A DNA stretch of 64,000 nucleotides, from assembly GCA_037447655.1 (NCBI GenBank), contig JBBHKE010000836.1, positions 184,001 through 248,000 on the forward strand, written 5' to 3'. The position numbers and the translations under genes are program-made. Source of the stretch: Zygnema cylindricum. Its lineage: Eukaryota > Streptophyta > Zygnematophyceae > Zygnematales > Zygnemataceae. The notes beneath the pieces were generated by a model that saw only the letters and a program-made list of their open reading frames with translations, made no database searches and had not been told where the DNA came from. Each line of letters opens with the position of its first letter. Within the stretch, counting starts at the first letter, position 1. Below are positions 1-64,000 of this stretch, in pieces.

Positions 1-285
1 GTACACGCCATTTGTCACATGTAAGTTTATAACTTCACGTCCATCGTGGATCGATTATGAATTTTACAAGTGGACCGATACATGCGTCAAGTAAGCGCAA
101 AGTGTCCTCCTGATGACAGTCGGTGGAGACTCGCTAGGTACTAGATAGAAGGGGCGTTGGCGTCAAAAATTCAAAATCTGATGGTGGATATTTTCGCCAA
201 AATGTCTAGAGAATCATATTGAATTTCTAATTAACATCTTTTGTTAAAAAAAAAAAAAAAAAATACGGCTAAGTATGGAGAGGTG
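1..285. other. No gene seen; left flank of copia A
   Basis: No reading frame or family resemblance found. It contains a run of about 18 adenines near 246-263. Removing element A joins this stretch to 6126 onward, so it is the other half of A's target site and may be the 3' non-coding end of gypsy element C, but no LTR of C was recognised here. Confidence 0.5.
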
Positions 286-290
286 CTTTC
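286..290. repeat. Target-site duplication, left copy (copia A)
   Basis: CTTTC lies directly before the first base of the left LTR and again directly after the right LTR at 6121-6125. Five bases is the usual copia duplication. Confidence 0.85.
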
Positions 291-1050
291 TGTTCTTCTA
301 CAAACACCGGTGCAGGTGGAGGAGCAGCAGTAGTAGTAGAAGTAGACATGATACACTCTCAAAGCTATCAAAAATCCTACCAAATATTTGTCCTTAAGTG
401 CTCACCAATTCTTATACAAGCATCCAAACCTCACAAAACTCTATCACAATATAGAGTAGCATAAACAATGATAACTCACAAAGTTTCAGCTCAATTAACT
501 TAACAACACTCAAGATATAATACTCAGAAGTTTCCCAAAAACAGTTTGCAGTTTTACTACTTGGAAGTCTGGAAACATAATATGTTATGAGTCCTAAGTC
601 TTATACTTGTGTTGAACTAACAATACTAGTGTACTTGAGTGGTACGTCAAACCACCAAGCTACCACTAATTTGAGCTACAACTGAGCTATCACTAAGCTA
701 CCACTGAGCTATAACTAAGCTACCAATAAGTTACCCACTAAATTACCACTGAGTTACCCACTAAGTTGACTAGAATCGTATCTATCGCAATTGCTCTATT
801 CTGTACAGAATCACATTAAGATTATCAAACGCTGCGTTGTCCGTACAGACCATATCAAATATAATCGTGGTTGCGTTGTCGTGTTTGTGTTGCAACTTCG
901 TTGCTGCGCTGCTCTGCTGCTGTGCTGCTCTGTCACTATAGCAGCTTCGCTGCTCTGTCTGTATAGCAGCTGCGATGCTCTATCTCTATAGCAGCTGCGC
1001 TGTTGGGCTGTTGCGCTGCTCTGAGACTGAAAGATTTCCAAAAGACAACA
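291..1050 (-). repeat. 3' LTR of copia A
   Basis: On the minus strand it begins TGTTGTCTTTTGG at 1050 and ends at 291. It is homologous throughout to 5298-6120. About 760 bp against 823 bp for the 5' LTR; the GCTGC/TATAGCAG array at about 890-1020 is shorter here. The last bases on the sense strand include the gag start codon region (ATG at about 348-350), so the LTR carries the first codons of gag. Confidence 0.9.
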
Positions 1051-1060
1051 CTCCCCTAAA
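1051..1060 (-). other. Polypurine tract of copia A
   Basis: On the minus strand TTTAGGGGAG sits immediately before the 3' LTR start TGTTG. This is the expected plus-strand primer position. Confidence 0.75.
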
Positions 1061-1210
1061 GCTTTAGACTCAATATACTGACGCAGCTGCGATAATAAAC
1101 TAGCGCAGCATCGCAGCATAGCAATATGGCGGTTAGCAAGTCACCCAGTCCTACTATATCTCTATGGTGGACTTATCGCAGAGTGAAAGTATAGCAGTGC
1201 AGCAATTCAA

Positions 1211-2720
1211 CTATTCACTTAATCTTACTGCGTCCGTACAATACTTCAGCTTAGGAGCAGGAAGAGCTTTAGTGAGCATATTAGCAATCATTTTTGCATC
1301 TGGCAAATAACATAATTTAATCACTATATAGAACACTTTTTCTCTTACAAAGTGTAATTGTACATCCATGTGCTTGCTTTTGAAGTGATGATTCGGGTTA
1401 GAAGCAATGGCAATGGCAGCCTGTTATCACACAAAATTACCTATGGACCAATTTGTATGTATCCTAGTTCTTGTAGCATGGAATTTACCCATTAGAGTTC
1501 TTTGAGGGCCGAGCTTGCTGCCATATTTTCTATCTCCATTGTCAACTGTGCTGTCACCTTTTGAAGTTTGTTGCTTCAGCAGCAAGTACCGTTCCCAACT
1601 TGTAGAACGAATCTCGTGGTGGATTTCCGCCTTGGCATGTCGCCATAGCTTGCATCACTCCACGTTTGCAATTTTACTTCTCCTCCGCCTAGTGCGAGTT
1701 TGAGGTCTTTGGTTCCGACCAAATATCTTAAGACTCTCCTTGGTGCATCAAAGTCAGATTTTCTCGGATTCTCTAGACTCTTGCTTAGTACCCCGACTGC
1801 TGCAGCAATGTCAGGACGGGTACAATTCATGAAATATATTAAGCTTCCCACTATCTGTCTGTAAGGTATTTGTGTCATAGAATCATTCTCCCGTGATTCT
1901 AAATACTCGCTAACAATGACACCTCGTTCTGTCTCTTCTCCCTTTATCTTCTTCCGAACCTCCATTGGAGTTAGACATCATTTTGCCCCTCGCATTCCGT
2001 ACTCATCTAACATGTTTCCAATAGCCTCCTTTTGATTCAATTTTATTACTTTCTTATTTCTGTCCCTCTCTACCTGAATACCCAAAATATATTTTGCCTC
2101 ACCGAGGTCTTTCATCTCGAATCGTGAGTTTAGAGTTTTTTTGATTTTATTAAATCAGCCATTGATTTTCTAATTAATAGTAAATCATTTACATACACCA
2201 CTATATACACTATCCCATTTTCACCCTTTAGAACGTAGACAAAGTGATCAGAACTTTTCCTTTGAAATCCCAGGCTAGTTAGAAATTCATCAAGCTTCAG
2301 ATTCCACTCTCTGGGGGCCTGTTTTAGGCTGTACAAAGATTTTAGCAACTTGCATACAGAGTGTTATTTTCCAGATTCCACATACTTTTCAGACTGCTGC
2401 ATGTAAATGGTCTCTTCTACTTCTCCATGCAAAAAGGTCGTCTTTACATCCATCTGATGTATTTCCATATCTTCTATAGCAACTAAGGACAGCAAAATCC
2501 TAACTGTTGGAAATCTTACAACCGAAAAAAATGTTTCTTCGAAATCGATTCCTTCCTTTTAATTATACCCCTTTGCCACAAGTCTCGCCTTATAACGTTC
2601 AATGGTGTTGTCGAGATTTAACTTCACTTTGAATACCCATTTGCTGCCGATCACTTTTCGATCAAGAGGAAGGTTCACAAGCTCCCATGTTTGAGCCTTC
2701 ATGATGGACTTTATTTCGTC
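1211..2720 (-). pseudogene. Copia A reverse transcriptase-RNase H (broken)
   Basis: The minus strand reads the copia RT from about 2690 (GCKWVFKLKLN-like start), through the SLYSLKQAPREWN block at about 2300, to an RT active site YVND at about 2190 where the family has YVDD. RNase H follows (TWSDASYGD near 1640), then a terminal LTKALPAPKLKYC motif ending in TAG at 1211-1213. Stops and frame changes occur at several points, including near 2350 and 1965. The Asp-to-Asn change in the metal-binding pair should disable polymerisation. Cytoplasmic particle enzyme in active relatives. Confidence 0.9.
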
Positions 2721-3068
2721 GTTTGCTGCCTCGATCTACTGATTTTGTTCTGGTGATGAGAAGGCCTCCTGAATGGTCAAAGGCTCCCATGAGGCATCCG
2801 AGTAGGCGAAGTGAGAACTTTCTTGCAGGCGGTTGCTAGATCTTCTTCCCCTCGGAAATTCTGAGGCTGAGATCATCAGATGCCGCGCATTGCGCTGGTT
2901 GCGATCTGTGTTGATTGACCGCTGTTGGTCCGCTTGGAACTGAACTTGTTGAGGAACTTAGAGAGAGTCTGACTCCGAAGTCACTACCGGAGAATGTTGC
3001 ATCTGTGGGACAATTTCTTGCATGCAATCTAAAATGACATATTCCTGTACCTTTTGCTGCTTTTGTTG
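2721..3068 (-). pseudogene. Copia A integrase-RT linker (degenerate)
   Basis: Poorly conserved hinge between integrase and RT on the minus strand. A lysine/glutamine-rich piece and a short frame ending in NCPTDATFSGSDFG can be seen, but the frame is lost several times. Assigned by position between two recognisable domains rather than by motif. Confidence 0.6.
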
Positions 3069-4378
3069 CTATTTCATTTTAAATAAATCTACGGAGTCAA
3101 GCTCATCCTTTACAATAATATTCCGAGCTAAAACTATGTTTTTCCTCTCAAACACAAAGACTTTATAACCTTTTGAGTGATCGTCATATCCTAACAAAAT
3201 ACCCGGTAGTCCCTTCGATTCCATTTTCCATCTATCTGTAGACGTATCCAATATAAAGCATTGACTACCAAAGAATTTGAAATGCCTAATATCTAGTTTG
3301 CTACCTGTCCAGATCTCGTAAGGAGTAGTGTCTACCGATCTGGATCCTATCCTATTCTTAATATAAACTGCACAATTTAGAGCCTCAGCCCAGAATTTAA
3401 GATCCACATTTTTATCTGCGAGCATCGACCTAGAGCTCTCCGTGAGAATTCTATTTAGTCTCTCCGACACCCCATTTTGTTCCGGTGAATATAGAACAGT
3501 CAATAGATGACTAATACCTTCCTCGAGTAAAAAGGTTTCAAATTCTTTCGATGTATATTCACCTCCATTGTCCGATCTGAGCTGCAAAATTGGTAAATTT
3601 TGTAGTTTTTCAACCCATGCTTTATAGTGTTTGAAGTGACCAAACACTTCACTCTTTTCCTTCATGAAGTAAAATTTTGTAAACCTGGAGAAATCATCTG
3701 TGAAGGTGACCATATATTTCATCCCCGCGGCAGATGAAACCTTTGCAGGACCAAAAACATCCGAATGAATTTGTTGCAACAGTTTCGTTGACCGATGCTC
3801 AGACTCTTTAGGAAATGGCAATCGGTAGATTTTTCCTAAAGCGGAACCATCACAAGTTTTGACCGACTCATCTGTGATTGATACACCCTCTATTTTTCCA
3901 GGAAGGACCATTTTCCTCAAACTATCATAGTTGACATGTCCTAATCTTTTATGCCACAACTCATCTGAGTGCAAAACACCGGGGTACAGAACATCATTCT
4001 CCTTGGTATTAGCCATATCCATACAATACATCTTACTACTATCTGTAGTACCTGTAACCGCAACCGTGCCATTTTTACTAACAACCTGCCGACCATTTTT
4101 CAAATTAACCTTAAAGCCTTTACTCTCTACCAACGACGTAGAAAACAAATTTTTCTTAAAGTCAGGCACAAATAAGACATTGTGAAGAGTCCTTTCAATT
4201 GATTTTCCTTCTACATCAACTAGCAAGGACACATCACCCATAGCACGAGTTTGGACACTCATTCCACAAGCATAATAAATATTTTTCTTCGCCGTTGCTT
4301 TCAAATTTTTGAAGATGGCCTTGTTCCAACACATGTGGGCTTACGCTCCTGTATCCATTATCCATCCAGGGTATTTCG
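3069..4378 (-). pseudogene. Copia A protease and integrase
   Basis: The protease active site GWIMDTGA is visible at about 4360-4375 but is followed directly by TAA, then AHMCWNK. From 4334 an open frame of 421 codons runs through the end of protease (LHNVLFVPDFKKNLFSTS), the GAG-pre-integrase HKRLGHVNYDSL finger region, and the integrase core. All three catalytic acidic residues look kept: Asp in IHSDVFGP, Asp in RSDNGGEY, Glu in NGVSERLNR. This is the best-preserved section of A. It ends near 3069, where the hinge begins. Confidence 0.92.
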
Positions 4379-4435
4379 CGCCCTCCATTGGTGCCGCCAT
4401 AGCGAATAGATCCATGTTGTCCTCCGCAGAAAATG

Positions 4436-5357
4436 TCAAAGTCTCGTCTTGGAGTGATGAAGAGGCTCAAAACAGTGCATTTCCACGAGTTGTAGGCCTC
4501 CTGAAGCTTTTGTAATACTGACTTTGTTGCCACCCCGGCCTGAATAAACCTGTATCGTTAGCTTGTTTAAGTTTAGGACAGAATTTGTATCCATGACCTC
4601 TCTCACTACAATAAAAACATGCATTGTTTGATTGTCTATTTCCACTCTGATTAAAATGTCTGAACTGATTAAACTGATTCCTTTGCTGATTAAACTGCCC
4701 TTTTATCTCAAAGTCTGAATTAAAGCCTCTACTTGCTCAACATTGAGAATATTAGATGTAGCTTCCTCCTCTAGTAAAATATTGATGGCTAACTGTAAAG
4801 TCCAGCTAGCTTTATCTTTTTGTTTGAGCATGTCAGATGCTCCTTTGATACTACGAGGGAGACCCCTCATGAGCAATGTTGCCTGTTGAAACGGAGGAAA
4901 CACCCCACCTGCACAAGCATGTGCATCTACAAGGATACGAAATTTGTTAGAATATTCAGCCATTGTAATGCCAGTGTACTTATAGTCCCAAATTTTTCCA
5001 GCCAATAGAAGCTCTTCCTAGACATTAGCCTTTCCATAATCACTTTTAAGGGATTTCTAGATATCAATTGCTTTTTTCATTTTTATCAAAGACATAGCTA
5101 AGTCCTAAGATATACAAAATTTTAGAATAGAACGAGCTTGCGTATTTTTCTTAGACCATGACTGATAAAATTCATCCAGCGAACCATCCAATATATCCAA
5201 AAAATTAACATTATCAAAATGTGTCTCCTCCATATCCGCTTAGTAAACATACTTATCCCCAGAAATTATAAGAATTCTTGATGACAGGCCCATAACCTGT
5301 TGTTCAACAACCACCGGTGCAGGTGGAGGAGCAGCAACAGTAGTAGAAGTAGACATG
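4436..5357 (-). pseudogene. Copia A gag with zinc knuckle
   Basis: The start MSTSTT is at 5357, about 60 bases inside the 5' LTR; the frame then crosses the primer site (codons for QVMG). A copia capsid stretch follows at 5005-4703 (AGKIWDYKYTGITMAEY..FPPFQQATLLMRGLP). A CCHC knuckle CFYCSERGHGYKFC is read at about 4580-4625. Frame changes between these pieces break the protein. Gag forms the particle and the knuckle binds genomic RNA. Confidence 0.87.
5283..5297 (-). promoter_or_regulatory. Primer-binding site of copia A (half-tRNA type)
   Basis: On the sense strand the LTR end ..CAACA is followed without a gap by GGTTATGGGCC. This is the reverse complement of GGCCCATAACC, the anticodon-loop region of initiator tRNA-Met, not its 3' end. 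It lies inside the gag reading frame. The same sequence, longer, is found in element H. Confidence 0.8.
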
Positions 5358-6120
5358 ATACACTCTCAGAAGCTATCAAAAATCCTACGAAATAGTTGTC
5401 CTTAAGTGTTGACCAATTCTTATACAAGCATTTAAACCTCACAAAACTCTATCAAAATATAGAGTAGCATAAACACTGAAAACTCTTAAAGTTTCAGCAC
5501 AATTGACCCAACAACACTCAAGATATAATACTCAGAAGTTTCCCAAAAACAGTTTGCAGTTTTACTACTTGGAAGTCTAGATACATAATATGTTTTTGAG
5601 TCCTAAGTCTTATACTTGTGTTGAACTGACAATTCCAGTGTACTTGAGTGGTATGTCAAACCACCAAGCTACCACTAATTTGAGCTACCATTGAGCTATC
5701 ACTAAGTTACCACTGAGCTATAACTAAGCTACCACTAAGTTACCCACTAAGTTACCACTGAGTTACCCACTAAGTTGACTATAATCGTATCTATCGCAGT
5801 TGCTCTATTCTGTACATAATCACATTTAGATTATCAGACGCTGCGTTGTCTGTACAGACCATATCAAATATAATCGTGGTTGCGTTGTCGTGTTTGTGTT
5901 GTAGTTTCACTGCTGCGCAGCTATGTTGCTGCGCTGCTCTGTTTGTATAGCAACTGCGCTGCTACTGCGCTGCTCTGTCTGTATAGCAGCTGCGTTGCTC
6001 TATTTATATAGCAGCTGCGCTGCTGCGCTGCTCTGTCTGTATAGCAGTTGCGCTGTTCTGTCTATATAGCAGCTGCGCTGCTGCGTTGCTCTAAGACTGA
6101 AAGATTTCCAAAAGACAACA
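5298..6120 (-). repeat. 5' LTR of copia A
   Basis: Sense strand begins TGTTGTCTTTTGG at 6120 and ends CA at 5298, next to the primer site. About 823 bp. It contains a GCTGC/TATAGCAG short-period array (about 5900-6090) and, at its 3' end, the gag start and about 20 codons. Confidence 0.92.
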
Positions 6121-6125
6121 CTTTC
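6121..6125. repeat. Target-site duplication, right copy (copia A)
   Basis: CTTTC, identical to 286-290. Confidence 0.85.
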
Positions 6126-6577
6126 TCAACTAAACAACCCCATTTTTTGCCTGATGCAAGGTAACCCTAAGTGAATATCCAATGTGCTCTCATTGTGGAC
6201 CTCACGTAACGACAAAAAGTGAGTGTCTGCAACACTTTTATTCACATGTGGTTGCCGCAGTTTTATTACCGTAAACATTCGTCGGCTGTGTGAATTGCTA
6301 ATTTTATTATGACGGTCGACGTTCGCAAGCGTGGCAAAAGTTTAAGCGGTTGAAACAATATTTTGAGAGTCAAAGTTGTCCAACCGATTGACACTCTAAT
6401 TTAGACTGAACAGTGTTGAGCGTGCTTGGGAACCGTGAGGTTTGGGCAAGAGGTCCGAGGAGGTGTGCATAAGAAACTTGCATTCCTCCCCAAAAGCTGA
6501 TACTCCCCCTGATCCGTGACAATGCCCTTCTCTGTTCCTTTCCCCCCAAGGATAATGCATAGGTGATGATGAGGAAT
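6126..6577. other. No gene seen; probable 3' non-coding end of element C
   Basis: No convincing coding similarity. It follows the PHD-like region of C on the minus strand and is interrupted by copia A. A 3' LTR of C matching the 5' LTR region at 24513-25803 was not found, so C is truncated or its LTR has diverged. Confidence 0.4.
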
Positions 6578-6845
6578 TCAGTGAAAAAGAAAAAGTATTT
6601 CGTACCTTCTTCCCCCCCCAAATTCCCCCCCCTTCCTCTTAGTCTTGATTAAATAAGAGGATGAGATAAAATAGCCGCCAAATTCGCAGTCTCGAAAGAA
6701 CCACGAATTTCCGGGTTGAGAGCGAGACTCCGAATTGAGCGGTAGGCAGCAGTCATGCCACCCCTGGTGACAGTGTTCACACACCAACAGGAGGTCGAGT
6801 ACGTAGGACTGACATGCAAAGTAAGTGAGGTGGAAAGTTGGTTCG
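6578..6845 (-). pseudogene. PHD-like zinc finger at the integrase C-terminus of gypsy C
   Basis: The minus strand reads TFHLTYFACQSYV, then LLLVCEHCHQGWHDCCLPL, then GNSWFFRDCEFGG. Spacing and residues (LLVCxxCxxGWHxxCL, then a Pro/Gly-x-W-F stretch with a final Cys) match a PHD finger half. The first part, TFHLTYFA, repeats the end of the integrase C-terminal domain at 15357-15390, so this finger was originally downstream of the integrase. PHD fingers commonly read histone tails, so an integration-targeting role is inferred, not shown. The second zinc pair is incomplete. Confidence 0.65.
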
Positions 6846-6997
6846 TCCAACCTGCCTTTACTGTCACGGTGGTCGAACCGATGCACTCTTTTCGGCTATA
6901 ATAACCCCCGTTTGTTGGTTCTTTCCCCTAACCGGCGAGGTCGAAAAGAAATCTTAGCCCTTCACAATCTCCATGAGTTAAAGGTATAGAAGGAGTT
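6846..6997. other. Fold-back junction of ORF1 pieces inside element C
   Basis: Up to about 6930 the sequence reads on the minus strand like ORF1 of C (KERTNKRGLL..PKRVHRFDH, compare about 23800-23720). From about 6932 it reads on the plus strand like another part of ORF1 (RKEILALHNLHELK, compare about 24080-24040). Two pieces of one gene therefore meet head to head. The plus-strand piece continues after element B at 14757. Confidence 0.6.
6993..6997. repeat. Target-site duplication, left copy (gypsy B)
   Basis: GAGTT, matching 14757-14761 directly outside the other LTR. Confidence 0.9.
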
Positions 6998-7966
6998 TGT
7001 AATCGGATCTCCTACCTCTCAAAAAATCCCATTTCTTCAAACAATCCCAACCACACTTTCCACACATTGGAAAATACACATCCACATTGGACCACACTCA
7101 CATAAGGATAAACTTTAAATTAGAAGAAGCTTTTGTCCACATAACATTAGCTTGGTCTCTTGCCCTCGTGGCTCAACCCTTCTTATTAAAGTGTTTTCCA
7201 CTACTCTCCACTCTTAATAATTATATCTCTTAACTACTAAAACACTATTTAGTTAGTAAGAGATTTCAATATAAAAATGCCTTTTCTCCAATTTGGTATT
7301 AATCGCTGAAGACCAAGATCAGCCGGAATTTCCACAAACTTTTCCAAAGGAAAAGATGTCCACTCTCCTCTTACACTTCACTAATTATCCATCATCGCCT
7401 TGGACTCGCCAGACCAGAGTCAACGCTCCGTTTTAACCGGCTTTTACTTGGGCCAATCATTGATCAGCAAAAACTCAGACTGACTAATGCAAAAACGTGC
7501 GAAATCTCTTACTAACTACTTAGCACTTTACAAACCAATCAAACGTTACGTTTCACTACGTAACTTTTACGTGCAAAGGTGCGCGTTAAACGAAACGCGA
7601 CTTCTCATGATCGTGCGTAACAAATTTCGCACGCGAAACTTCTTTCGAAATTCCCTTAAGTGAAAGTGACGTTTCGTACTAAAATTTGTACGAAACGAAG
7701 CACCGTGTATACTAAACATTTCATTAGAACTTTATGAAACGTACATGCGTAATTTCGGAACTAATTTGACCCTTTACCCGTTTCAATGATACCCACTTGT
7801 TACTTAGACCCCACGCTGTCACCTAGATACACCCATCGCTATAACTTTTAAAATATAACTCCAAATAGCGTGATTCTTTTGCGGACATCTACCAAATTTA
7901 GTACTCTATAATCATAACACCTAAATACCCTTTTATAAACAAGTTCGATCCGCTATTATTGTTACA
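6998..7966 (-). repeat. 3' LTR of gypsy B
   Basis: Starts TGTAATCGGATC and ends TTGTTACA on the plus strand (TG..CA ends on both strands). A purine-rich stretch (sense AACGAGGGAATGA) lies immediately inside, at 7967-7979, as the polypurine tract. Confidence 0.93.
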
Positions 7967-8014
7967 TCATTCCCTCGTTATTTTTAACTGACCTCAGTTA
8001 AACACCTTAAATTC

Positions 8015-9490
8015 TCAAGACGAGACTTCTATATTATTATCCCTCAAATACCTCTGTAAAAACTCAGAATTTTTATCCTCAAAAGTCAACTCATCCTCAG
8101 GCCTTTCTAGATAATGCACTTGCCAGAATATAGTATCGTTGACCTTGAACCGTTGACCAACCCAATCTATTACCCATCTGTGGACTTTAGGTTCTATAAT
8201 TATTGAGGGATCCAAATCCAATTCTCCTTCAGTTGGTCGAAGATTCTCTGGTTTCAATTGGCTGATGTTTATCACTGGATGAATTTTTGTTGAAGGCGGA
8301 AAGTCCAATTTGGCAGCAACTGACAATATCATCTCGATTACAGTAAATGGTCCAATGTAATTAGGAGCAAATTTCCCCGTAGGATCCGATTGTCCCTCAA
8401 TCTTGCACCTGTAATGAGTTGTAGAAAGCCAAACCTTGTCACCTGTGCGTAACACCCAATCACCCCGTTTGCGGTTAACATTTAATTCTTGCCTCCTTTG
8501 TGCCTCCACAAATGCATCCCGGATAGTTTTCCAAACTGTTTGAACGTATTCCCAAAACTTTGTTCCAGAACCTCTATTCTCTTGAGTGACCCCTGTTATT
8601 AAGTCTAATCTTTCTCTAGGTTGGTATCCGTATGAAACTTTAAATGGTGAGAATCCTGTACTAGCATGTTTACATGAATTGTATGCAAATTCCATTAAGG
8701 GCAGTTTAGATTTCCATGTGTTCTGAATTCCACTGCAAACAGTCCTAAGCATTTCTTCTAGTGTACGGTTCATACAATCTGTCCGTCTATCTGTCTAAGG
8801 ATGATAAGTGGTACTCATTTTCAATTCAGAGCCTAAATTTTGTTGTCATTCTTTCCTAAAAGCATACATAAATTTAGAACCTCTATCACTGACTATAGAT
8901 AGAGGGACTCCATGATGTCTGACCACGTTGTCAAAATATAACTTTGCAATATATACAACTGAATGAGTGGTTTTGTAAGGGATAAAGATTGCCATTTTAC
9001 TGAACCTATCGACTACGACCATGATGCTCTCATTTCTTTTAGATGTAGCAGGCAACCTGACAATAAAATCGATACTGACAGATTCCCACGGTCTTTCAAG
9101 GATATCCAAAGGTTTTAAAGAGACCTTTAGGTTTTTGGGTACTAGGTTTACTCTGTTGGTTTGGGACACAACTTTCCATGTGTTTTGACACATCCCTGGC
9201 CAAAGCAATCTACTTTGCAATCGACTAAGAGTTTTATCTCGACCTAGATGTCCTAAATGCTCATGAGCTTCCCATAAAATTTGTTTTCTTAAGTCTCCCA
9301 CTTGAGGAATGCATAATCTATCTCCAATTTGCAAATACAGTAAACCATCCTCTAGTCTAAAGTTTTTGACATGCCTCTCATTCAATGGGTCAAAATTCCC
9401 TCCCGAAATTTTCTTGCAAATCACAGCAAAATAACGATCTTTATCATAACCATTTCTAACAATATCTAAAAAAAAATCAACTTGAACCAT
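8015..9490 (-). pseudogene. Gypsy B integrase with C-terminal chromodomain
   Basis: 9490-8846: HHCC region with HEHLGHLGRDKT intact but the CxxC pair replaced (VVSQTNRVN). The integrase core has Asp in VSIDFI and Asp in VSDRGSKF. The third catalytic position, before MNRTLEEML at about 8780, reads TDCMNRT where TERMNRT is usual, so Glu has become Asp, and a stop lies in the preceding HPQTDG region. 8773-8015: integrase C-terminal GPFTVIE and KIHPVINISQLKP motifs, then a chromodomain-like tail (VIDWVGQRF..FWQVHYLERPEDELTFED). Chromodomains direct chromovirus integration to marked heterochromatin. Confidence 0.88.
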
Positions 9491-9499
9491 AACACTTAT

Positions 9500-10800
9500 T
9501 TAAAAACATATACTTAAAGGATATGCGACTACATTTGTTTTCCCAGTAATATGTTTGACATTAAATTTGAAATATGCTAATTTCTGCATCCACCTAACTT
9601 GTCTGCCAGTCATAAGTTGTGCATCACTTAATCTTTGTAAATAAGAGAGTACTTTATAATCACAGTGAAGTGTAAATTCTTTATTATGCAAATAACAACG
9701 CCATTTCACCAATGAATGTACAATTGCAAGTAATTCCTTTTCCTATGCTGTATAGTTCTTTTCAGCATCATTGAATTTTCTAGACTCAAAAGCAATAGGA
9801 TGAAAGTGTTTGTCGACTTTTTGACTTATAACTGCACCTAGACCTTTATCAGAGGCATCTGTAGTGATCAAAACTTCAAATTCCTCAGCAAGGTTAGGAT
9901 ACACCAGTGTAAAGCAGAGGTCAACTTCCTTTTTAGTTCCTCGAATGCTCCCTCGTGATCAGCTCCCCACACAAACGTCTCCTTCACCGTCAAAGGTGCG
10001 GCGATCATACTGAACTTCCTGATAAATTTCATGTGATAAGTGGTCAATCTCAAAAACGATCTAACTTCTGTGACATTAGTAGGTTGTTTCCAATTTTGGA
10101 TTTCTAAAATTTTGGATGGATGTGTTTTAACACCTTCCACACCAACTATGTGTCCAAAAAATAATTGTTCACTTTTAAAAAAGCTGGATTTTGACAGTTT
10201 TCCATATAATTTTCTTTCTCTTAACCTTTCCAACACTCTTCTTAAATGAATTATATGTTGTTCTTTAGATTCACTGTAAACTAAAATATCATCTATAAAT
10301 ACTTGGACAAACTCATCTATGTAATGTGAAAATGTTTGGTTCATTAATCTTTGGTAAGTAGGTGGTGCATTCGTTAAGCCGAATGGCATCACTATCCACT
10401 GAAATGACCCACCCTAGTACTGAAAGCAATTTAATCAACATGTTCAATTCTAATTGGCACCTGATTTAAGCCACTACGCAGGTCAATCAACGAAAATACT
10501 TTAGCACCTTTTAAACGATCTATCAAGTTAGAAATTAAAGGTAACGGATACTTATCCTTCACCGTAATCTTATTCAGACTACGATAATCAACACACATTC
10601 TCAACGTTCAGTCCTTCTTTTTGACGAAGAGAATTGGCAATCCGTACGGTGATTTGCTGGGCTGAATATGTCTTTTTCTCTAAGAGTTCATTGATCTGTT
10701 TCTTAATTCCTCATGCTCAAAGAAACTGTGCTTATAAATTCTTGTGACAAGAGGGTTACATTCAGGTTCAAGGTTAATAACATGTTCCACATCTCGAGAA
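9500..10800 (-). pseudogene. Gypsy B reverse transcriptase and RNase H
   Basis: Reads [20 protein letters not shown] at about 10560-10610, then MPFGLTNAPPTYQRLMN (from 10392), the active site FIDDILVYS at about 10280, then the RNase H/thumb region to 9868. RNase H continues to 9500 (FTLHCDYKVLSYLQRL and the ITGKTNVVAYPLS end). Stops between 10392 and 10700 and near 9860 break it. Catalytic YIDD-type residues (FIDD here) are kept. Confidence 0.9.
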
Positions 10801-11062
10801 GGTGGCCTTCTTGAGGGTAAATCACTTGGAAAAATATCTTGAAATTCAAAAATCAAATCTTTAACAGCAACATCAGATGTATTAATGTCAGTTACAAAAT
10901 CAGATTTTAGTTTTTCGAGCGTTTTAGTGGTGTCTGATTTAGGGATGACATCAATGTTAGTGTTTTCTCTCCCCGTTTCATCAGTAACTGCCTCAGTTAC
11001 TTATAACAAGAAAGCATGATTTGTTTTATCTTTTAAGTGCTTTTTAAATTTTTAGCAGATAT

Positions 11063-11450
11063 TTAACCTTCCACTCCCAATCTAGTTATGTTATCTATAT
11101 GATTCATATGCAATTTCTTAGGAGATAATGCTTGCAAAACCTTCCAAACGTTTTCAGACTTCACTTTCAAGGTGTAAATTTCCCAATTAATTTGAGGATT
11201 GTGTTTAGTTAACCAAGGCTTTCCCAAAATTAGTTCTTCACTTCCCAAATTCATTATTTCACACACAACTTTCATTTTATCACCCTGGATATCAACTTCT
11301 ATCGTGTCAGTTTGTAAGTCTAATGTGGACTTATTACCATTTCTCACTTGAATATGTAAAGGCTTTTCCCTTATGACAGTACGAATTTTATTTTCCTCTA
11401 CAAATCTATATTAAATAAAATTATGTGTGGCACCTGAATCAACCATTACT
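11063..11450 (-). pseudogene. Gypsy B aspartic protease
   Basis: The active site VDSGATHNFI is readable at about 11425-11450, followed by a stop. The open section 11347-11063 contains the flap and second half (LGSEELILGKPWL), as in gypsy proteases. The enzyme cleaves Gag-Pol in the particle. Confidence 0.82.
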
Positions 11451-11799
11451 CTCAACGGTTTTCATTCCACTAATGACTCAAATCTAATCAAACTGTGTAT
11501 GGTGTCATCATTACTTAACTATCCTAACATAGGTGTGTTGTTGAGAATTTCATCAGAAGGATTCTTTAAACTATGCAGTGTAGTGAGAATCATAATAAAT
11601 TCAGTTATCCTAACTTTTCCATTCATTAATTTGCCCTCCAGAGTTAACTCTTTCACTTCTGGATCCGGTTGACTCAACTGAGGGCTTTAAGTTAGTCTTT
11701 TCCGTTTCCCACCTCCTTGGCTTCTTGCTCAGCTAGGTAAATGCAATATCCTCTTGGAGACCTTCATTTACATCGACTGTTTTGAGAGAACCTTTATGT

Positions 11800-13014
11800 G
11801 TACAGTCTTTAGCGGAATGATCTAGACCTCCGCATTTGAAACAAGTGACTTTCCTTTTGGGTTTTGTGCACTCTTGACTAAAATATCCCTCCTCTCCATA
11901 GTTATAACAGTTAATCTTTTTCAGTTGCGCACACTCAAATGCTCCATGACCCTTTTTCTGAGAAATAGTGCATGTGGGGATGGTAAGGTTAGGCTTGTGA
12001 GCATTAATGCTTAGTTTAGGACTCTTAATGTATCCCCCTCTATTGTTAAATTTGTTTCCTGCATGAACACTCTGTCCACCCTATGATTTCCCCTGAAAAT
12101 ATTTTTTTCCAATTCACCAGACGAACATTCATACCCTCATCCACAAATTTCCCCTCATCCCACTCTGATACTTCATTCAAATTACCCCTAAGTGATCTAG
12201 GTTCCCGATTATACCCCAATAGATCCTCTAATTCCAATGCCTTGTCTTGTAATTCTTTCAAATTATTAAATTTTTGATGTTTCAATTTTGATTTCAGTAT
12301 ATGGTTTAGATAATTTAAGAAATGCAACTTAGCCATTTTATCAGTCAAACTTATGACGTGAATGCTAGATGAGTCAAATTCCACAATGTAATCTTTCACA
12401 GATCCAGTCTGATTATAGTTCAGCCACTTTTCTTCCATTCTAGATTTAAAAGTGACAGACAAGAATCACGATTTGATTGCGGTTTTAAAAGTTTCCCAAT
12501 TAGCATTATCAGGAATCAATTTAGACCTTCTCTGGGTATAATAAAAAATCTGAGCATCGCCTTTCATTCAGCTAAGAGCAAAAAAAATGTAATCATCACG
12601 ATCACAATTTCTAGATTCCAAATAAAACTCCATATGAAAAATCCAAGCATCCAACTCATCAATCTTCTTACCATCAAACGATGGTGCCTCACTAATAGAC
12701 AATTTGTGATCTCTTATCTTCTTAGGTGTATCATGATCATCCTCCCTAAAATTGGCATTCATTTTACTACTTTCACCCTTTTGGTCATTAATATAATTCT
12801 TGGTCTGAATTAAGTTAATAAGTTCATCTAATTTCTCATTTGAAACATTTCCATTTTCATTAACAACTTTCAATTCACTTTTCATTTCGAAAATCGTTAC
12901 ATCTACAGCGGCAACATGATTATTAAATCGTTTGACCATTTTCATAGTACGCTTCTTCAATACATTCAAAGTATTCTCCATTTCACGTTTCCATGCAAAA
13001 TTTTTCATTATCAC
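11800..13014 (-). pseudogene. Gypsy B gag with three zinc knuckles
   Basis: 13014-12568 holds an N-terminal coiled-coil-rich region and the start of capsid (ISEAPSFDGKKIDELDAWI). 12462-12046 holds the rest of capsid (FKSRMEEKWLNYNQTGSVKDY..LEDLLGY). Three CCHC-type knuckles follow at 11930-11972, 11871-11912 and 11802-11843. The last is intact (CFKCGGLDHSAKDC); the first two have lost one ligand each (CTISQKKGHGAFEC, CYNYGEEGYFSQEC). A stop and frame change separate the two capsid halves. Confidence 0.87.
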
Positions 13015-13772
13015 AGAATGAAATCAAACAAAAGGAAAGAGATAATATAATTTCCCAAAGAAATTTGCTGCAAATTTGAAGTCCTAAGATTGTTCCAATC
13101 CAAGACTTATTCTCCTTAACAAATCCTTTGAAAATGTCAAAATCTGAGAAATAAAAAAAAACATTGACAGTAAGTTAGTGCATATTCAAATTTCAATTTC
13201 CCAACATGGAAACAAAAGGTAAGAATTTCATCACAAATTTTGCAACAACAAAATTGAAAGCTCTTAAAGGTAAGATTTAACCACTAATTTTGCAACACCA
13301 AAATTGAAAGCAATCAAAGGTAACAATATAGGGTTTGAAAAGTTTTGAGTCATTTCTGGACTCCTTTGCTCTTAAAAAAGTAAAGAACTCCACTTTCCTT
13401 CTCCTCCATTAGCAAATTTCCCACTTCCCACTACATCAGGATCTTTTACTCTCTAATCCTCACATCCTCATACTTCATGGCTTCAAGCCCTCCCCCTACA
13501 CATGAATCATTGCTAGGAGAAAGCAAGTTTGTTTGGCCTCTAGGTAATTGGAGTGAGTTTCAGCAGTGCCTACACTGCCCACCCCGCCTTAGTCGTTAGG
13601 ATCTAAGTACGCCCCACATCTAACCAGCGGCCGCTAGCAGTGTCATCACTCAGTTTCCCTCCAATCCCGTACCACTTCACATTGTGGTTTCTACCGACAC
13701 AAGTTAGAGCACCCTCACCGGTCACGACAGTCGATATTCGAGTGAGCAAACTTCTCCTTGGTTTCTAACCAA
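13015..13772 (-). other. Leader of gypsy B
   Basis: Non-coding stretch between the 5' LTR/primer site and gag on the minus strand. Contains a short imprecise repeat around 13205-13320 (AAAGGTAAGAATTT / AAAGGTAAGATTTA and neighbours). No gene seen. Confidence 0.6.
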
Positions 13773-13785
13773 ATCTCTAAAACCA
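13773..13785 (-). promoter_or_regulatory. Primer-binding site of gypsy B (degenerate)
   Basis: Two bases inside the 5' LTR the sense strand reads TGGTTTTAGAGAT. It resembles TGGTATCAGAGC, the complement of the initiator tRNA-Met 3' end, with a few mismatches. This is the conventional primer arrangement, unlike the copia elements here. Confidence 0.55.
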
Positions 13786-13787
13786 TA

Positions 13788-14756
13788 TGTAATAGGATCT
13801 CCTACCTCTCAGAAAATTCCATTACTACAAACAATCCCAACCACACTTTGCACACATTGGAAAATACACATCCACATTGGACCACACTCACATAAGGATA
13901 AACTTTAAATTAGAAGAAGCTTTTGTCCACATAACATTAGCTTGGTCTCTTGCCCTCGTGGCTCAACCCTTCTTATTAAAGTGTTTTCCACTACTCTCCA
14001 CTCTTAATAATTATATCTCTTAACTACTAAAACACTATTTAGTTAGTAAGAGATTTCAATACAAAAATGCCTTTTCTCCAATTTGGTATTAATCGTTGAA
14101 GACCAAGATCAGCCGGAATTTCCACAAACTTTTCCAAAGGAAAAGATGTCCACTCTCCTCTTACACTTCACTAATTATCCATCATCGCCTTGGACTCGCC
14201 AGACCAGAGTCAACGCTCCGTTTTAACCGGCTTTTACTTGGGCCAATCATTGATCAGCAAAAACTCAGACTGACTAATGCAAAAACGTGCGAAATCTCTT
14301 ACTAACTACTTAGCACTTTACAAACCAATCAAACGTTACGTTTCACTACGTAACTTTTACGTGCAAAGGTGCGCGTTAAACGAAACGCGACTTCTCATGA
14401 TCGTGCGTAACAAATTTCGCACGCGAAACTTCCTTCGAAATTCCCTTAAGTGAAAGTGACGTTTCGTACTAAAATTTGTACGAAAAGAAGCACCGTGTAT
14501 ACTAAACGTTTCATTAGAAATTTATGAAACGTACACGCGTAATTTCGGTACTAATTTGACCCTTAACGCGTTTCAATGATACCCACTTATTATTTAGACC
14601 CCAAGCTGTCACCTAAATACACCCATCACTATAACTTTTAAAATATAACTCCAAATAGCGTGATTCTTTCACGGACATCTACCAAATTTAGTACTCAACA
14701 ATCATAACATCTAAATACCCTGTAATAAACAAGTTCGATCCGCTATTACTGTTACA
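13788..14756 (-). repeat. 5' LTR of gypsy B
   Basis: 969 bp, colinear with 6998-7966, with TGTAAT..TTACA ends. Confidence 0.93.
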
Positions 14757-14761
14757 GAGTT
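14757..14761. repeat. Target-site duplication, right copy (gypsy B)
   Basis: GAGTT, matching 6993-6997. Confidence 0.9.
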
Positions 14762-15356
14762 GGTGCAGCGAGTAGCTAGGTCAGACCGAGCCATGATTGT
14801 ACGCCCAGTGGGAGGTGGAGTGGAAATATTGAGCAATTCATCAAAGAGTGGCTCTTCAACCTCTGGTTGGGAGAAACAGGGGATGCCTTCGACTTCACAC
14901 CCGCAGCCCATCCGATCTCATAACAGTGCCACCAACAGATTGTTGAGGAGCTGGGGGACCTCTCGGGACCAGGCAAGGGAAGGAACCAGCAAACAGGGTT
15001 ACCAGAGCCCAAGGGAGTGCACCGATTCGACCACCATGACAATAAACGCAGGTTCACACCGGTTGTTAACGAAGAAACGTAACCTCCTGCCGGGCCAACC
15101 GCACCTGAAAAACCTCCTCCAGTTGCCTTAATTGTTCGACCTCCGCGAGGATTGTGGAGGACCATGGAAACAGATCAAGAAGTTTCAGACATAAGGATTG
15201 CAGATTTGACTAAGGTGGTTAGCAGGGCTTAGGATTTGGTGGAAATAGTGAAGTCACAGGGTCAGGCCCCGGGGGGGGGTGGACCAGTTACGGTGGATTG
15301 GGAGGCTTTAGAAAAAGAAAGGCGAGGTTTATGGGAACAGGAGGGCGGGTCTGCGA
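14757..15356 (+). pseudogene. Inverted ORF1 piece of the C family
   Basis: Plus strand continuation of 6932-6997. Reads ELVQRVARSDRAMIVRP..GGGVEIL, then SGWEKQGMPSTSHPQPIRS, then (after a frame change near 15130) RPPRGLWRTMETD and EALEKERRGLWEQ. It matches ORF1 of C at about 24030-23430 and of E at 42120-42330 but is inverted relative to C. It ends abruptly at about 15356, where minus-strand integrase sequence begins. Confidence 0.75.
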
Positions 15357-16560
15357 AGTAAGTGAGGTGGAAAGTGGATTTGTCCTTTAGCCTTCGCGGA
15401 TGGCAAGGGGCAACAGTGATTTGATTTTCTTTAATTTTGCGGCCATCTTTCCCTTCCAAGGTAAGAACGTGTTTGTTAGAGACCTCCACGACTTTCAAAA
15501 TCACCCGTCCAACCGAGATGTCCATATTATCCTTCTTTTGTTGCATGCGATACACAAAATCCCCGAGCACGAATCACCGTTGCGGAGGGACATAATTACC
15601 GCTCCGACGTTGGGTATACCAAAGCTGATCCTTAAGCTGAGCAGCCTATAAATTGCCCATAGCCAAAGGTATTTCTTGGTGAAATACCTTGGCCGTGTCG
15701 GCAATCACTTTCTCTACAGTCCCCCGGTTATCCATCTCCGGAAGCACAAATGCCTGAGGCGATGCAGCTCCAGGTAGGATGGGATGTCGGCCGAAAATAA
15801 TGAAGTAAGGGCTATACTAGTGGAGGGATGCCAGCCTCCTAAACCTCTTTCCCATGGCAATCAAAGAAACCCGTTTGTCCCATTCCCCCCAAATCCTCTT
15901 CCACTGCATATTTCCGTAGTGACCGCTTCACAATTTGTACTCACCTCTTGGCCAAGCTATCGGCTTGGGAGTGGTCTCCCCTGGTCAACCGGTGGTCAAT
16001 GAGGCACTTCTCTTGAAGGTTAGAAAATTCTCGGACAAACTCGGACCCGTGATCCATCAAATCTTTGGCCGTCGTCCGCGATTGCTTTGGACTCTTTTCG
16101 GGGGAAAACCACCAATTTTATCCATTTGGAGAAGTGTTCAATCATTACCAGAACAGAACGATTTTCCCTCTGGCATGTTGGAAGTAGTCCCAATAGATCT
16201 AGTGACCATCTATAAAACATCCCCCGGATGGGGAGGGAGTGAAGTTTCTTTCCACCTTTTGTGTTAAAGGTTGCTTTCACTCGGTCACAGAAAGGGCACG
16301 TCTGCACCACGTGGTTGACCTGGGCCCGCAACCCATGCCATAAGTACGACCGTGTGACCAATCAAGATGTCCGTTTTTGTCCGAAGTGCCCGCATTGCTC
16401 GTGAAGACGAGCAATGAGGGTTTCCCGATCTGTCGGAGGAGGCACCACTTTCCTTGTCCCATCGGCCCATTTCCGGAGAACAATGCCTCGATCCCATTCA
16501 TACGCCGCCATTCTGGTTTGAACACGCGACAAGTGAATTCCGGCCAGGTGGGTAAGAGGG
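15357..16560 (-). pseudogene. Gypsy C integrase
   Basis: Zinc-binding HHCC region (HEQ..GHFGQKRT at about 16400, TCPFCDRVK at about 16290), then the core: Asp in RWSLDLLGLLP (about 16200), VLVMIEHFSKWI, the second Asp region around 16040, and at about 15965 HSQADSLAKR then a stop, where relatives have a Glu in place of the Lys. The C-terminal domain is read at 15705-15357 (VYRMQQKKDNMDI..LTLEGKDGRKIKENQITVAPCHPRRLK). Stops and frame changes are frequent. The catalytic Glu-to-Lys change alone should inactivate it. Confidence 0.82.
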
Positions 16561-16779
16561 GTGCCTTTGTGGATGAACTGAAGGGAATCGGTATCATTCC
16601 AAATATCCTTGCGGCTAGCTCTAATGGGAGCCTACCCCTCGTCATCTGCAGCAAAAGTTGACAATTCTCCTTCAGCACGAGGCAGCCAAATAAAGGCAAA
16701 GGAAGCCCGGATAAGTCCCAGGCTAAGCTCTGGGTCTTCATTGTGCCTAGCCCAGTAGAGTCTCTAGTGGAAGGGTCTA

Positions 16780-17988
16780 GATTCCTGCTGAGTCCGTCTG
16801 CATTTCCATGAATCTCCCCTGCTCGGTGGATGATGGTGAAATCGTATTCGTGCAGTAAAAGAACCCATTTGACGAGCTTAGCGGTCAACTTACTGTTCTC
16901 CATTATCCATTTGAGGGGCTGGTGATCTGTAATAAAGTTGAAGTGTACTCTATAAAGGTAAGGCTTGAAATGTTGGATTGCTTATAGTGCGACGAGTAAT
17001 TCCCCGTGATAACTACTATAATTCCCCTCGCTTCTATTATTGCTCCGGCTTGCGTATGCCACTATGTACTCCGTCCCTGCATCGTCCAATTGAGCAAACA
17101 CTGCTCCTAATCCGAACCTGCTCCAATGAGTAAAAACGAGGAAAGGTCGTTGGTGATCGTGCATCAAGAGCACAGATGCTGTTTGAGGGAATCTTTCATG
17201 AAATGGAAAGCGATCTCTCGTTCTTCTACCCACTACCACTCCTGGTCCTTTTGCAATAACAGATTCATTGGCTAGGCGTGGCTACTGAATTTGGGAATAA
17301 AACTCCAGTAATAGGCCTGACCTAGGAAAGCGCGAAAGGCCAAAATGTCTTCCGGGGGTGGAAGGGCGTCTAAGGGCTACCACCTTAACCATGTGGGGAC
17401 CCACCGTCCCAGGAGTCACCTCATGACCCTGATAAATGATTTTCTGCACCCAAAGATGCCCTCAATCTGTATGTGCTCCAAGTGTTTTTCGAATGTCTGG
17501 GAAAAAATGATCATCATCGATGTAACACCGTGCGCAATCAATTTCTCGGAGGGCCTCATCTATAGCCCGTTGGAATATGGCAGGTCCATTTTTGAGGCCA
17601 AATGGCATGAACAGCCACTCATACAACCAGGATCCTGCCCAAAAAGCTGTCCTCTCGCGGTGCTTTAGCAGCATTGCAATCTGGTGGAATCCATTCTTCA
17701 TATCCAATGTGGAGTAAATGGTGGCCCTAGCCGGAGAGTCGAAGATCTCTTCTAGGTGGGCATGGGATAACGGTCAAAGAGAGTTGCCTCGTTGAGCATC
17801 CAATAGTCCCCACACATCCGGAAATCTATCGTTTCTCGGATGAGTCTTTCTTTGGCGGAAGCACAGTTGGAGAGGCAAACCCATGTTGCCTTGTACTTTC
17901 GTGCACCAACCCAGCGTCCACCAAAGTCTGCACCTTTGTGGTGATGAACTCCTTCTCCTTGAAGCTGAGAGGGTACTATTTCTGCCAA
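16780..17988 (-). pseudogene. Gypsy C reverse transcriptase and RNase H
   Basis: 17988-17752 has DFRMCGDYWMLNEATLFDRYPMPT; 17707-17462 has MDMKNGFHQIA, FMPFGLKNGPAIFQRAID and the active site CYIDDD. RNase H at 17239-16982 has FTHWSRFGLGAVFAQLDD and YASRSNNRSEGNYSSYHGE; the first catalytic Asp of this family (FTDWS) is His here. The end, YDFTIIHRAGEIHGNADGLSR, is at about 16850-16790. The domains are broken by frameshifts. Confidence 0.87.
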
Positions 17989-18399
17989 ACAGTCACTGTC
18001 TCATCGGTCAGGTAAATGCAAAAAGGGGTCCCCTTATAGATCCCTACATCTGTGTCAGATCAATAGAACAACTGCCCGTTCTCCTCTAACAGCTTCGAGA
18101 GCAAGGCCATGTGCGGTGGGTCTAGCTATTCCCCTTGAGTCCACTCCATCTTCCTGGGTTCCACAGCTGTCAATGCTTTTGGTGGTCAACCCAGAGGGAG
18201 ATGTCGAATTTAAGCTCTACCTAAGGATCTGTCCCTTTCTAGGCTGCAAAAACGGTGCTTCTAACAACTTCTTGTTTTTGAGCCTCCGCTCACCCCCACT
18301 GAGGAAACTCTTGGGTGTAATTTAGTAAATTGTTCCCTTCTTGCCTCTCTTCCCCCCTCAAGCTCCAGAGTAACTTGCATGGCCAACAACTGTGGAGCT

Positions 18400-19430
18400 T
18401 GAAGGTATATTGCCCGTGACTTTTGGGACTGGAGGCTGGAGAATGCGAGAGAATGTTCCTGCACCCAAAAAATTGCATTCAAATCTATATTTTGCCCGAT
18501 TAAACTGCAACTTTTTAAAGCTAAGACCCTTGGGGCTGCTGTGGTTGCCTGTAGAAATCCTATTGCTTGTTCCCGTTCCTTAATAGTCGGTGTTGTCCAC
18601 GTCGCGGCTTTAGCCTCAAATATCATCCTTGGTGCGCCTTTTCGGTAAGCATGGCTGTTGGGAAATGATACTAGGGTTGGTAGAGCCCTCCATGGGTTTC
18701 GGGGATGATTGCAACAGAAGAATGGTGCTCGGTCGGCTTTGGTCACGGGGGTGGCCATTCGCCCTGGGCCAAGAATCTGTTGAACTGTGAAGCTGGGATC
18801 TGGAACCTATATTTTCAACTGCTGTTGGAGGATGGGAGGAGGAACCAAGTTGGTCCAATAATCCCGAACTCTATGGGCTCTTGATCCGATCTGAGCAGCA
18901 TCAAAAACTATGGGAGTCTCTAAAACCTTGGTCACTTAGTTCCTGCTGTTGACCACCTGTTTCCTTTTATCATCCGTGGGGTGATTATTTTCTAAGACGT
19001 ACCCCACTGGCGTGTCATGGGGTCCATGTAACTTTGTTATCAGTCGCGTCATCTGAAATAATTTTCTGCTACAGACATCCTGGTGTCCCTTGCCTTGTCA
19101 TGCTAACGAATACCCCTGGCATGGCCATCCAGCGACCACCAAATCTACCCTTCCAAGCATCTCCAAATGTGACTTCGTGATGTTGTCCACATTCAGGGGA
19201 AGAGTGCGGTGAGAGTTAGACATGGCTGACATCGGGAGTTGTTGTGGGTAAAGTTGGTGCAGTTGTTGTATTCGATACTCACTCACTACACGGGTTTCCT
19301 AGTCAACCTCATTTGCCGAGTACGCTTCTACTCGGTATCCAGATATTAGAACAACTTGCAGGTCGGAACTAATGTCGGATAATAGTGATAGAATTCTGAG
19401 TCTTGAAGGCTGGATCTCCAGTGACACCAC
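18400..19430 (-). pseudogene. Cytosine-5 DNA methyltransferase domain of gypsy C (broken)
   Basis: One continuous minus-strand frame of about 340 codons, with four in-frame stops, shows C5-methyltransferase motifs in order. Motif I: RILSLLSDISSDLQ at about 19366-19405, where FSGIG is expected. Motif II: YRVEAYSANEVD. Motif IV with the catalytic Cys: DLVVAGWPCQGYS at about 19100-19140, then SLA-stop-QGKG. Motif VI: GYVLENN for ENV. Motif VIII: FDAAQIGSRAHRVRDYWTNL. Motif IX/X: TIKEREQAIGF..ATTAAPRV and LIGQNIDLNAIFWV. The domain lies between protease and RT. It would methylate cytosine in DNA, probably the element's own or its target's; target is unknown. Motif I glycines are lost, so it is inactive. 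Confidence 0.88.
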
Positions 19431-19559
19431 TTGTCGATTGAAATCCTTCTCTTTGTTAGGAACCTTTCGAAGTTCTCATCGGATAACCTTTGTTGTTCCG
19501 GATAATATAGCAGCAAAGCTCTTATCCACTTCCCGCCGAAGTGTGGACATCTTTTCCAA

Positions 19560-20460
19560 TCTGTTTTGATACTCCCTTTCCCACCGTAGGGAAATAGTGA
19601 ATTGCTAGATGGAATCAACGATATCGGTGGAGCCTTTGAACAGCTCCGAAGGGGTGGATGCAAAGTACACGGGATAGCATCCAGATACCGGAACATTTAT
19701 TCTCCCCCGATTCCATAAATCCAAGGGGACCACCACTTTGGTGCCCTCGCGATTCTCCAGATCTGAAACTGTAAATTGTTCCTTCCAAACGCTTGATTCC
19801 AAGTTCAATCTTGTCCACGTAGCCATACCCAACAAAATTTCATATTGCTTACCTTCCACCACAAGGAAGGGAAATTGAATTTTTACGTGTTGTCCCGCAT
19901 CATCCGCAAATTCGATTTCCATTGCTTTTATGATGCCATATACTCGTTGGCTACCATTGCTGACCGTACTCAGGCATATGTCACTTGGGTTGTTTTTTGG
20001 CCTGAGTATTTCGGGCATTTGTTGCAATGATGAGGTGGTTATGAGGTTAGGGAGGGCTCTAGTATCCACCACTGCATCCTAATACCCGCCATCTCTATTA
20101 AGTTTAAAATTTCCGGTTCTGTTAAGAATAAGAGCCACCGACATGGCCTTATAATCTCTATCCGCCATAGAAGTTTTTGGTTCCACCGACATGAAGATTG
20201 TCTTGGGTGGTTCTGCCAACGCTACCTTTTCCCATTTGGTGTGAATCTCTTCCACTAGTGCTTGAATGAGGGTTTCTTCGGGCAAATTGTGGGAGGAAGC
20301 TAGCGTCTTGATGTGCGTCAGCTGATAGGGCATCAGGTGCCGTACTAGCATAACTGCCGGTTTGGAGGAAGGAGGGTGAGCTTTGGGCGATGAAATGGGT
20401 GAGTCCTCGTCTTCCAATTTCTCCTTTATCCCCCCCCTGCTTCCTCACTTTCTGTGTCAA
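19560..20460 (-). pseudogene. Gypsy C protease region
   Basis: 20417-20079 is a Pro/Glu-rich pre-protease segment (PKTSMADRDYKAM..VALILN). The active site reads AVVDTRALPNLIT at about 20050 in place of DTGA. The second half is VEGKQYEILLGMATWTRLNLE at about 19850-19790. 19696-19346 continues as a spacer (NFERFLTKRRISIDKW) into the methyltransferase by a frame change. DTG to DTR should inactivate the protease. Confidence 0.8.
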
Positions 20461-20639
20461 AGTTTACTGTTGGAGGTGTAACTAGCACGTTTGTAGGTAA
20501 TTTTTCAGCCAAGTACCGGTCGAACCATTCTTGATCTGTTATGGGTGTTATAGGATCCTTTTCTCGCTGAGGTTTCTTGTACCTTTCAAAGCCGGTAGGA
20601 AGTGTCTTTAAAGCCGGAGGAGGAAGATGAGTCGGTTTT

Positions 20640-21640
20640 AGGCCCAGCCCAATGTTATTGTTTAAAAGAACTGCTCTTGGTATGAAGGATAAAAGACCGG
20701 TGGATTGCGCTTGTGGTCCTTTTGTTCCATCGGTTGTTTATCTTTCCTCTGAGAGGATGTTGAAGAGCGCAGTTGTCTGCGATTGTTCCCGATGCCAACG
20801 TTCTAGGCTACGGACAGAAATGTCTGAGCATGATGAGCCTTTGGAGGCTCTATATCCCAACCCATCATATCATCATCTCCACCCAATGTGGTCTGCTGTT
20901 CCAGCTCCGCCAGCCTTTGAAGCAATTTTTTTTTTCTGCAATTTTTGAGCTGGCGTTAGAGGTTGATGTATGCCGGCATTCGATCCCAAGCGCAGAGCAG
21001 CCAGTTATGCTGCCAAGGCGGCCAATTGAGTGCTTTGTTTCTGAATGATATGTTTCGGCGTCAATCTGCTAGATCGTGCTTCATCGAGAGATCGACGTCC
21101 CCGGGGATACAAAAGTTGCATTGGCAGAGGATTAACAGTTGTTTCCCTTTTGCTCGTGAACAAAGTATATTGCAGCATTTCTTTTGGGACCCCATTCTTC
21201 CGAAAACATTGCCCTTCTTTGTGGCCCATAAACCCAGAAGGGTCACATTTAGACCCCTCAAAGGTACACTTCCCCCTTAGCTCATTAGATATCTAAGTAT
21301 CATCAAATTTAGGAAGTCTGATTTGTCTCAACTAGGATTGAGACATCTTCGTCGTCTCAGAGCGGGGAGTAGGTTTATAAGTGTCTTGGGTGACCGGTGT
21401 GTGATCCCCTCTTCCGTCTCCCTGCCTGCGTTCCTGCTGCTTGCGAGTTCTTTCTACACGTTATTTCTCAAACTCCTTTTGCTTGATACCGCGTTCCGAG
21501 TTAAGCTTCCTAGGGCATCTCTTCCACTCGTGACCGGTTTGGTTGTAGTTCGGGCAGTTGTACAGGTAAACTTTTTCATCCGCACCCATTGCAGGTTTAG
21601 GTCTTGTCTCGGCTTCATGTTTCCCCTTAAGCTTCCACAA
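20640..21640 (-). pseudogene. Gypsy C nucleocapsid and gag tail
   Basis: A zinc-knuckle-like motif is read at about 21500-21560 (YNCPNYNQTGHEWKRCP, second Cys replaced by Tyr). A second Cys/His cluster is at about 21190-21250 (SKCDPSGFMGHKEGQCFRK). The tail has a repeated-acidic segment (GGDDDMMGWDIEPPKAHHAQTFLS) at about 20820-20880, colinear with E at 45380-45450. Frame changes are present. Confidence 0.75.
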
Positions 21641-21769
21641 AGCTTAGAGTTTTGTTTGTTCCTCTTGGTTAAGAGAGGATTTCATCTTGAAACCTCCGAA
21701 GTTGGCTCGCGCTTTGCCGGTAATAGCTTTTTCTCGAGCTTCCGTGTTTACAAAATGATCATATAATTT

Positions 21770-22287
21770 CATACCGGCCAATGAAATTTCTAGCACCGTG
21801 GATTCTTGTTGTGGATTGCCTGACTCGCACTCCAATTGTCGAGAGCGGTCTGTCCTGTTGGTCCAAATGAATTTCAAACAGTGACATAATATTTTGTGGC
21901 CATGGCTGGTGTGTCAATGTTAGACAACTTGGTCTTTTGACAAAGGCTTGAGAGGTGGTTGAACAACGTCTGGGGAGTTTCATTTTTCAAACATCGAAAG
22001 TGCGTGAACTCCTTCATTGCAGTTTTGTTCCTTTCTGTATAAAGGAGTCTCCAGGCGTCCAAAAGAGTGGTGCAAGGAGTTGGATTGGCAACCATCCGGG
22101 TGGCTACCTCGGCGGCTTGTACGGCCTGCAGATGGTTAGCATAGGCCCTCCCTTGGGCCTGCAGTTTCATGTCCATATTGAAAGTGGCGATAACACGACT
22201 TGCTGCTGCGGCAGCCAGGTCAGCGGCTGTGTCTAAGGCTTCGGCGTCAAGCACTGGATCTGAGATTTTGATGTTGGGAGCCATCAA
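21770..22287 (-). pseudogene. Gypsy C capsid
   Basis: 22287-21874 is open (APNIKISDPVLDAEALDTAAD, then AANHLQAVQAAEVATRMVA-like, then LLYTERNKTAMKEFTHFRCL, then TLFNHLSSLCQKTKLS), the retrotransposon gag fold region. It continues with stops to about 21650 (KMKSSLNQEEQTKL). Element E has the same protein at 43960-44640. The frame starts at MAPNIK at about 22281. Confidence 0.83.
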
Positions 22288-22309
22288 AGAGGGTTGACAC
22301 TACTTATAG

Positions 22310-24512
22310 TCCGCTAAAACTCCTCCGCCTAGATAGTTTACCATCATAGGGAAAAGAGTGGTCTCAAAATCCGCGGGGATGGCCCCTCCCCTTTATTTGT
22401 TTATTTTGGATTCTTTGAAGTGTTTCCACAACAGTTCAAAATCACAAAAAGCAATTCTCCAGTTGTCCCATGTGAAGATACAGATGTCCCCCATTCTCTT
22501 TTCCTCCTTAGTAGGGCTGGTAACCGGGATGAGGCCTATCTGATGGGGTTGACAAACTAAGCTGGTGAGATCGCTCGGGGATCTGCTACCTCGGGATTTG
22601 GCGCGACCCCTCCTCAAATAGGACGGACGGTAGTAGTAGCAATGGTCCCCCCACCCATTGATGAAGGTCTTACTCTTGAAGAAAATGGTTGGTCATCTGC
22701 TCCTTTATATTCAGGAGAGGTAGGTTCTTCCCAGAGAACAATCTCCACCAAGGGGATGTGAACACAAGGTTGAGGTCCCCAGGGAACGGATGGCGGCGGA
22801 GACGGTGACGACTAGAATATTGGAGGAGAAAGTGTTTGTCTCTTGTAGGGTGTCTGTTTCTTGGGCCGGGTCTAGGAACCCTTGGAAGGAGGAGTTCCAT
22901 TACTAGAGGATGGGGATCGCCTGTGAGGAGGTGATTAAGCGATGTATTTGTAAAGTAAGACAGACGGATCCGGTGACCCGCACAGTACTGCAGCTAGAGA
23001 AAGGGGTGGCGAAGGAGAAGATGTAAGAGCAAGGGATTCTAGAGATTGTCTGGCTGTAGAAGCGCGAGGAGTGGATGCCCTCAAGGGAATGTGAACCCTT
23101 TTGTCTGGCCGTAATTCCACCAAGGCTTCTAGTGCAAAGGCGTCTTCCACCAAAACAATAGTCAACACTACTAGAGGAGAAGCAGCAATGTTAGGAAGTA
23201 TATTTGCACCCAAACCCTTCCCATTAGGTCTTGTGGTTCCACCCCCTTCCTGCTAAAGAAGGGTATCTTGGTCAGTCTCCGAAAAGGCATCCCTAGTGGC
23301 GTTTCCGAGATAGATGTGGGTTCCTGAATTCGTGCTCCAGGGTATGGTCTTGTCCCACGACAAGTGAACATTTGCACACTGGGAAGTCCACGAGACCTAT
23401 GCCTTGCTTCTTGTATAAGGTTCAACTCATGTTCCCATAAAATCCGCCTTTCTTTTTCTAAAGCCTCTCAATCCACTATAACTAGTCCACCCCCCGCGGG
23501 GGCCTGACCCTGTGCCTTCACTGTTTCCACCAACTCCTGAGTCCAGCTAACCACCTTAGTCAAATCTGCAATCACCATGCCCGGAACTTCTGGATCTGTT
23601 TCCATGGTCCTCCACAATCCTCTCGGAGGTCGAACGATTGGGGCATCTGGAGGAGGTTTTTCTAATGAAGTTGGCTCAACAGGAGGTAATGTTTCTTCCT
23701 TAACAACCGGTGTGAACATGCATTTATCGTCAGAGTGGTCTAACCGGTGCACTCTCTTGGGCTCTAGTAAATCCCGTTTGCTGGTTCTTTCCCCTGCCCG
23801 GTCTCGAGAGGTCCCCCTTCTCCTCGACGGTCTGCTGGTGGCAGTGTCTTGAGATCTGATGGGCTGGAGGTGTGAAGTCAAAGTCATCCCCTGTTGCTCC
23901 CGGACTAAGGTTGAAGAGCCACTCTCTGATGAACTGTTCAATATATCCACTACACCTCCCATTGGGCGTACGATCCTGGCTCAACTTGACCTTGCTTCCC
24001 GCTGCAACAACTCCTTCTTATCCTTCAACTCATGGAGATTGTGAAGGGCTAAGATTTCTTTGCGACCGGGCCGGTTAGGATCTACTAAAATTTTGGGATC
24101 AATGTACATCTCCGCTATTGGAGCCTTAGAATCCCACTTTGGGAGGGTGACCGGGGACCGATTCCTTATGTGCCTAGCCCTTCCTACGTGATTTAGGGGA
24201 TAATGTCTGTCTCTCCTCCTTCTCCGCGGCCTTAGATCTGGTCGCCTCGGACAAAGTTGGGAAATTCTCAGGGGAAAAGACCGGAGGAGGGTAAGGAGAG
24301 GGTTGTCTCTCTAGGTGTTTCGGAGGAGTCTCAACTACAGTAGGCTCAAGCATCATTCCCTTAAGAAACTGCTCTATGTTTAAAGCCCAGGTGAATGAGA
24401 CTGCTTCCTCGGGCACTTGTGACTCTTCCTCTTGTGCCACTGCTTCTTGCCTCTCTCGTTCTTCCTGACTAACATCGAAAAGGTCTCTATACTCAGCTTC
24501 TCCTCTGCCCAT
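22310..24512 (-). pseudogene. ORF1 of the C family, unknown function
   Basis: Starts MGRGEAEYRDLFD at 24512. Acidic Glu-rich start, then Pro-rich and Ser-rich low-complexity segments. Two conserved blocks are shared with E and the inverted piece: RKEILALHNLHELK (about 24080-24030) and RPPRGLWRTMETD..IADLTKVV (about 23640-23540), followed by EALEKERR. Several stops and frame changes, notably near 24000, 23465 and 23170. It precedes capsid, so it may be an extended N-terminal Gag (matrix-like) region. I recognise no domain. Confidence 0.6.
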
Positions 24513-25803
24513 GACTTACCAGAACAGAAGAGCTAGATCTCTCTATAAAAGTACACCACCCTAATCAGCTATCCTCTTTAACTAAAAAGGACATTGGTGG
24601 CTTTTCAGTATTGTGCTTAACCACCGGAAGCCCACTAAATGCTACACCCCCTACCACTCTCCAAAGAATAGAAAGGAAATGCGAGTGGCTAGATCCGGCC
24701 CAAAAGAGATCCGGACAAAAACCAAAGACGACCACAAGAATGTGCAAATAACTCCCATACAGAAATATAGAAATAATATATATCGGCTTTTCAGATTATA
24801 CAATATCACCTTGCCCTAGAGAATGGAAATAAAGATGGAATAAATAATAATGGTGAAGGGAACTCACATACCTCAGAGTACAAAGATGACCAAACTTCAG
24901 AAGAAGAAACTCTTCCAATGGCCCCGAAGATAGGTATAAGTCTCCCTCACCCCTCGGTTCCGCCGTACGGATAAGATTAGACTCTTCTAAGTTTCAAATA
25001 GCGAAATTCCAAACCGCCCAAAAGAGAGGATAGTGCGAACTACCCACCCGAGCTATTGTCTCCACAAAAGAAAATCCAAAATAAAGATGGCAATAGAGTC
25101 CACGACATCATGCAATAGTTCTCCAACAGAAAGATTAATTTAATTCTCTCGGGTTTTTCTCACGAGACAGTACTGAAAAGCAACCTGTCTCCATCGCCCC
25201 CAAGTGCCTTATACAACCAAAGTTTGTCCTAGTGCAAGTGCCAAAGTCAAAGCAAGGCCAAAAGCCAATCAGTGGCCAGCAATTGTTATCTTGATGACAT
25301 AAGACAAAACAGGCTGTACTACACTCAAGGCAAAAAGTTAGACGACTGGCTCCTCCTAGATTAGCAGCCAAAGGTCCTCCTATTGTACACTATTAGGCAA
25401 CAAAGTTCTGAATTGACGTGAAACGCCTAACTTTGACCCTAAGTTTTAAATGCTCTGCTTGCCCGTTGGGCCTGAACTAAAATCCTACTGACGGCTAACA
25501 ACAATATCTATGGGACAATCCCAAAGGTTGCGTGCCATTTTACAATGTACCCCTCGGCTAGAGCTACATAGAACAGATGCCATGTAATGGAGTTAACACC
25601 TTTGCACGAACTAACTCCGCCGTTCGACCTCTGTTTAAGGTGAACTAAAGTGCCTAATGCTCCAAGGTGGAAATACCAAGATCTGATCCGGCTGGTTGTC
25701 CTCCCATTCTCCGTACACTGGAGTTTGTACAAGGTGGGATGAGGCTCCAAAACTCTTAGGAGCGCAAATGTGTTGAAGATGCACACGAGCTTGACAACAG
25801 TAC
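24513..25803 (-). repeat. 5' LTR and leader of gypsy C
   Basis: Homologous to the start of E (40372-41669). Shared blocks include LECSTxxFVLC-coding sequence at about 25330 versus 40840, and CTAGGGCAAGGTGATATTGT at about 24795-24820 versus 41340-41360. The left (sense) edge probably reads TGTTGTCAAGCTCGTGTGC at about 25803. The LTR/leader boundary cannot be fixed because both copies run straight into ORF1. Confidence 0.6.
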
Positions 25804-27604
25804 TTTATTTATACGAATCTGTACTTTAAACGTACATTTTTGACAAAATGACATGAGTGAATGTGCGTAGCCAAAAGAGTCACTGCCATGATCAATTTGC
25901 TAATGTTTTTTATTGGTTCCTGCACTTTACACGTGGCTGTCGTCCGTGACCTTGGCTTGTCATCGGACTATATGGTAGATGTTATTCGCACAAATCGAAA
26001 ATGAAATTTTCGGACCAGATAAATTCGGTTTGGCGAGGTACTAAAAACTCGTGTGATGTCACACCACCAAGCGTACCAAATGTACATGTATTGTAGTGTA
26101 TTTTCCAACGTTGTCGGTTTCTTGACCCTTGTCATAGATGGTGCTATCAGCCGTCCGTACGGGCGACAAGTTCTGTACAGGGTTGAATGGACAACCCTGA
26201 GGGTTAAAACCTAGTAGGTGTCCAATTGGTGGTTAGTCATTTTGTTTGATAAAGACATTTTTTTTCAATGTTGTAGATTGGCCAACAAAGCAAAAGTCAA
26301 TTGCCATAGACATTTTCTTCATGTGCTTTGTATGTTTGTGGCGGTAACCATAATGGCTCAAACAAAGGTGTACGAGCAAAAATCGATTTTCTTTTTGAAG
26401 TCACATTCAACCATTTCTCTCCAGTTTGGTTGGTTACGAAGGCCAGGCATCTTACCATGCTTTTAGCTACCTAATCGAGGATTCCCTTTATACAAAAGGT
26501 TAGATTTTTGCTTTTTCTGCGTAATTACTTCTTTTCGTCATCGGGTAGACGACACGTGACGATACATCGTTTTGTCGTTATTGGCACCTACGACACTTTA
26601 TCGGTGCCTCTAAATTTACCTCTCAAGGCCAAAAAAGTGTCAATGTCAGTACTTCTTTTTCTAGACGCTACACCGCGGATCGTAATCAGAGTAATGAAAA
26701 AATTAGAGTAAAAAAAGAGAAAAATAATAATTAGAGTTATGAACTCTAATTTTGGTGATAAAACTTTTTCAAAAAAGAATTTTATCTAATTTATTTAAGT
26801 ACTTTATATTGAGTTATGTCGTCAATAATAATCTGCGCTCTAATTATAAACACTAAATTATGTAGACGTACAAAAACTGTCAATCCGTATATTTTGACGT
26901 CATTATGACGTTAGTACTATTGTCGGGCTGAATGTCAATTACGTCGTGACCACCGTCGAAAGTTACATGTAAATTATGCGTTGTTACATAATTGAAAATA
27001 AACATTTATGAACGATTGAATAACGGTTGTAGTTCGAATGTAAACGAGAGTTTCCGTTTCGTTGTTTAATTTTCTTACGAAAAAGGTACTTCTGAATTCT
27101 AATAACGTCACACTTTGTTGTTTTTATTAGATTCATTTTACCTTAATAAGGTGTCTTAACTCTAATAATGTCGCTTTCAATTGAGGAAGTTCAAAAATGA
27201 ACACGTAATACAGTAAAATTTAACTTTAATCGGGGCGCAATTTGAAGATATCTTAACGAATCGACGTAACGGGACATATTATTGGAAGATCACAATTAAA
27301 CGTGGCCAATTCATTAACCATAGAAACGTCATGCCTCCAAAACAATGATAATACACAAACCGTCTTTCTTTTTGCTCTCTTTTTAAGAGAAATCTGTACA
27401 TTCAATAAGCTGCATCGTTTTTCACAAGTCTTTCTTATAATTTTTGGGCGGCAATTTGGACAAATTCCAGTTTCGTTTTTGAGTTTTTAGAAAAGGTATG
27501 ATTTCAAATTTACAACCAAATAATAAAATTTAAATTTTGAACCCACCCTGTTTTCACAATGGATTCCCTCGTTTCTTTAACTTCCCACTTTTATAATTTT
27601 CCCA
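25804..27604. other. No gene recognised
   Basis: About 1.8 kb, increasingly AT-rich from 26700, with only short open frames that lack family resemblance. CACGTGAC-type G-box motifs occur around 25930 and 26553. Could be decayed repeat or host intergenic DNA. Confidence 0.4.
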
Positions 27605-27610
27605 TATATA

Positions 27611-28148
27611 TTGCACGTTCCGACAAGCAATGGCATTATCGATTTAGATTTTTTATTTGTGCTTACTATCACATCCGACTCTCGTTTTTGTCTAATCTTT
27701 CTCCCTATAAAGAGTCGCTTAGTCGTTAGAGATATGTGGGGATTTTCAAGAATGTCGGGTAACCACGAATCGAGATATAACGGCATATCTCATATCCCTC
27801 CACCTGTTGTTGAAGAGGTGATCAGAGAGTTGTTGAAGAGGTGATCAGAGAGTTGTTGAAGAGGTGATCGGAGAGATGAACAGTGTGGGATCCGAAATGG
27901 CGAGTGGTGCAACCGAATTGCCACGTGTGGAGCCTCTCGTGGAAGAAGCTCCGAGTGGAGAAGACCACACCACAGGCGGAGATTTGGGGAGTCACCCTAC
28001 TGTTGTTGACCCGCGGCATTCCAGCCGGAAAAAACAACATGTTACAATAAAAAAGGATTGTTCGCGGATAATCATCTGGATGATGGCTGAGGAGCAAGCG
28101 AACGGATACCGAAAGCTTATCCCTAAAAATATCAAGAAGTTTCCTTAA
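27611..28148 (+). other. Short overlapping open frames, doubtful coding
   Basis: Two plus-strand frames (27611-27844 and 27864-28148) lie around a 24-bp tandem repeat. The second encodes about 94 residues, acidic then basic (SSRKKQHVTIKKD). No known domain, no ribosomal or splice context seen. Listed because it is the only fairly dense open stretch in this gap; it may be chance. Confidence 0.2.
27805..27875 (+). repeat. 24-bp tandem repeat, about three copies
   Basis: The unit GTTGTTGAAGAGGTGATC plus AGAGA is repeated three times nearly perfectly. It would encode VVEEVIRE-type repeats on the plus strand until a stop. Confidence 0.8.
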
Positions 28149-28259
28149 AAATTTTCAAGAAAAAATGGATGTATTAAGTTTTCCTAAAACTCTTCTCCCC
28201 CTTTACCTCATCAACCCACCTCTCAAGTATTAATATTTTTTTGGTTGTTTGAAGGATTT

Positions 28260-28985
28260 AAAATCTGTTATACTCTTATTTTTTCTATCTAATTATGTAA
28301 CTAATGTAATTATCTATCTAATCTAGTTATCTCTAATCTAATTATCTATCTAATCTTATTATCTATTTAATATAATTCACTATCTAATTTAATTATCTGT
28401 CTAATTATCTGTCCAATTACGTGTCAAGTTATCTAATCTAATTATTTGTCAAATTATCTGTCGAATTATCTGTCTAATTATCTTGCCATCTATTTGTCAT
28501 ATTATCTAATCTAATCTAATTATCTATTTGATCTAATTATCTATCTAATATGATTATCTATCTAATCTTATTATCTATCTAATCTAATTCACTATCTAAT
28601 TTAATTATCTGTCTAATTATCTGTCCAATTATGTGTTAAGTTATATAATCTAATTATCATATCAAATTATTTGTCGAATTATCTGTCTAACTATCTGTCA
28701 AATCATCTAATCTAATTTTCTGTCTAATTATTTGTCCGATTATGTGTTAAATTATGTAATTTAATTAGCTTATCTAATTATCTGTCAAATTATCAGTCTA
28801 ACTATCTGTCAAATTATCTTATCTAATTATCTGTCTAGTTATCTGTCCAATTATGTCTTAAATTATCTAATATAATTATCTTATCTAATTATCTTTCAAA
28901 TTATCTAATATCTAATTACCTATCTATTTATCTGTTTAATTATCTGTCTAATTATTTGTCTATATATCTATCTAACTATCAGTGT
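28260..28985. repeat. TCTAATTA / TCTGTCTAATTA low-complexity tract
   Basis: About 700 bp built from variants of CTAATTATCTGT, TCTATCTAATCT and TCAAATTATC. It is organised in longer imperfect repeats: 28330-28500 and 28530-28720 resemble each other over more than 100 bases. It has no coding potential. Confidence 0.85.
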
Positions 28986-30165
28986 ATCTATGTGTCTATC
29001 TTGTCATGCCTCATCGTATCGTTGTATGCACGCACGATTTTTAGCACGCACCCGCGATATTTGACGCGTGGCACGATATCATGCATTCACACACAATTTC
29101 CGTACGCACGTAGGATGTCGATTCCCATGCTTGATTTTCGCATTTTCATTGATACCATATCGTCAAATCATCTATTTGTGACGTGTACGCAATTCGCATG
29201 CACGTTTCGTTGAATATATACTAATTTCGTGCGATATGTTTTGTTTCGTGGGTAGGTATGCGATTTCGCACTATGGACGCGAAATATCGTTTGGGCGACA
29301 CAACGCAATTTGCGGGAGTAGTATCGACGCTTCAATATACATTCATTTGTTTAAGTCGCGAACCCATGTAGGTTCGCGCATACATGTAGTTAGGGAGGGT
29401 TTTTACCCTTGGACAGTGGATATTGTTATACATACATCACTCGATGTTGGCCGCCTATTCGCCAACATCTTAAGTTGTTTCATTCATATAAAGAAGGCTC
29501 TACTTAGGCTAGTTTCGCGCTAGGCGTAGCTTAGTCCCTACTTAGGCTAATTCTCAGACTTAGAGAATTTAGCTTTTGGACAAAAAAATTCTCTTGGCGG
29601 CGGAGATTTCTCTTGCTCTCTCTAACCGATTGCTCAAGATTTCTCTTTCTTACTGCTAGCTAGCCATAGAGGCTAGATAGGTTAAGAATATTTGCCCTTG
29701 TATTTCTGCCCACGTTTTTAATCCACACCGCCAAAGGCCACGTCCAGAAGGTTTCCCTCCAAGCTTTGTCATTTGGTGGAAGTGTTAGAGTAGAGACTGT
29801 GGGGAAGCACATCTAGACCTTGTTGTGCCTTCTTCAAGCAGCTGAACAGTTTGGTTCTGTTTTTGTGGTTTGTTTATGTTTTGGTTGGCCTGGAAGGAGT
29901 GTATTTTTAAATTGGATTTTCCCTTGTATTCGTTAGGAATATTTCTTGCTTTGCTGCCATGATGAGATAACTCTTGTAGAGAATGTGACAAAGACCATAG
30001 AGCCTAGTGGCTACCTCTTGGCTTAGCATTCTTCTCCAAAAGGCAAAAGTCTCTCTTTAAAAATAAATTATTAAAAATATATATTTTATTTTATAAAAAA
30101 AAAACATATTGTTTTTGTTTTCATCTTTCTTGCTTTCAATCCTTGTTTTCTATCGTGCTACCACC
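28986..30165. other. No gene recognised
   Basis: Includes a CpG/ACGC-rich part (29020-29250), a plus-strand open stretch 29236-29523 with no family resemblance, and an AT-rich tract at 30056-30115. Confidence 0.35.
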
Positions 30166-30169
30166 CTAA

Positions 30170-30300
30170 TTCTTGGCTGCAGATTCTGACCTAAATTCTG
30201 CGGCAGAATTATGGTTAATCTGCAGAATTAGGGTTTAGCTGCAGATTTAGGGTTTTGGCTACAGAATTAGGGTTTCTGCAGATTTAGGGTTTATTTTTTG
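30170..30300 (+). repeat. Telobox-like cluster (AATTAGGGTTT / TTTAGGGTTT)
   Basis: Four TTAGGGTTT cores in about 90 bases (about 30220-30292), spaced by CTGCAGA or CTACAGA. The core matches the plant telomere unit and the telobox AAACCCTAA. They are interspersed with TGCAGAATT units rather than being a pure telomeric array, and precede gag fragment K. Confidence 0.75.
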
Positions 30301-30596
30301 TGATTGTTAACCCTAAGTCAGTATCATACTATTTCTTGGTCACAGATTCTTTGTGCTATCCTCAGTTTCATCTATGTCCCACCTATAGAGGACCGAAAAT
30401 AAATTTGAAGAGGATATCCTTTTCAAGCCTATCTCTTTTGGATTCCCTGCTGGGTCAAATTTGGAACCCCTAGTGCATTCTCCTTTGACGACATGGATTC
30501 CTCCTCGCAGGGGTCCATGGGGAGGATGTAATTTTGCTTCTCGGAGATGAAGGATACCATGTCTATATCCCATTTCCGTATGCTATATGATATCGA

Positions 30597-31340
30597 ATGC
30601 GTGATTTGGCATTTCGCTATCAAGATCAATTTGATTTTCGTGCAACATTCTCTCTTCAGGGTCGCTACCTCAGAGGTTCGGCCCTTACATTATATTACCG
30701 CAAATATGATGCTATACTCGTGATGACAAAATTTTCCCCTCCTTTTGCAGGTACACCAAAGGTCATGGGACAATTGGATATCCCATATTAGGGTGATTTT
30801 CCCAAGGTCTTAGATGCCCAAGGTAATGTCTTTATTCACGCCATCTCAAAAATTCCTTGGCAATATGTCGTAGCCGCGCGTGCTACTATCCCAACACAAC
30901 CTAAGATGACAATTACGTTGCAAGACCCCCTTTTTGTCATGTTGGATGTGTTAGAAGCAGAGTATTGCATGTAAAACCCAAATCAATTGAAGGAATTGAT
31001 GAATTTCAAACGTAAACCTGGTGAAACCGCCCCTGCTTTACGTGCTTGCATGGAGACTCTGCGGGAAGCTTTACCGGACGTAATGTCCAATGTTGAAGCT
31101 GTTTTAAAATTTGTTGGACCGTTTACCGATCAATTAAAAAGATGTATACAAAGTCAACTCACTCAGACTTACAGACTGAAATTCACCTTTGATCAAGCCG
31201 CTCAATATGCGGTTGAATATGAGATGCAATCTTGTTGGTGGGAAGCTCATGATCGTTTGGAAGTAGCTTCCGCACTTTCCCCACCAAACAACCCATGGCC
31301 CATTAATAGGCCCAGTTACTTTCGAAAAGGGCTCGCCTGA
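30597..31340 (+). pseudogene. Gypsy-like gag fragment K
   Basis: The plus strand has two open pieces split by stops near 30790 and 30973. The second (30987-31340) has MNFKRKPGETAPALRACMETL, then a LPDVMSNVEAVLKFVGPF and FDQAAQYAVEYEM pattern typical of the retrotransposon gag family. No zinc knuckle was found. No LTR was identified for K. Confidence 0.55.
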
Positions 31341-31514
31341 CCACAATCGAGACGATAAATTGCAAAATTCCCGATTTCCATTTTCATTCAAGAAAAAATC
31401 TCTCTCTCCTCTACCATACACGGCTTCCTTATTGTGGCTGAAGCTCTCACTATTCTTGATAGCACCAAATATGATGCGCATCGGGTCAAAGAATAGCTAA
31501 GCATCCTCTCAGCT

Positions 31515-31957
31515 ATGATGGATGAGGTTAAAGCCTCTCCTCTTGATAATGAGGTTCCGAAAGCATCTCCTACAGTTAACAAAGTCACTACAACCACCGT
31601 TTTGAAGGCGTTGCAGCTGAACCGTAGTCTTTCGCTTATTTTGCCGGTCATGGCAGATGAGCATCGTAACCTTGACCCTCATATTAGTTTTCTGGACAAC
31701 TTCCAGAAGTCCTTCTCCATTAATGGTGTTGCTCCTTTCCCTCTCATGGACACCAAAGTCAAACGCGTGATCCTCGGATCTGGATTCGCGCTTAAGCTTG
31801 GTATTACCGCAGACAAGCTCCAAGCCACCACTACTTGCCTTCTCACTTTAGCTGGTACCACGAAGCCAGTGCTTGGAATCCCGATGGACCCGCTCGTCTT
31901 TCGTTTTTAAAACGGAACCAAAGGCAAGACCATGGAAATATCTTTCGAGACATTGGT
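31515..31957 (+). pseudogene. Protease-like fragment of K, cut by copia I
   Basis: Plus strand, 31515-31910 open. The stretch KRVILGSGFALKLGITADKL resembles a retroviral-type protease loop in which DSG has become GSG, followed by GTTKPVLGIPMDPLVF. It runs after a stop to about 31957, where the LTR of copia I begins. The assignment rests on a short motif and gene order. Confidence 0.5.
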
Positions 31958-33016
31958 TACAACTCTGAGACTTCCATTGGTCCTCAAAGTAGGCACCTCA
32001 CTCGAAGCCCCTAAGATAACCTTAACTCCTTTGAGTTTTCAAAAAAATAACTGCCACCTTGACAGATAAAAACTTTGACCAACTTCCCCCATGTGAAGAC
32101 AAGACTCCCGTGAGTCAATAGCAAAATGAATCTCTGAATCTGCTACCCTAAGAAGTAAGTTATAAAGGGTCAAAGTTGACCTTTTGTATAGGAGCACTCT
32201 GGGAGAGAGGGGTCTACCTACCAAATTTTCTAAGTCTTAAATCCCGCTCTAAACCCTATTCTTCTAGAGTACGGCACCAATCAGATTATTGTGTGATAGA
32301 AAAAAGTACAAGTGTAAAAGTACTTTTTGTACGGCCATCGTACGGGATGGCCAAAATGTTGGTGCCTGCCATATCCGGATTTGTTACTGTATTCTCTGGA
32401 GATGCCCAAGCCAATGTGGTTGTGCCACGTGTCACTTGACATGGCGATGACAAAATACCACCAAAGCGCCCATTCCGCGATCTCGACATCTATCGCGGCC
32501 GTTCGATCAAGATCGACTTTTAATTCTAGCCGTGGAAAATAATTGCGTGGTATTTGTTTCGCTGTCGAAACAAATGCGCGGTATTCGTTTCGTGGAGTAT
32601 CATACACCGTACTATACAAAACTGTATCTATAACATAAGAATTTGTTCGCGTTGTTAAATGAAATTGTCTACGTATACGTGTATAAATAATTAATAAACC
32701 GTGATTAGCTTAGCACTGATCCTAGACTAATAAGATAAAGCTATCGGCTCCTTGTGACTTAACGAACAGCAGGGTACCAGGATCAAATCTTCAGTTCGCC
32801 AAGTTCCCTTTTGGTAATCTTACCAAATTACTACCTGTCTCTCTTTGGCCAACATACGCGGCCATGGCTCTAGTTCCCTCTCCAACCTTTATTGACTGCG
32901 ACGAGTGTGGGAGTTGAAGAGAGGAGTTAGAGGCAACCTGCCTCTGCTTATTTTGTGCACTTTATCTTTACAAATTTTAACCTAGAAAATACTAAAAATA
33001 ACCTTTAGTTTCTACA
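31958..33016 (-). repeat. 3' LTR of copia I
   Basis: Sense strand begins TGTAGAAACTAAAGG at 33016 and ends near GAAGTCTCAGAGTTGTA at 31958. 1059 bp, related to the H LTRs. It keeps the gag-start block (ATGGAAGTCTCAGAG), a GGTCAACTTTGACC palindrome at 32168-32181 and a tRNA-like block near 32735-32810. The polypurine tract AAAATAAGGGGAG lies just outside, within 33017-33033. Confidence 0.85.
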
Positions 33017-33036
33017 CTCCCCTTATTTTCTAGTCG

Positions 33037-33041
33037 ATCTT
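33037..33041. repeat. Target-site duplication, left copy (copia H)
   Basis: ATCTT, repeated at 39488-39492 directly after the 3' LTR. Confidence 0.85.
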
Positions 33042-33254
33042 TGTAGAAATTAATGGTTTTTAAGTATTTTCTAGGTCTGAATAGAAATAAAGAAGCCGAG
33101 GCAATCTACCTCTAACTTCTCTCTCCAACTATCAAACTTGTCGCAGTCACTGAGAAATTGAAGAGGAAGCTAGAGCCATGGCTACCTAGGCTATCCTCAG
33201 GTTTACGGGAAATTTATATTAGTCTAGGGATTAATTACTAAAAGATATGTGCCG

Positions 33255-33332
33255 GCGACAGGATTTGATCCTGGTACCTGCCGGCCGTCAAAGAGTAGAT
33301 AGCCGGTAGCCTTAGCCGTTAAGTCTAGAAGT
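33255..33332 (-). other. tRNA-like block in the LTR (antisense)
   Basis: On the minus strand, GGATCAAATCC resembles a tRNA T-arm/B-box (GGTTCGAATCC), with a CAGG/CCTG stem around a 7-base loop. Comparable blocks sit at the matching place in LTRs of I, F1, G, J and the solo LTRs. No full cloverleaf could be drawn, so it is not called as a tRNA gene. Confidence 0.4.
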
Positions 33333-33865
33333 AGTGTTACGTAGTATATAGTACGATAATTATTTAAACATGTACACGTAGGATAAATCATTTAACTATA
33401 ACTGTTAACAAAATACATAGATATGGTAGTGTAAAAGTACGAATTGCGGTACGGATAAGAAATCAATACCGCGCATTGATTTCGTAAGCGAAACAAATAC
33501 CGCGCATGTATTTATTACGGCTACGATCAAATGTGAGTTTAATCGGACGGCCGGAATTAGCGCCGAGATCGCGGAAAGAGAATTCGGCGGTTTGTGGGCA
33601 TCACCGCATCGGATGACACGTGGCGATGTAACATTGTAGCGCGGCATCTCCGAACATTAAAGGAGCGAATCCGGATATTCAACGTGTGGACATTTAGGCC
33701 ATGTCGTACAATGTCCGTACATAAAGTACACCGGCAGCATTACTTTTGCGTACGGAACTGTAATCTGATTGGTTCCGTACATCAGTAGATAGAGTCTGTG
33801 AGAGAGATAGGACTTAGAAAAATTAGAAGATAGGACCCTCTCTCCCAGAGAGCTTCTGTACAAAA

Positions 33866-33890
33866 GGTCAACTTTGACCGTCTATAACTT
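33866..33890 (+). promoter_or_regulatory. W-box palindrome and TATA-like core of the H LTR
   Basis: GGTCAACTTTGACC (two inverted TTGACC W-box cores, 2-base spacer), then TCTATAACTT. It is conserved in the 3' LTR (39264-39277), the solo LTR in G (56729-56742), the LTR of I (32168-32181) and the solo LTR in J (61999-62012). W-boxes bind WRKY factors in plants. A promoter role is inferred from position. Confidence 0.55.
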
Positions 33891-34069
33891 ACTGCTCAGG
33901 GGAGCAAATTCAGAGATACTTTTTGCTATCGACTCAGGGAAGTCTTCCCTTCACAGGGGTGAAGGTGGTCAGAGTATTTGTCTGCCAGGGTGGCAGTTAC
34001 TTTTGCTTAAACACAAAGGGGTCAGGATTATCCTAGAGGCTTCTAGGAAGCTATCCACTCTGAGGACTT

Positions 34070-34552
34070 ATGGAGGTCTCAGAGTTTGAGGTTATGGGCC
34101 CACCCTCTAGGGTACCAATCTTTAATGGAACTGGCTTCATATACTGGGAAAGTATGATGATAGGAGCTCTATGCGAAAAAAGGTTTTGGGGGATAGTGAG
34201 TAGACGATTAGGGCGTCCATCAACTCTTGGAATTCCTCTAGGGTTTAAAGGAAGCAGATTCACCAGGAAAGAGGATTCACCTTCAACGGAGGAAACAAAG
34301 GAAGGAGAGGTGGTGGACAAAGGAAAGGAGAAGGAGGCGACCACACCAATAGCAACTGGTTTAGCATTCATGTCACCTATTTCGAGGAACGAGGAGAATG
34401 ATACTGAAACCTGGGACTTCAACAATATGGCGGCAAAGCACTTCATCCTACGCCATCTCACTCAAGGACTTGCATGTCCTCATTTGCAGGTAGAAAGGGC
34501 ATCTGATCTTTGGATGGCTCTCATAGAGATGTACCGAAGTGGTACAATTTAG
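34070..34552 (+). pseudogene. Copia H gag, first part
   Basis: The frame starts MEVSEFEVMGPPSRVPIFNG. The first six codons lie in the LTR and the primer site encodes VMGPP. It continues with YWESMMIGALCEKRFW and RASDLWMALIEMYRSGTI, then TAG. A long Lys/Glu-rich insert (SPSTEETKEGEVVDKGKEKE) is in the middle. The remaining gag continues in another frame from 34539. Copia Gag forms the particle shell. Confidence 0.85.
34090..34104 (+). promoter_or_regulatory. Primer-binding site of copia H (half-tRNA type)
   Basis: GGTTATGGGCCCACC is the exact reverse complement of GGTGGGCCCATAACC, the anticodon stem-loop side of plant initiator tRNA-Met as I recall it. It starts at the first base after the LTR. 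Drosophila copia, yeast Ty5 and Volvox Osser are known to prime from an internally cut initiator tRNA; by inference H does the same. Confidence 0.85.
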
Positions 34553-35936
34553 GAACAAAAGTTGGCTGATCAGAAAGTTAAGGAGTGTATACAAAGGGGG
34601 AAATATGTTGGATTTTTGCAATGAGCTTGCTACACTCTTCATGGAGCTAAAGAGTGCGGGAAAAGTTTTTAGTGAAAAAAAAAAGGTTAACTGTTTACTG
34701 ATGAAGTTACCTGATGAGTTCGAGAACATAGTGAACCGTGTGCAGGACTTGCCGGACTCAAGGTGGATATGGAACTCAGTGGTAGGGATGATTCTCGTTC
34801 GAGAGAATACGATTGAGATCCGAAGGAGAGGAAAGAGTGGCCAAGCCTTGGCAACAGCGACCGATTGGAGGAACGAGGATTCCCGGAAACTAGTCGGAAA
34901 CTATGGGGGTAGGGAGCAGAAAAAACAGGCTGACGAGTTCGAACCAAGGGCTCCCAAAGGTTTATGTCATTTTTGTAACAAACCGGGGCACTATATGGCA
35001 AAGTGCACTAAGCTAACCGAGCTTCGGTTAAAGGAGGGGCAGACCGGTGGTACCCCGAGAGGAAAGAAAAAGGCCCTTGTCACACAGGTACTTGAGGCGG
35101 AATTCGAGGACGAGGACGATGAGCTCGTTTTGGATGAGGAGTTGGAGGCAAAAACCGAGGTTGAAATTCCACGAAGGCAGAAATGTGCTTACGGTGGATT
35201 GAAAGGTGAAGCAGGCTGGATTATAGATTCAGGTGCCTCAATGCACATGTGTAAGGATAGGCACCTGTTCACTAAGATAAGAAAGATTCCCACCGTAGAG
35301 ATAGAGTACGGGGATGGGAGGATAGTCACCACTACTCTTTTAGGATCGGTAGATCTGAGAGTGTTAGTAGAAGGAAAGACATCCATATTAACATTCTCCG
35401 ATGTATTGTTTATTCCGGAGCTGAACAAAAACCTTATCATTACATTTGTATTAGATGATAAGGGTTTTTTCATTAGCACTAGGGAAGGAGTCTTTACTGC
35501 TAGTTTTGAGGAGGATGTCTATTTCATTGCTAAGAAAGGTAGCCATGGGATGTTTAGGTTGATCTTAAGTAATGAAACGAACAAACTTTATTATGCTGGT
35601 GTTCATGATATTATGATGTGGCATAAGAGGCTTGGGCATGTGAATCTAGATAAGTTAAGAGAGATGAAAAAGATGGGAGTGGTGGAAGGGATTCAGTTCA
35701 GTGAGAGTGATGATATAAGTGATTGTAGTGGGTGTGCTCAAGGTAAAGCACACAGATTACCCTTTCCTAAAACAGCCACCTACAAGGGAGAAAAACTTCT
35801 AGATCTAGTACACACAAATATTTGGGGACCGGCTAGAGTGCCCTCACCGGGGGGGAAGAGATTTATGATGACTATAACTGATGATTGGTCTCGGTATTCC
35901 CGGGTGTATTTTTTTGAAAAACAAGTCAGAAGCTGA
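34539..35936 (+). pseudogene. Copia H gag end, protease, first half of integrase
   Basis: 465 open codons: rest of gag (FCNELATLFMELKSAGK, LPDEFENIVNRVQDLP), CCHC knuckle CHFCNKPGHYMAKC at about 34967-35010, protease active site WIIDSGASMHMCK at about 35217, HKRLGHVNLDKLREMKK, CSGCAQGKAHRLPFPK, and integrase up to DDWSRYSRVYFF. The first integrase Asp is Asn (LVHTNIWGP for HSD). A frameshift at the T-run near 35910-35920 ends the frame. Confidence 0.9.
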
Positions 35937-36798
35937 GGATTGTTTTAGACAATATAGAGCATGGAGCGAAAAACTCCGTGAAACTCCAATCAAGAGAGTA
36001 AGGAGTGACAATGGTGGAGAGTATACTTCTTACCAGTTTGAGGATTTTTTGAGGGAAGATGGGGTTCAACACCAAAAGACAGTTCCAGAAAATCCAGAAC
36101 AGACTGGGGTAGCTGAAAGGTTAAATAGAACACTAAGTGATAGTGCTAGAAGTATGTTGTCGGATAAGAAGATAGGAAAAAGGTTTTGGGCAGAAGCAAT
36201 GAACTGTGCTAATTACCTCAAAAATAGAGTTCTTACTTCAGCTATAAAAGATCAAACACCTTATGAGAGATGGAAAGGCCGGAAACCAGACTTATCTCAT
36301 TTAAAGGTTTTCGGCAGTCAAGTATTCAGTCTAGATATAGATCGGTCTAATTGGAAGCTAAATCCTAAAGGAAAACCGGGATACTTATTAGGATATGATG
36401 AAGATGTTAAAGGATATAGAGTTTATGATCTAAAAAGAGAAGATATAATCTTAGTAAAGCATCTAGTAGTTATGGATGAAGGAAAGTCTGTGGACCCCTT
36501 CAAATATACAAAGTCAGTAAAAATCAGATTTGAGTTAGAAAATTCTGATGACTTTGAGCTTCCTAACTATCCAGGTTTTAGAGACGATGATATACTTGCA
36601 AGAACAAATCAGACTGAAAACGACTCGGCTGTGGAAACTTCTGTGACAACTCTACCCGAAGCAGAAGACGTGGTGGAAATTGATTCAAAATCAAGGGATA
36701 GGGGAGAAATTGAGTTTGTTCGAAAGAATCCACGAGAACCATCTATTCCGGCCTCAAATTTTGAAGGGGGAAGGAGGAGTAGTAAAAGACTGCGATAA
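35881..36798 (+). pseudogene. Copia H integrase second half and linker
   Basis: Continues after the frameshift: RVRSDNGGEYTSYQFEDFL with the second Asp, then VAERLNRTLSDSARSM with the catalytic Glu, RFWAEAMNCANYLKNRVLT, YERWKGRKPDLSHLKVFGSQ. Then the acidic linker and PREPSIPASNFEGGRRSSKR before a TAA at 36796-36798. Confidence 0.9.
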
Positions 36799-36864
36799 AA
36801 ACAGGTTAATAACAAGGTAACAAAACTATCTCATCAAGATGAACCTCAAACTTATGGAGAGGCG

Positions 36865-38427
36865 ATGACTTGTCCAGAAAGAAATCGGTGGAAGACAGCC
36901 ATCAATGAAGAGATGGCCTCAATTATGGCAGCCGATACTTGGGAGCTGGTGGATTGTCCACCTAACCGAAAACCAATCGGTTGTAAGTGGGTTTTCAAAT
37001 TAAAACTGAACCCAGATAACACAATCAAGCGCTATAAGGCCCGACTAGTGGCAAAGGGATATACACAAAAGGAGGGAATAGACTACGAGGAAACCTTTGC
37101 CCCGGTGGTCAGATTTCCCTCAGTCCGCATACTTCTCAGCCTGGCAGCAGCGAAAGACATGGAAGTGCACCAGATGGACATCAAAACAACCTTTTTGCAT
37201 GGAGAATTGGAAGAGGAGATCTTCATGCGACAACCCGAAGGGTTTGTGGTAGAAGGAGACGAGAGTAAGGTATGCTGGCTGATTAAATCTCTTTATGGTT
37301 TGAAACAGGCGCCTCGACAGTGGAATAAGAAGCTTGATGAGTTTCTTACCGGTCTGGGATATATCCGGATCAGCTCAGATCACTCAATATATGTTTTCGA
37401 AAATGAGGAAGGTTTTATATTTATTGCAATTTATGTTGATGATTTGCTTGTTTTAAGTAAATCAATGGAAAAAATTAATAAACTGAAAACCGATCTTAAG
37501 GGGAGATTTGAAATGAAGGATATGGGGGAAGCAAAATATATTTTGGGAATTCAAGTAGAGAGAGACCGAAAAATAAAAATTATAAGATTGACACAAAAGG
37601 AAGCAATAGGGAACATGCTTGAAAATTTTCAAATGGATAAAGCTAATAGTTGTACAACTCCAATGGAGTTGAAGAAGGGAAGTGAGGGAAGTGAGGAAGA
37701 AAGAGTCATAGTCTTAGACGAGGAATTATCTCCTGAAGAACAGAAGTTCATGGAGACTATTCCTTACAGACAAGTAGTGAGAAGTCTAACCTATTATATG
37801 AATTGTACCCAACCGGATTTAGCTGCAGCTTTAGGAGTGCTGAGAAGAAGTCTAAATGCTCCCACTAAGAGGGATTCGGAGGCAGCTAAGAGAGTTCTTA
37901 GATACTTGAAAGGAACTAGGGATCTATGGTTGCATTTGGGTGGGGAGAATACTGACATCACTACTTGGAGTGATGCTAGTTATGGTGATGCTCCTATGAG
38001 GAGATGCACTTCTGGATATGTATTATATGTGGGTGATGGGGCTTGCTGTTGGAGTAGCAAACAGCAAAAAGTTATTGCATAGTCCACCATGGAGGCTGAG
38101 TATATGGCCTCTTACTCTGCTGTAAAAGAAATGATGTGGGTCAAGTCTTTACTTGGTGAACTTGGTCATCTTAAGAGTGGTGTGCAGAAAATATTTTGTG
38201 ATAATCAAGCAGCAATCGCTATTTCTGCCAATCCTAAACATCATTTTAAAGCTAAACACATGGACATTAGACTCAGCTTTGTTAGAGAGAAAGTAGAAAA
38301 TAAAATAATCAGTTTAGAGTACCGACCAGATAGTGAGATGGTAGCAGATATGATGACCAAACCTGTGCCTTCCCCTAAGCTAATTTTCTGCAGGGAGAAG
38401 TGTGGTCTGAAATTAAAGATTGACTAG
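36865..38427 (+). pseudogene. Copia H reverse transcriptase-RNase H
   Basis: 36865-38082 open: GCKWVFKLKLNPDNTIKRYK, VHQMDIKTTFLHGELEEEIF, SLYGLKQAPRQWNKKL, active site IAIYVDDLLVLSKS at about 37425-37460 (intact YVDD), MDKANSCTTPMELKK, and RNase H TWSDASYGDAPMRRCTSGY. A TAG at about 38080 (QKVIA-stop-STMEAEY) interrupts; the frame then continues to 38427 with FCDNQAAIAIS, HHFKAKHMDIRL and MMTKPVPSPKLIFCREKCG. Apart from that stop the enzyme looks complete. Confidence 0.93.
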
Positions 38428-38428
38428 A

Positions 38429-38440
38429 AAATAAGGGGAG
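38429..38440 (+). other. Polypurine tract of copia H
   Basis: AAATAAGGGGAG immediately before the 3' LTR. The same tract adjoins the LTRs of I, G and, with changes, F1 and J. Confidence 0.8.
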
Positions 38441-39487
38441 TGTAGAAATTAATGGTTTTTAAGTATTTTCTAGGTCTGAATAGAAATAAAGAAGCCGAGG
38501 CAGTCTACCTCTAACTTCTCTCTCCAACTCTCAAACTTGTCGCAGTCACTGAGAAATTGGAGAGGAAGCTAGAGCCATGGCTACCTAGGCTATCCTCAGG
38601 TTTACGGGAAATTTATATTAGTCTAGGGATTAATTACTAAAAGATATGTGCCGGCGACAGGATTTGATCCTGGTACCTCCCGGCCGTCAAAGAGTAGATA
38701 GCCGGTAGCCTTAGCCGTTAAGTCTAGAAGTAGTGTTACGTAGTATATAGTACGATAATTATTTAAACATGTACTCGTAGGATAAATCATTTAACTATAA
38801 CTATTAACGGGATACATAGATATGGTAGTGTAAAAGTATGAATTGCGGTACGGATAAGAAATCAATACCGCGCATTGATTTCGTAAGCGAAACAAATACC
38901 GCGCATGTATTTATTACGGCTACGATCAAATGCGAGTTTAATCGGACGGCCGGAATTAGCGCCGAGATCGCGGAAGAAGAATTCGGCGGTTTGTGGGCAT
39001 CACCACATCGGATGACACGTGGCGATGTAACATTGGAGCGCGGCATCTCCGAGGATTAAAGGAGCGAATCCGGATATTCCACGTGTGGACATTTAGGCCA
39101 TGTCGTACAATGTCCGTACATAAAGTACACCGGCAGCTATACTTTTGCGTACGAAACTGTAATCTGATTGGTTCCGTACATCAGTAGATAGAGTCTGTGA
39201 GAGAGATAGGACTTAGAAAAATTAGAAGATAGGACCCTCTCTTCAGAGAGCTTCTGTACAAAAGGTCAACTTTGACCCTCTATAACTTACTGCTCAGGGG
39301 AGCAAATTCAGAGATTCTTTTTGCTATCGACTCAAGGGAGTCTTCCCTTCACAGGGGTGAAGGTGGTCAGAGTATTTGTCTGCCAGGGTGGCATTACTTT
39401 TTGCTTAAACACAAAGGGGTCAGGATTATCCTAGAGGCTTTTTGGAAGCTGTCCACTGTGAGGACTTATGGAGGTCTCAGAGTTTCG
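38441..39487 (+). repeat. 3' LTR of copia H
   Basis: 1047 bp, TGTAGAAATTAATGG to GAGTTTCG. It differs from the 5' LTR at relatively few positions. Followed by target duplication ATCTT. Confidence 0.93.
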
Positions 39488-39492
39488 ATCTT
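39488..39492. repeat. Target-site duplication, right copy (copia H)
   Basis: ATCTT, matching 33037-33041. Confidence 0.85.
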
Positions 39493-40371
39493 CAATTTAA
39501 GACCACACTTCTGCTAGAAAATAAGCTTATGGGAAGGCATAGGTTTGGTCATCATATCTGCTACCATCTCGTTATCTGCGCTATACTCTAAACTGATTAT
39601 TTTGTTTTCAACATTCTTTCTAACAAAATTGAGTCTATTGTCCATGTGTTTGGCTTTAAAATGATGTTTACAATCAGCAACAATAGCCATTGCTGCTTGA
39701 TTATCACAAAAAAAAATGCACACCACTCTTAAGGTGACCACACTCACCAAGCAAAGACTTGGCCCACATCACTCCTTTACCAACAAAGTAAGAGGCCAAA
39801 TACTTAGCTTTCATGGTGGATTGAGCAATAACCTTTTCATGTTTGCTACTCCAGCAATAAGCCCCATCACCCACATACAATACATATCCAGAGGTACATC
39901 TTCCCATTGAAGGATCACCATATCTAGCATCACTCCAAGTAGTAATGTCAGTATTCCCCCCATCCAAATGCAACTATAGATCCCTAGTTCCTATCAAATA
40001 TCTAAGGACTCTCTTAGGTGCCTCCTAATCTCTCTAAGTGGGAGCATTTAGACTTCTACTCAGCACTCCTATTGCTGGAGCTAAATCTGGCCGGGTAGAC
40101 TTCATAAAATAGATTAGGCTTCCCACTACTTACTTCTAAGGAATAGTGTATATGATTTTTTGTTCTTCAGGATCTAATTCCTCGTCTAAGATTATGACTC
40201 CTTCCACACTCCCCTCACTTCCCTTTTTCAACTCCATTGGAGTTGTACAACTATTAGCTTTATCTATCTTAAACTTTTCCAACATGTTTTCTATTGCTTC
40301 TTTCTGAGTTAGTCTTATAATATTTCTTTCTCGTTCTCTTTCAACTTGAATTCCCAAAATATATCTTGCCT
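39493..40371 (-). pseudogene. Copia I RNase H and RT C-terminal end
   Basis: Minus strand: DNQAAMAIVADCKHHFKAKHMD and MMTKPMPSHKLIF at 39750-39514, WSDARYGDPSMGRCTSGY near 39900, CTTPMELKKGS near 40230, and LTQKEAIENMLEKF near 40300. It stops at about 40371 inside the ILGIQVERE region, where E begins. Several stops. Closely related to H and G. Confidence 0.85.
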
Positions 40372-41669
40372 TCTATCAATTTCGTGTGCATTTCCGGCAC
40401 ACCTTTATATTACCAAGGATTTCCGAGCCCTTTTTAACCTCTACGGTCATCATAGTAGGGAGGAGTGAGTGCACCAAGCCGGACGAGATCTTTGTATTTA
40501 CTAAACTGAGCGGGACGCACTTTATTTTCTGCCAAACGGAGACGGGACGGCCAAGTTCTACTGTCTTAAAGATTGCAATTCCGTTACATGGGACTAGTTT
40601 CGGCAAGCCCTCGTGGGGGGTACATTGTGGATTGCCATATAACTTTTCGGATTGTCGTCTAAATTATGCTGTTAGCTGTTAGTAGGAATTCAGTTCAGGT
40701 TCAGCTAAAATTCGGTCCATTAATTACCTTAGGTCAAAGTCTAGGACTTTCGTGTCTTTTTTCTGTACTTTGTCTTATAATAATGGAACAAATAATTACT
40801 ACGGCCGCGGAACTAGCCGCAGTTAGGAGCATAACATTTTTCCTCGAGTGTAGTACGGAATATTTTGTCTTATGTTAGTTTGGTTACACTTGCTTGGCGC
40901 TCATTGGTTAATAACATGGCTTTGACTTTTGGACCTAGAATTGGACAAACTTTGATGTATAAGGCACTTGGGGCCGAAGGAGTTTAGTTCCTTTTTGGGT
41001 AGTGTCTCCTGAGAAAACCCTCAAAAATTCCAACAAACCTTCTTTTGAGAATCTTTGTTCTGTTTTTGACTTTATTTCCATCTTGGTTTTGGTTCTATCT
41101 TGTGTGGGAAATCATAGTCCGGGCGGGTAGTTGGCAATATCTTTCCTTAGGGTGATTTTTTTATTTTTTGGTTGTTGGAAATCGAGGAGAGTTCGGTTGG
41201 TCTTGAGTTGCAGATACCGAGGGGTGAAGGAGGATCATACTTATTTGTGGTACCATCGGGAGTGGTGGTCATCGTTGATTGCTGGGGTATGTTGAGCTTG
41301 CTTTGCCATATTTCATATTTTCTATCTTTTATTCTATTTTCTAGGGCAAGGTGATATTGTTAAATCTGAAACAGCCAATCATATTTCTTTCTATATTTCT
41401 ACGTGGTGGTGCATTTGTATCTTTGTTTGTAGTTACATTTTTGTTTGGGCGTTACCTTTCTGGAGTAGACAACAAACCCATTTTGATCACAAAAGTGGGT
41501 TTTGAGGGAACAAGTGTTAAAGACTTCCAGTCGATGAAGCACAGAACTGAAAAAGCAACCATGTCCAGTCGCATTAGAGGGGATAAGAGCTTTGACTGTG
41601 GAAGCTTTCTTTTAGAAAAGGGGTTAGGGTTCCATTTATCATTTCATTTCTCCTTCTCGATTCCATCAT
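40372..41669 (+). repeat. 5' LTR and leader of gypsy E
   Basis: Homologous to the C leader (see 24513-25803). It begins TTCTATCAATTTCGTGTGC at the break in copia I. No gene seen. Two short frames here are non-coding by comparison with C. Confidence 0.6.
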
Positions 41670-43720
41670 GGGGGGAGGAAATACTTTGGATATCAGATCT
41701 AAAGAGCAAGGTAGGCAGGAGAAGCCATTACAGAAAGAAGGGTCTTAGATGTCCAAGGAATCCATACCAATGGCGTCCGTCTTTGATTCTCCGGCAAAAG
41801 AACCATCTGGGGCCCCCTCTCCCCCATCTACTCCTAGCTTAACTCCCAAACATTTCTCATCCTTGGTTGAGGCTGCGAAGGCCCTAGCCGAGGAAAGAAA
41901 GGAAGCCAGGGCCCAGGCCAAGGAAAGGAACAAAGTATCTTCAAGGGCCTGGCCAAAGAGGTTAGCCCATAGGGAGCCCAATTTGGGTCCTCTTCCGGAG
42001 GTCGAGTTTCATACTCGATCTAAGATACCCAGGGAAGAAATTCCTATTGACCCTACAGTGTTGGCAGATTCCCGTCGTCGTGGTCGTAGGGAACTCCTTG
42101 CATTTCACGACCTCCATGAGTTGAAGGTGAAGAAGGAGTTGGTACAGAGAGTGGCAGGGACAGATCGCGCTAGGGTTATTAGACTTGTGGGATGGGTGGT
42201 GGAGATTTTAAGTAGTTCTTCGGAGAGTAGTTTTTCACACTTGGTTGAGGACCAACCCCAGAAGGCTCCCTATCCTCGTCCTCCTCCATCTTCCTCCCTA
42301 GACACTTCAATCAGCAGGCCATCCAAGGGACGTACTACTTCGCGGCTCGTGAAGGAGAAGGCACTGGTAAGAGGGAATCGCGAGATCCTTGGAAGGGGAA
42401 GAGGTTCGACAATCGAGACAACAAGGGAAGATTCGCCCCTTTTCCCAAGGAAGAGACCTCCCCACCCCCAGTATCAGCTTCCACCGGGAGACTTTCTCCA
42501 ACAACACCGGTTGTTCACCCTTCCGGAGGGCTATGGCAATCGAAACCTATTGATCTAGAGGTTCCAGGCACGGTGCCAGAAGATTTGTCTGAAAGATGGT
42601 AGCGGACCAGGCGTAACAAACTAGAAATGAGCGTATGGCGATAGTGAATCTGACTTGTGTAGTTGAAAGGACCTAGGAACTATTGAATATTCTAAAATTT
42701 TAGGGTAAGGCTAGAGCGGGGGCCGGACCCGCCACAGTAAATTGGGTGGCCTTGGAGGTATAAAGGCACAATATATAGGAACACAAATTAAAGCTTATTC
42801 GAGACGCTTGGCGTGGGTCAGGTGGGATTCTCAGTAGGTAGATTCCTCCTTCGCGAGGGACAGGACCTTATTCCGAAGTGCCAACTCTAGGATACTTTCC
42901 TATCGCACGTTCTCCACTCGACATTCCTCCTTTTGAGACTGGTCAAGAGCCTCCTCTTCAGCAGGAAGAGGGGGAAATCACATAACTTAATATGAAGGGT
43001 TTGGGTGTAAATTTACCTTCGAATTTGTTGCTACTCCTCGGGAAGAGCCTACTTTTGTCTCTGTGGAGGTCTCTTCAGCCGTGGAAGCCTTGGTGGAGTT
43101 ACGACCGGACGAGAGAATTCACATCCTTTTGAGACCGTCAACCCCTCCATCACCATCTCCCCAAGTTTCCCCAGCTCTTCCCTCCTTTCCTCCTCCACCT
43201 TTATCCTTTCAGTCCTTGGGACCTACCTTTGAGCCCAGGGACATTCCTACCTCACTTCCTGGATCGTTGCCCTAGCCACTTGTCGCTTCTGCCCCTACCA
43301 CTATTCCCGCCCATTCTCCTCCTCCCCGACGTTCACCTTTTTCCAGCTCAAAAGCTCCACCTTCTCGAGATCTGGACAAACTGCCCGAGGGAATACACTG
43401 TATCCCAAGCAAGGGCCTTCCTCTTCTCCTCCTTCGTCCACCCGTGGTACTCTACCAAATTTGGAGATCCCACCCGGCCGGAAAAAGTCGTCGGACGCGT
43501 ACACTCTCCACAACCAAAGGGCTAGGAGCCATACCTCAGGGAACACCCTTCCTCCAACCATATTTTTAGGGGCACGCACTTCTTCAGTGGGAAGGGGATC
43601 CACACCTCTTAGAGCAGCACCTTCTACTGGTGGAGGAGACGGTTTCGGTCCCGAAGACGAAGACCTACGAGTTATCTCACCCGCTCAATTTGTTAGTCAT
43701 ACCAAGCCGTCCTCTCTATA
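41670..43720 (+). pseudogene. ORF1 of gypsy E, unknown function
   Basis: Starts MGGGNTLDIRSKEQG at 41670 with an early stop; open from 41749 to 42558, then in changing frames to about 43720. Contains an Ala/Glu/Lys-rich helix (VEAAKALAEERKEARAQAKE), the conserved LLAFHDLHELKVKKELVQR block (about 42100), Ser/Pro-rich stretches and a Pro/Ser-rich tail. Colinear with C 24512-22700. It may be an N-terminal Gag extension. No known domain. Confidence 0.6.
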
Positions 43721-43959
43721 GTTTACCAATCTTGCCAAGGAAGAAAAAGAAATGGGGGACATTAGGATCTTTACCGAAGATAGCTCAAAATCGCTTCCTC
43801 TAATTTGAAATTGCTGTGGAAATTTTTCACCCACTTCGAAATCAATAAATATAGCGGCGGAGCAATTCTTGATAACTTCGAGACCACTTTTTTCCTAATG
43901 ATGGTCAACTACCTTTCAAGAGGTGCTTTGGCGTACTAGAAAGAGCGACAACCACTCTT
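43721..43959 (+). other. Degenerate ORF1-capsid spacer of gypsy E
   Basis: Corresponds to the poorly preserved part of C at about 22320-22660. Fragments such as WKFFTHFEINKYS can be read but no clear frame. Confidence 0.45.
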
Positions 43960-44790
43960 GATGGCTTCTAATAACAAGATTTCAGACCGAGCTCTCGATA
44001 CGACGGTTTTAGAAGCAGAAACCGAATCTGTTGCAGCGGTGGCAACACCAGTAACTCCCACTTTTACAGATGATATTAAGCTGTATACACAACGAAGAGC
44101 ATATGTGAACCAGTTGTAAGCTATTCAAGCCGCGCAGGCTGCGACTCGAATGGTCGCAAATCTCAACCCTTCTGCCTCTCTTTTGAACATATGGAGGCTC
44201 CTATACACGTAAAGAAATGAGTGTGCCATCAAAGAATTCTTGGAATTCCGGTGTTTGAAGATTGAAACCCCACAGACACTCTTCAATTGACTCTCTAGCC
44301 TTTGTCAGAAAACCAAATTGTCCACTATAGACCTCCCAGCTATGGCCACTAAATATTTTATAGCTATCCGTAATTCGTTTCCGCCGAAAGGGCAAACTGC
44401 CCTGGATAATCTGATTGCCGGACACGCAATTTAGGACATTAATCCCTCTGCCAAAGACATTTCTCTGGTGGCTATGAAGTTGTACGACCACTTCGTCCAC
44501 AGTGAGGCAAGGGAGAAAGCCGTAACCGGCAAGGCGTGGGTGGACTTTGCGAGATTCGCTAGGGAGACCTCCTTGAATGAGGAGGAACATGTTGAACTTC
44601 AAGATTTGCTGAAGCTTAAAGGGAAACAAGTGGCTGACTACGGGTCAAAACCCGCAATAGGGGTAGATGACCGAGTTTTCTTTTATAATTGCCTCAATTG
44701 TCAACAACAAGTCATGGGTGGAAGCACTGCCCAGAAGATTGAAACCAAAAATTGCTCTAAAACAAAAACAACAGGAGAACAAACGTGCTG
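43960..44790 (+). pseudogene. Capsid of gypsy E
   Basis: Reads MASNNKISDRALD.., QAAQAATRMVANLNPSASLL, LLYT-stop-RNECAIKEFLEFRCL, SSLCQKTKLSTIDLPAMATK, then an open frame 44468-44791 (AMKLYDHFVHSEAREKAVTG). It ends with a damaged knuckle FFYNCLNCQQQ. Near-colinear with C 22287-21500. Stops at about 44118, 44210, 44290 and 44430. Confidence 0.78.
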
Positions 44791-44827
44791 AGAGGACTCG
44801 GAAGCAGTAAGAACACATTGAAGGAGA

Positions 44828-45470
44828 ATGGGGGGAGAGAAAACCCTTGTGACGAAGGATAACTATCATCCAACTTCGCGGGGCAAAACAGCTAAGTTGC
44901 CACAATCTCAGTTGCGGCAAATAAAACTTCCCAAGTTTGATGATGCAAAAATATCTAATGAGATCAGAAGCAAATATATCACCGAAGGCTCAAAATGTGA
45001 AGCTTGTACTTTTATGAGGCATAAAGAAGGGTAATGTTTTCGCAAAAATGGGTCCCTAAAAAGATGATGTAGTATGCTTTGTTCACCAGTGGAGGGAAAA
45101 CCGCAGTGAATCCGCTCCCCCTCCAGCTCCTCTACCTATGGGGGCTTCGCACCATGGAGGAACCGGAACGAGCCCTATTAGCTCCGGCCAAGTTGAACTT
45201 ACAAAATATTATCTAGCAACAAAGCCAGCAATTGACTGCGATGGCGGCAAAATTGGCCACCCTACATCTAGGATCCTCCTCTAGGACCCTTGCTCTGACA
45301 ACAACTCAGTAACTTCAAAGGAAGAAACAGAAGCTATTGCAAAAGTTAGCAGAGCTTGAACAAGAAGCAACGGCGGGTGGAGATGATAATGATGTTATGG
45401 ATTGGGATATGGAACCTCTAAAGGCTCACCACGCCCGGACTTTTTTGTCCGGAGCCTGGAATGTGGGAGT
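44828..45470 (+). pseudogene. Gag tail of gypsy E
   Basis: LPQSQLRQIKLPKFDDAKIS, a Cys/His cluster SKCEACTFMRHKEG-stop-CFRKNG, a Gln-rich stretch, then ELEQEATAGGDDNDVMDWD. It is cut at 45470, after AWNVG, by the F1 LTR. Confidence 0.7.
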
Positions 45471-46467
45471 TGCAATTTTGTGTCTTCTATTGGACAACAG
45501 AATTCAGGAAGCCTCTAGATAGATTTTAACTAACCCACTTATAGCCACAACCACTGTTGCCCAAGAGGACAAAGTGACAGTCTGAGTTCACCTCTATGCA
45601 GCGTGGACTCCTTTGAGTCCGTAGCAAAAAAAATCGCTCAAAACAGCCAACCAGCCGATATGTTATGAGGTGGAAAAAATGCCAATTTATATAAACTCAT
45701 AAAGAGAGAGGTAAGTGTTTATCCAAAAAATGCAAAGTCCTAACTCCTCTCACAATCCCTATCTACTGCCGTACGAACCAATCAAATAATTGTATGGTAC
45801 AGAAAGGTACCACGGTCGATGTCCTTTTTGTACAGCCTATGTACGACAACGCCACTCAGTGGACGCGTGTCACCCTTCCACTCGTCCGTATGTTCTCCGG
45901 AATTCCCGCAACCAAATGTTATCCTTCCACGTGGCGCCAGGTCATGCCACGTCCATAAACGCCAAAGTGACCATTCCAAGATTCGGGCAGCAATATATGC
46001 CGTCAAATTAAATCTTACATTGAATGGTAGCCATCGAAACAAATGTCCGATTCATTTGTTTCGTGCGAAATGACGTCCGCACTAAATATTAACTAGTTCT
46101 ATGTTCCTTCGTTCTTAATTAAGTAAATTGGTTTCAATACCATACACAAGTTTAAATAGTTATCAAACCCTTACTCAACGGACATCTACGACAAACTAGT
46201 TAGAGCTGACAGCTACGCCGCGCTCTGCCGGTCAGAGGTTTGAGTCCTGCCAGACTCAACCTTTTGTTGAGAGTGACTTAAGTCACTCTTTAGTCCTACC
46301 TATAAAGTTGAGGCAGCCATGGCTCCATTAATCTCTCTCTCCTTCAGTGACTATAACAAGTACGGGAGCTAGAAAGAAGGGATGGAGACATGATGCTTAC
46401 TCTTTTCTTGTCTTTTTCCGCTAATCTATTTAGACCCATAAAATACCCAAAAACTAGGTTTTCAACA
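45471..46467 (-). repeat. 3' LTR of copia F1
   Basis: Sense TGTTGAAAACCTAG at 46467 to ACAAAATTGCA at 45471; 997 bp. Homologous to the J LTR (59980-60984). The sense end carries the gag start block ATAGAAGACACAAAATTGCA (ATG mutated to ATA; the J copy has ATG). Contains a tRNA-like block at about 46198-46262 (GGTTTGAGTCC), a GCCATGGC block at about 46316 and a G-box CCACGTGG near 45931. Confidence 0.87.
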
Positions 46468-46480
46468 CTCCCGTTATTTT

Positions 46481-48254
46481 CTAGTCTACTTTTAACTTTT
46501 TTTTCAATCCACAATTTTCCCTACAATATTTTAACTTAGGATTCGGCACAAGTTTGGTCATCATGTCAGCCACCATTTCTTCATCAGACTTATACACAAG
46601 ATTTACAATTTTATTTTCAACCTTTTCCCTTACGAAGCTCAAATTTATATCCATATGCTTAGCTTTGAAATGATGTTTTGGATTTGCTGCAATAGCAATG
46701 GCAGCCTGATTATCACAAAAAACTTCATGCACTCCCTCTTTCATATACCCAAGTTCTTCCAACAAAGACTTGACCCACATCAACTCTTTCACAAAAAAAC
46801 AAGAGGCCATATACTTATCCTCCAGAGTAGACAGAGCAACCATCTTTTGTTGCATACTGCTCCAACAGTAAGCAACTTCCCCCACATACAACACATACCC
46901 AGAAGTGCATCTTCTCAAAGGTGCATCCCCATAACTAGCATCACTCCAAGTAGTCAATGCTCCCCTCCCAAATGGAACCATAACTTTGTGGTTCCTACCA
47001 AATATCTCATGACTCTCTAGCTGCCTCCCAATCTCTCTTCCTAGGATCATTAAGTCTCCTACTGAGGACTCATATTTGCTGCCACTATGTCTGGCCTTGT
47101 AAAGTTGATAAAGTAGATCAAACTTACTACGACCTGTCTATAAGGAATAGACTTCATAAATTCTCTCTCCTCACGACTCATCTGATCATCTAAGATCATC
47201 ACTCCCTCTACACTCCCATCACTTATTTTTTTCAAGTCCATGGGAGTGGTACAACTGTTTGCCTTTTCCATCTAAAATTTCTCAAGCATATTACCTATTG
47301 CTTCTTTTTGAGTAAGTCTGATAATCTTTTTCCCCCTATCTCTCTCTATTTAGATTCCCAAAATATATCTTGCCTCCCCTAATTTATTCATATCAAATCT
47401 GCTTCTAAGATCTTTCTTTAACTTATTGATCTTTTCCAAAGACTTAGTTAACACCAGCAGATCATCCACAAAAATTTCAATGAAAATCACACCATTCTCA
47501 TCTTCAACCATATAGATAGAATGGTCAGAGCTGATTTGGATATATCCCAGAGCGGTGAGAAACTCATCTAGTTTCTTATTCCACTGCCGAGAGATTGCTT
47601 CAGTCGATATAAGGACTTTATAAGCCTACAATCTTTGCTCTCTTCTCCTTTCTCCACAAACCCCTCTAGTTGCCTCATAAAAGTTTCTTCCTCTAACTCA
47701 CTATTAAGAAAGGCAGTCTTAATATCCATCTGATTTATTTCCATGTCTTCCGCTGCCGCCAGACTAAAGAGAATCTTTATTGATGAGAACCAAACAACTC
47801 GAGCAAAAGTCTCCTCATAGGCAATCACCTCTTTTTGGGTGAACCCCTTTGCTACCAATCGAGCCTTATAACTCTCAATGGTATTATTTGGGTTCAGTTT
47901 TAGTTTGAACACCCATTTACACCCAATCGGATTTCTGTCTAGAGGAAAGTCCGCTAGTTCCCAAGTATTTGCTTCCATGATAGAGGCCATCTCATCATTT
48001 ATGGCTCTAATCCATTTGTCTTTCTGAGGACTGTTCACTGTCTCCAAGTATAATTGGGGCTCATCAAGGTGAGATTGCTTAGTAAACTTATGAGCGGCTT
48101 GTTTCTCTTGTGTCCTTTTGTTGCTCCTTCTCCCTCCCTCAAACTGCGAAGCCGGAATGGAGGGAAGTCTTGGATTTCTCCTTACTGTCTCATCAGCTCC
48201 ATTATTGATGGAACTTTGTTCCGGTTCCTCCTCTTCTTTGTCCTTGAAGTCCAT
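46481..48254 (-). pseudogene. Copia F1 linker, reverse transcriptase and RNase H
   Basis: 48254-47568: linker RNPRLPSIPASQFEGGRRSNKR, then RT GCKWVFKLKLNPNNTIESYK and NQMDIKTAFLNSELEEETF. Near 47470 the RT active site FVDDLLVLTKS. 47271-47059: CTTPMDLKK and the IPYRQVVVSLIYF segment. 47050-46481: RNase H TWSDASYGDAPLRRCTSGY, FCDNQAAIAIAANPKHHFK, MMTKLVPNPKLKYC. Stops between the pieces. Confidence 0.88.
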
Positions 48255-48302
48255 AGGAATATGTGATGTTTCCGATGGATCTCCAATATCATAGATCTCC
48301 CT

Positions 48303-49640
48303 TTAATCAGCAATCACTATTTCACTCATGTCCCTTTCGGGAAACACAGAGTTCTCCTCACTTTCGGACTCAAATCTGACTCTTATCTTCTTTCTATATT
48401 TGAAGGGGTCAAATGACTTCCCTTCATCCATGACAACTTGGTGTTTGACTAGGATGATATCTTTCTTTGCTAAGTCATAGACTCTATATCCCTTAACATC
48501 CTCATTATATCCTACAAAGTATCCAAGTTTTCCCTTAACATCTAGTTTCCAATTTTTCTTATCCGTGTCAAGAGTGTAAACTTGGCTACCGAATACTTTA
48601 AGGTGAGAGACATTTGTTTTCCTTCCAACCCATCTCTCATAAGGTGTCATTCCTTTTATGGCTGAGGTTAGGACTCTGTTTTTAATGTAGTTGGCACAGT
48701 TCATGGCTTCAGCCCAAAATCTCTTTCCTATTTTCTTGTCGACCAACATACTGCATACACTATCTCCTAATGTTCGGTACAACCTCTCAGTTACCCTATT
48801 TTGTTCCGGGTTATATGGAACGGTTTTATGGTGTTCAACTCCCTCATCTTTCAAATATTCCTCAAACTAGTTAGAGGTATATTCTCCCCCATTATCACTC
48901 CTTATTCTCTTAATGGGGGTTCCATGCAACTTCTCACTCCAGGCCTTATATTCTTTAAAGTAAATTGGTGTTTCACACTTTGTTTTAAGGAAGTATACTT
49001 TAGAGTATCTAGACCACTCATCGATTATTTTCAACATAAACCTCTTCCCTCTGACCGAAGGTACTTTTGCAAGTCTCTAGATATCTGTGTGGACCAAATC
49101 TAGTACTTTCTCACCCCTATATGTGGCCGTTTTGGGAAAAGGAATTCAGTGTGCCTTACCTTGAGATCAACCACTACAATCATCCATCTTTTCATTATCC
49201 CCAAACTGAATGCCTTCTACTACACCAAGCTTGTTCAATTCCCTCACCCTATCAAAATGCACATGCCCCAACCGCTTATGCCAAATCATCAACTTTGGAA
49301 CACCAACATAGTAAGCAATTTTCTTTTCATTACTCAAGTTAAGCCTAAACATTCCTTGGCTACCTTTATCTGCTGTTAAGTAGACTTCATCCCCATACTT
49401 AGCTGTAAAGACTCCATTTCTAGTGAAGGTATCAAACTCTTTTTCATCTAACATAGACGTAGAGACAGGAATATTACTCTTTTGAGGAATATAGAGTACA
49501 ACTGACACGGTGAGTATAGAAGTCTTACCCAGCACTAAGACTTTCACATCTACCAACCCCACTAGATATGTTGTAACCACTCTCCCATCCCTTAGTTTAT
49601 ATCTACAGTAGGAATCTTTCTTAGCTTTGTAAAGAGGAGC
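48303..49640 (-). pseudogene. Copia F1 protease end and integrase
   Basis: 49580-49167: protease tail (VLYIPQKSNIPVSTSMLDEKEF) and HKRLGHVHFDRVREL. The first integrase Asp is at about 49080 (LVHTDI then stop). 49000-48860: DEWSRYSKVYF and RIRSDNGGEYTSN with a stop after. 48854-48303: NRVTERLYRTLGDS with the catalytic Glu, and FWAEAMNCANYIKNRVLT. The start of protease is lost at the junction near 49640. Confidence 0.85.
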
Positions 49641-49679
49641 TTATCACGGCACATATGCATGGATGCACCTGAGACCGGT

Positions 49680-49884
49680 TCCATCATGCTGGCACATAAT
49701 AGAGCAGTTTTACAGCTTCGCAATTTAGGAGCGTCGCAACTTAGCAGCATCGCAGCTTCACAACTTCACAACGTCGCAGCTTTGCAGCTTCGCAGCATCG
49801 TTGCTTCGCAGTTTTGCAGCGATGCAGTTTTCTTTCAGATCCACTTAACCGACAAAAAATAGAGCAGCTTCGCATTTTCGCAGC
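49680..49884. repeat. GCAGC-TTCGCA short-period repeat at the F1/F2 junction
   Basis: About 20 imperfect copies of a GCAGCTTCGCA-like unit, with CGCAAC and CGTCGCAG variants. Similar units occur in the LTRs of A (890-1020, 5900-6090) and F2 (53080-53280). It lies exactly where two copia fragments meet, so it may be a remnant of an LTR start or the seed of the recombination. Confidence 0.65.
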
Positions 49885-50810
49885 TTGCTGCTTTGCCTTT
49901 TTCCCCCCGAAAAATCTGAGGCTGGAATTGTTGGATCCGTAGGTTGCCGCCGAAGAGGAGGTGGTGGAGAAGGAGGAGGTGGTGGAGGAGGATTCTCCAC
50001 AAGGGGACCAGCCGGAGGGTCCAAAGTGGGACTAGAAGAAGTGAGAGGAACACTTTCAAAAATAACATATTCTTTGATTTTGGAATCTTTTTTAAAATTT
50101 GTCATACCAAAAACATCTACCGGTCTGCTCTCTTCTTTAACCTAAATATTTCTAGCAGTCTAAAGAGTATTCCTATCCCTATTAAATACTCTATAGCCCA
50201 TGGATTCATCATCATAACCCATAAAAATTCGTGGAATCGATTTTGGACTAAGCTTAGAAATAGGGAGATTATCCAAAATAAAACATTTACTCCCAAAAAC
50301 CCTGAAGTGACTAACATTCGGTTTTCTTCCGGTCCACACTTCATATGGTTTTTTCCATTTTACTGCTCTAGTCTCTATTCTATTTCTAATATACGACGCA
50401 CACGAGAAAGCTTCACCCCAAAATTTGAAATCTATTCCCTTATATAGTAACATAGATTTAGCACTTTTTGTTAGAGTTCGGTTGAGTCTTGCGGATACTC
50501 TATTCTATTCCGGAGTATAAGGAACTATAAATTGCCGAGAAATGCCATTGTCTTTTAAATATTCAGAGAATGTATGAGAAATATATTCCCCTCCGTTGTC
50601 GGACCGAATGGAAAGGATCGGTTTCCCATGAAGTTTTTCGGCCCATACCCGAAAATGCTTGAAGTGAGTGAGCACTTCACTCTTTTCTTTCATAAAGTAA
50701 ACCTTGCTATATCTTGAGAAGTCATCCGTAAAAGTGACAAAAAACCGGTTGCCACTGAGTGAATGAACTTTTGATGGCCCCCACACATCCGAATGAATAA
50801 TTTGCAGCAA
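49845..50810 (-). pseudogene. Copia F2 integrase and linker
   Basis: 50810-50505: IHSDVWGPSKVHS (first Asp), DDFSRYSKVYFMKEKSEV, SIRSDNGGEYISH (second Asp). At about 50490 the motif reads VSARLNRTL, so the catalytic Glu of SERLNR is Ala, with a stop just before. 50453-50160: FKFWGEAFSCASYIRNRI, WTGRKPNVSHFRVFGSKC. 50105-49845: linker with a Pro-rich run and TIPASDFSGGKR. Confidence 0.86.
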
Positions 50811-50849
50811 ATCCGTTGCCCGGTTATCCGCTGTCTGAGGTAGTGGCAG

Positions 50850-51770
50850 CTAATGAAGTTTTCCCAAAGCACATCCATCACATACATGGGAATCTATTTG
50901 TCCTAATTTAACACCATCTATCATATTTTGCTTTACCATTTTATCAAGCCTTTCATGATGAACATGACCGAGCCTCTTATGCCACAATACATTTTCCGGA
51001 AGGACACTAGAGTATGCAAAGTCAATTTCATTAGCCAAGTCCATCCGGTACAACAAGTTTGGGCCTCTAGTTCCTACCAAAGCTACCTTCCCATCTTTGC
51101 TTACTACCTTTTTCCCATTCTTTTGTAAAATTTCAAAACCTTTCATTTCTGCTACCGAAGTGGAAAACAATTTTTTTGTAAACTTTGGGATATAGAGAAC
51201 ATCATGCAAGGTTCTCTTTACAATCCGACCATTGATGTACAATGCTAACTCCACGCTTCCCTTTGCCGTAGCCTCCACACTGTTGTCATCCGCGTAATAA
51301 ATCCGACGAGTGGGAATTAAAGTAAGTGTTTTGAAGTAAGCCCGGTTCCCGCACATGTGGGAGGAGCATCTGGAGTCCATAATCCATCCGTTCTCTCGAG
51401 GTCCCTCCATGAGATCTTTTGCGAGAGAAAAGAACTTGTCATCATCCGATTGCGGAAATCTGACCACATCTTTCTTTTCTTCCGGTCGTTCATCTTGTGA
51501 CGTCTCATCAAATGCAAGGAATGCCGCATTTTTAATCGGCAGTTTTGATGTCGGAAAATTTGGTGATGAATCCTCCGATCGCACCCTCCATCCCGCACGA
51601 TAAATTCCTGTTTCACACGCTTTTATAAATGCGAAACACAGCCGGAAAACATGACCTTGACCAAAGCAATAGACACACCTTTCATATTGCCTATAATTCG
51701 GATTGGGGGTAAAGTTTATGTTTCCAGAAAAACCAGCCGGCTTATATGTCTTTGCATTGTAAGCAACCAC
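50850..51770 (-). pseudogene. Copia F2 nucleocapsid and protease
   Basis: 306 open codons: CCHC knuckle CVYCFGQGHVFRLC (about 51640-51680), protease active site GWIMDSRCSSHMC at about 51350-51390 (DSG changed to DSR), LHDVLYIPKFTKKLFSTS, HKRLGHVHHERLDKMV, and CDGCALGKLH then a stop. Intact frame but inactive active site. Confidence 0.87.
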
Positions 51771-52393
51771 TGATTGACCACCATTTAATGCTATCTAAGT
51801 TGCCTCTTCGTCTAGGATATAAGCCTGAGCTACTGCTATATTCCATTTACTCTTCTCTAACCGTCTTAGCTGCTTGGAAGCCCTCTCATTAGAATCATAG
51901 CTTGGTGATAAGGAGGAAAACTCCCCCCGGAACATGCATTCTCCGATAATAGAAGTTTCAAGCCATTACAATATGAGTTCATGTCACCCCCAATATATTT
52001 ATAGTCCCAAATTTTTCCAGCAGTAACAACCTCATTCTGCTCACTAGCTAAGACATAAGATTCACTCAAGGCATTCCATATTTCAGAAGCCGTAGAGATA
52101 TTGATATATGTCATGTTAAGATCTTCTGACAAAAGTAACTTCAACACATGCAATGCATCTTCATTTTTCTTTCCAAACTCCGGATCCGTATCCGGAAGAA
52201 TACCAGAAATCACATCATATAATTTCACTTGTTTCAAAGAAGACTTAGTCAAATCCGCCCAATAATGATACTTTTGCCCATTAAACACCGGGATCCATGA
52301 GGGAGTGCCCGTGACCTGTTGATTTGAGGCAGCTGGTGCCAGTGAAAAAGATGAAGAAGCACCGGCAGTTGAGTGCAAAGAGGAAACTCTCAC
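51771..52393 (-). pseudogene. Copia F2 gag N-terminal part
   Basis: Frame from 52393 (GTG; an ATG has probably been lost): RVSSLHSTAGASSSFSLA, then QQVTGTPSWIPVFNGQKYHY, with the primer site encoding QVTG, then WNALSESYVLASEQNEVV and MILMRGLPSS. The first 25 or so codons lie within the LTR, as in A. Continues with stops to 51771. Confidence 0.83.
52302..52316 (-). promoter_or_regulatory. Primer-binding site of copia F2 (degenerate half-tRNA type)
   Basis: Sense GGTCACGGGCACTCC follows the LTR end CAACA directly and matches the H primer site GGTTATGGGCCCACC at 11 of 15 positions. Same position inside gag as in A and H. Confidence 0.6.
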
Positions 52394-53313
52394 GAAATCC
52401 TATAAACAGCCAACTTCACAATGAGGCACCAAGCAAACCAAAGACACCCTAGGTCTGCAAATTTGCCACAATATAAAATATACACCAAAAACCCCAAATG
52501 CAGAATTTCACAAAGTTTTGCTAAAAGATCACAATGATCTTATAATTCAAACACACCCAAAAACTTCTTTGCAATTTTTCCTACACAACAATCCTACTTT
52601 TTCTAAAGTAATCTAAGTCCTATATATACAAGTGAGCCTACGTTTGATCACACCATACTACAACTAGCGTGGTCAATTGGTACACTACTCTTCATTAAAA
52701 AATCCCACCGTCGAATGCACATAATTATTTCCACCAATCAGAGAGCAGCTAAAAATGAAATAGTACGCGGTTAAAGTTCGTCCGCTGAAATGACGGTACA
52801 GTCAATACTTCTCTTCCAAAAATGACGGCGGACTCCGTTCCCTTTCCACGTATTCTTTCATCACCGAAGATGAACCTCCACGTGTAACTTTGGTCCTCAA
52901 ATGTAACCGTACCTTTTCTTCTAGAACAACCAAACTTGATTTTCTCACGGACCGACACGTGTGCCTGGAGTGCACCAAATCTATCTACTCCGTTTCAAGT
53001 TTACATACTCACTAAATCATGTCCTCGTCAATTTATCTTCACACAAACTGACTTATATTCAGAACACCTTTCTTGCGCAGACTGCTATTGCTGCTATAAC
53101 TCTGCTACGACTGCTATGACTGCTATGACTGCTATGATCTGTTAGCGCAGCTATGATATTAGAGCTGCGAAGCTGCGATGTCAGATCAGAGCAACATAGC
53201 AACACAGCAACAAGTGTAGAGTGCTCAAGGTTTCTAGCTGCGATGTCAAACTTAGACCAGCATGGCAGCATAGCAGCAAGATATAGAGAGAACTCAAGGT
53301 TTCCAAAACAACA
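52317..53313 (-). repeat. 5' LTR of copia F2
   Basis: Sense TGTTGTTTTGGAAACC at 53313 to AAATCAACA at 52317; 997 bp. The start resembles the LTR of A (TGTTGTCTTTTGGAAATC). Contains the GCTGC/CTATGACTG short-period repeats at 53080-53280 and G-box-like CACGTGT near 52871 and 52963. Confidence 0.82.
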
Positions 53314-54067
53314 CATAGTACACCAGCAGTCGTACTTTATGTACGAATAAATTCGGCACTACTCACGTTCTGCCACGTGGCTAATAGGTCAACGTCATTT
53401 TGTCCCTTTTCTCTTCCGGCATCCTATAGGATGATGCCTCGTGTCATTTCCTCCCATTTCGCCAAACTGCTCCCAAATAATTGTTCCGGCATACCATCAC
53501 TCACACGTGTCGTCCGTTCTTTTTTGGCGATCAATTTCACGCGTTCGATCTGAGGGCGCGCCGAATAAATGTTGACCGTTGAAAATCACCGATCAATATT
53601 CCGTATTGACCGTTGAATTTTGACGGTCAACATTCCGTGTTGACTGTTTGAAATTCCTTCTTCCTTTGCGAGCCGTCGATCGCGACATTTAATTTCGTCC
53701 GTCGAAATCAAATATTTGTTTCATTTATTTCGTGCGGTACCACACGTTTCGTGTTTCGTTTCGTTACGTAAGTCGTTACAAGGAATATGTCGCTCTGTCA
53801 TATTTAAATACTTACCAAATACTTTGCTTGTAACGTTTCATCAATACCTAACGAATAAGGCGTGAAACAATTTGTACGGTCTTCGTCTAGAGGTTACACG
53901 ATCAAATCCTGTCTGGGTAACGTAGCTTTTGCATGAGCCTTGTCTTCTGCCCATCGTCTCATGTGCCTGAGGCAGCCTATGGTTGCCCGTCAATTCTCAC
54001 TGACTACGACAAGTGAGAGCTGCAGGATCCTTTAAAAAGATAGAATATAAAATATCACTTTTCAACA
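53314..54067 (-). repeat. 3' LTR of copia G (truncated)
   Basis: Sense begins TGTTGAAAAGTG at 54067, after a CTAGAAAATAAGGGGAG polypurine tract. The LTR is lost at 53313, where F2 abuts. Contains a tRNA-like block (ATCAAATCC near 53904), the CACTGACTACGACAAGT block near 53998 and CACGTG motifs near 53374 and 53504. Confidence 0.75.
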
Positions 54068-54119
54068 CTCCCCTTATTTTCTAGTCTATCTTTTCCTTCA
54101 GTCCACACTTCTCCCTACA

Positions 54120-55822
54120 AAATGTTAATTTGGGAGAAGGAACTGGCTTAGTCATCATATCTGCTACCATCTCTCAATCCCGTCTATATTCCAAACTATT
54201 TATTTTATTCTCAACTTTCTCTCTAACAAAGCTCAAAAGAATATCCATATGTTTTGCTTTAAAGTGATGCTTAGGATTTGCTGCAATTGGAATCGCAGCT
54301 TGATTGTCACAAAATATCTTTTGCACTCCACCCTCCATATATCCCAGTTCTTGAAGCAAAGATTTCACCCACATCAATTCTTTCACAGCCGAACAAGAGG
54401 CCATATACTCAGCTTCCAGTGTGGACTGACCAATCACCTTTTGTTGCTTGCTGCTCCAACAGCAAGCCCCATTCCCAACATACAACACATACCTAGAAGA
54501 ACACCTTCTCATCGGAGCATCCCCATAACTGGCATCACTCCAAGTGGTGATGTCAGTATTATCCCCTCCCAAATACAACACAAATCTCTTGTTCCTATCA
54601 AGTACCGCATGACCCTTTTGGGCGCTTCCCAATCTTTCTTCCTAGGATCATTCAGACTCCTACATAATACTCCCACAGCTGCTGCAATATCAGGACGAGT
54701 ACAGTTCATAAAATAGATCAAACTACCGACAACCTATCTGTATGGAATAGTTTGCATGAACTTGCTTTCCTCAGGTCCTATCTCATTATCCAAGATCAAG
54801 ACTCCCTCTTCTGAGCTCCCCTCATTACCCTTCTTTAAGTCCATGGGAGTCGTGCAACTATTTGTTTTATCCATCTGAAATTTTTCAAGCATATTCCCTA
54901 TTGCTTTCTTTTGAGTTAGTCTAATTGTTTTCTTCTCTCTATCTCTTTCCATCTGAATTCCCAAAATGTACTTTGCCTCTCCCAAGTCCTTCATTTCAAA
55001 TCTACTCTTTAGATCTTTTTTCAGCCTATTAATTTTCACCATTGATTTACTCAAAACAAGCAAATCATCCACATAGATAGCAATGAAAATTATACCTTCC
55101 TCATCCTCAAATAGATAGATGGAATGATCCGGACTGATTCGGATATATCCCAAACTCGTCAAAAACTCGTCGAACTTCTTGTTCCATTGACATGGAGCTT
55201 GCTTTAGTCCATAAAGAGACTTTATCAATCTGCACACCTTACTTTCTTCTCCATTTTCTACAAATCCTTCCGGTTGTCGCATGAAGATCTCTTCTTCTAA
55301 TTCCCCGTGTAAGAAAGCAGTTTTGATGTCCATCTGGTGCACTTCCATGTCTTCCGCTGCCGCTAAACTAAGTAGAATCCGGACGGAGGGAAATCTAACA
55401 ACCGGAGCGAAGGTCTCCTCATAATCGATTCCCTCCTTCTGTGTGAACCCCTTTGCCACTAATCTGGCTTTCTATCGCTCAATGGTGTTATCGGGATTAA
55501 GTTTCAACTTAAATACCCACTTACATCCTATTGACTTTCTGTCCGGAGGACAATCCACCAACTCCCATGTGTTTGCTTCCATAATGGAAGCCATCTCATC
55601 ATTAACGGCTGTCACCCATCTACTACTTTTCGGACTATTAATTGCCTCTGGGTAAGTCTGGGGTTCGCTAAAATGTGACATCTTAGTTACCTTGTTGTTC
55701 ACTTGCCTCTCTTGAAGTCTCTTGCTACTTCTCCTTCCTCCCTCAAACTCTGATGCTGCGATGGAGGGTAATCTCGGAATTCTCCGAACGACTTCATCTT
55801 CTCCCCTATCCGTGGAGTCCAT
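54120..55822 (-). pseudogene. Copia G linker, reverse transcriptase and RNase H
   Basis: 55822-55472: RIPRLPSIAASEFEGGRRSSKR, GCKWVFKLKLNPDNTIER then a stop. 55459-54734: 241 open codons with VHQMDIKTAFLHGELEEEIF, SLYGLKQAPCQWNKKF, intact active site IAIYVDDLLVLSKS and CTTPMDLKK. 54632-54174: RNase H TWSDASYGDAPMRRCSSRY, FCDNQAAIPIAANPKHHFK. RT looks almost unharmed; single stops separate it from its neighbours. Confidence 0.9.
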
Positions 55823-55898
55823 CTCCGGACGTTCATCATATGTTTCCTGTCTTTCCTCGGATTGAATTGGAAGTAGTGTCTCTAAGAGAGGATCACTC

Positions 55899-56952
55899 TA
55901 GAAATTAATGGTCTTTTAAAGTATTTTCTAGGTCTGAATAGAAATAAGAAAGAAGCCGAGGCACTCTACCTCTAACTTCTCTCTCCAACTCTCAAACTTG
56001 TCGCAGTCACTGAGAAATTGGAGAGGGAGCTAGAGCCATGGCTACCTAGGCTATCCAGAGGTTTACGGGAATATATATTTTAGTTAGGGGTTTAATTTAT
56101 TAAAAGATATGTGCCGGCCACATGATTTGATCCTGGTACCTATCGGCCTGCAAACAGCCGGTAGCCGTTAGCCTTAGCCGTTAATTCTAGAAGTAGTGTT
56201 ACATACAATAGGGTTTGATATTTATTTAAACATTTAAACGTAGAATAGTTCATTTAAATATAACTGTTTACGGGAGACATACATCCAGTAAATGTAAAAG
56301 TACGGATTCCGATACGAATATAAAACCAATACCGCGCATTTATTCCTTTAGTGAATTGAATATCGCGCATGTATTTATTACAGCTACGATTAAATGTGAA
56401 TTTAATCGGAGGGCCGCAATTAACGCCGAGTTCACGGAAGAGGATTTCGGCGGTTTGTGGTCATCGCCACATCGGATGACACGTGGCGGAATGACATTAG
56501 ATCGCGGCATCTCTGAAGATTAAGGGAGCGAATCCGGACATACCACGTGTCGACATTTAGGCCATGTCGTACAATGGCCGTACAGAAAGTACACCGGCAG
56601 CTATACTTTTGTGTACGAAACTGAAATCTGATTGGCTCCGTACATCAGTAGATAGAGTTTGTGAGAGAGATAGGATTTAGAAAAATTAGAAGATAGGACC
56701 CTCTCTCCCAGAGAGCTTGTGTACAAAAGGTCAACTTTGACCCTCCATAACTTACTGCTCAGGGGAGCAAATTCAGAGATTCTTTTTGCTATCGACTCAG
56801 GGGAGTGTTCTCTTCACAGGGGTTAAGTTAGTCAGAGTTTTTGTCTGCCAGGGTGGCAATTACTTTTGCTGAAACACAAAGGGGTCAGGGTTATCCTAGA
56901 GGCTTCTTGGATGCTATCCATTCTGAGGACTTATGGAGGTCTCAGAGTTTCA
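55899..56952 (+). repeat. Solo LTR of the H family inside copia G
   Basis: Matches the H LTRs from TAGAAATTAATGG to CTCAGAGTTTCA. It is flanked by CTCT at the left edge and CTCTC at the right edge, with the first few LTR bases lost. Plus orientation, opposite to G. A solo LTR is the usual product of LTR-LTR recombination. It keeps the W-box palindrome (56729-56742) and the gag-start block. Confidence 0.88.
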
Positions 56953-57059
56953 CTCTCGATCAGATTTTTCTCTTCCTATGCAAGGTCAGGCTGAACGAGA
57001 GTTCGGTTAAAAGAATCTGAATCTAACTCAATTTCTGATTCAATTCTAATTTTGACCTG

Positions 57060-58021
57060 TTTAGTGTACTTAAAGGGATCTATGGACTTTCCTTCGTCCA
57101 TAACTACCAAGTGTTTCACTAGAATTATGTCTTCCCTTCCGAGATCATAAACTCGATACCCCTTTTCATTTTCATCATACCCAAGTAAGTATCCGGCTTT
57201 CCTCTAACATCTAACTTCCAATCAGATTTTTCTGTGTTTAGACTAAACACTTGACTTCCAAACACCTTTAAGTGTGAAATATCAGGTTTTCTCCCGGTCC
57301 ATCTTTCATAAGGTGTTTGGCCTTTTACGGCCGAGGTAAGGACTCTATTTTTGAGATAGTTAGCACAATTTATAGCCTCTGCCCAAAAAAATTTCTTTAT
57401 CTTTTTATCTGTCAACATACTAGGAGCACTATCATTTAATGTCCGATTTAGTCTCTCGACTACACCGTTTTGTTATGGATTCTTTGGGACAGTCTTTGGG
57501 TGTTGAACCCCTTCCTTTTTCAAGTAATCCTCAAACTCATTAGAAGTGAATTCCCCCCTATTATCACTTCTCACTCTCTTTATAGGTGTCTCATGAAGCT
57601 TTTCACTCCAAGCTTTATACTCATTAAAATAAGCCGAAGCCTCAGGTTTGTTTTTGAAGAAGTATACTCTAGAGTATCTAGACCAATCATCACTGATAGT
57701 AAGCATAAATCTTTTCCCTCCAACTGATGGCAATTTGGTCGGTCCCCATATCTCACTGTAAACCAAATCTAAAACCTTTTCACCCTTATATGTTGCGGCT
57801 TTTGGAAAAGGCAATCTGTGGGCTTTTCCTTGAGCACACCCACTACAATCATCCAAAGTCTCATTATCTCCAAAGTGTATGCCCTCAACTACACCCATTT
57901 TCTTCATTTCCTTCAATCTATCTAGATGCACATGTCCCAATCTTTTATGCCACATCATCAAATCACTTACACCAGCATAGTAAACTCGCGTCTTTCCATT
58001 ACTCAAATTTAGCCTAAACAT
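57060..58021 (-). pseudogene. Copia G integrase
   Basis: 58021-57473: HKRLGHVHLDRLKEMKK, CSGCAQGKAHRLPFPK, then LVYSEIWGPTKLPS, where the first catalytic Asp is Glu, DDWSRYSRVYFF, RVRSDNRGEFTSNEF (second Asp kept). A stop follows before QNGVVERLNRTL (catalytic Glu kept, about 57455). 57418-57125: FWAEAINCANYLKNRVLT, WTGRKPDISHLKVFGSQ. The linker continues to about 57000 and resumes after the solo LTR. Confidence 0.87.
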
Positions 58022-58435
58022 TCATTGGCTACCCTTTTCAGCTGTGAAGTACACTTCATCCTCATAGCTAGCAACAAAGACTCCCTTTTTAGTACTAGTC
58101 TCAAAACCCTTATCATCTAAGACCGACGTAGAGATAAGATTCTTGTTCAACTCTGGGATAAAAAGAACATCAAAGAAAGTGACTATGGATGCCTTTCCAT
58201 CAACTAGGACTCTCAGATCCACAGATCCCACTAAATTAGTGGTGAATATTCTCCCATCCCCGTACTCTATCTCTACAGTAGGGATCTTTCTCATTTTGGT
58301 AAACAATGGTTTTTCTCTACACATATGTATAGAGGCTCCTGAATCTATAATCCATCCTTCTTCAGGAGCTTCTCTTACTCCACCGAAAGCACACCTTTGC
58401 CTCCTTGGAATCTCTAACTCACCTTTTACCTCCAC
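58022..58435 (-). pseudogene. Copia G protease
   Basis: EIPRRQRCAFGG, active site GWIIDSGASIHMCREK (DSGA intact), EIEYGDGRI and LFIPELNKNLISTSVLDDKGF. Ends in a stop at the boundary with the GAG-pre-integrase region. A frame change connects it to the upstream gag end. Confidence 0.88.
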
Positions 58436-58815
58436 CTCCTCGTTGAGGAGGAGTTATCATCATCCACATCGGAGTCCTCTCCGATGACTTGTGTTTCCAC
58501 AAATGCCTTCTTTTTCTTTGCGGCTGGTTTTCCGGCAAGTTCTTCCTTCAATCTCAGCTCTGTCAGTTTAGTACACTCCGCCATGTAATGTCCCGGCTTT
58601 TTACAAAAGTGACAAAGCCCCTTCGGAGGCCTCGATCTAGATCCTTCCGATTGATTTCCTCTTCCTCCTCCACCAAAGTTTCTATAAGGTTTCTTGGAAT
58701 CCTTATCTCCCCAATCAGTTCTTGCAGCCAACGCCTGAACACTCTTTCCTCCTTTTCGAATCTCAATTGTGTTTTCCCGAACCAAATTATTCCCACAACG
58801 GAGTTCCAGATCCAT
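58426..58815 (-). pseudogene. Copia G gag C-terminal end with zinc knuckle
   Basis: LVRENTIEIRKGGKSVQALAA (same as in H), CCHC knuckle CHFCKKPGHYMAECTKL at about 58560-58610, then a Lys-rich and acidic tail. Similarity to H ends abruptly at about 58815, the truncation point. Confidence 0.85.
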
Positions 58816-59979
58816 CGATGACTCTAGATGCTGTTTAAAACGTGCAAAAAAAGTGGCATTGTTTTGCCATGTGCAAGCGTGAAAATTATTTTTTATGCAT
58901 TTCTTAATGCATATAAAGCAAGATTCTCAATATTTTTGCTGAACTCCTCAAAAATAATATTCTAAAATTGTAAATCACATTTGCAAAATAAAAGGGAGAA
59001 AGCGAGCGAGACTTCATATGGTTGAAATTTCACGAGGCTGAAATATTCTAGTTATTTATTTTATCTATATCTTACAATAATATAATCCTCCAAATGTCCA
59101 TTACTCACGACCAAAAAAAAAACCAAAATGCGATTTGTAAACTTTAGTTTACTCGCAACAAAATAAAACAAAGATTCCAATATTTTGTCAATGTCTTAAG
59201 CATAAAATGTCCACACGAATTCAATGCACGTGTGGTGAACCGAAGTAGAGTATACCCTACGTGAAGTAAGGGGACCACCAAAATATCTTGCTCAACCATC
59301 ATTTAATTATGCGTCGAGTGGTCCAATTATTAAAAAAAACTTTAAAAAAAAATTGAATGGTGAACCATGAGCCTCTTCTTATGAACACTACAACAGCATA
59401 ACATGATAAAGTATACATTCAAATAGTGTGTTGACACAAAGAGACGCTAATAATACTAAATATTCTAAAAGTAGCAGTAAAGCGTACATTTCCTAAATTG
59501 TAAAATAATCAGGCACATTAATCATGAAGATATGATAGTCCTTCATCAAATTCCAATTGTAGATTCCTTCACTTCGTTGAAGCGAACGGTTTCTTTCCTC
59601 CTAACCAATAACTTACTTTACGAAAAAAACTAAGCATAAAACAAAAAAAATAATGAAAACAGGTCACAAAAAAAAAACACTTCAAACAAAGGATGTTGAA
59701 CAAAATAATTTAAAGTGACGATTTAAAATATAACAAATACTGTGCAGAGCTCTAAGTCACTTTATAATATAAACGGGAAAATATATATTAGTAGGGGCTT
59801 TATTGATATTAGTGAGTATAAAACTACCAATTTATTTTTGTATGTTTTTCATCACGTGACGTGATGTGGTTTTCGGCACCAAAGGAATTATAGAGAGCAT
59901 TAAGCATGCACCATTGCCCCAACCGATATAATTTTTAGCGTAAAACTAGAAGCGATTAGAGGTTTTCCGATTGGATAAC
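58816..59979. other. No gene recognised; AT-rich
   Basis: About 1.2 kb of AT-rich sequence with poly-A runs (59326-59353, 59640-59675) and no open frame of interest. A CACGTGACGTGATGTGG segment is near 59855. Between two copia elements; may be old host intergenic DNA. Confidence 0.45.
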
Positions 59980-60984
59980 TGCAATTTTGTGTCCTCCATT
60001 AGACTACAGAATTTAGGAAGCCTCTATGTATTTTTAACTAGCCCTCTTTCACCTACAACCACTGTTGATCAAGCAAACAAATTGTCAACCTAACTATACT
60101 CCTATGCAGTCTCAACCCCCTTGAGTCCACATCAAAAGAATCACTGAAAACGCCCAATTTTGCGATTAGTTATGAAGCGGCAAAAATGCCAATTTATACA
60201 AACTCTCAAAGAGAGAGGCTGCTGCCTACTAAAAAAAAGTTAAGTCTAAAATCGCTCTCACAACCCTTATCTACTGCAATATAATCTAATCATATGACCG
60301 TATAGTATAGAAAGGTACTATGGCTGATGTCCTTTTTGTACGGCCTATGTACAACAATGCCATTAAGTTGACGCGTGTCTCTTTTTTACTTGTCTTTATC
60401 TCCCGATGGATTTCCGCTTCCAAATGTTATCTCTCCACGTGGCGCCAGGTCATGGCCCGTCCAAAAAACTGTCAAAGTGACCATTCCGGGATCTCGGCGG
60501 GGACATGTGTCCTTGGATCAAAAACGTTTTTTAATGTTAGCCGTTGAAACAAATGTCCGATTCATTTGTTTCGTGCGAGATCATGTTCGCACTATATATA
60601 AACTAGTTCTATGTCCTTTCATTTGTATTTCTGTTAATCGGATTAGAGATCAAAACACAGTTTAAATAAATATCACACCCTATGTAATTTAACGAACTCC
60701 TACGACAGACTAATTAGAGTTGACGGCTACGACTTGCTCTTCCGGTCGGAGAATCGAGTCCTACCAAAATCAACCTTTTGTTGAGAGTGGCTTATGTCAC
60801 TCTTTAGTAAAGTCAATAGAGCTGGGGCAACCATGGCTCCACCACTCTCACTGTCGTTCAGTGACTACAACAAGTATGGGGGCTACAAAGAAGGAGAGGA
60901 GGCACACTGTCTACGTTTTTCTTTTCCTTTTTCACTAATCTATTTAGACGTAGAAAATACTCTGTAAATCTAGTTATTTCAACA
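59980..60984 (-). repeat. 3' LTR of copia J
   Basis: Sense TGTTGAAATAACTAG at 60984 to ACAAAATTGCA at 59980; 1005 bp, same family as the F1 LTR. It ends with the gag start block ATGGAGGACACAAAATTGCA (MEDTKL). Contains the tRNA-like block (AATCGAGTCC near 60750), ACCATGGCTCC near 60832, CAGTGACTACAACAAGT near 60859 and CCACGTGG near 60435. Confidence 0.88.
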
Positions 60985-61639
60985 CTCCCTTTATTTTCAA
61001 ATCTAGTTTTAACTTCTCTTTTAGTCCACACTTTACCCTACAATACTTTAACTTGGGAAATGGCACATGTTTGGTCATTATATCAGCCACCATTTCTTCA
61101 TCAAACCTATACACAAGATTCACAATTTTATTTTCTACTTTTTACCTCACAAAACTCAATCTTATGTCCATATGCTTAGCTTTGAAATGATGCTTTGGAT
61201 TGGCTCCAATTCCAATGGCATTCTGATTATCACAAAAAAGTCGATGCATTCCCTTATTCATGTACCCCTGTTCTTATAACAAGGCCTTGACCCACATCAA
61301 CTCTCTCTTAGCAAAACAAGAGGCCCTGTACTCAACCTCCATAGTAGACTGAGCAACCACCTTTGGTTCGTTACTGCTAGAACAGCAAGCACCTTCCCCC
61401 ACATATTAACCATACCCAAAAGTGCATCTTCTCATAGGTGCATCACCATAACTGGCATCACTCGAAGTAGTGATGTCAATGTGCTCCCCTCCAAAATACA
61501 ACCATAACTACCTTATTCCCACCAGATATCTCATGACTCTCTTGGCCGTCTTCCATTCTCTCTTCCTAGGATCATTAAGACTCCTACTAACGACTCCAAC
61601 CTTTGCCGCTATGTCCGACTTGGTACAGTTTATAAAGTA
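60985..61639 (-). pseudogene. Copia J RNase H
   Basis: Polypurine tract AAATAAAGGGAG at the LTR edge, then sense-strand RNase H motifs including a DASYGDAPMRRCTFGY-like stretch near 61440 and a DNQNAIGIGANPKHHFK-like stretch near 61200. Many stops; no long open frame remains. Confidence 0.78.
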
Positions 61640-61644
61640 TATTA
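61640..61644. repeat. Target-site duplication, left copy (solo LTR in J)
   Basis: TATTA, repeated at 62831-62835. Confidence 0.85.
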
Positions 61645-62830
61645 TGAAAGTCTGAGACCTCCATTGGTCCTCAGAGTAGACAGCTCACAAGAAGCTTATC
61701 TAGATAGTGTTGACTCCAAGTTCATAAAAACCCAAATGATTGACCCCTTGACAATCAAGACCCCAATAGAACTTTACCCCTGCGAAATAAGACTTTGTGT
61801 GTGCTCAGTTCCACCACAGAATGCAAAGGTAGAATATGAGTTTTGGACACATTCACCCACTTTGACTTTCCCTTAGAAATGCAGCCACCTTGGCAAGCAA
61901 ATATCTTGACCGACTACACCCCTATGTAGCCTAGACTCCAGTGAGTCCGCAACAAAAAGAATCTCTGCATTTGCTCCCCTGAGCAGTAAGTTATGGAGGG
62001 TCAAAGTTGACCTTTTGTAAATGAGCTCTCTCGGAGAGAGGCGGCTACCTACTAAATTATCTAAGTCTTATCTCTCTCTAAACTCTATCTAATGACGTAC
62101 GACACCAATCAGATTACTGTGTCGTACAAAAAAGTACAGGTATCGGTGTACTTTCTGTATGGCCATCGTACTACATGGCCAGAATGTCGACACATGTCAT
62201 ATCCGGATTTGTTCCCGTAATCTCCAGATTTGCCGCAATCCAATGTTGATGCGCCATGCATCCCTTGACGTGGCGATGACAATAAAACGCCAAAAGTATA
62301 TATTTCGTGATCGGGGCGTTTATCGTGGCCGTCCGGTCAAAATAGGATATATTTCTAGCCGTTGAAAATAGACGCACGGTATTTGTTTCATGGTCGAAAC
62401 AAATGCGCAGTATCCGTTTCATATAATACATAAAAGCGTACTCCGTACAATCTAAAACTGTATCTATGCACTACGTATCTCCTTCCCGTTAAACGAACTA
62501 GTCCGCGTGTATCTATATAAATATTTATCAAACTCCATATACCCTAACATTTGTCTTGGGCTTATAGGATAAAGCTAACAGCTACTTTGACGGACGACAG
62601 ATACAAGGTTCAAATCTTGGGTCCGTCAAACCATTTGTAACTCTATCAAGATTGGCCTTCTTGTCCTCTTTTGACAAACTAGGCAGCCATGGCTCAAACT
62701 CCTCCTCTAGTCTTTAGTGACTGCGACAAGTGTGGGGACTTGAGAGAAAAGTAAGAGGCAGGCTATCGCTGTCTCCTTTTTGCCTTTTGTTTTACCATCC
62801 CTTAACCTAGAAAATACTTAAATTTCAACA
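61645..62830 (-). repeat. Solo LTR in copia J, related to the I/H LTRs
   Basis: 1186 bp, sense TGTTGAAATTTAAG to GAGGTCTCAGACTTTCA, with TG..CA ends and TATTA on both sides. It keeps the gag-start ATG block, the W-box palindrome (61999-62012), a tRNA-like block with the canonical T-loop TTCAAAT near 62607, GCCATGGCTC near 62685 and AGTGACTGCGACAAGT near 62715. Confidence 0.9.
62575..62637 (+). other. tRNA-like block in the solo LTR (antisense to the LTR)
   Basis: CAAGGTTCAAATCTTGG has a 7-base TTCAAAT loop and a near-complete T-stem, with a B-box-like GGTTCAAATCT. The upstream part does not fold into a convincing D-arm or anticodon arm, so it is tRNA-like only. Confidence 0.4.
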
Positions 62831-62835
62831 TATTA
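62831..62835. repeat. Target-site duplication, right copy (solo LTR in J)
   Basis: TATTA, matching 61640-61644. Confidence 0.85.
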
Positions 62836-63830
62836 GACTTCCTATAACCTGCCTGTAAGGGATAGACTTCATAAACTCTCTCTCTTCTGGACTAATTTGA
62901 TCATCTAAGATTATCACTCCTCCTTCTACACTTCCATCACTTACTTTTTTAAGTCCATGGGAGTGGTGCAACTGTTTGCCTTTTCCATCTGTAATTTCTA
63001 AAGCATATTACCTATTGCTTCCTTGTGAGTAAGTCTAAAGATCCTTTTCCCCCTATCTCTCTCCATTTGAATTCCCAAAATATATCTTGCCTCCCCTAAA
63101 TCCTTCATGTCAAATCTGCTTCTAAGATCTTTCTTTAACTTATTGATCTTTATGAAAGACTTACTTAACACCAAGAGATCATCCAAATAAATTGCAATAA
63201 AAATCACACCATTCTCATCTTCAAATATATAAATAGAATTGTCAGAGTTGATCTAGATATATCCCTGACCGGTGAGAATCTCATTTAATTTCTTATTCCA
63301 CTGTCGGGGAGCTTGCTTCAGTTCATATAAGTACTTTATGAGCCTGCAGACTTTGCTCTCTTCTCCTTCCTCCACGAACCCCTGTGGTTGCCGCATGAAA
63401 ATTTCTTCCTCTAACTCACCATTGAGGAAGGCGGTCTTAATATCCATCAGGTGTATTTCCATGTCTTCCGCTACCGCTAGACTGAGGAGAATTCTTACTG
63501 ATGGGAATCGAACAACTGGAGCGAAAATCTCCTCATAGTCAATCCCTTCCTTTTGGGTGAACCCTTTTGCTACCAAACCGCGCCTTATATCTTTCAATGG
63601 TGTTATCAGGGTTCAGTTTTAGTTTAAACACCCATTTACAGCCAATTAGTTTTCTATCCGAAGGAAAGTCCGCTAGTTCCCAAGTATTTCCTTCCGTGAT
63701 GGAGGCCATCTCATCATTTATGGCTCTAATCCATTTGTCTTTCTTTGGACTATTCACTGCTTCCGCGTATAGCTGCGGCTCATCAGGGTGAGATAGCATA
63801 ATTACCTTATGAGCGGCCTATTTTTTTTGT
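62836..63830 (-). pseudogene. Copia J reverse transcriptase
   Basis: 63799-63539: EAVNSPKKDKWIRAINDEMASI, GCKWVFKLKLNPDNTIERYK, then a frameshift. 63597-63253: FTQKEGIDYEEIFAPVVRFPS, HLMDIKTAFLNGELEEEIF, LYELKQAPRQWNKKLNE. 63207-62998: the active site reads IAIYLDDLLVLSKS (YLDD for YVDD), then ARYILGIQMERDRGK. 62990-62840: CTTPMDLKK region. Lesions are few compared with its RNase H. Confidence 0.88.
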
Positions 63831-64000
63831 ATCATTTTGCTGCTCCTTCTCCCACCCTCAAACTCCGAAGTTGGAATGGAGGGAAGTCTTAGATTTCTCC
63901 TTACTGTCTCATCGGCTTCCTTATTGCTAGAGCTGGTTCCGTTTCCTCCTCTTCTGTCTCCTCGAAGTCCATATGAATATGTGGGGTTTCCTGTGTATCT
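63831..64000 (-). pseudogene. Copia J integrase-RT linker (partial)
   Basis: Reads a RNLRLPSIPTSEFEGGR-like linker motif as in F1, H and G. Cut by the window edge. Confidence 0.7.

Follow-up and report, generated by a model that had tools for sequence, protein, structure and literature searches.

Why would a transposon retain the type of enzyme that normally silences transposons? This question is raised by a 64,000-nucleotide stretch of the Zygnema cylindricum genome (the window; G000:C626:184001-248000), in which a sequence-only reading had placed a DNA cytosine methyltransferase (DNMT) inside a Ty3/Gypsy retrotransposon. We followed this reading through the assembly (352.8 Mb, 2,689 contigs). 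Our favoured answer, which we consider likely, is that the window contains a dead member of a large family of Ty3/Gypsy elements with a DNMT3-type DNMT in Pol, and that this enzyme would be made by stop-codon readthrough, packaged, and act mainly on element cDNA. Directly observed are the domain order, the copy number, purifying selection, a TAG kept in subfamilies A and B (the subfamily letters are our own naming), and split terminal repeats. A retained leaky stop would set the timing and amount of DNMT made. DNMT-bearing Gypsy elements were known before (PMC5890265); added here to the sequence-only reading are the conserved stop, the split repeats, a second domain layout, a PHD-like end, and a branch with the motif ECQ.

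A decayed cytosine methyltransferase within a Gypsy element

The minus strand of the window carries a decayed Ty3/Gypsy element between 15.3 and 25.8 kb, in the order terminal repeat A1, gag-like region, protease, TAG, DNMT, reverse transcriptase (RT), RNase H, and integrase. Repeat A1, the 5′ end of the element, spans 24621–25796, starts with TGTCAAGC, and is 82% identical to A1 of copy C1374, which contains the naturally open locus L009. The gag-like region (21185–23258) is spread over three frames and matches a 716-aa open frame of L009 at 34–82% identity in tblastn, and the aspartic protease frame (19608–20444) is 82% identical to L009:2977-3813, a segment that matches PF13650 below the cut-off (E = 2e-4). 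The DNMT region of ~429 codons (18318–19604) is broken by stops and has its catalytic domain at ~18405–19397, as placed by PF00145, DNMT3A, and open-copy matches. RT and RNase H follow, frame-shifted (16751–18194; 53–79% by piece in tblastn with the L009 pol, whose RT/RNase H part matches PF00078, PF17917, and PF17919), and then integrase (H2C2 and rve) with the start of its C-end (15316–16751; 73–83% in tblastn). The copy is cut at its 3′ end near 15334, where the nucleotide match ends (corresponding to C1374:31225), ~150 bases short of the pol stop. Protease (20444–19608) and RT to integrase (18194–15316) thus flank the DNMT on the same strand, as had been described from the letters alone.

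The minus-strand DNMT frame has residue 1 at 19604. The four in-frame stops previously counted within 18400–19430 are all present (first bases 19301 TAG, 19100 TGA, 18938 TAA, and 18809 TAG), and two more lie just outside (19478 TGA and 18263 TAG). With X at the stops, the translation narrowly passes PF00145 (E = 7.8e-5; 22.7 bits against a cut-off of 22), and DNMT3A chains are its best PDB matches (E = 1e-9, residues 70–284), in agreement with the earlier C5-methyltransferase call. It reads GWPCQGYS and GSRAHRVRDYWTN, which we take to be motifs IV and VIII, respectively. Motif I has decayed to LSLLSDISS, against LSLFSGISS in the open copy, and ENV to ENN. The frame is not a chance one, since the DNMT stretch is 77% identical to open copy L009, with five stops in the matched stretch. 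We are all but sure that minus-strand 18400–19430 is a decayed C5 cytosine methyltransferase within a Gypsy element. Judged by sequence comparison of copies, the TAG at 19607–19605, directly ahead of the DNMT and followed by CAATTC, is a conserved feature and not decay.

Further pieces of the family lie elsewhere in the window. An inverted fragment of the 5′ region (14757–15343, plus strand) is 84.5% identical to 23426–24013. Sequence matches place a 3′ fragment of another member, with PHD-like region and repeat B, at 6414–6859 (minus strand), and a 5′ fragment of another, with repeat A and gag-like region, at 40846–45470 (plus strand); the latter is truncated after the gag-like part, and tblastn found no DNMT match in it. 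The upstream portion of a subfamily C member (ECQ type) occupies 31032–31961 on the plus strand, at 60–67% identity to L017.

Open copies, subfamilies, and selection

A PF00145 profile search of the assembly returned 123 matches, all over the cut-off, from 123 scored out of 782 candidates; a second branch is part of this set, and host genes may be too. Searching with the L009 DNMT stretch, where 98 candidates were scored out of 2,015, gave 100 matches with identity down to 64%, and at least 98 places with close kin. Because only part of the candidates was scored, these copy counts are lower bounds. Less damaged copies, which the sequence-only reading had proposed to seek, exist. L009 consists of a 279-codon protease frame, TAG, and then a 1,520-codon frame in which DNMT, RT, RNase H, and integrase are read together (Pfam matches PF00145 at 48.9 bits, PF00078, PF17919, PF17917, PF17921, and PF00665). 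All Gypsy Pol domains are present in L009, with the protease below the Pfam cut-off, and fragments of all of them occur in the window. Upstream of the protease, the 716-aa gag-like frame (L009:136-2283) has no Pfam match.

Three subfamilies are distinguished by motif IV: PCQGYSLA in subfamily A, to which the window copy belongs; PCQGYSQA in B (L015, L022); and ECQGMS in C (L012, L017, L018, L020, L028, and others). In L017, protease, DNMT, and RT are read in one frame without a stop before the DNMT. All four subfamily C rows from the host have ECQ and seven A rows have PCQ, while the 89 database rows comprise 49 PCQ, 17 ECQ, two other, and 21 missed by the pattern. Glu-Cys-Gln in place of Pro-Cys-Gln is unusual among C5 methyltransferases. 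ECQ-type DNMTs in open frames were seen in L012, L017, L018, and L028, and in database proteins P0005-P0026, P0044, P0073, and P0088.

The L009 DNMT domain matches DNMT3A (E = 1.2e-14), HhaI (4e-5), and DRM2 (1.5e-3, with only part of DRM2 matched). An AlphaFold2 model of the L009-type DNMT, built with 22 sequences, has a pLDDT of 91.6, and its best Foldseek matches are DNMT3B and DNMT3A (E ~1e-20, TM 0.70 by query). By these matches and the predicted fold, the open-copy DNMT is of DNMT3 type, inside the Pol open reading frame and in the same frame as RT. DRMs are plant DNMT3s with rearranged motif order. The motifs here run I, IV, VI, VIII, IX, X by eye, and this plain order rules out a DRM.

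DNMT dN/dS values (NG86, naturally open frames) range from 0.12 to 0.41 in 15 usable of 55 pairs (38 saturated, two identical); since L023 equals L024 and L010 equals L011, just eight of the 15 are distinct comparisons. RT values range from 0.02 to 0.26 in the five of 66 pairs with dS below 1.2, leaving aside 11 pairs of L021, whose row is the RT of a neighbouring element on the opposite strand. The use of open frames could lower these ratios slightly. By this comparison, purifying selection acts on the DNMT at a strength fairly close to that seen for RT, which answers the selection question posed with the sequence-only reading. At least 98 places with kin, open frames shared with RT, RNase H, and integrase, and purifying selection together make the DNMT a part of the element, as that reading had held. 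The window copy shows more C-to-T change in CG and CHG than in CHH, and transversions differ in equal proportion; a C-to-T test for past methylation accordingly gave no signal, with ts/tv equal in CG, CHG, and CHH (p = 0.97).

A conserved stop codon ahead of the methyltransferase

The window has ATC-TAG-CAA-TTC at the junction of protease and DNMT, as does L009. Within the first locus set, every one of the 14 sites fitting a QFxI..W frame is TAG-CAA-TTC, in eight distinct contexts including the window; the pattern required CAR-TTY and left the preceding codon free, and chance matches in L007 and L025 were set aside. We then compared 150 bases from each of 40 further copies, mostly higher-ranked, drawn from the 77 of 100 L009-DNMT matches that start at residue 1 (seven of the 77 belong to the first locus set). 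The stop is kept in 40/40, as TAG in 39 and TAA in one. The first codon after it is CAA in 39 and the second TTC in 39; the third varies silently (CCT 25, CCG 11, CCA 2, CCC 1, plus a single CTT), and the residues QFPIS are kept as protein.

The same signature recurs across the genome. TAG-CAR-TTY-CCN-ATH-TC occurs 310 times, against once for its reversed control, although not all of these sites are tied to a following DNMT. Searched without the TAG, CARTTYCCNATHTC occurs 680 times and its reversed control 3,889 times, so that many of the remaining sites may be chance. The TAG-preceded share, 310/680, is 46%, against a one-codon expectation of 1 in 64.

With the frame past the stop kept as protein, the stop itself kept, and no AUG shared among copies (see below), readthrough is the simplest reading, and the sequence comparisons make programmed readthrough ahead of the DNMT probable. 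It would not be universal in the family, given that subfamily C copy L017 has no such stop. RNA folding after the stop gave no consistent structure in the eight copies analysed (z from −0.4 to −1.1 in seven, −3.7 in L015). The type I readthrough signal of tobamoviruses and other plant viruses is UAG-CAR-YYA, as described in PMC3542737. The UAG-CAA-UUC of the element fits five of the six downstream positions of that description; its last base is C and not A, a departure from the consensus, and the setting is a retrotransposon. By analogy, the stop may work in a manner resembling type I readthrough, and we do not count it as a member.

Terminal repeats, integrase, and the PHD-like end

The repeats of this family are split. 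C829 (subfamily C) and C1374 (subfamily A) are arranged A1-body-B1-GC-A2-B2, where A starts with TGTC and B ends with GACA. C1042 has B1-A2-B2 with a shorter A2, and its A1 end lies outside the sequence examined. All four 5′ ends seen, window A1 among them, begin with A and have no B ahead. The window copy is cut before B; the split arrangement is known from C1374, C829, and C1042. In C829 the A repeats share 99.64% identity across 1,388 bases, indicating recent insertion, and by eye AAGG stands on both sides of C829 as a target duplication, one of three copies checked, with none at C1374 or C544. C544 stops after B1, and in C507 body sequence comes after B1-A2. At C1374:31633-35348, ahead of B1, 3.7 kb of other sequence is enclosed by duplicate stretches of the pol end with repeat B, which could reflect nested insertion or template switching.

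PAT-type elements have split direct repeats, A1-body-B1-A2-B2, and a tyrosine recombinase. The Zygnema element has this repeat order in common with them, but it has a DDE integrase, TG..CA ends, and a 4-base target duplication in one of three copies. The integrase D, D, and E residues are retained in 8/8 aligned rows, and a Pfam scan of three open frames of L009 found no tyrosine recombinase. These DDE residues, together with the single target duplication, point to the integrase as the enzyme of insertion. The K. nitens element discussed below is described as having DIRS-like repeats and Gypsy domains (PMC5890265, Fig. 4 legend), and the split repeats here look like the same oddity, as far as that legend describes it.

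Inverted terminal repeats were considered and rejected, as the 588-base inverted pair of the window is absent from A copies C1374 and C544 and is a rearrangement. Inverted pairs also surround the DNMT loci at L020:329-1289 / 8645-9608 (964 bases, 97%) and L027:2189-2471 / 8112-8396 (289 bases, 77%), so inverted arrangements are possible in some copies.

The extreme C-end of the L009 pol gives a sub-threshold match to the PHD finger (PF00628; E = 0.0044, 17.5 bits against a cut-off of 24) and aligns with database relatives P0018 at 41% and P0023 at 35%. A C4HC3 pattern was found in six of nine relatives scanned (P0005, P0006, P0013, P0016, P0018, and P0023), all of the layout II defined below; the same scan did not find it in P0001, P0012, P0020, or L009.

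Relatives in other algae and comparison with known systems

A first protein search returned 26 proteins, including Klebsormidium nitens P0020, Closterium sp. NIES-54 P0025, Haematococcus lacustris P0024, and P0019, whose record code Chrzof1 we assume to denote Chromochloris; a second returned 63 shorter proteins, one of them from Closterium sp. NIES-53. The 26 proteins with two or more domains divide into nine with DNMT before RT (layout I), ten with RT before DNMT, and seven with DNMT before integrase and no RT match. RNase H sequence precedes the DNMT in four of these seven, and all seven were counted as layout II. The two layouts separate in the DNMT tree (35 rows; support 100/99) and in the RT tree (28 rows, L021 left out; 94/92). 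When the DNMT tree, without the long or duplicate rows P0025, L018, L028, L011, and L023 and without cellular algal DNMT3s, is rooted on a DNMT3A fragment, layout II forms one clade (100/98) nested among layout I, with weak deep nodes. The trees are compatible either with one relocation of the DNMT within Pol or with separate captures of two close relatives. P0020 (KFL_009030040) falls on the layout I side in both trees, again with weak deep nodes and no cellular algal DNMT3 in the tree. A scan of IMG/VR with the DNMT alignment found 15 loci, whose best segments are 28–61% identical.

The charophyte retrotransposon that the sequence-only reading mentioned is real: KnitGypsy-Dnmt3 of K. nitens (de Mendoza 2018; PMC5890265) is the closest known system. 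As described there, it shares with the Zygnema element a Gypsy Pol, an intron-less, unrearranged Dnmt3-type DNMT in the Pol open reading frame, DIRS-like repeats, and purifying selection; its reported Ka/Ks is below 0.2, whereas the Zygnema values, likewise purifying, are often above 0.2. The K. nitens protein P0020 has the same layout and groups with the Zygnema elements, which differ in host lineage and in having at least 98 carrying places, a conserved TAG, a PHD-like end, and PCQ and ECQ branches. In the main text of PMC5890265 the term 'PHD' does not occur, and 'stop codon' occurs once, of premature stops. SymbioDIRS-Dnmt3 and SymbioLINE-Dnmt of dinoflagellates are also retrotransposons with a DNMT, but they are DIRS or LINE elements, unlike the Gypsy element with DDE integrase described here (PMC5890265). 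SymbioDIRS DNMTs are reported to perform de novo CG methylation in yeast (PMC5890265).

Among green algae, PMC5890265 describes DNMT-Gypsy elements from K. nitens only, and a 2025 survey again lists streptophytes and dinoflagellates (PMC12344493). An opinion paper that pools adenine and cytosine methylases already lists green algae and charophytes among the hosts of Gypsy and DIRS elements with a methylase (PMC6338049), and we have lowered our claim on host range accordingly. For the conserved stop and the second layout, our searches of the open-access literature turned up no report; a literature search on REM1 of Chlamydomonas likewise gave no match.

Proposed mechanism and alternatives

We propose that most ribosomes would halt at the UAG after the protease, yielding Gag-protease, and that a small fraction would pass it to give a fusion with DNMT, RT, RNase H, integrase, and the PHD-like end. 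Such a fusion would tie the amount of DNMT to that of Pol and carry it into the particle together with RT; if readthrough occurs, packaging has a high probability. In the particle or the nucleus, the DNMT could then methylate freshly made double-stranded cDNA, either ahead of integration or during it, so that a new copy would look like host DNA on arrival; the PHD-like end of the integrase may take part in selecting chromatin. We infer that the DNMT is catalytic in these elements. That element cDNA is its main substrate we regard as close to an even call.

More tentatively still, DNMT-Gypsy elements may form an old superfamily spread across green algae, one branch of which acquired a leaky stop, restricting the DNMT to Gag-Pol and to action in the particle on its own cDNA. 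Within this superfamily the DNMT would have changed place once, from a position ahead of RT to one next to a PHD reader, flanked by RNase H and integrase. If so, DNMT-Gypsy is not an oddity of K. nitens.

The DNMT might instead act on host or target chromatin, taming or silencing the element or its neighbours, a possibility that we take seriously while finding it rather doubtful. A PHD-type finger beside the integrase, sub-threshold in L009 and a clear C4HC3 in six layout II relatives, could tether the enzyme, and K. nitens elements are themselves methylated (PMC5890265). Packaging with Pol, however, would put the DNMT beside cDNA first.

Nor need the enzyme be made as a fusion: the DNMT-RT frame is long and self-standing, and could be expressed as a separate protein from an internal start or a spliced mRNA, with the TAG merely closing the first open reading frame. 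We checked seven open or nearly open A and B copies for a start. Four of them (L009, L010, L013, and L024) have their first AUG at codon 19 after the stop, as this alternative would allow, but L015 has its first at codon 96, and L026 and L027 have none within 110 codons, although motif I already lies at ~codon 70. With AUG at 19 in A copies and at 96 in L015, an internal start can be dismissed for some of the copies but not for all. The retention of QFPIS as protein right after the stop, with silent change at the third codon in the 40 copies, also speaks for translation across the stop, and we judge a separate protein unlikely.

Less probable still is that the DNMT is inactive cargo. The K. 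nitens domain gave no methylation in yeast, a result its authors call inconclusive (PMC5890265), and in Zygnema purifying selection near the RT level and motifs kept across lineages oppose this view. A host DNMT gene invaded by Gypsy fragments, the refuting case named with the sequence-only reading along with absence of the DNMT from other copies, is refuted by the at least 98 places that carry it and by the recurrence of this domain order among several copies and in records from other species, with nothing found in its favour. A host that decodes UAG as an amino acid would account for its retention in many copies, but this is likewise scarcely credible, since under the standard code the L009 pol runs for 1,520 codons without a stop and L012 for no fewer than 2,155, which rules out an alternative genetic code.

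Other features of the window and assembly

Several observations lie outside the element. An exon of a TRRAP-like gene in the assembly matches land plants at nearly uniform identity (62–69%; Physcomitrium 69%, Riccia 68%, Nelumbo 68%), with no named alga among the 120 listed of 397 matches, which most likely places the host among streptophytes other than land plants; rbcL, tried as a host marker, gave no match. A second Gypsy element lies at 8435–10778 of the window (minus strand). It carries RT, RNase H, and integrase, the pol query found no DNMT in it, and it offers a DNMT-less neighbour to compare with. Window positions 7210–7966 and 14000–14756 form a repeat pair, 97% identical, that resembles part of the 3.7-kb stretch in C1374, and at 28287–29007 a diverged ATCT-type tandem repeat runs for ~700 bases, with higher-order periods of 111 and 212 bases. 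Elsewhere in the assembly, PPR-repeat matches are clustered on single contigs (G000:C185, C717, and C2152), resembling the restorer-type PPR clusters of land plants.
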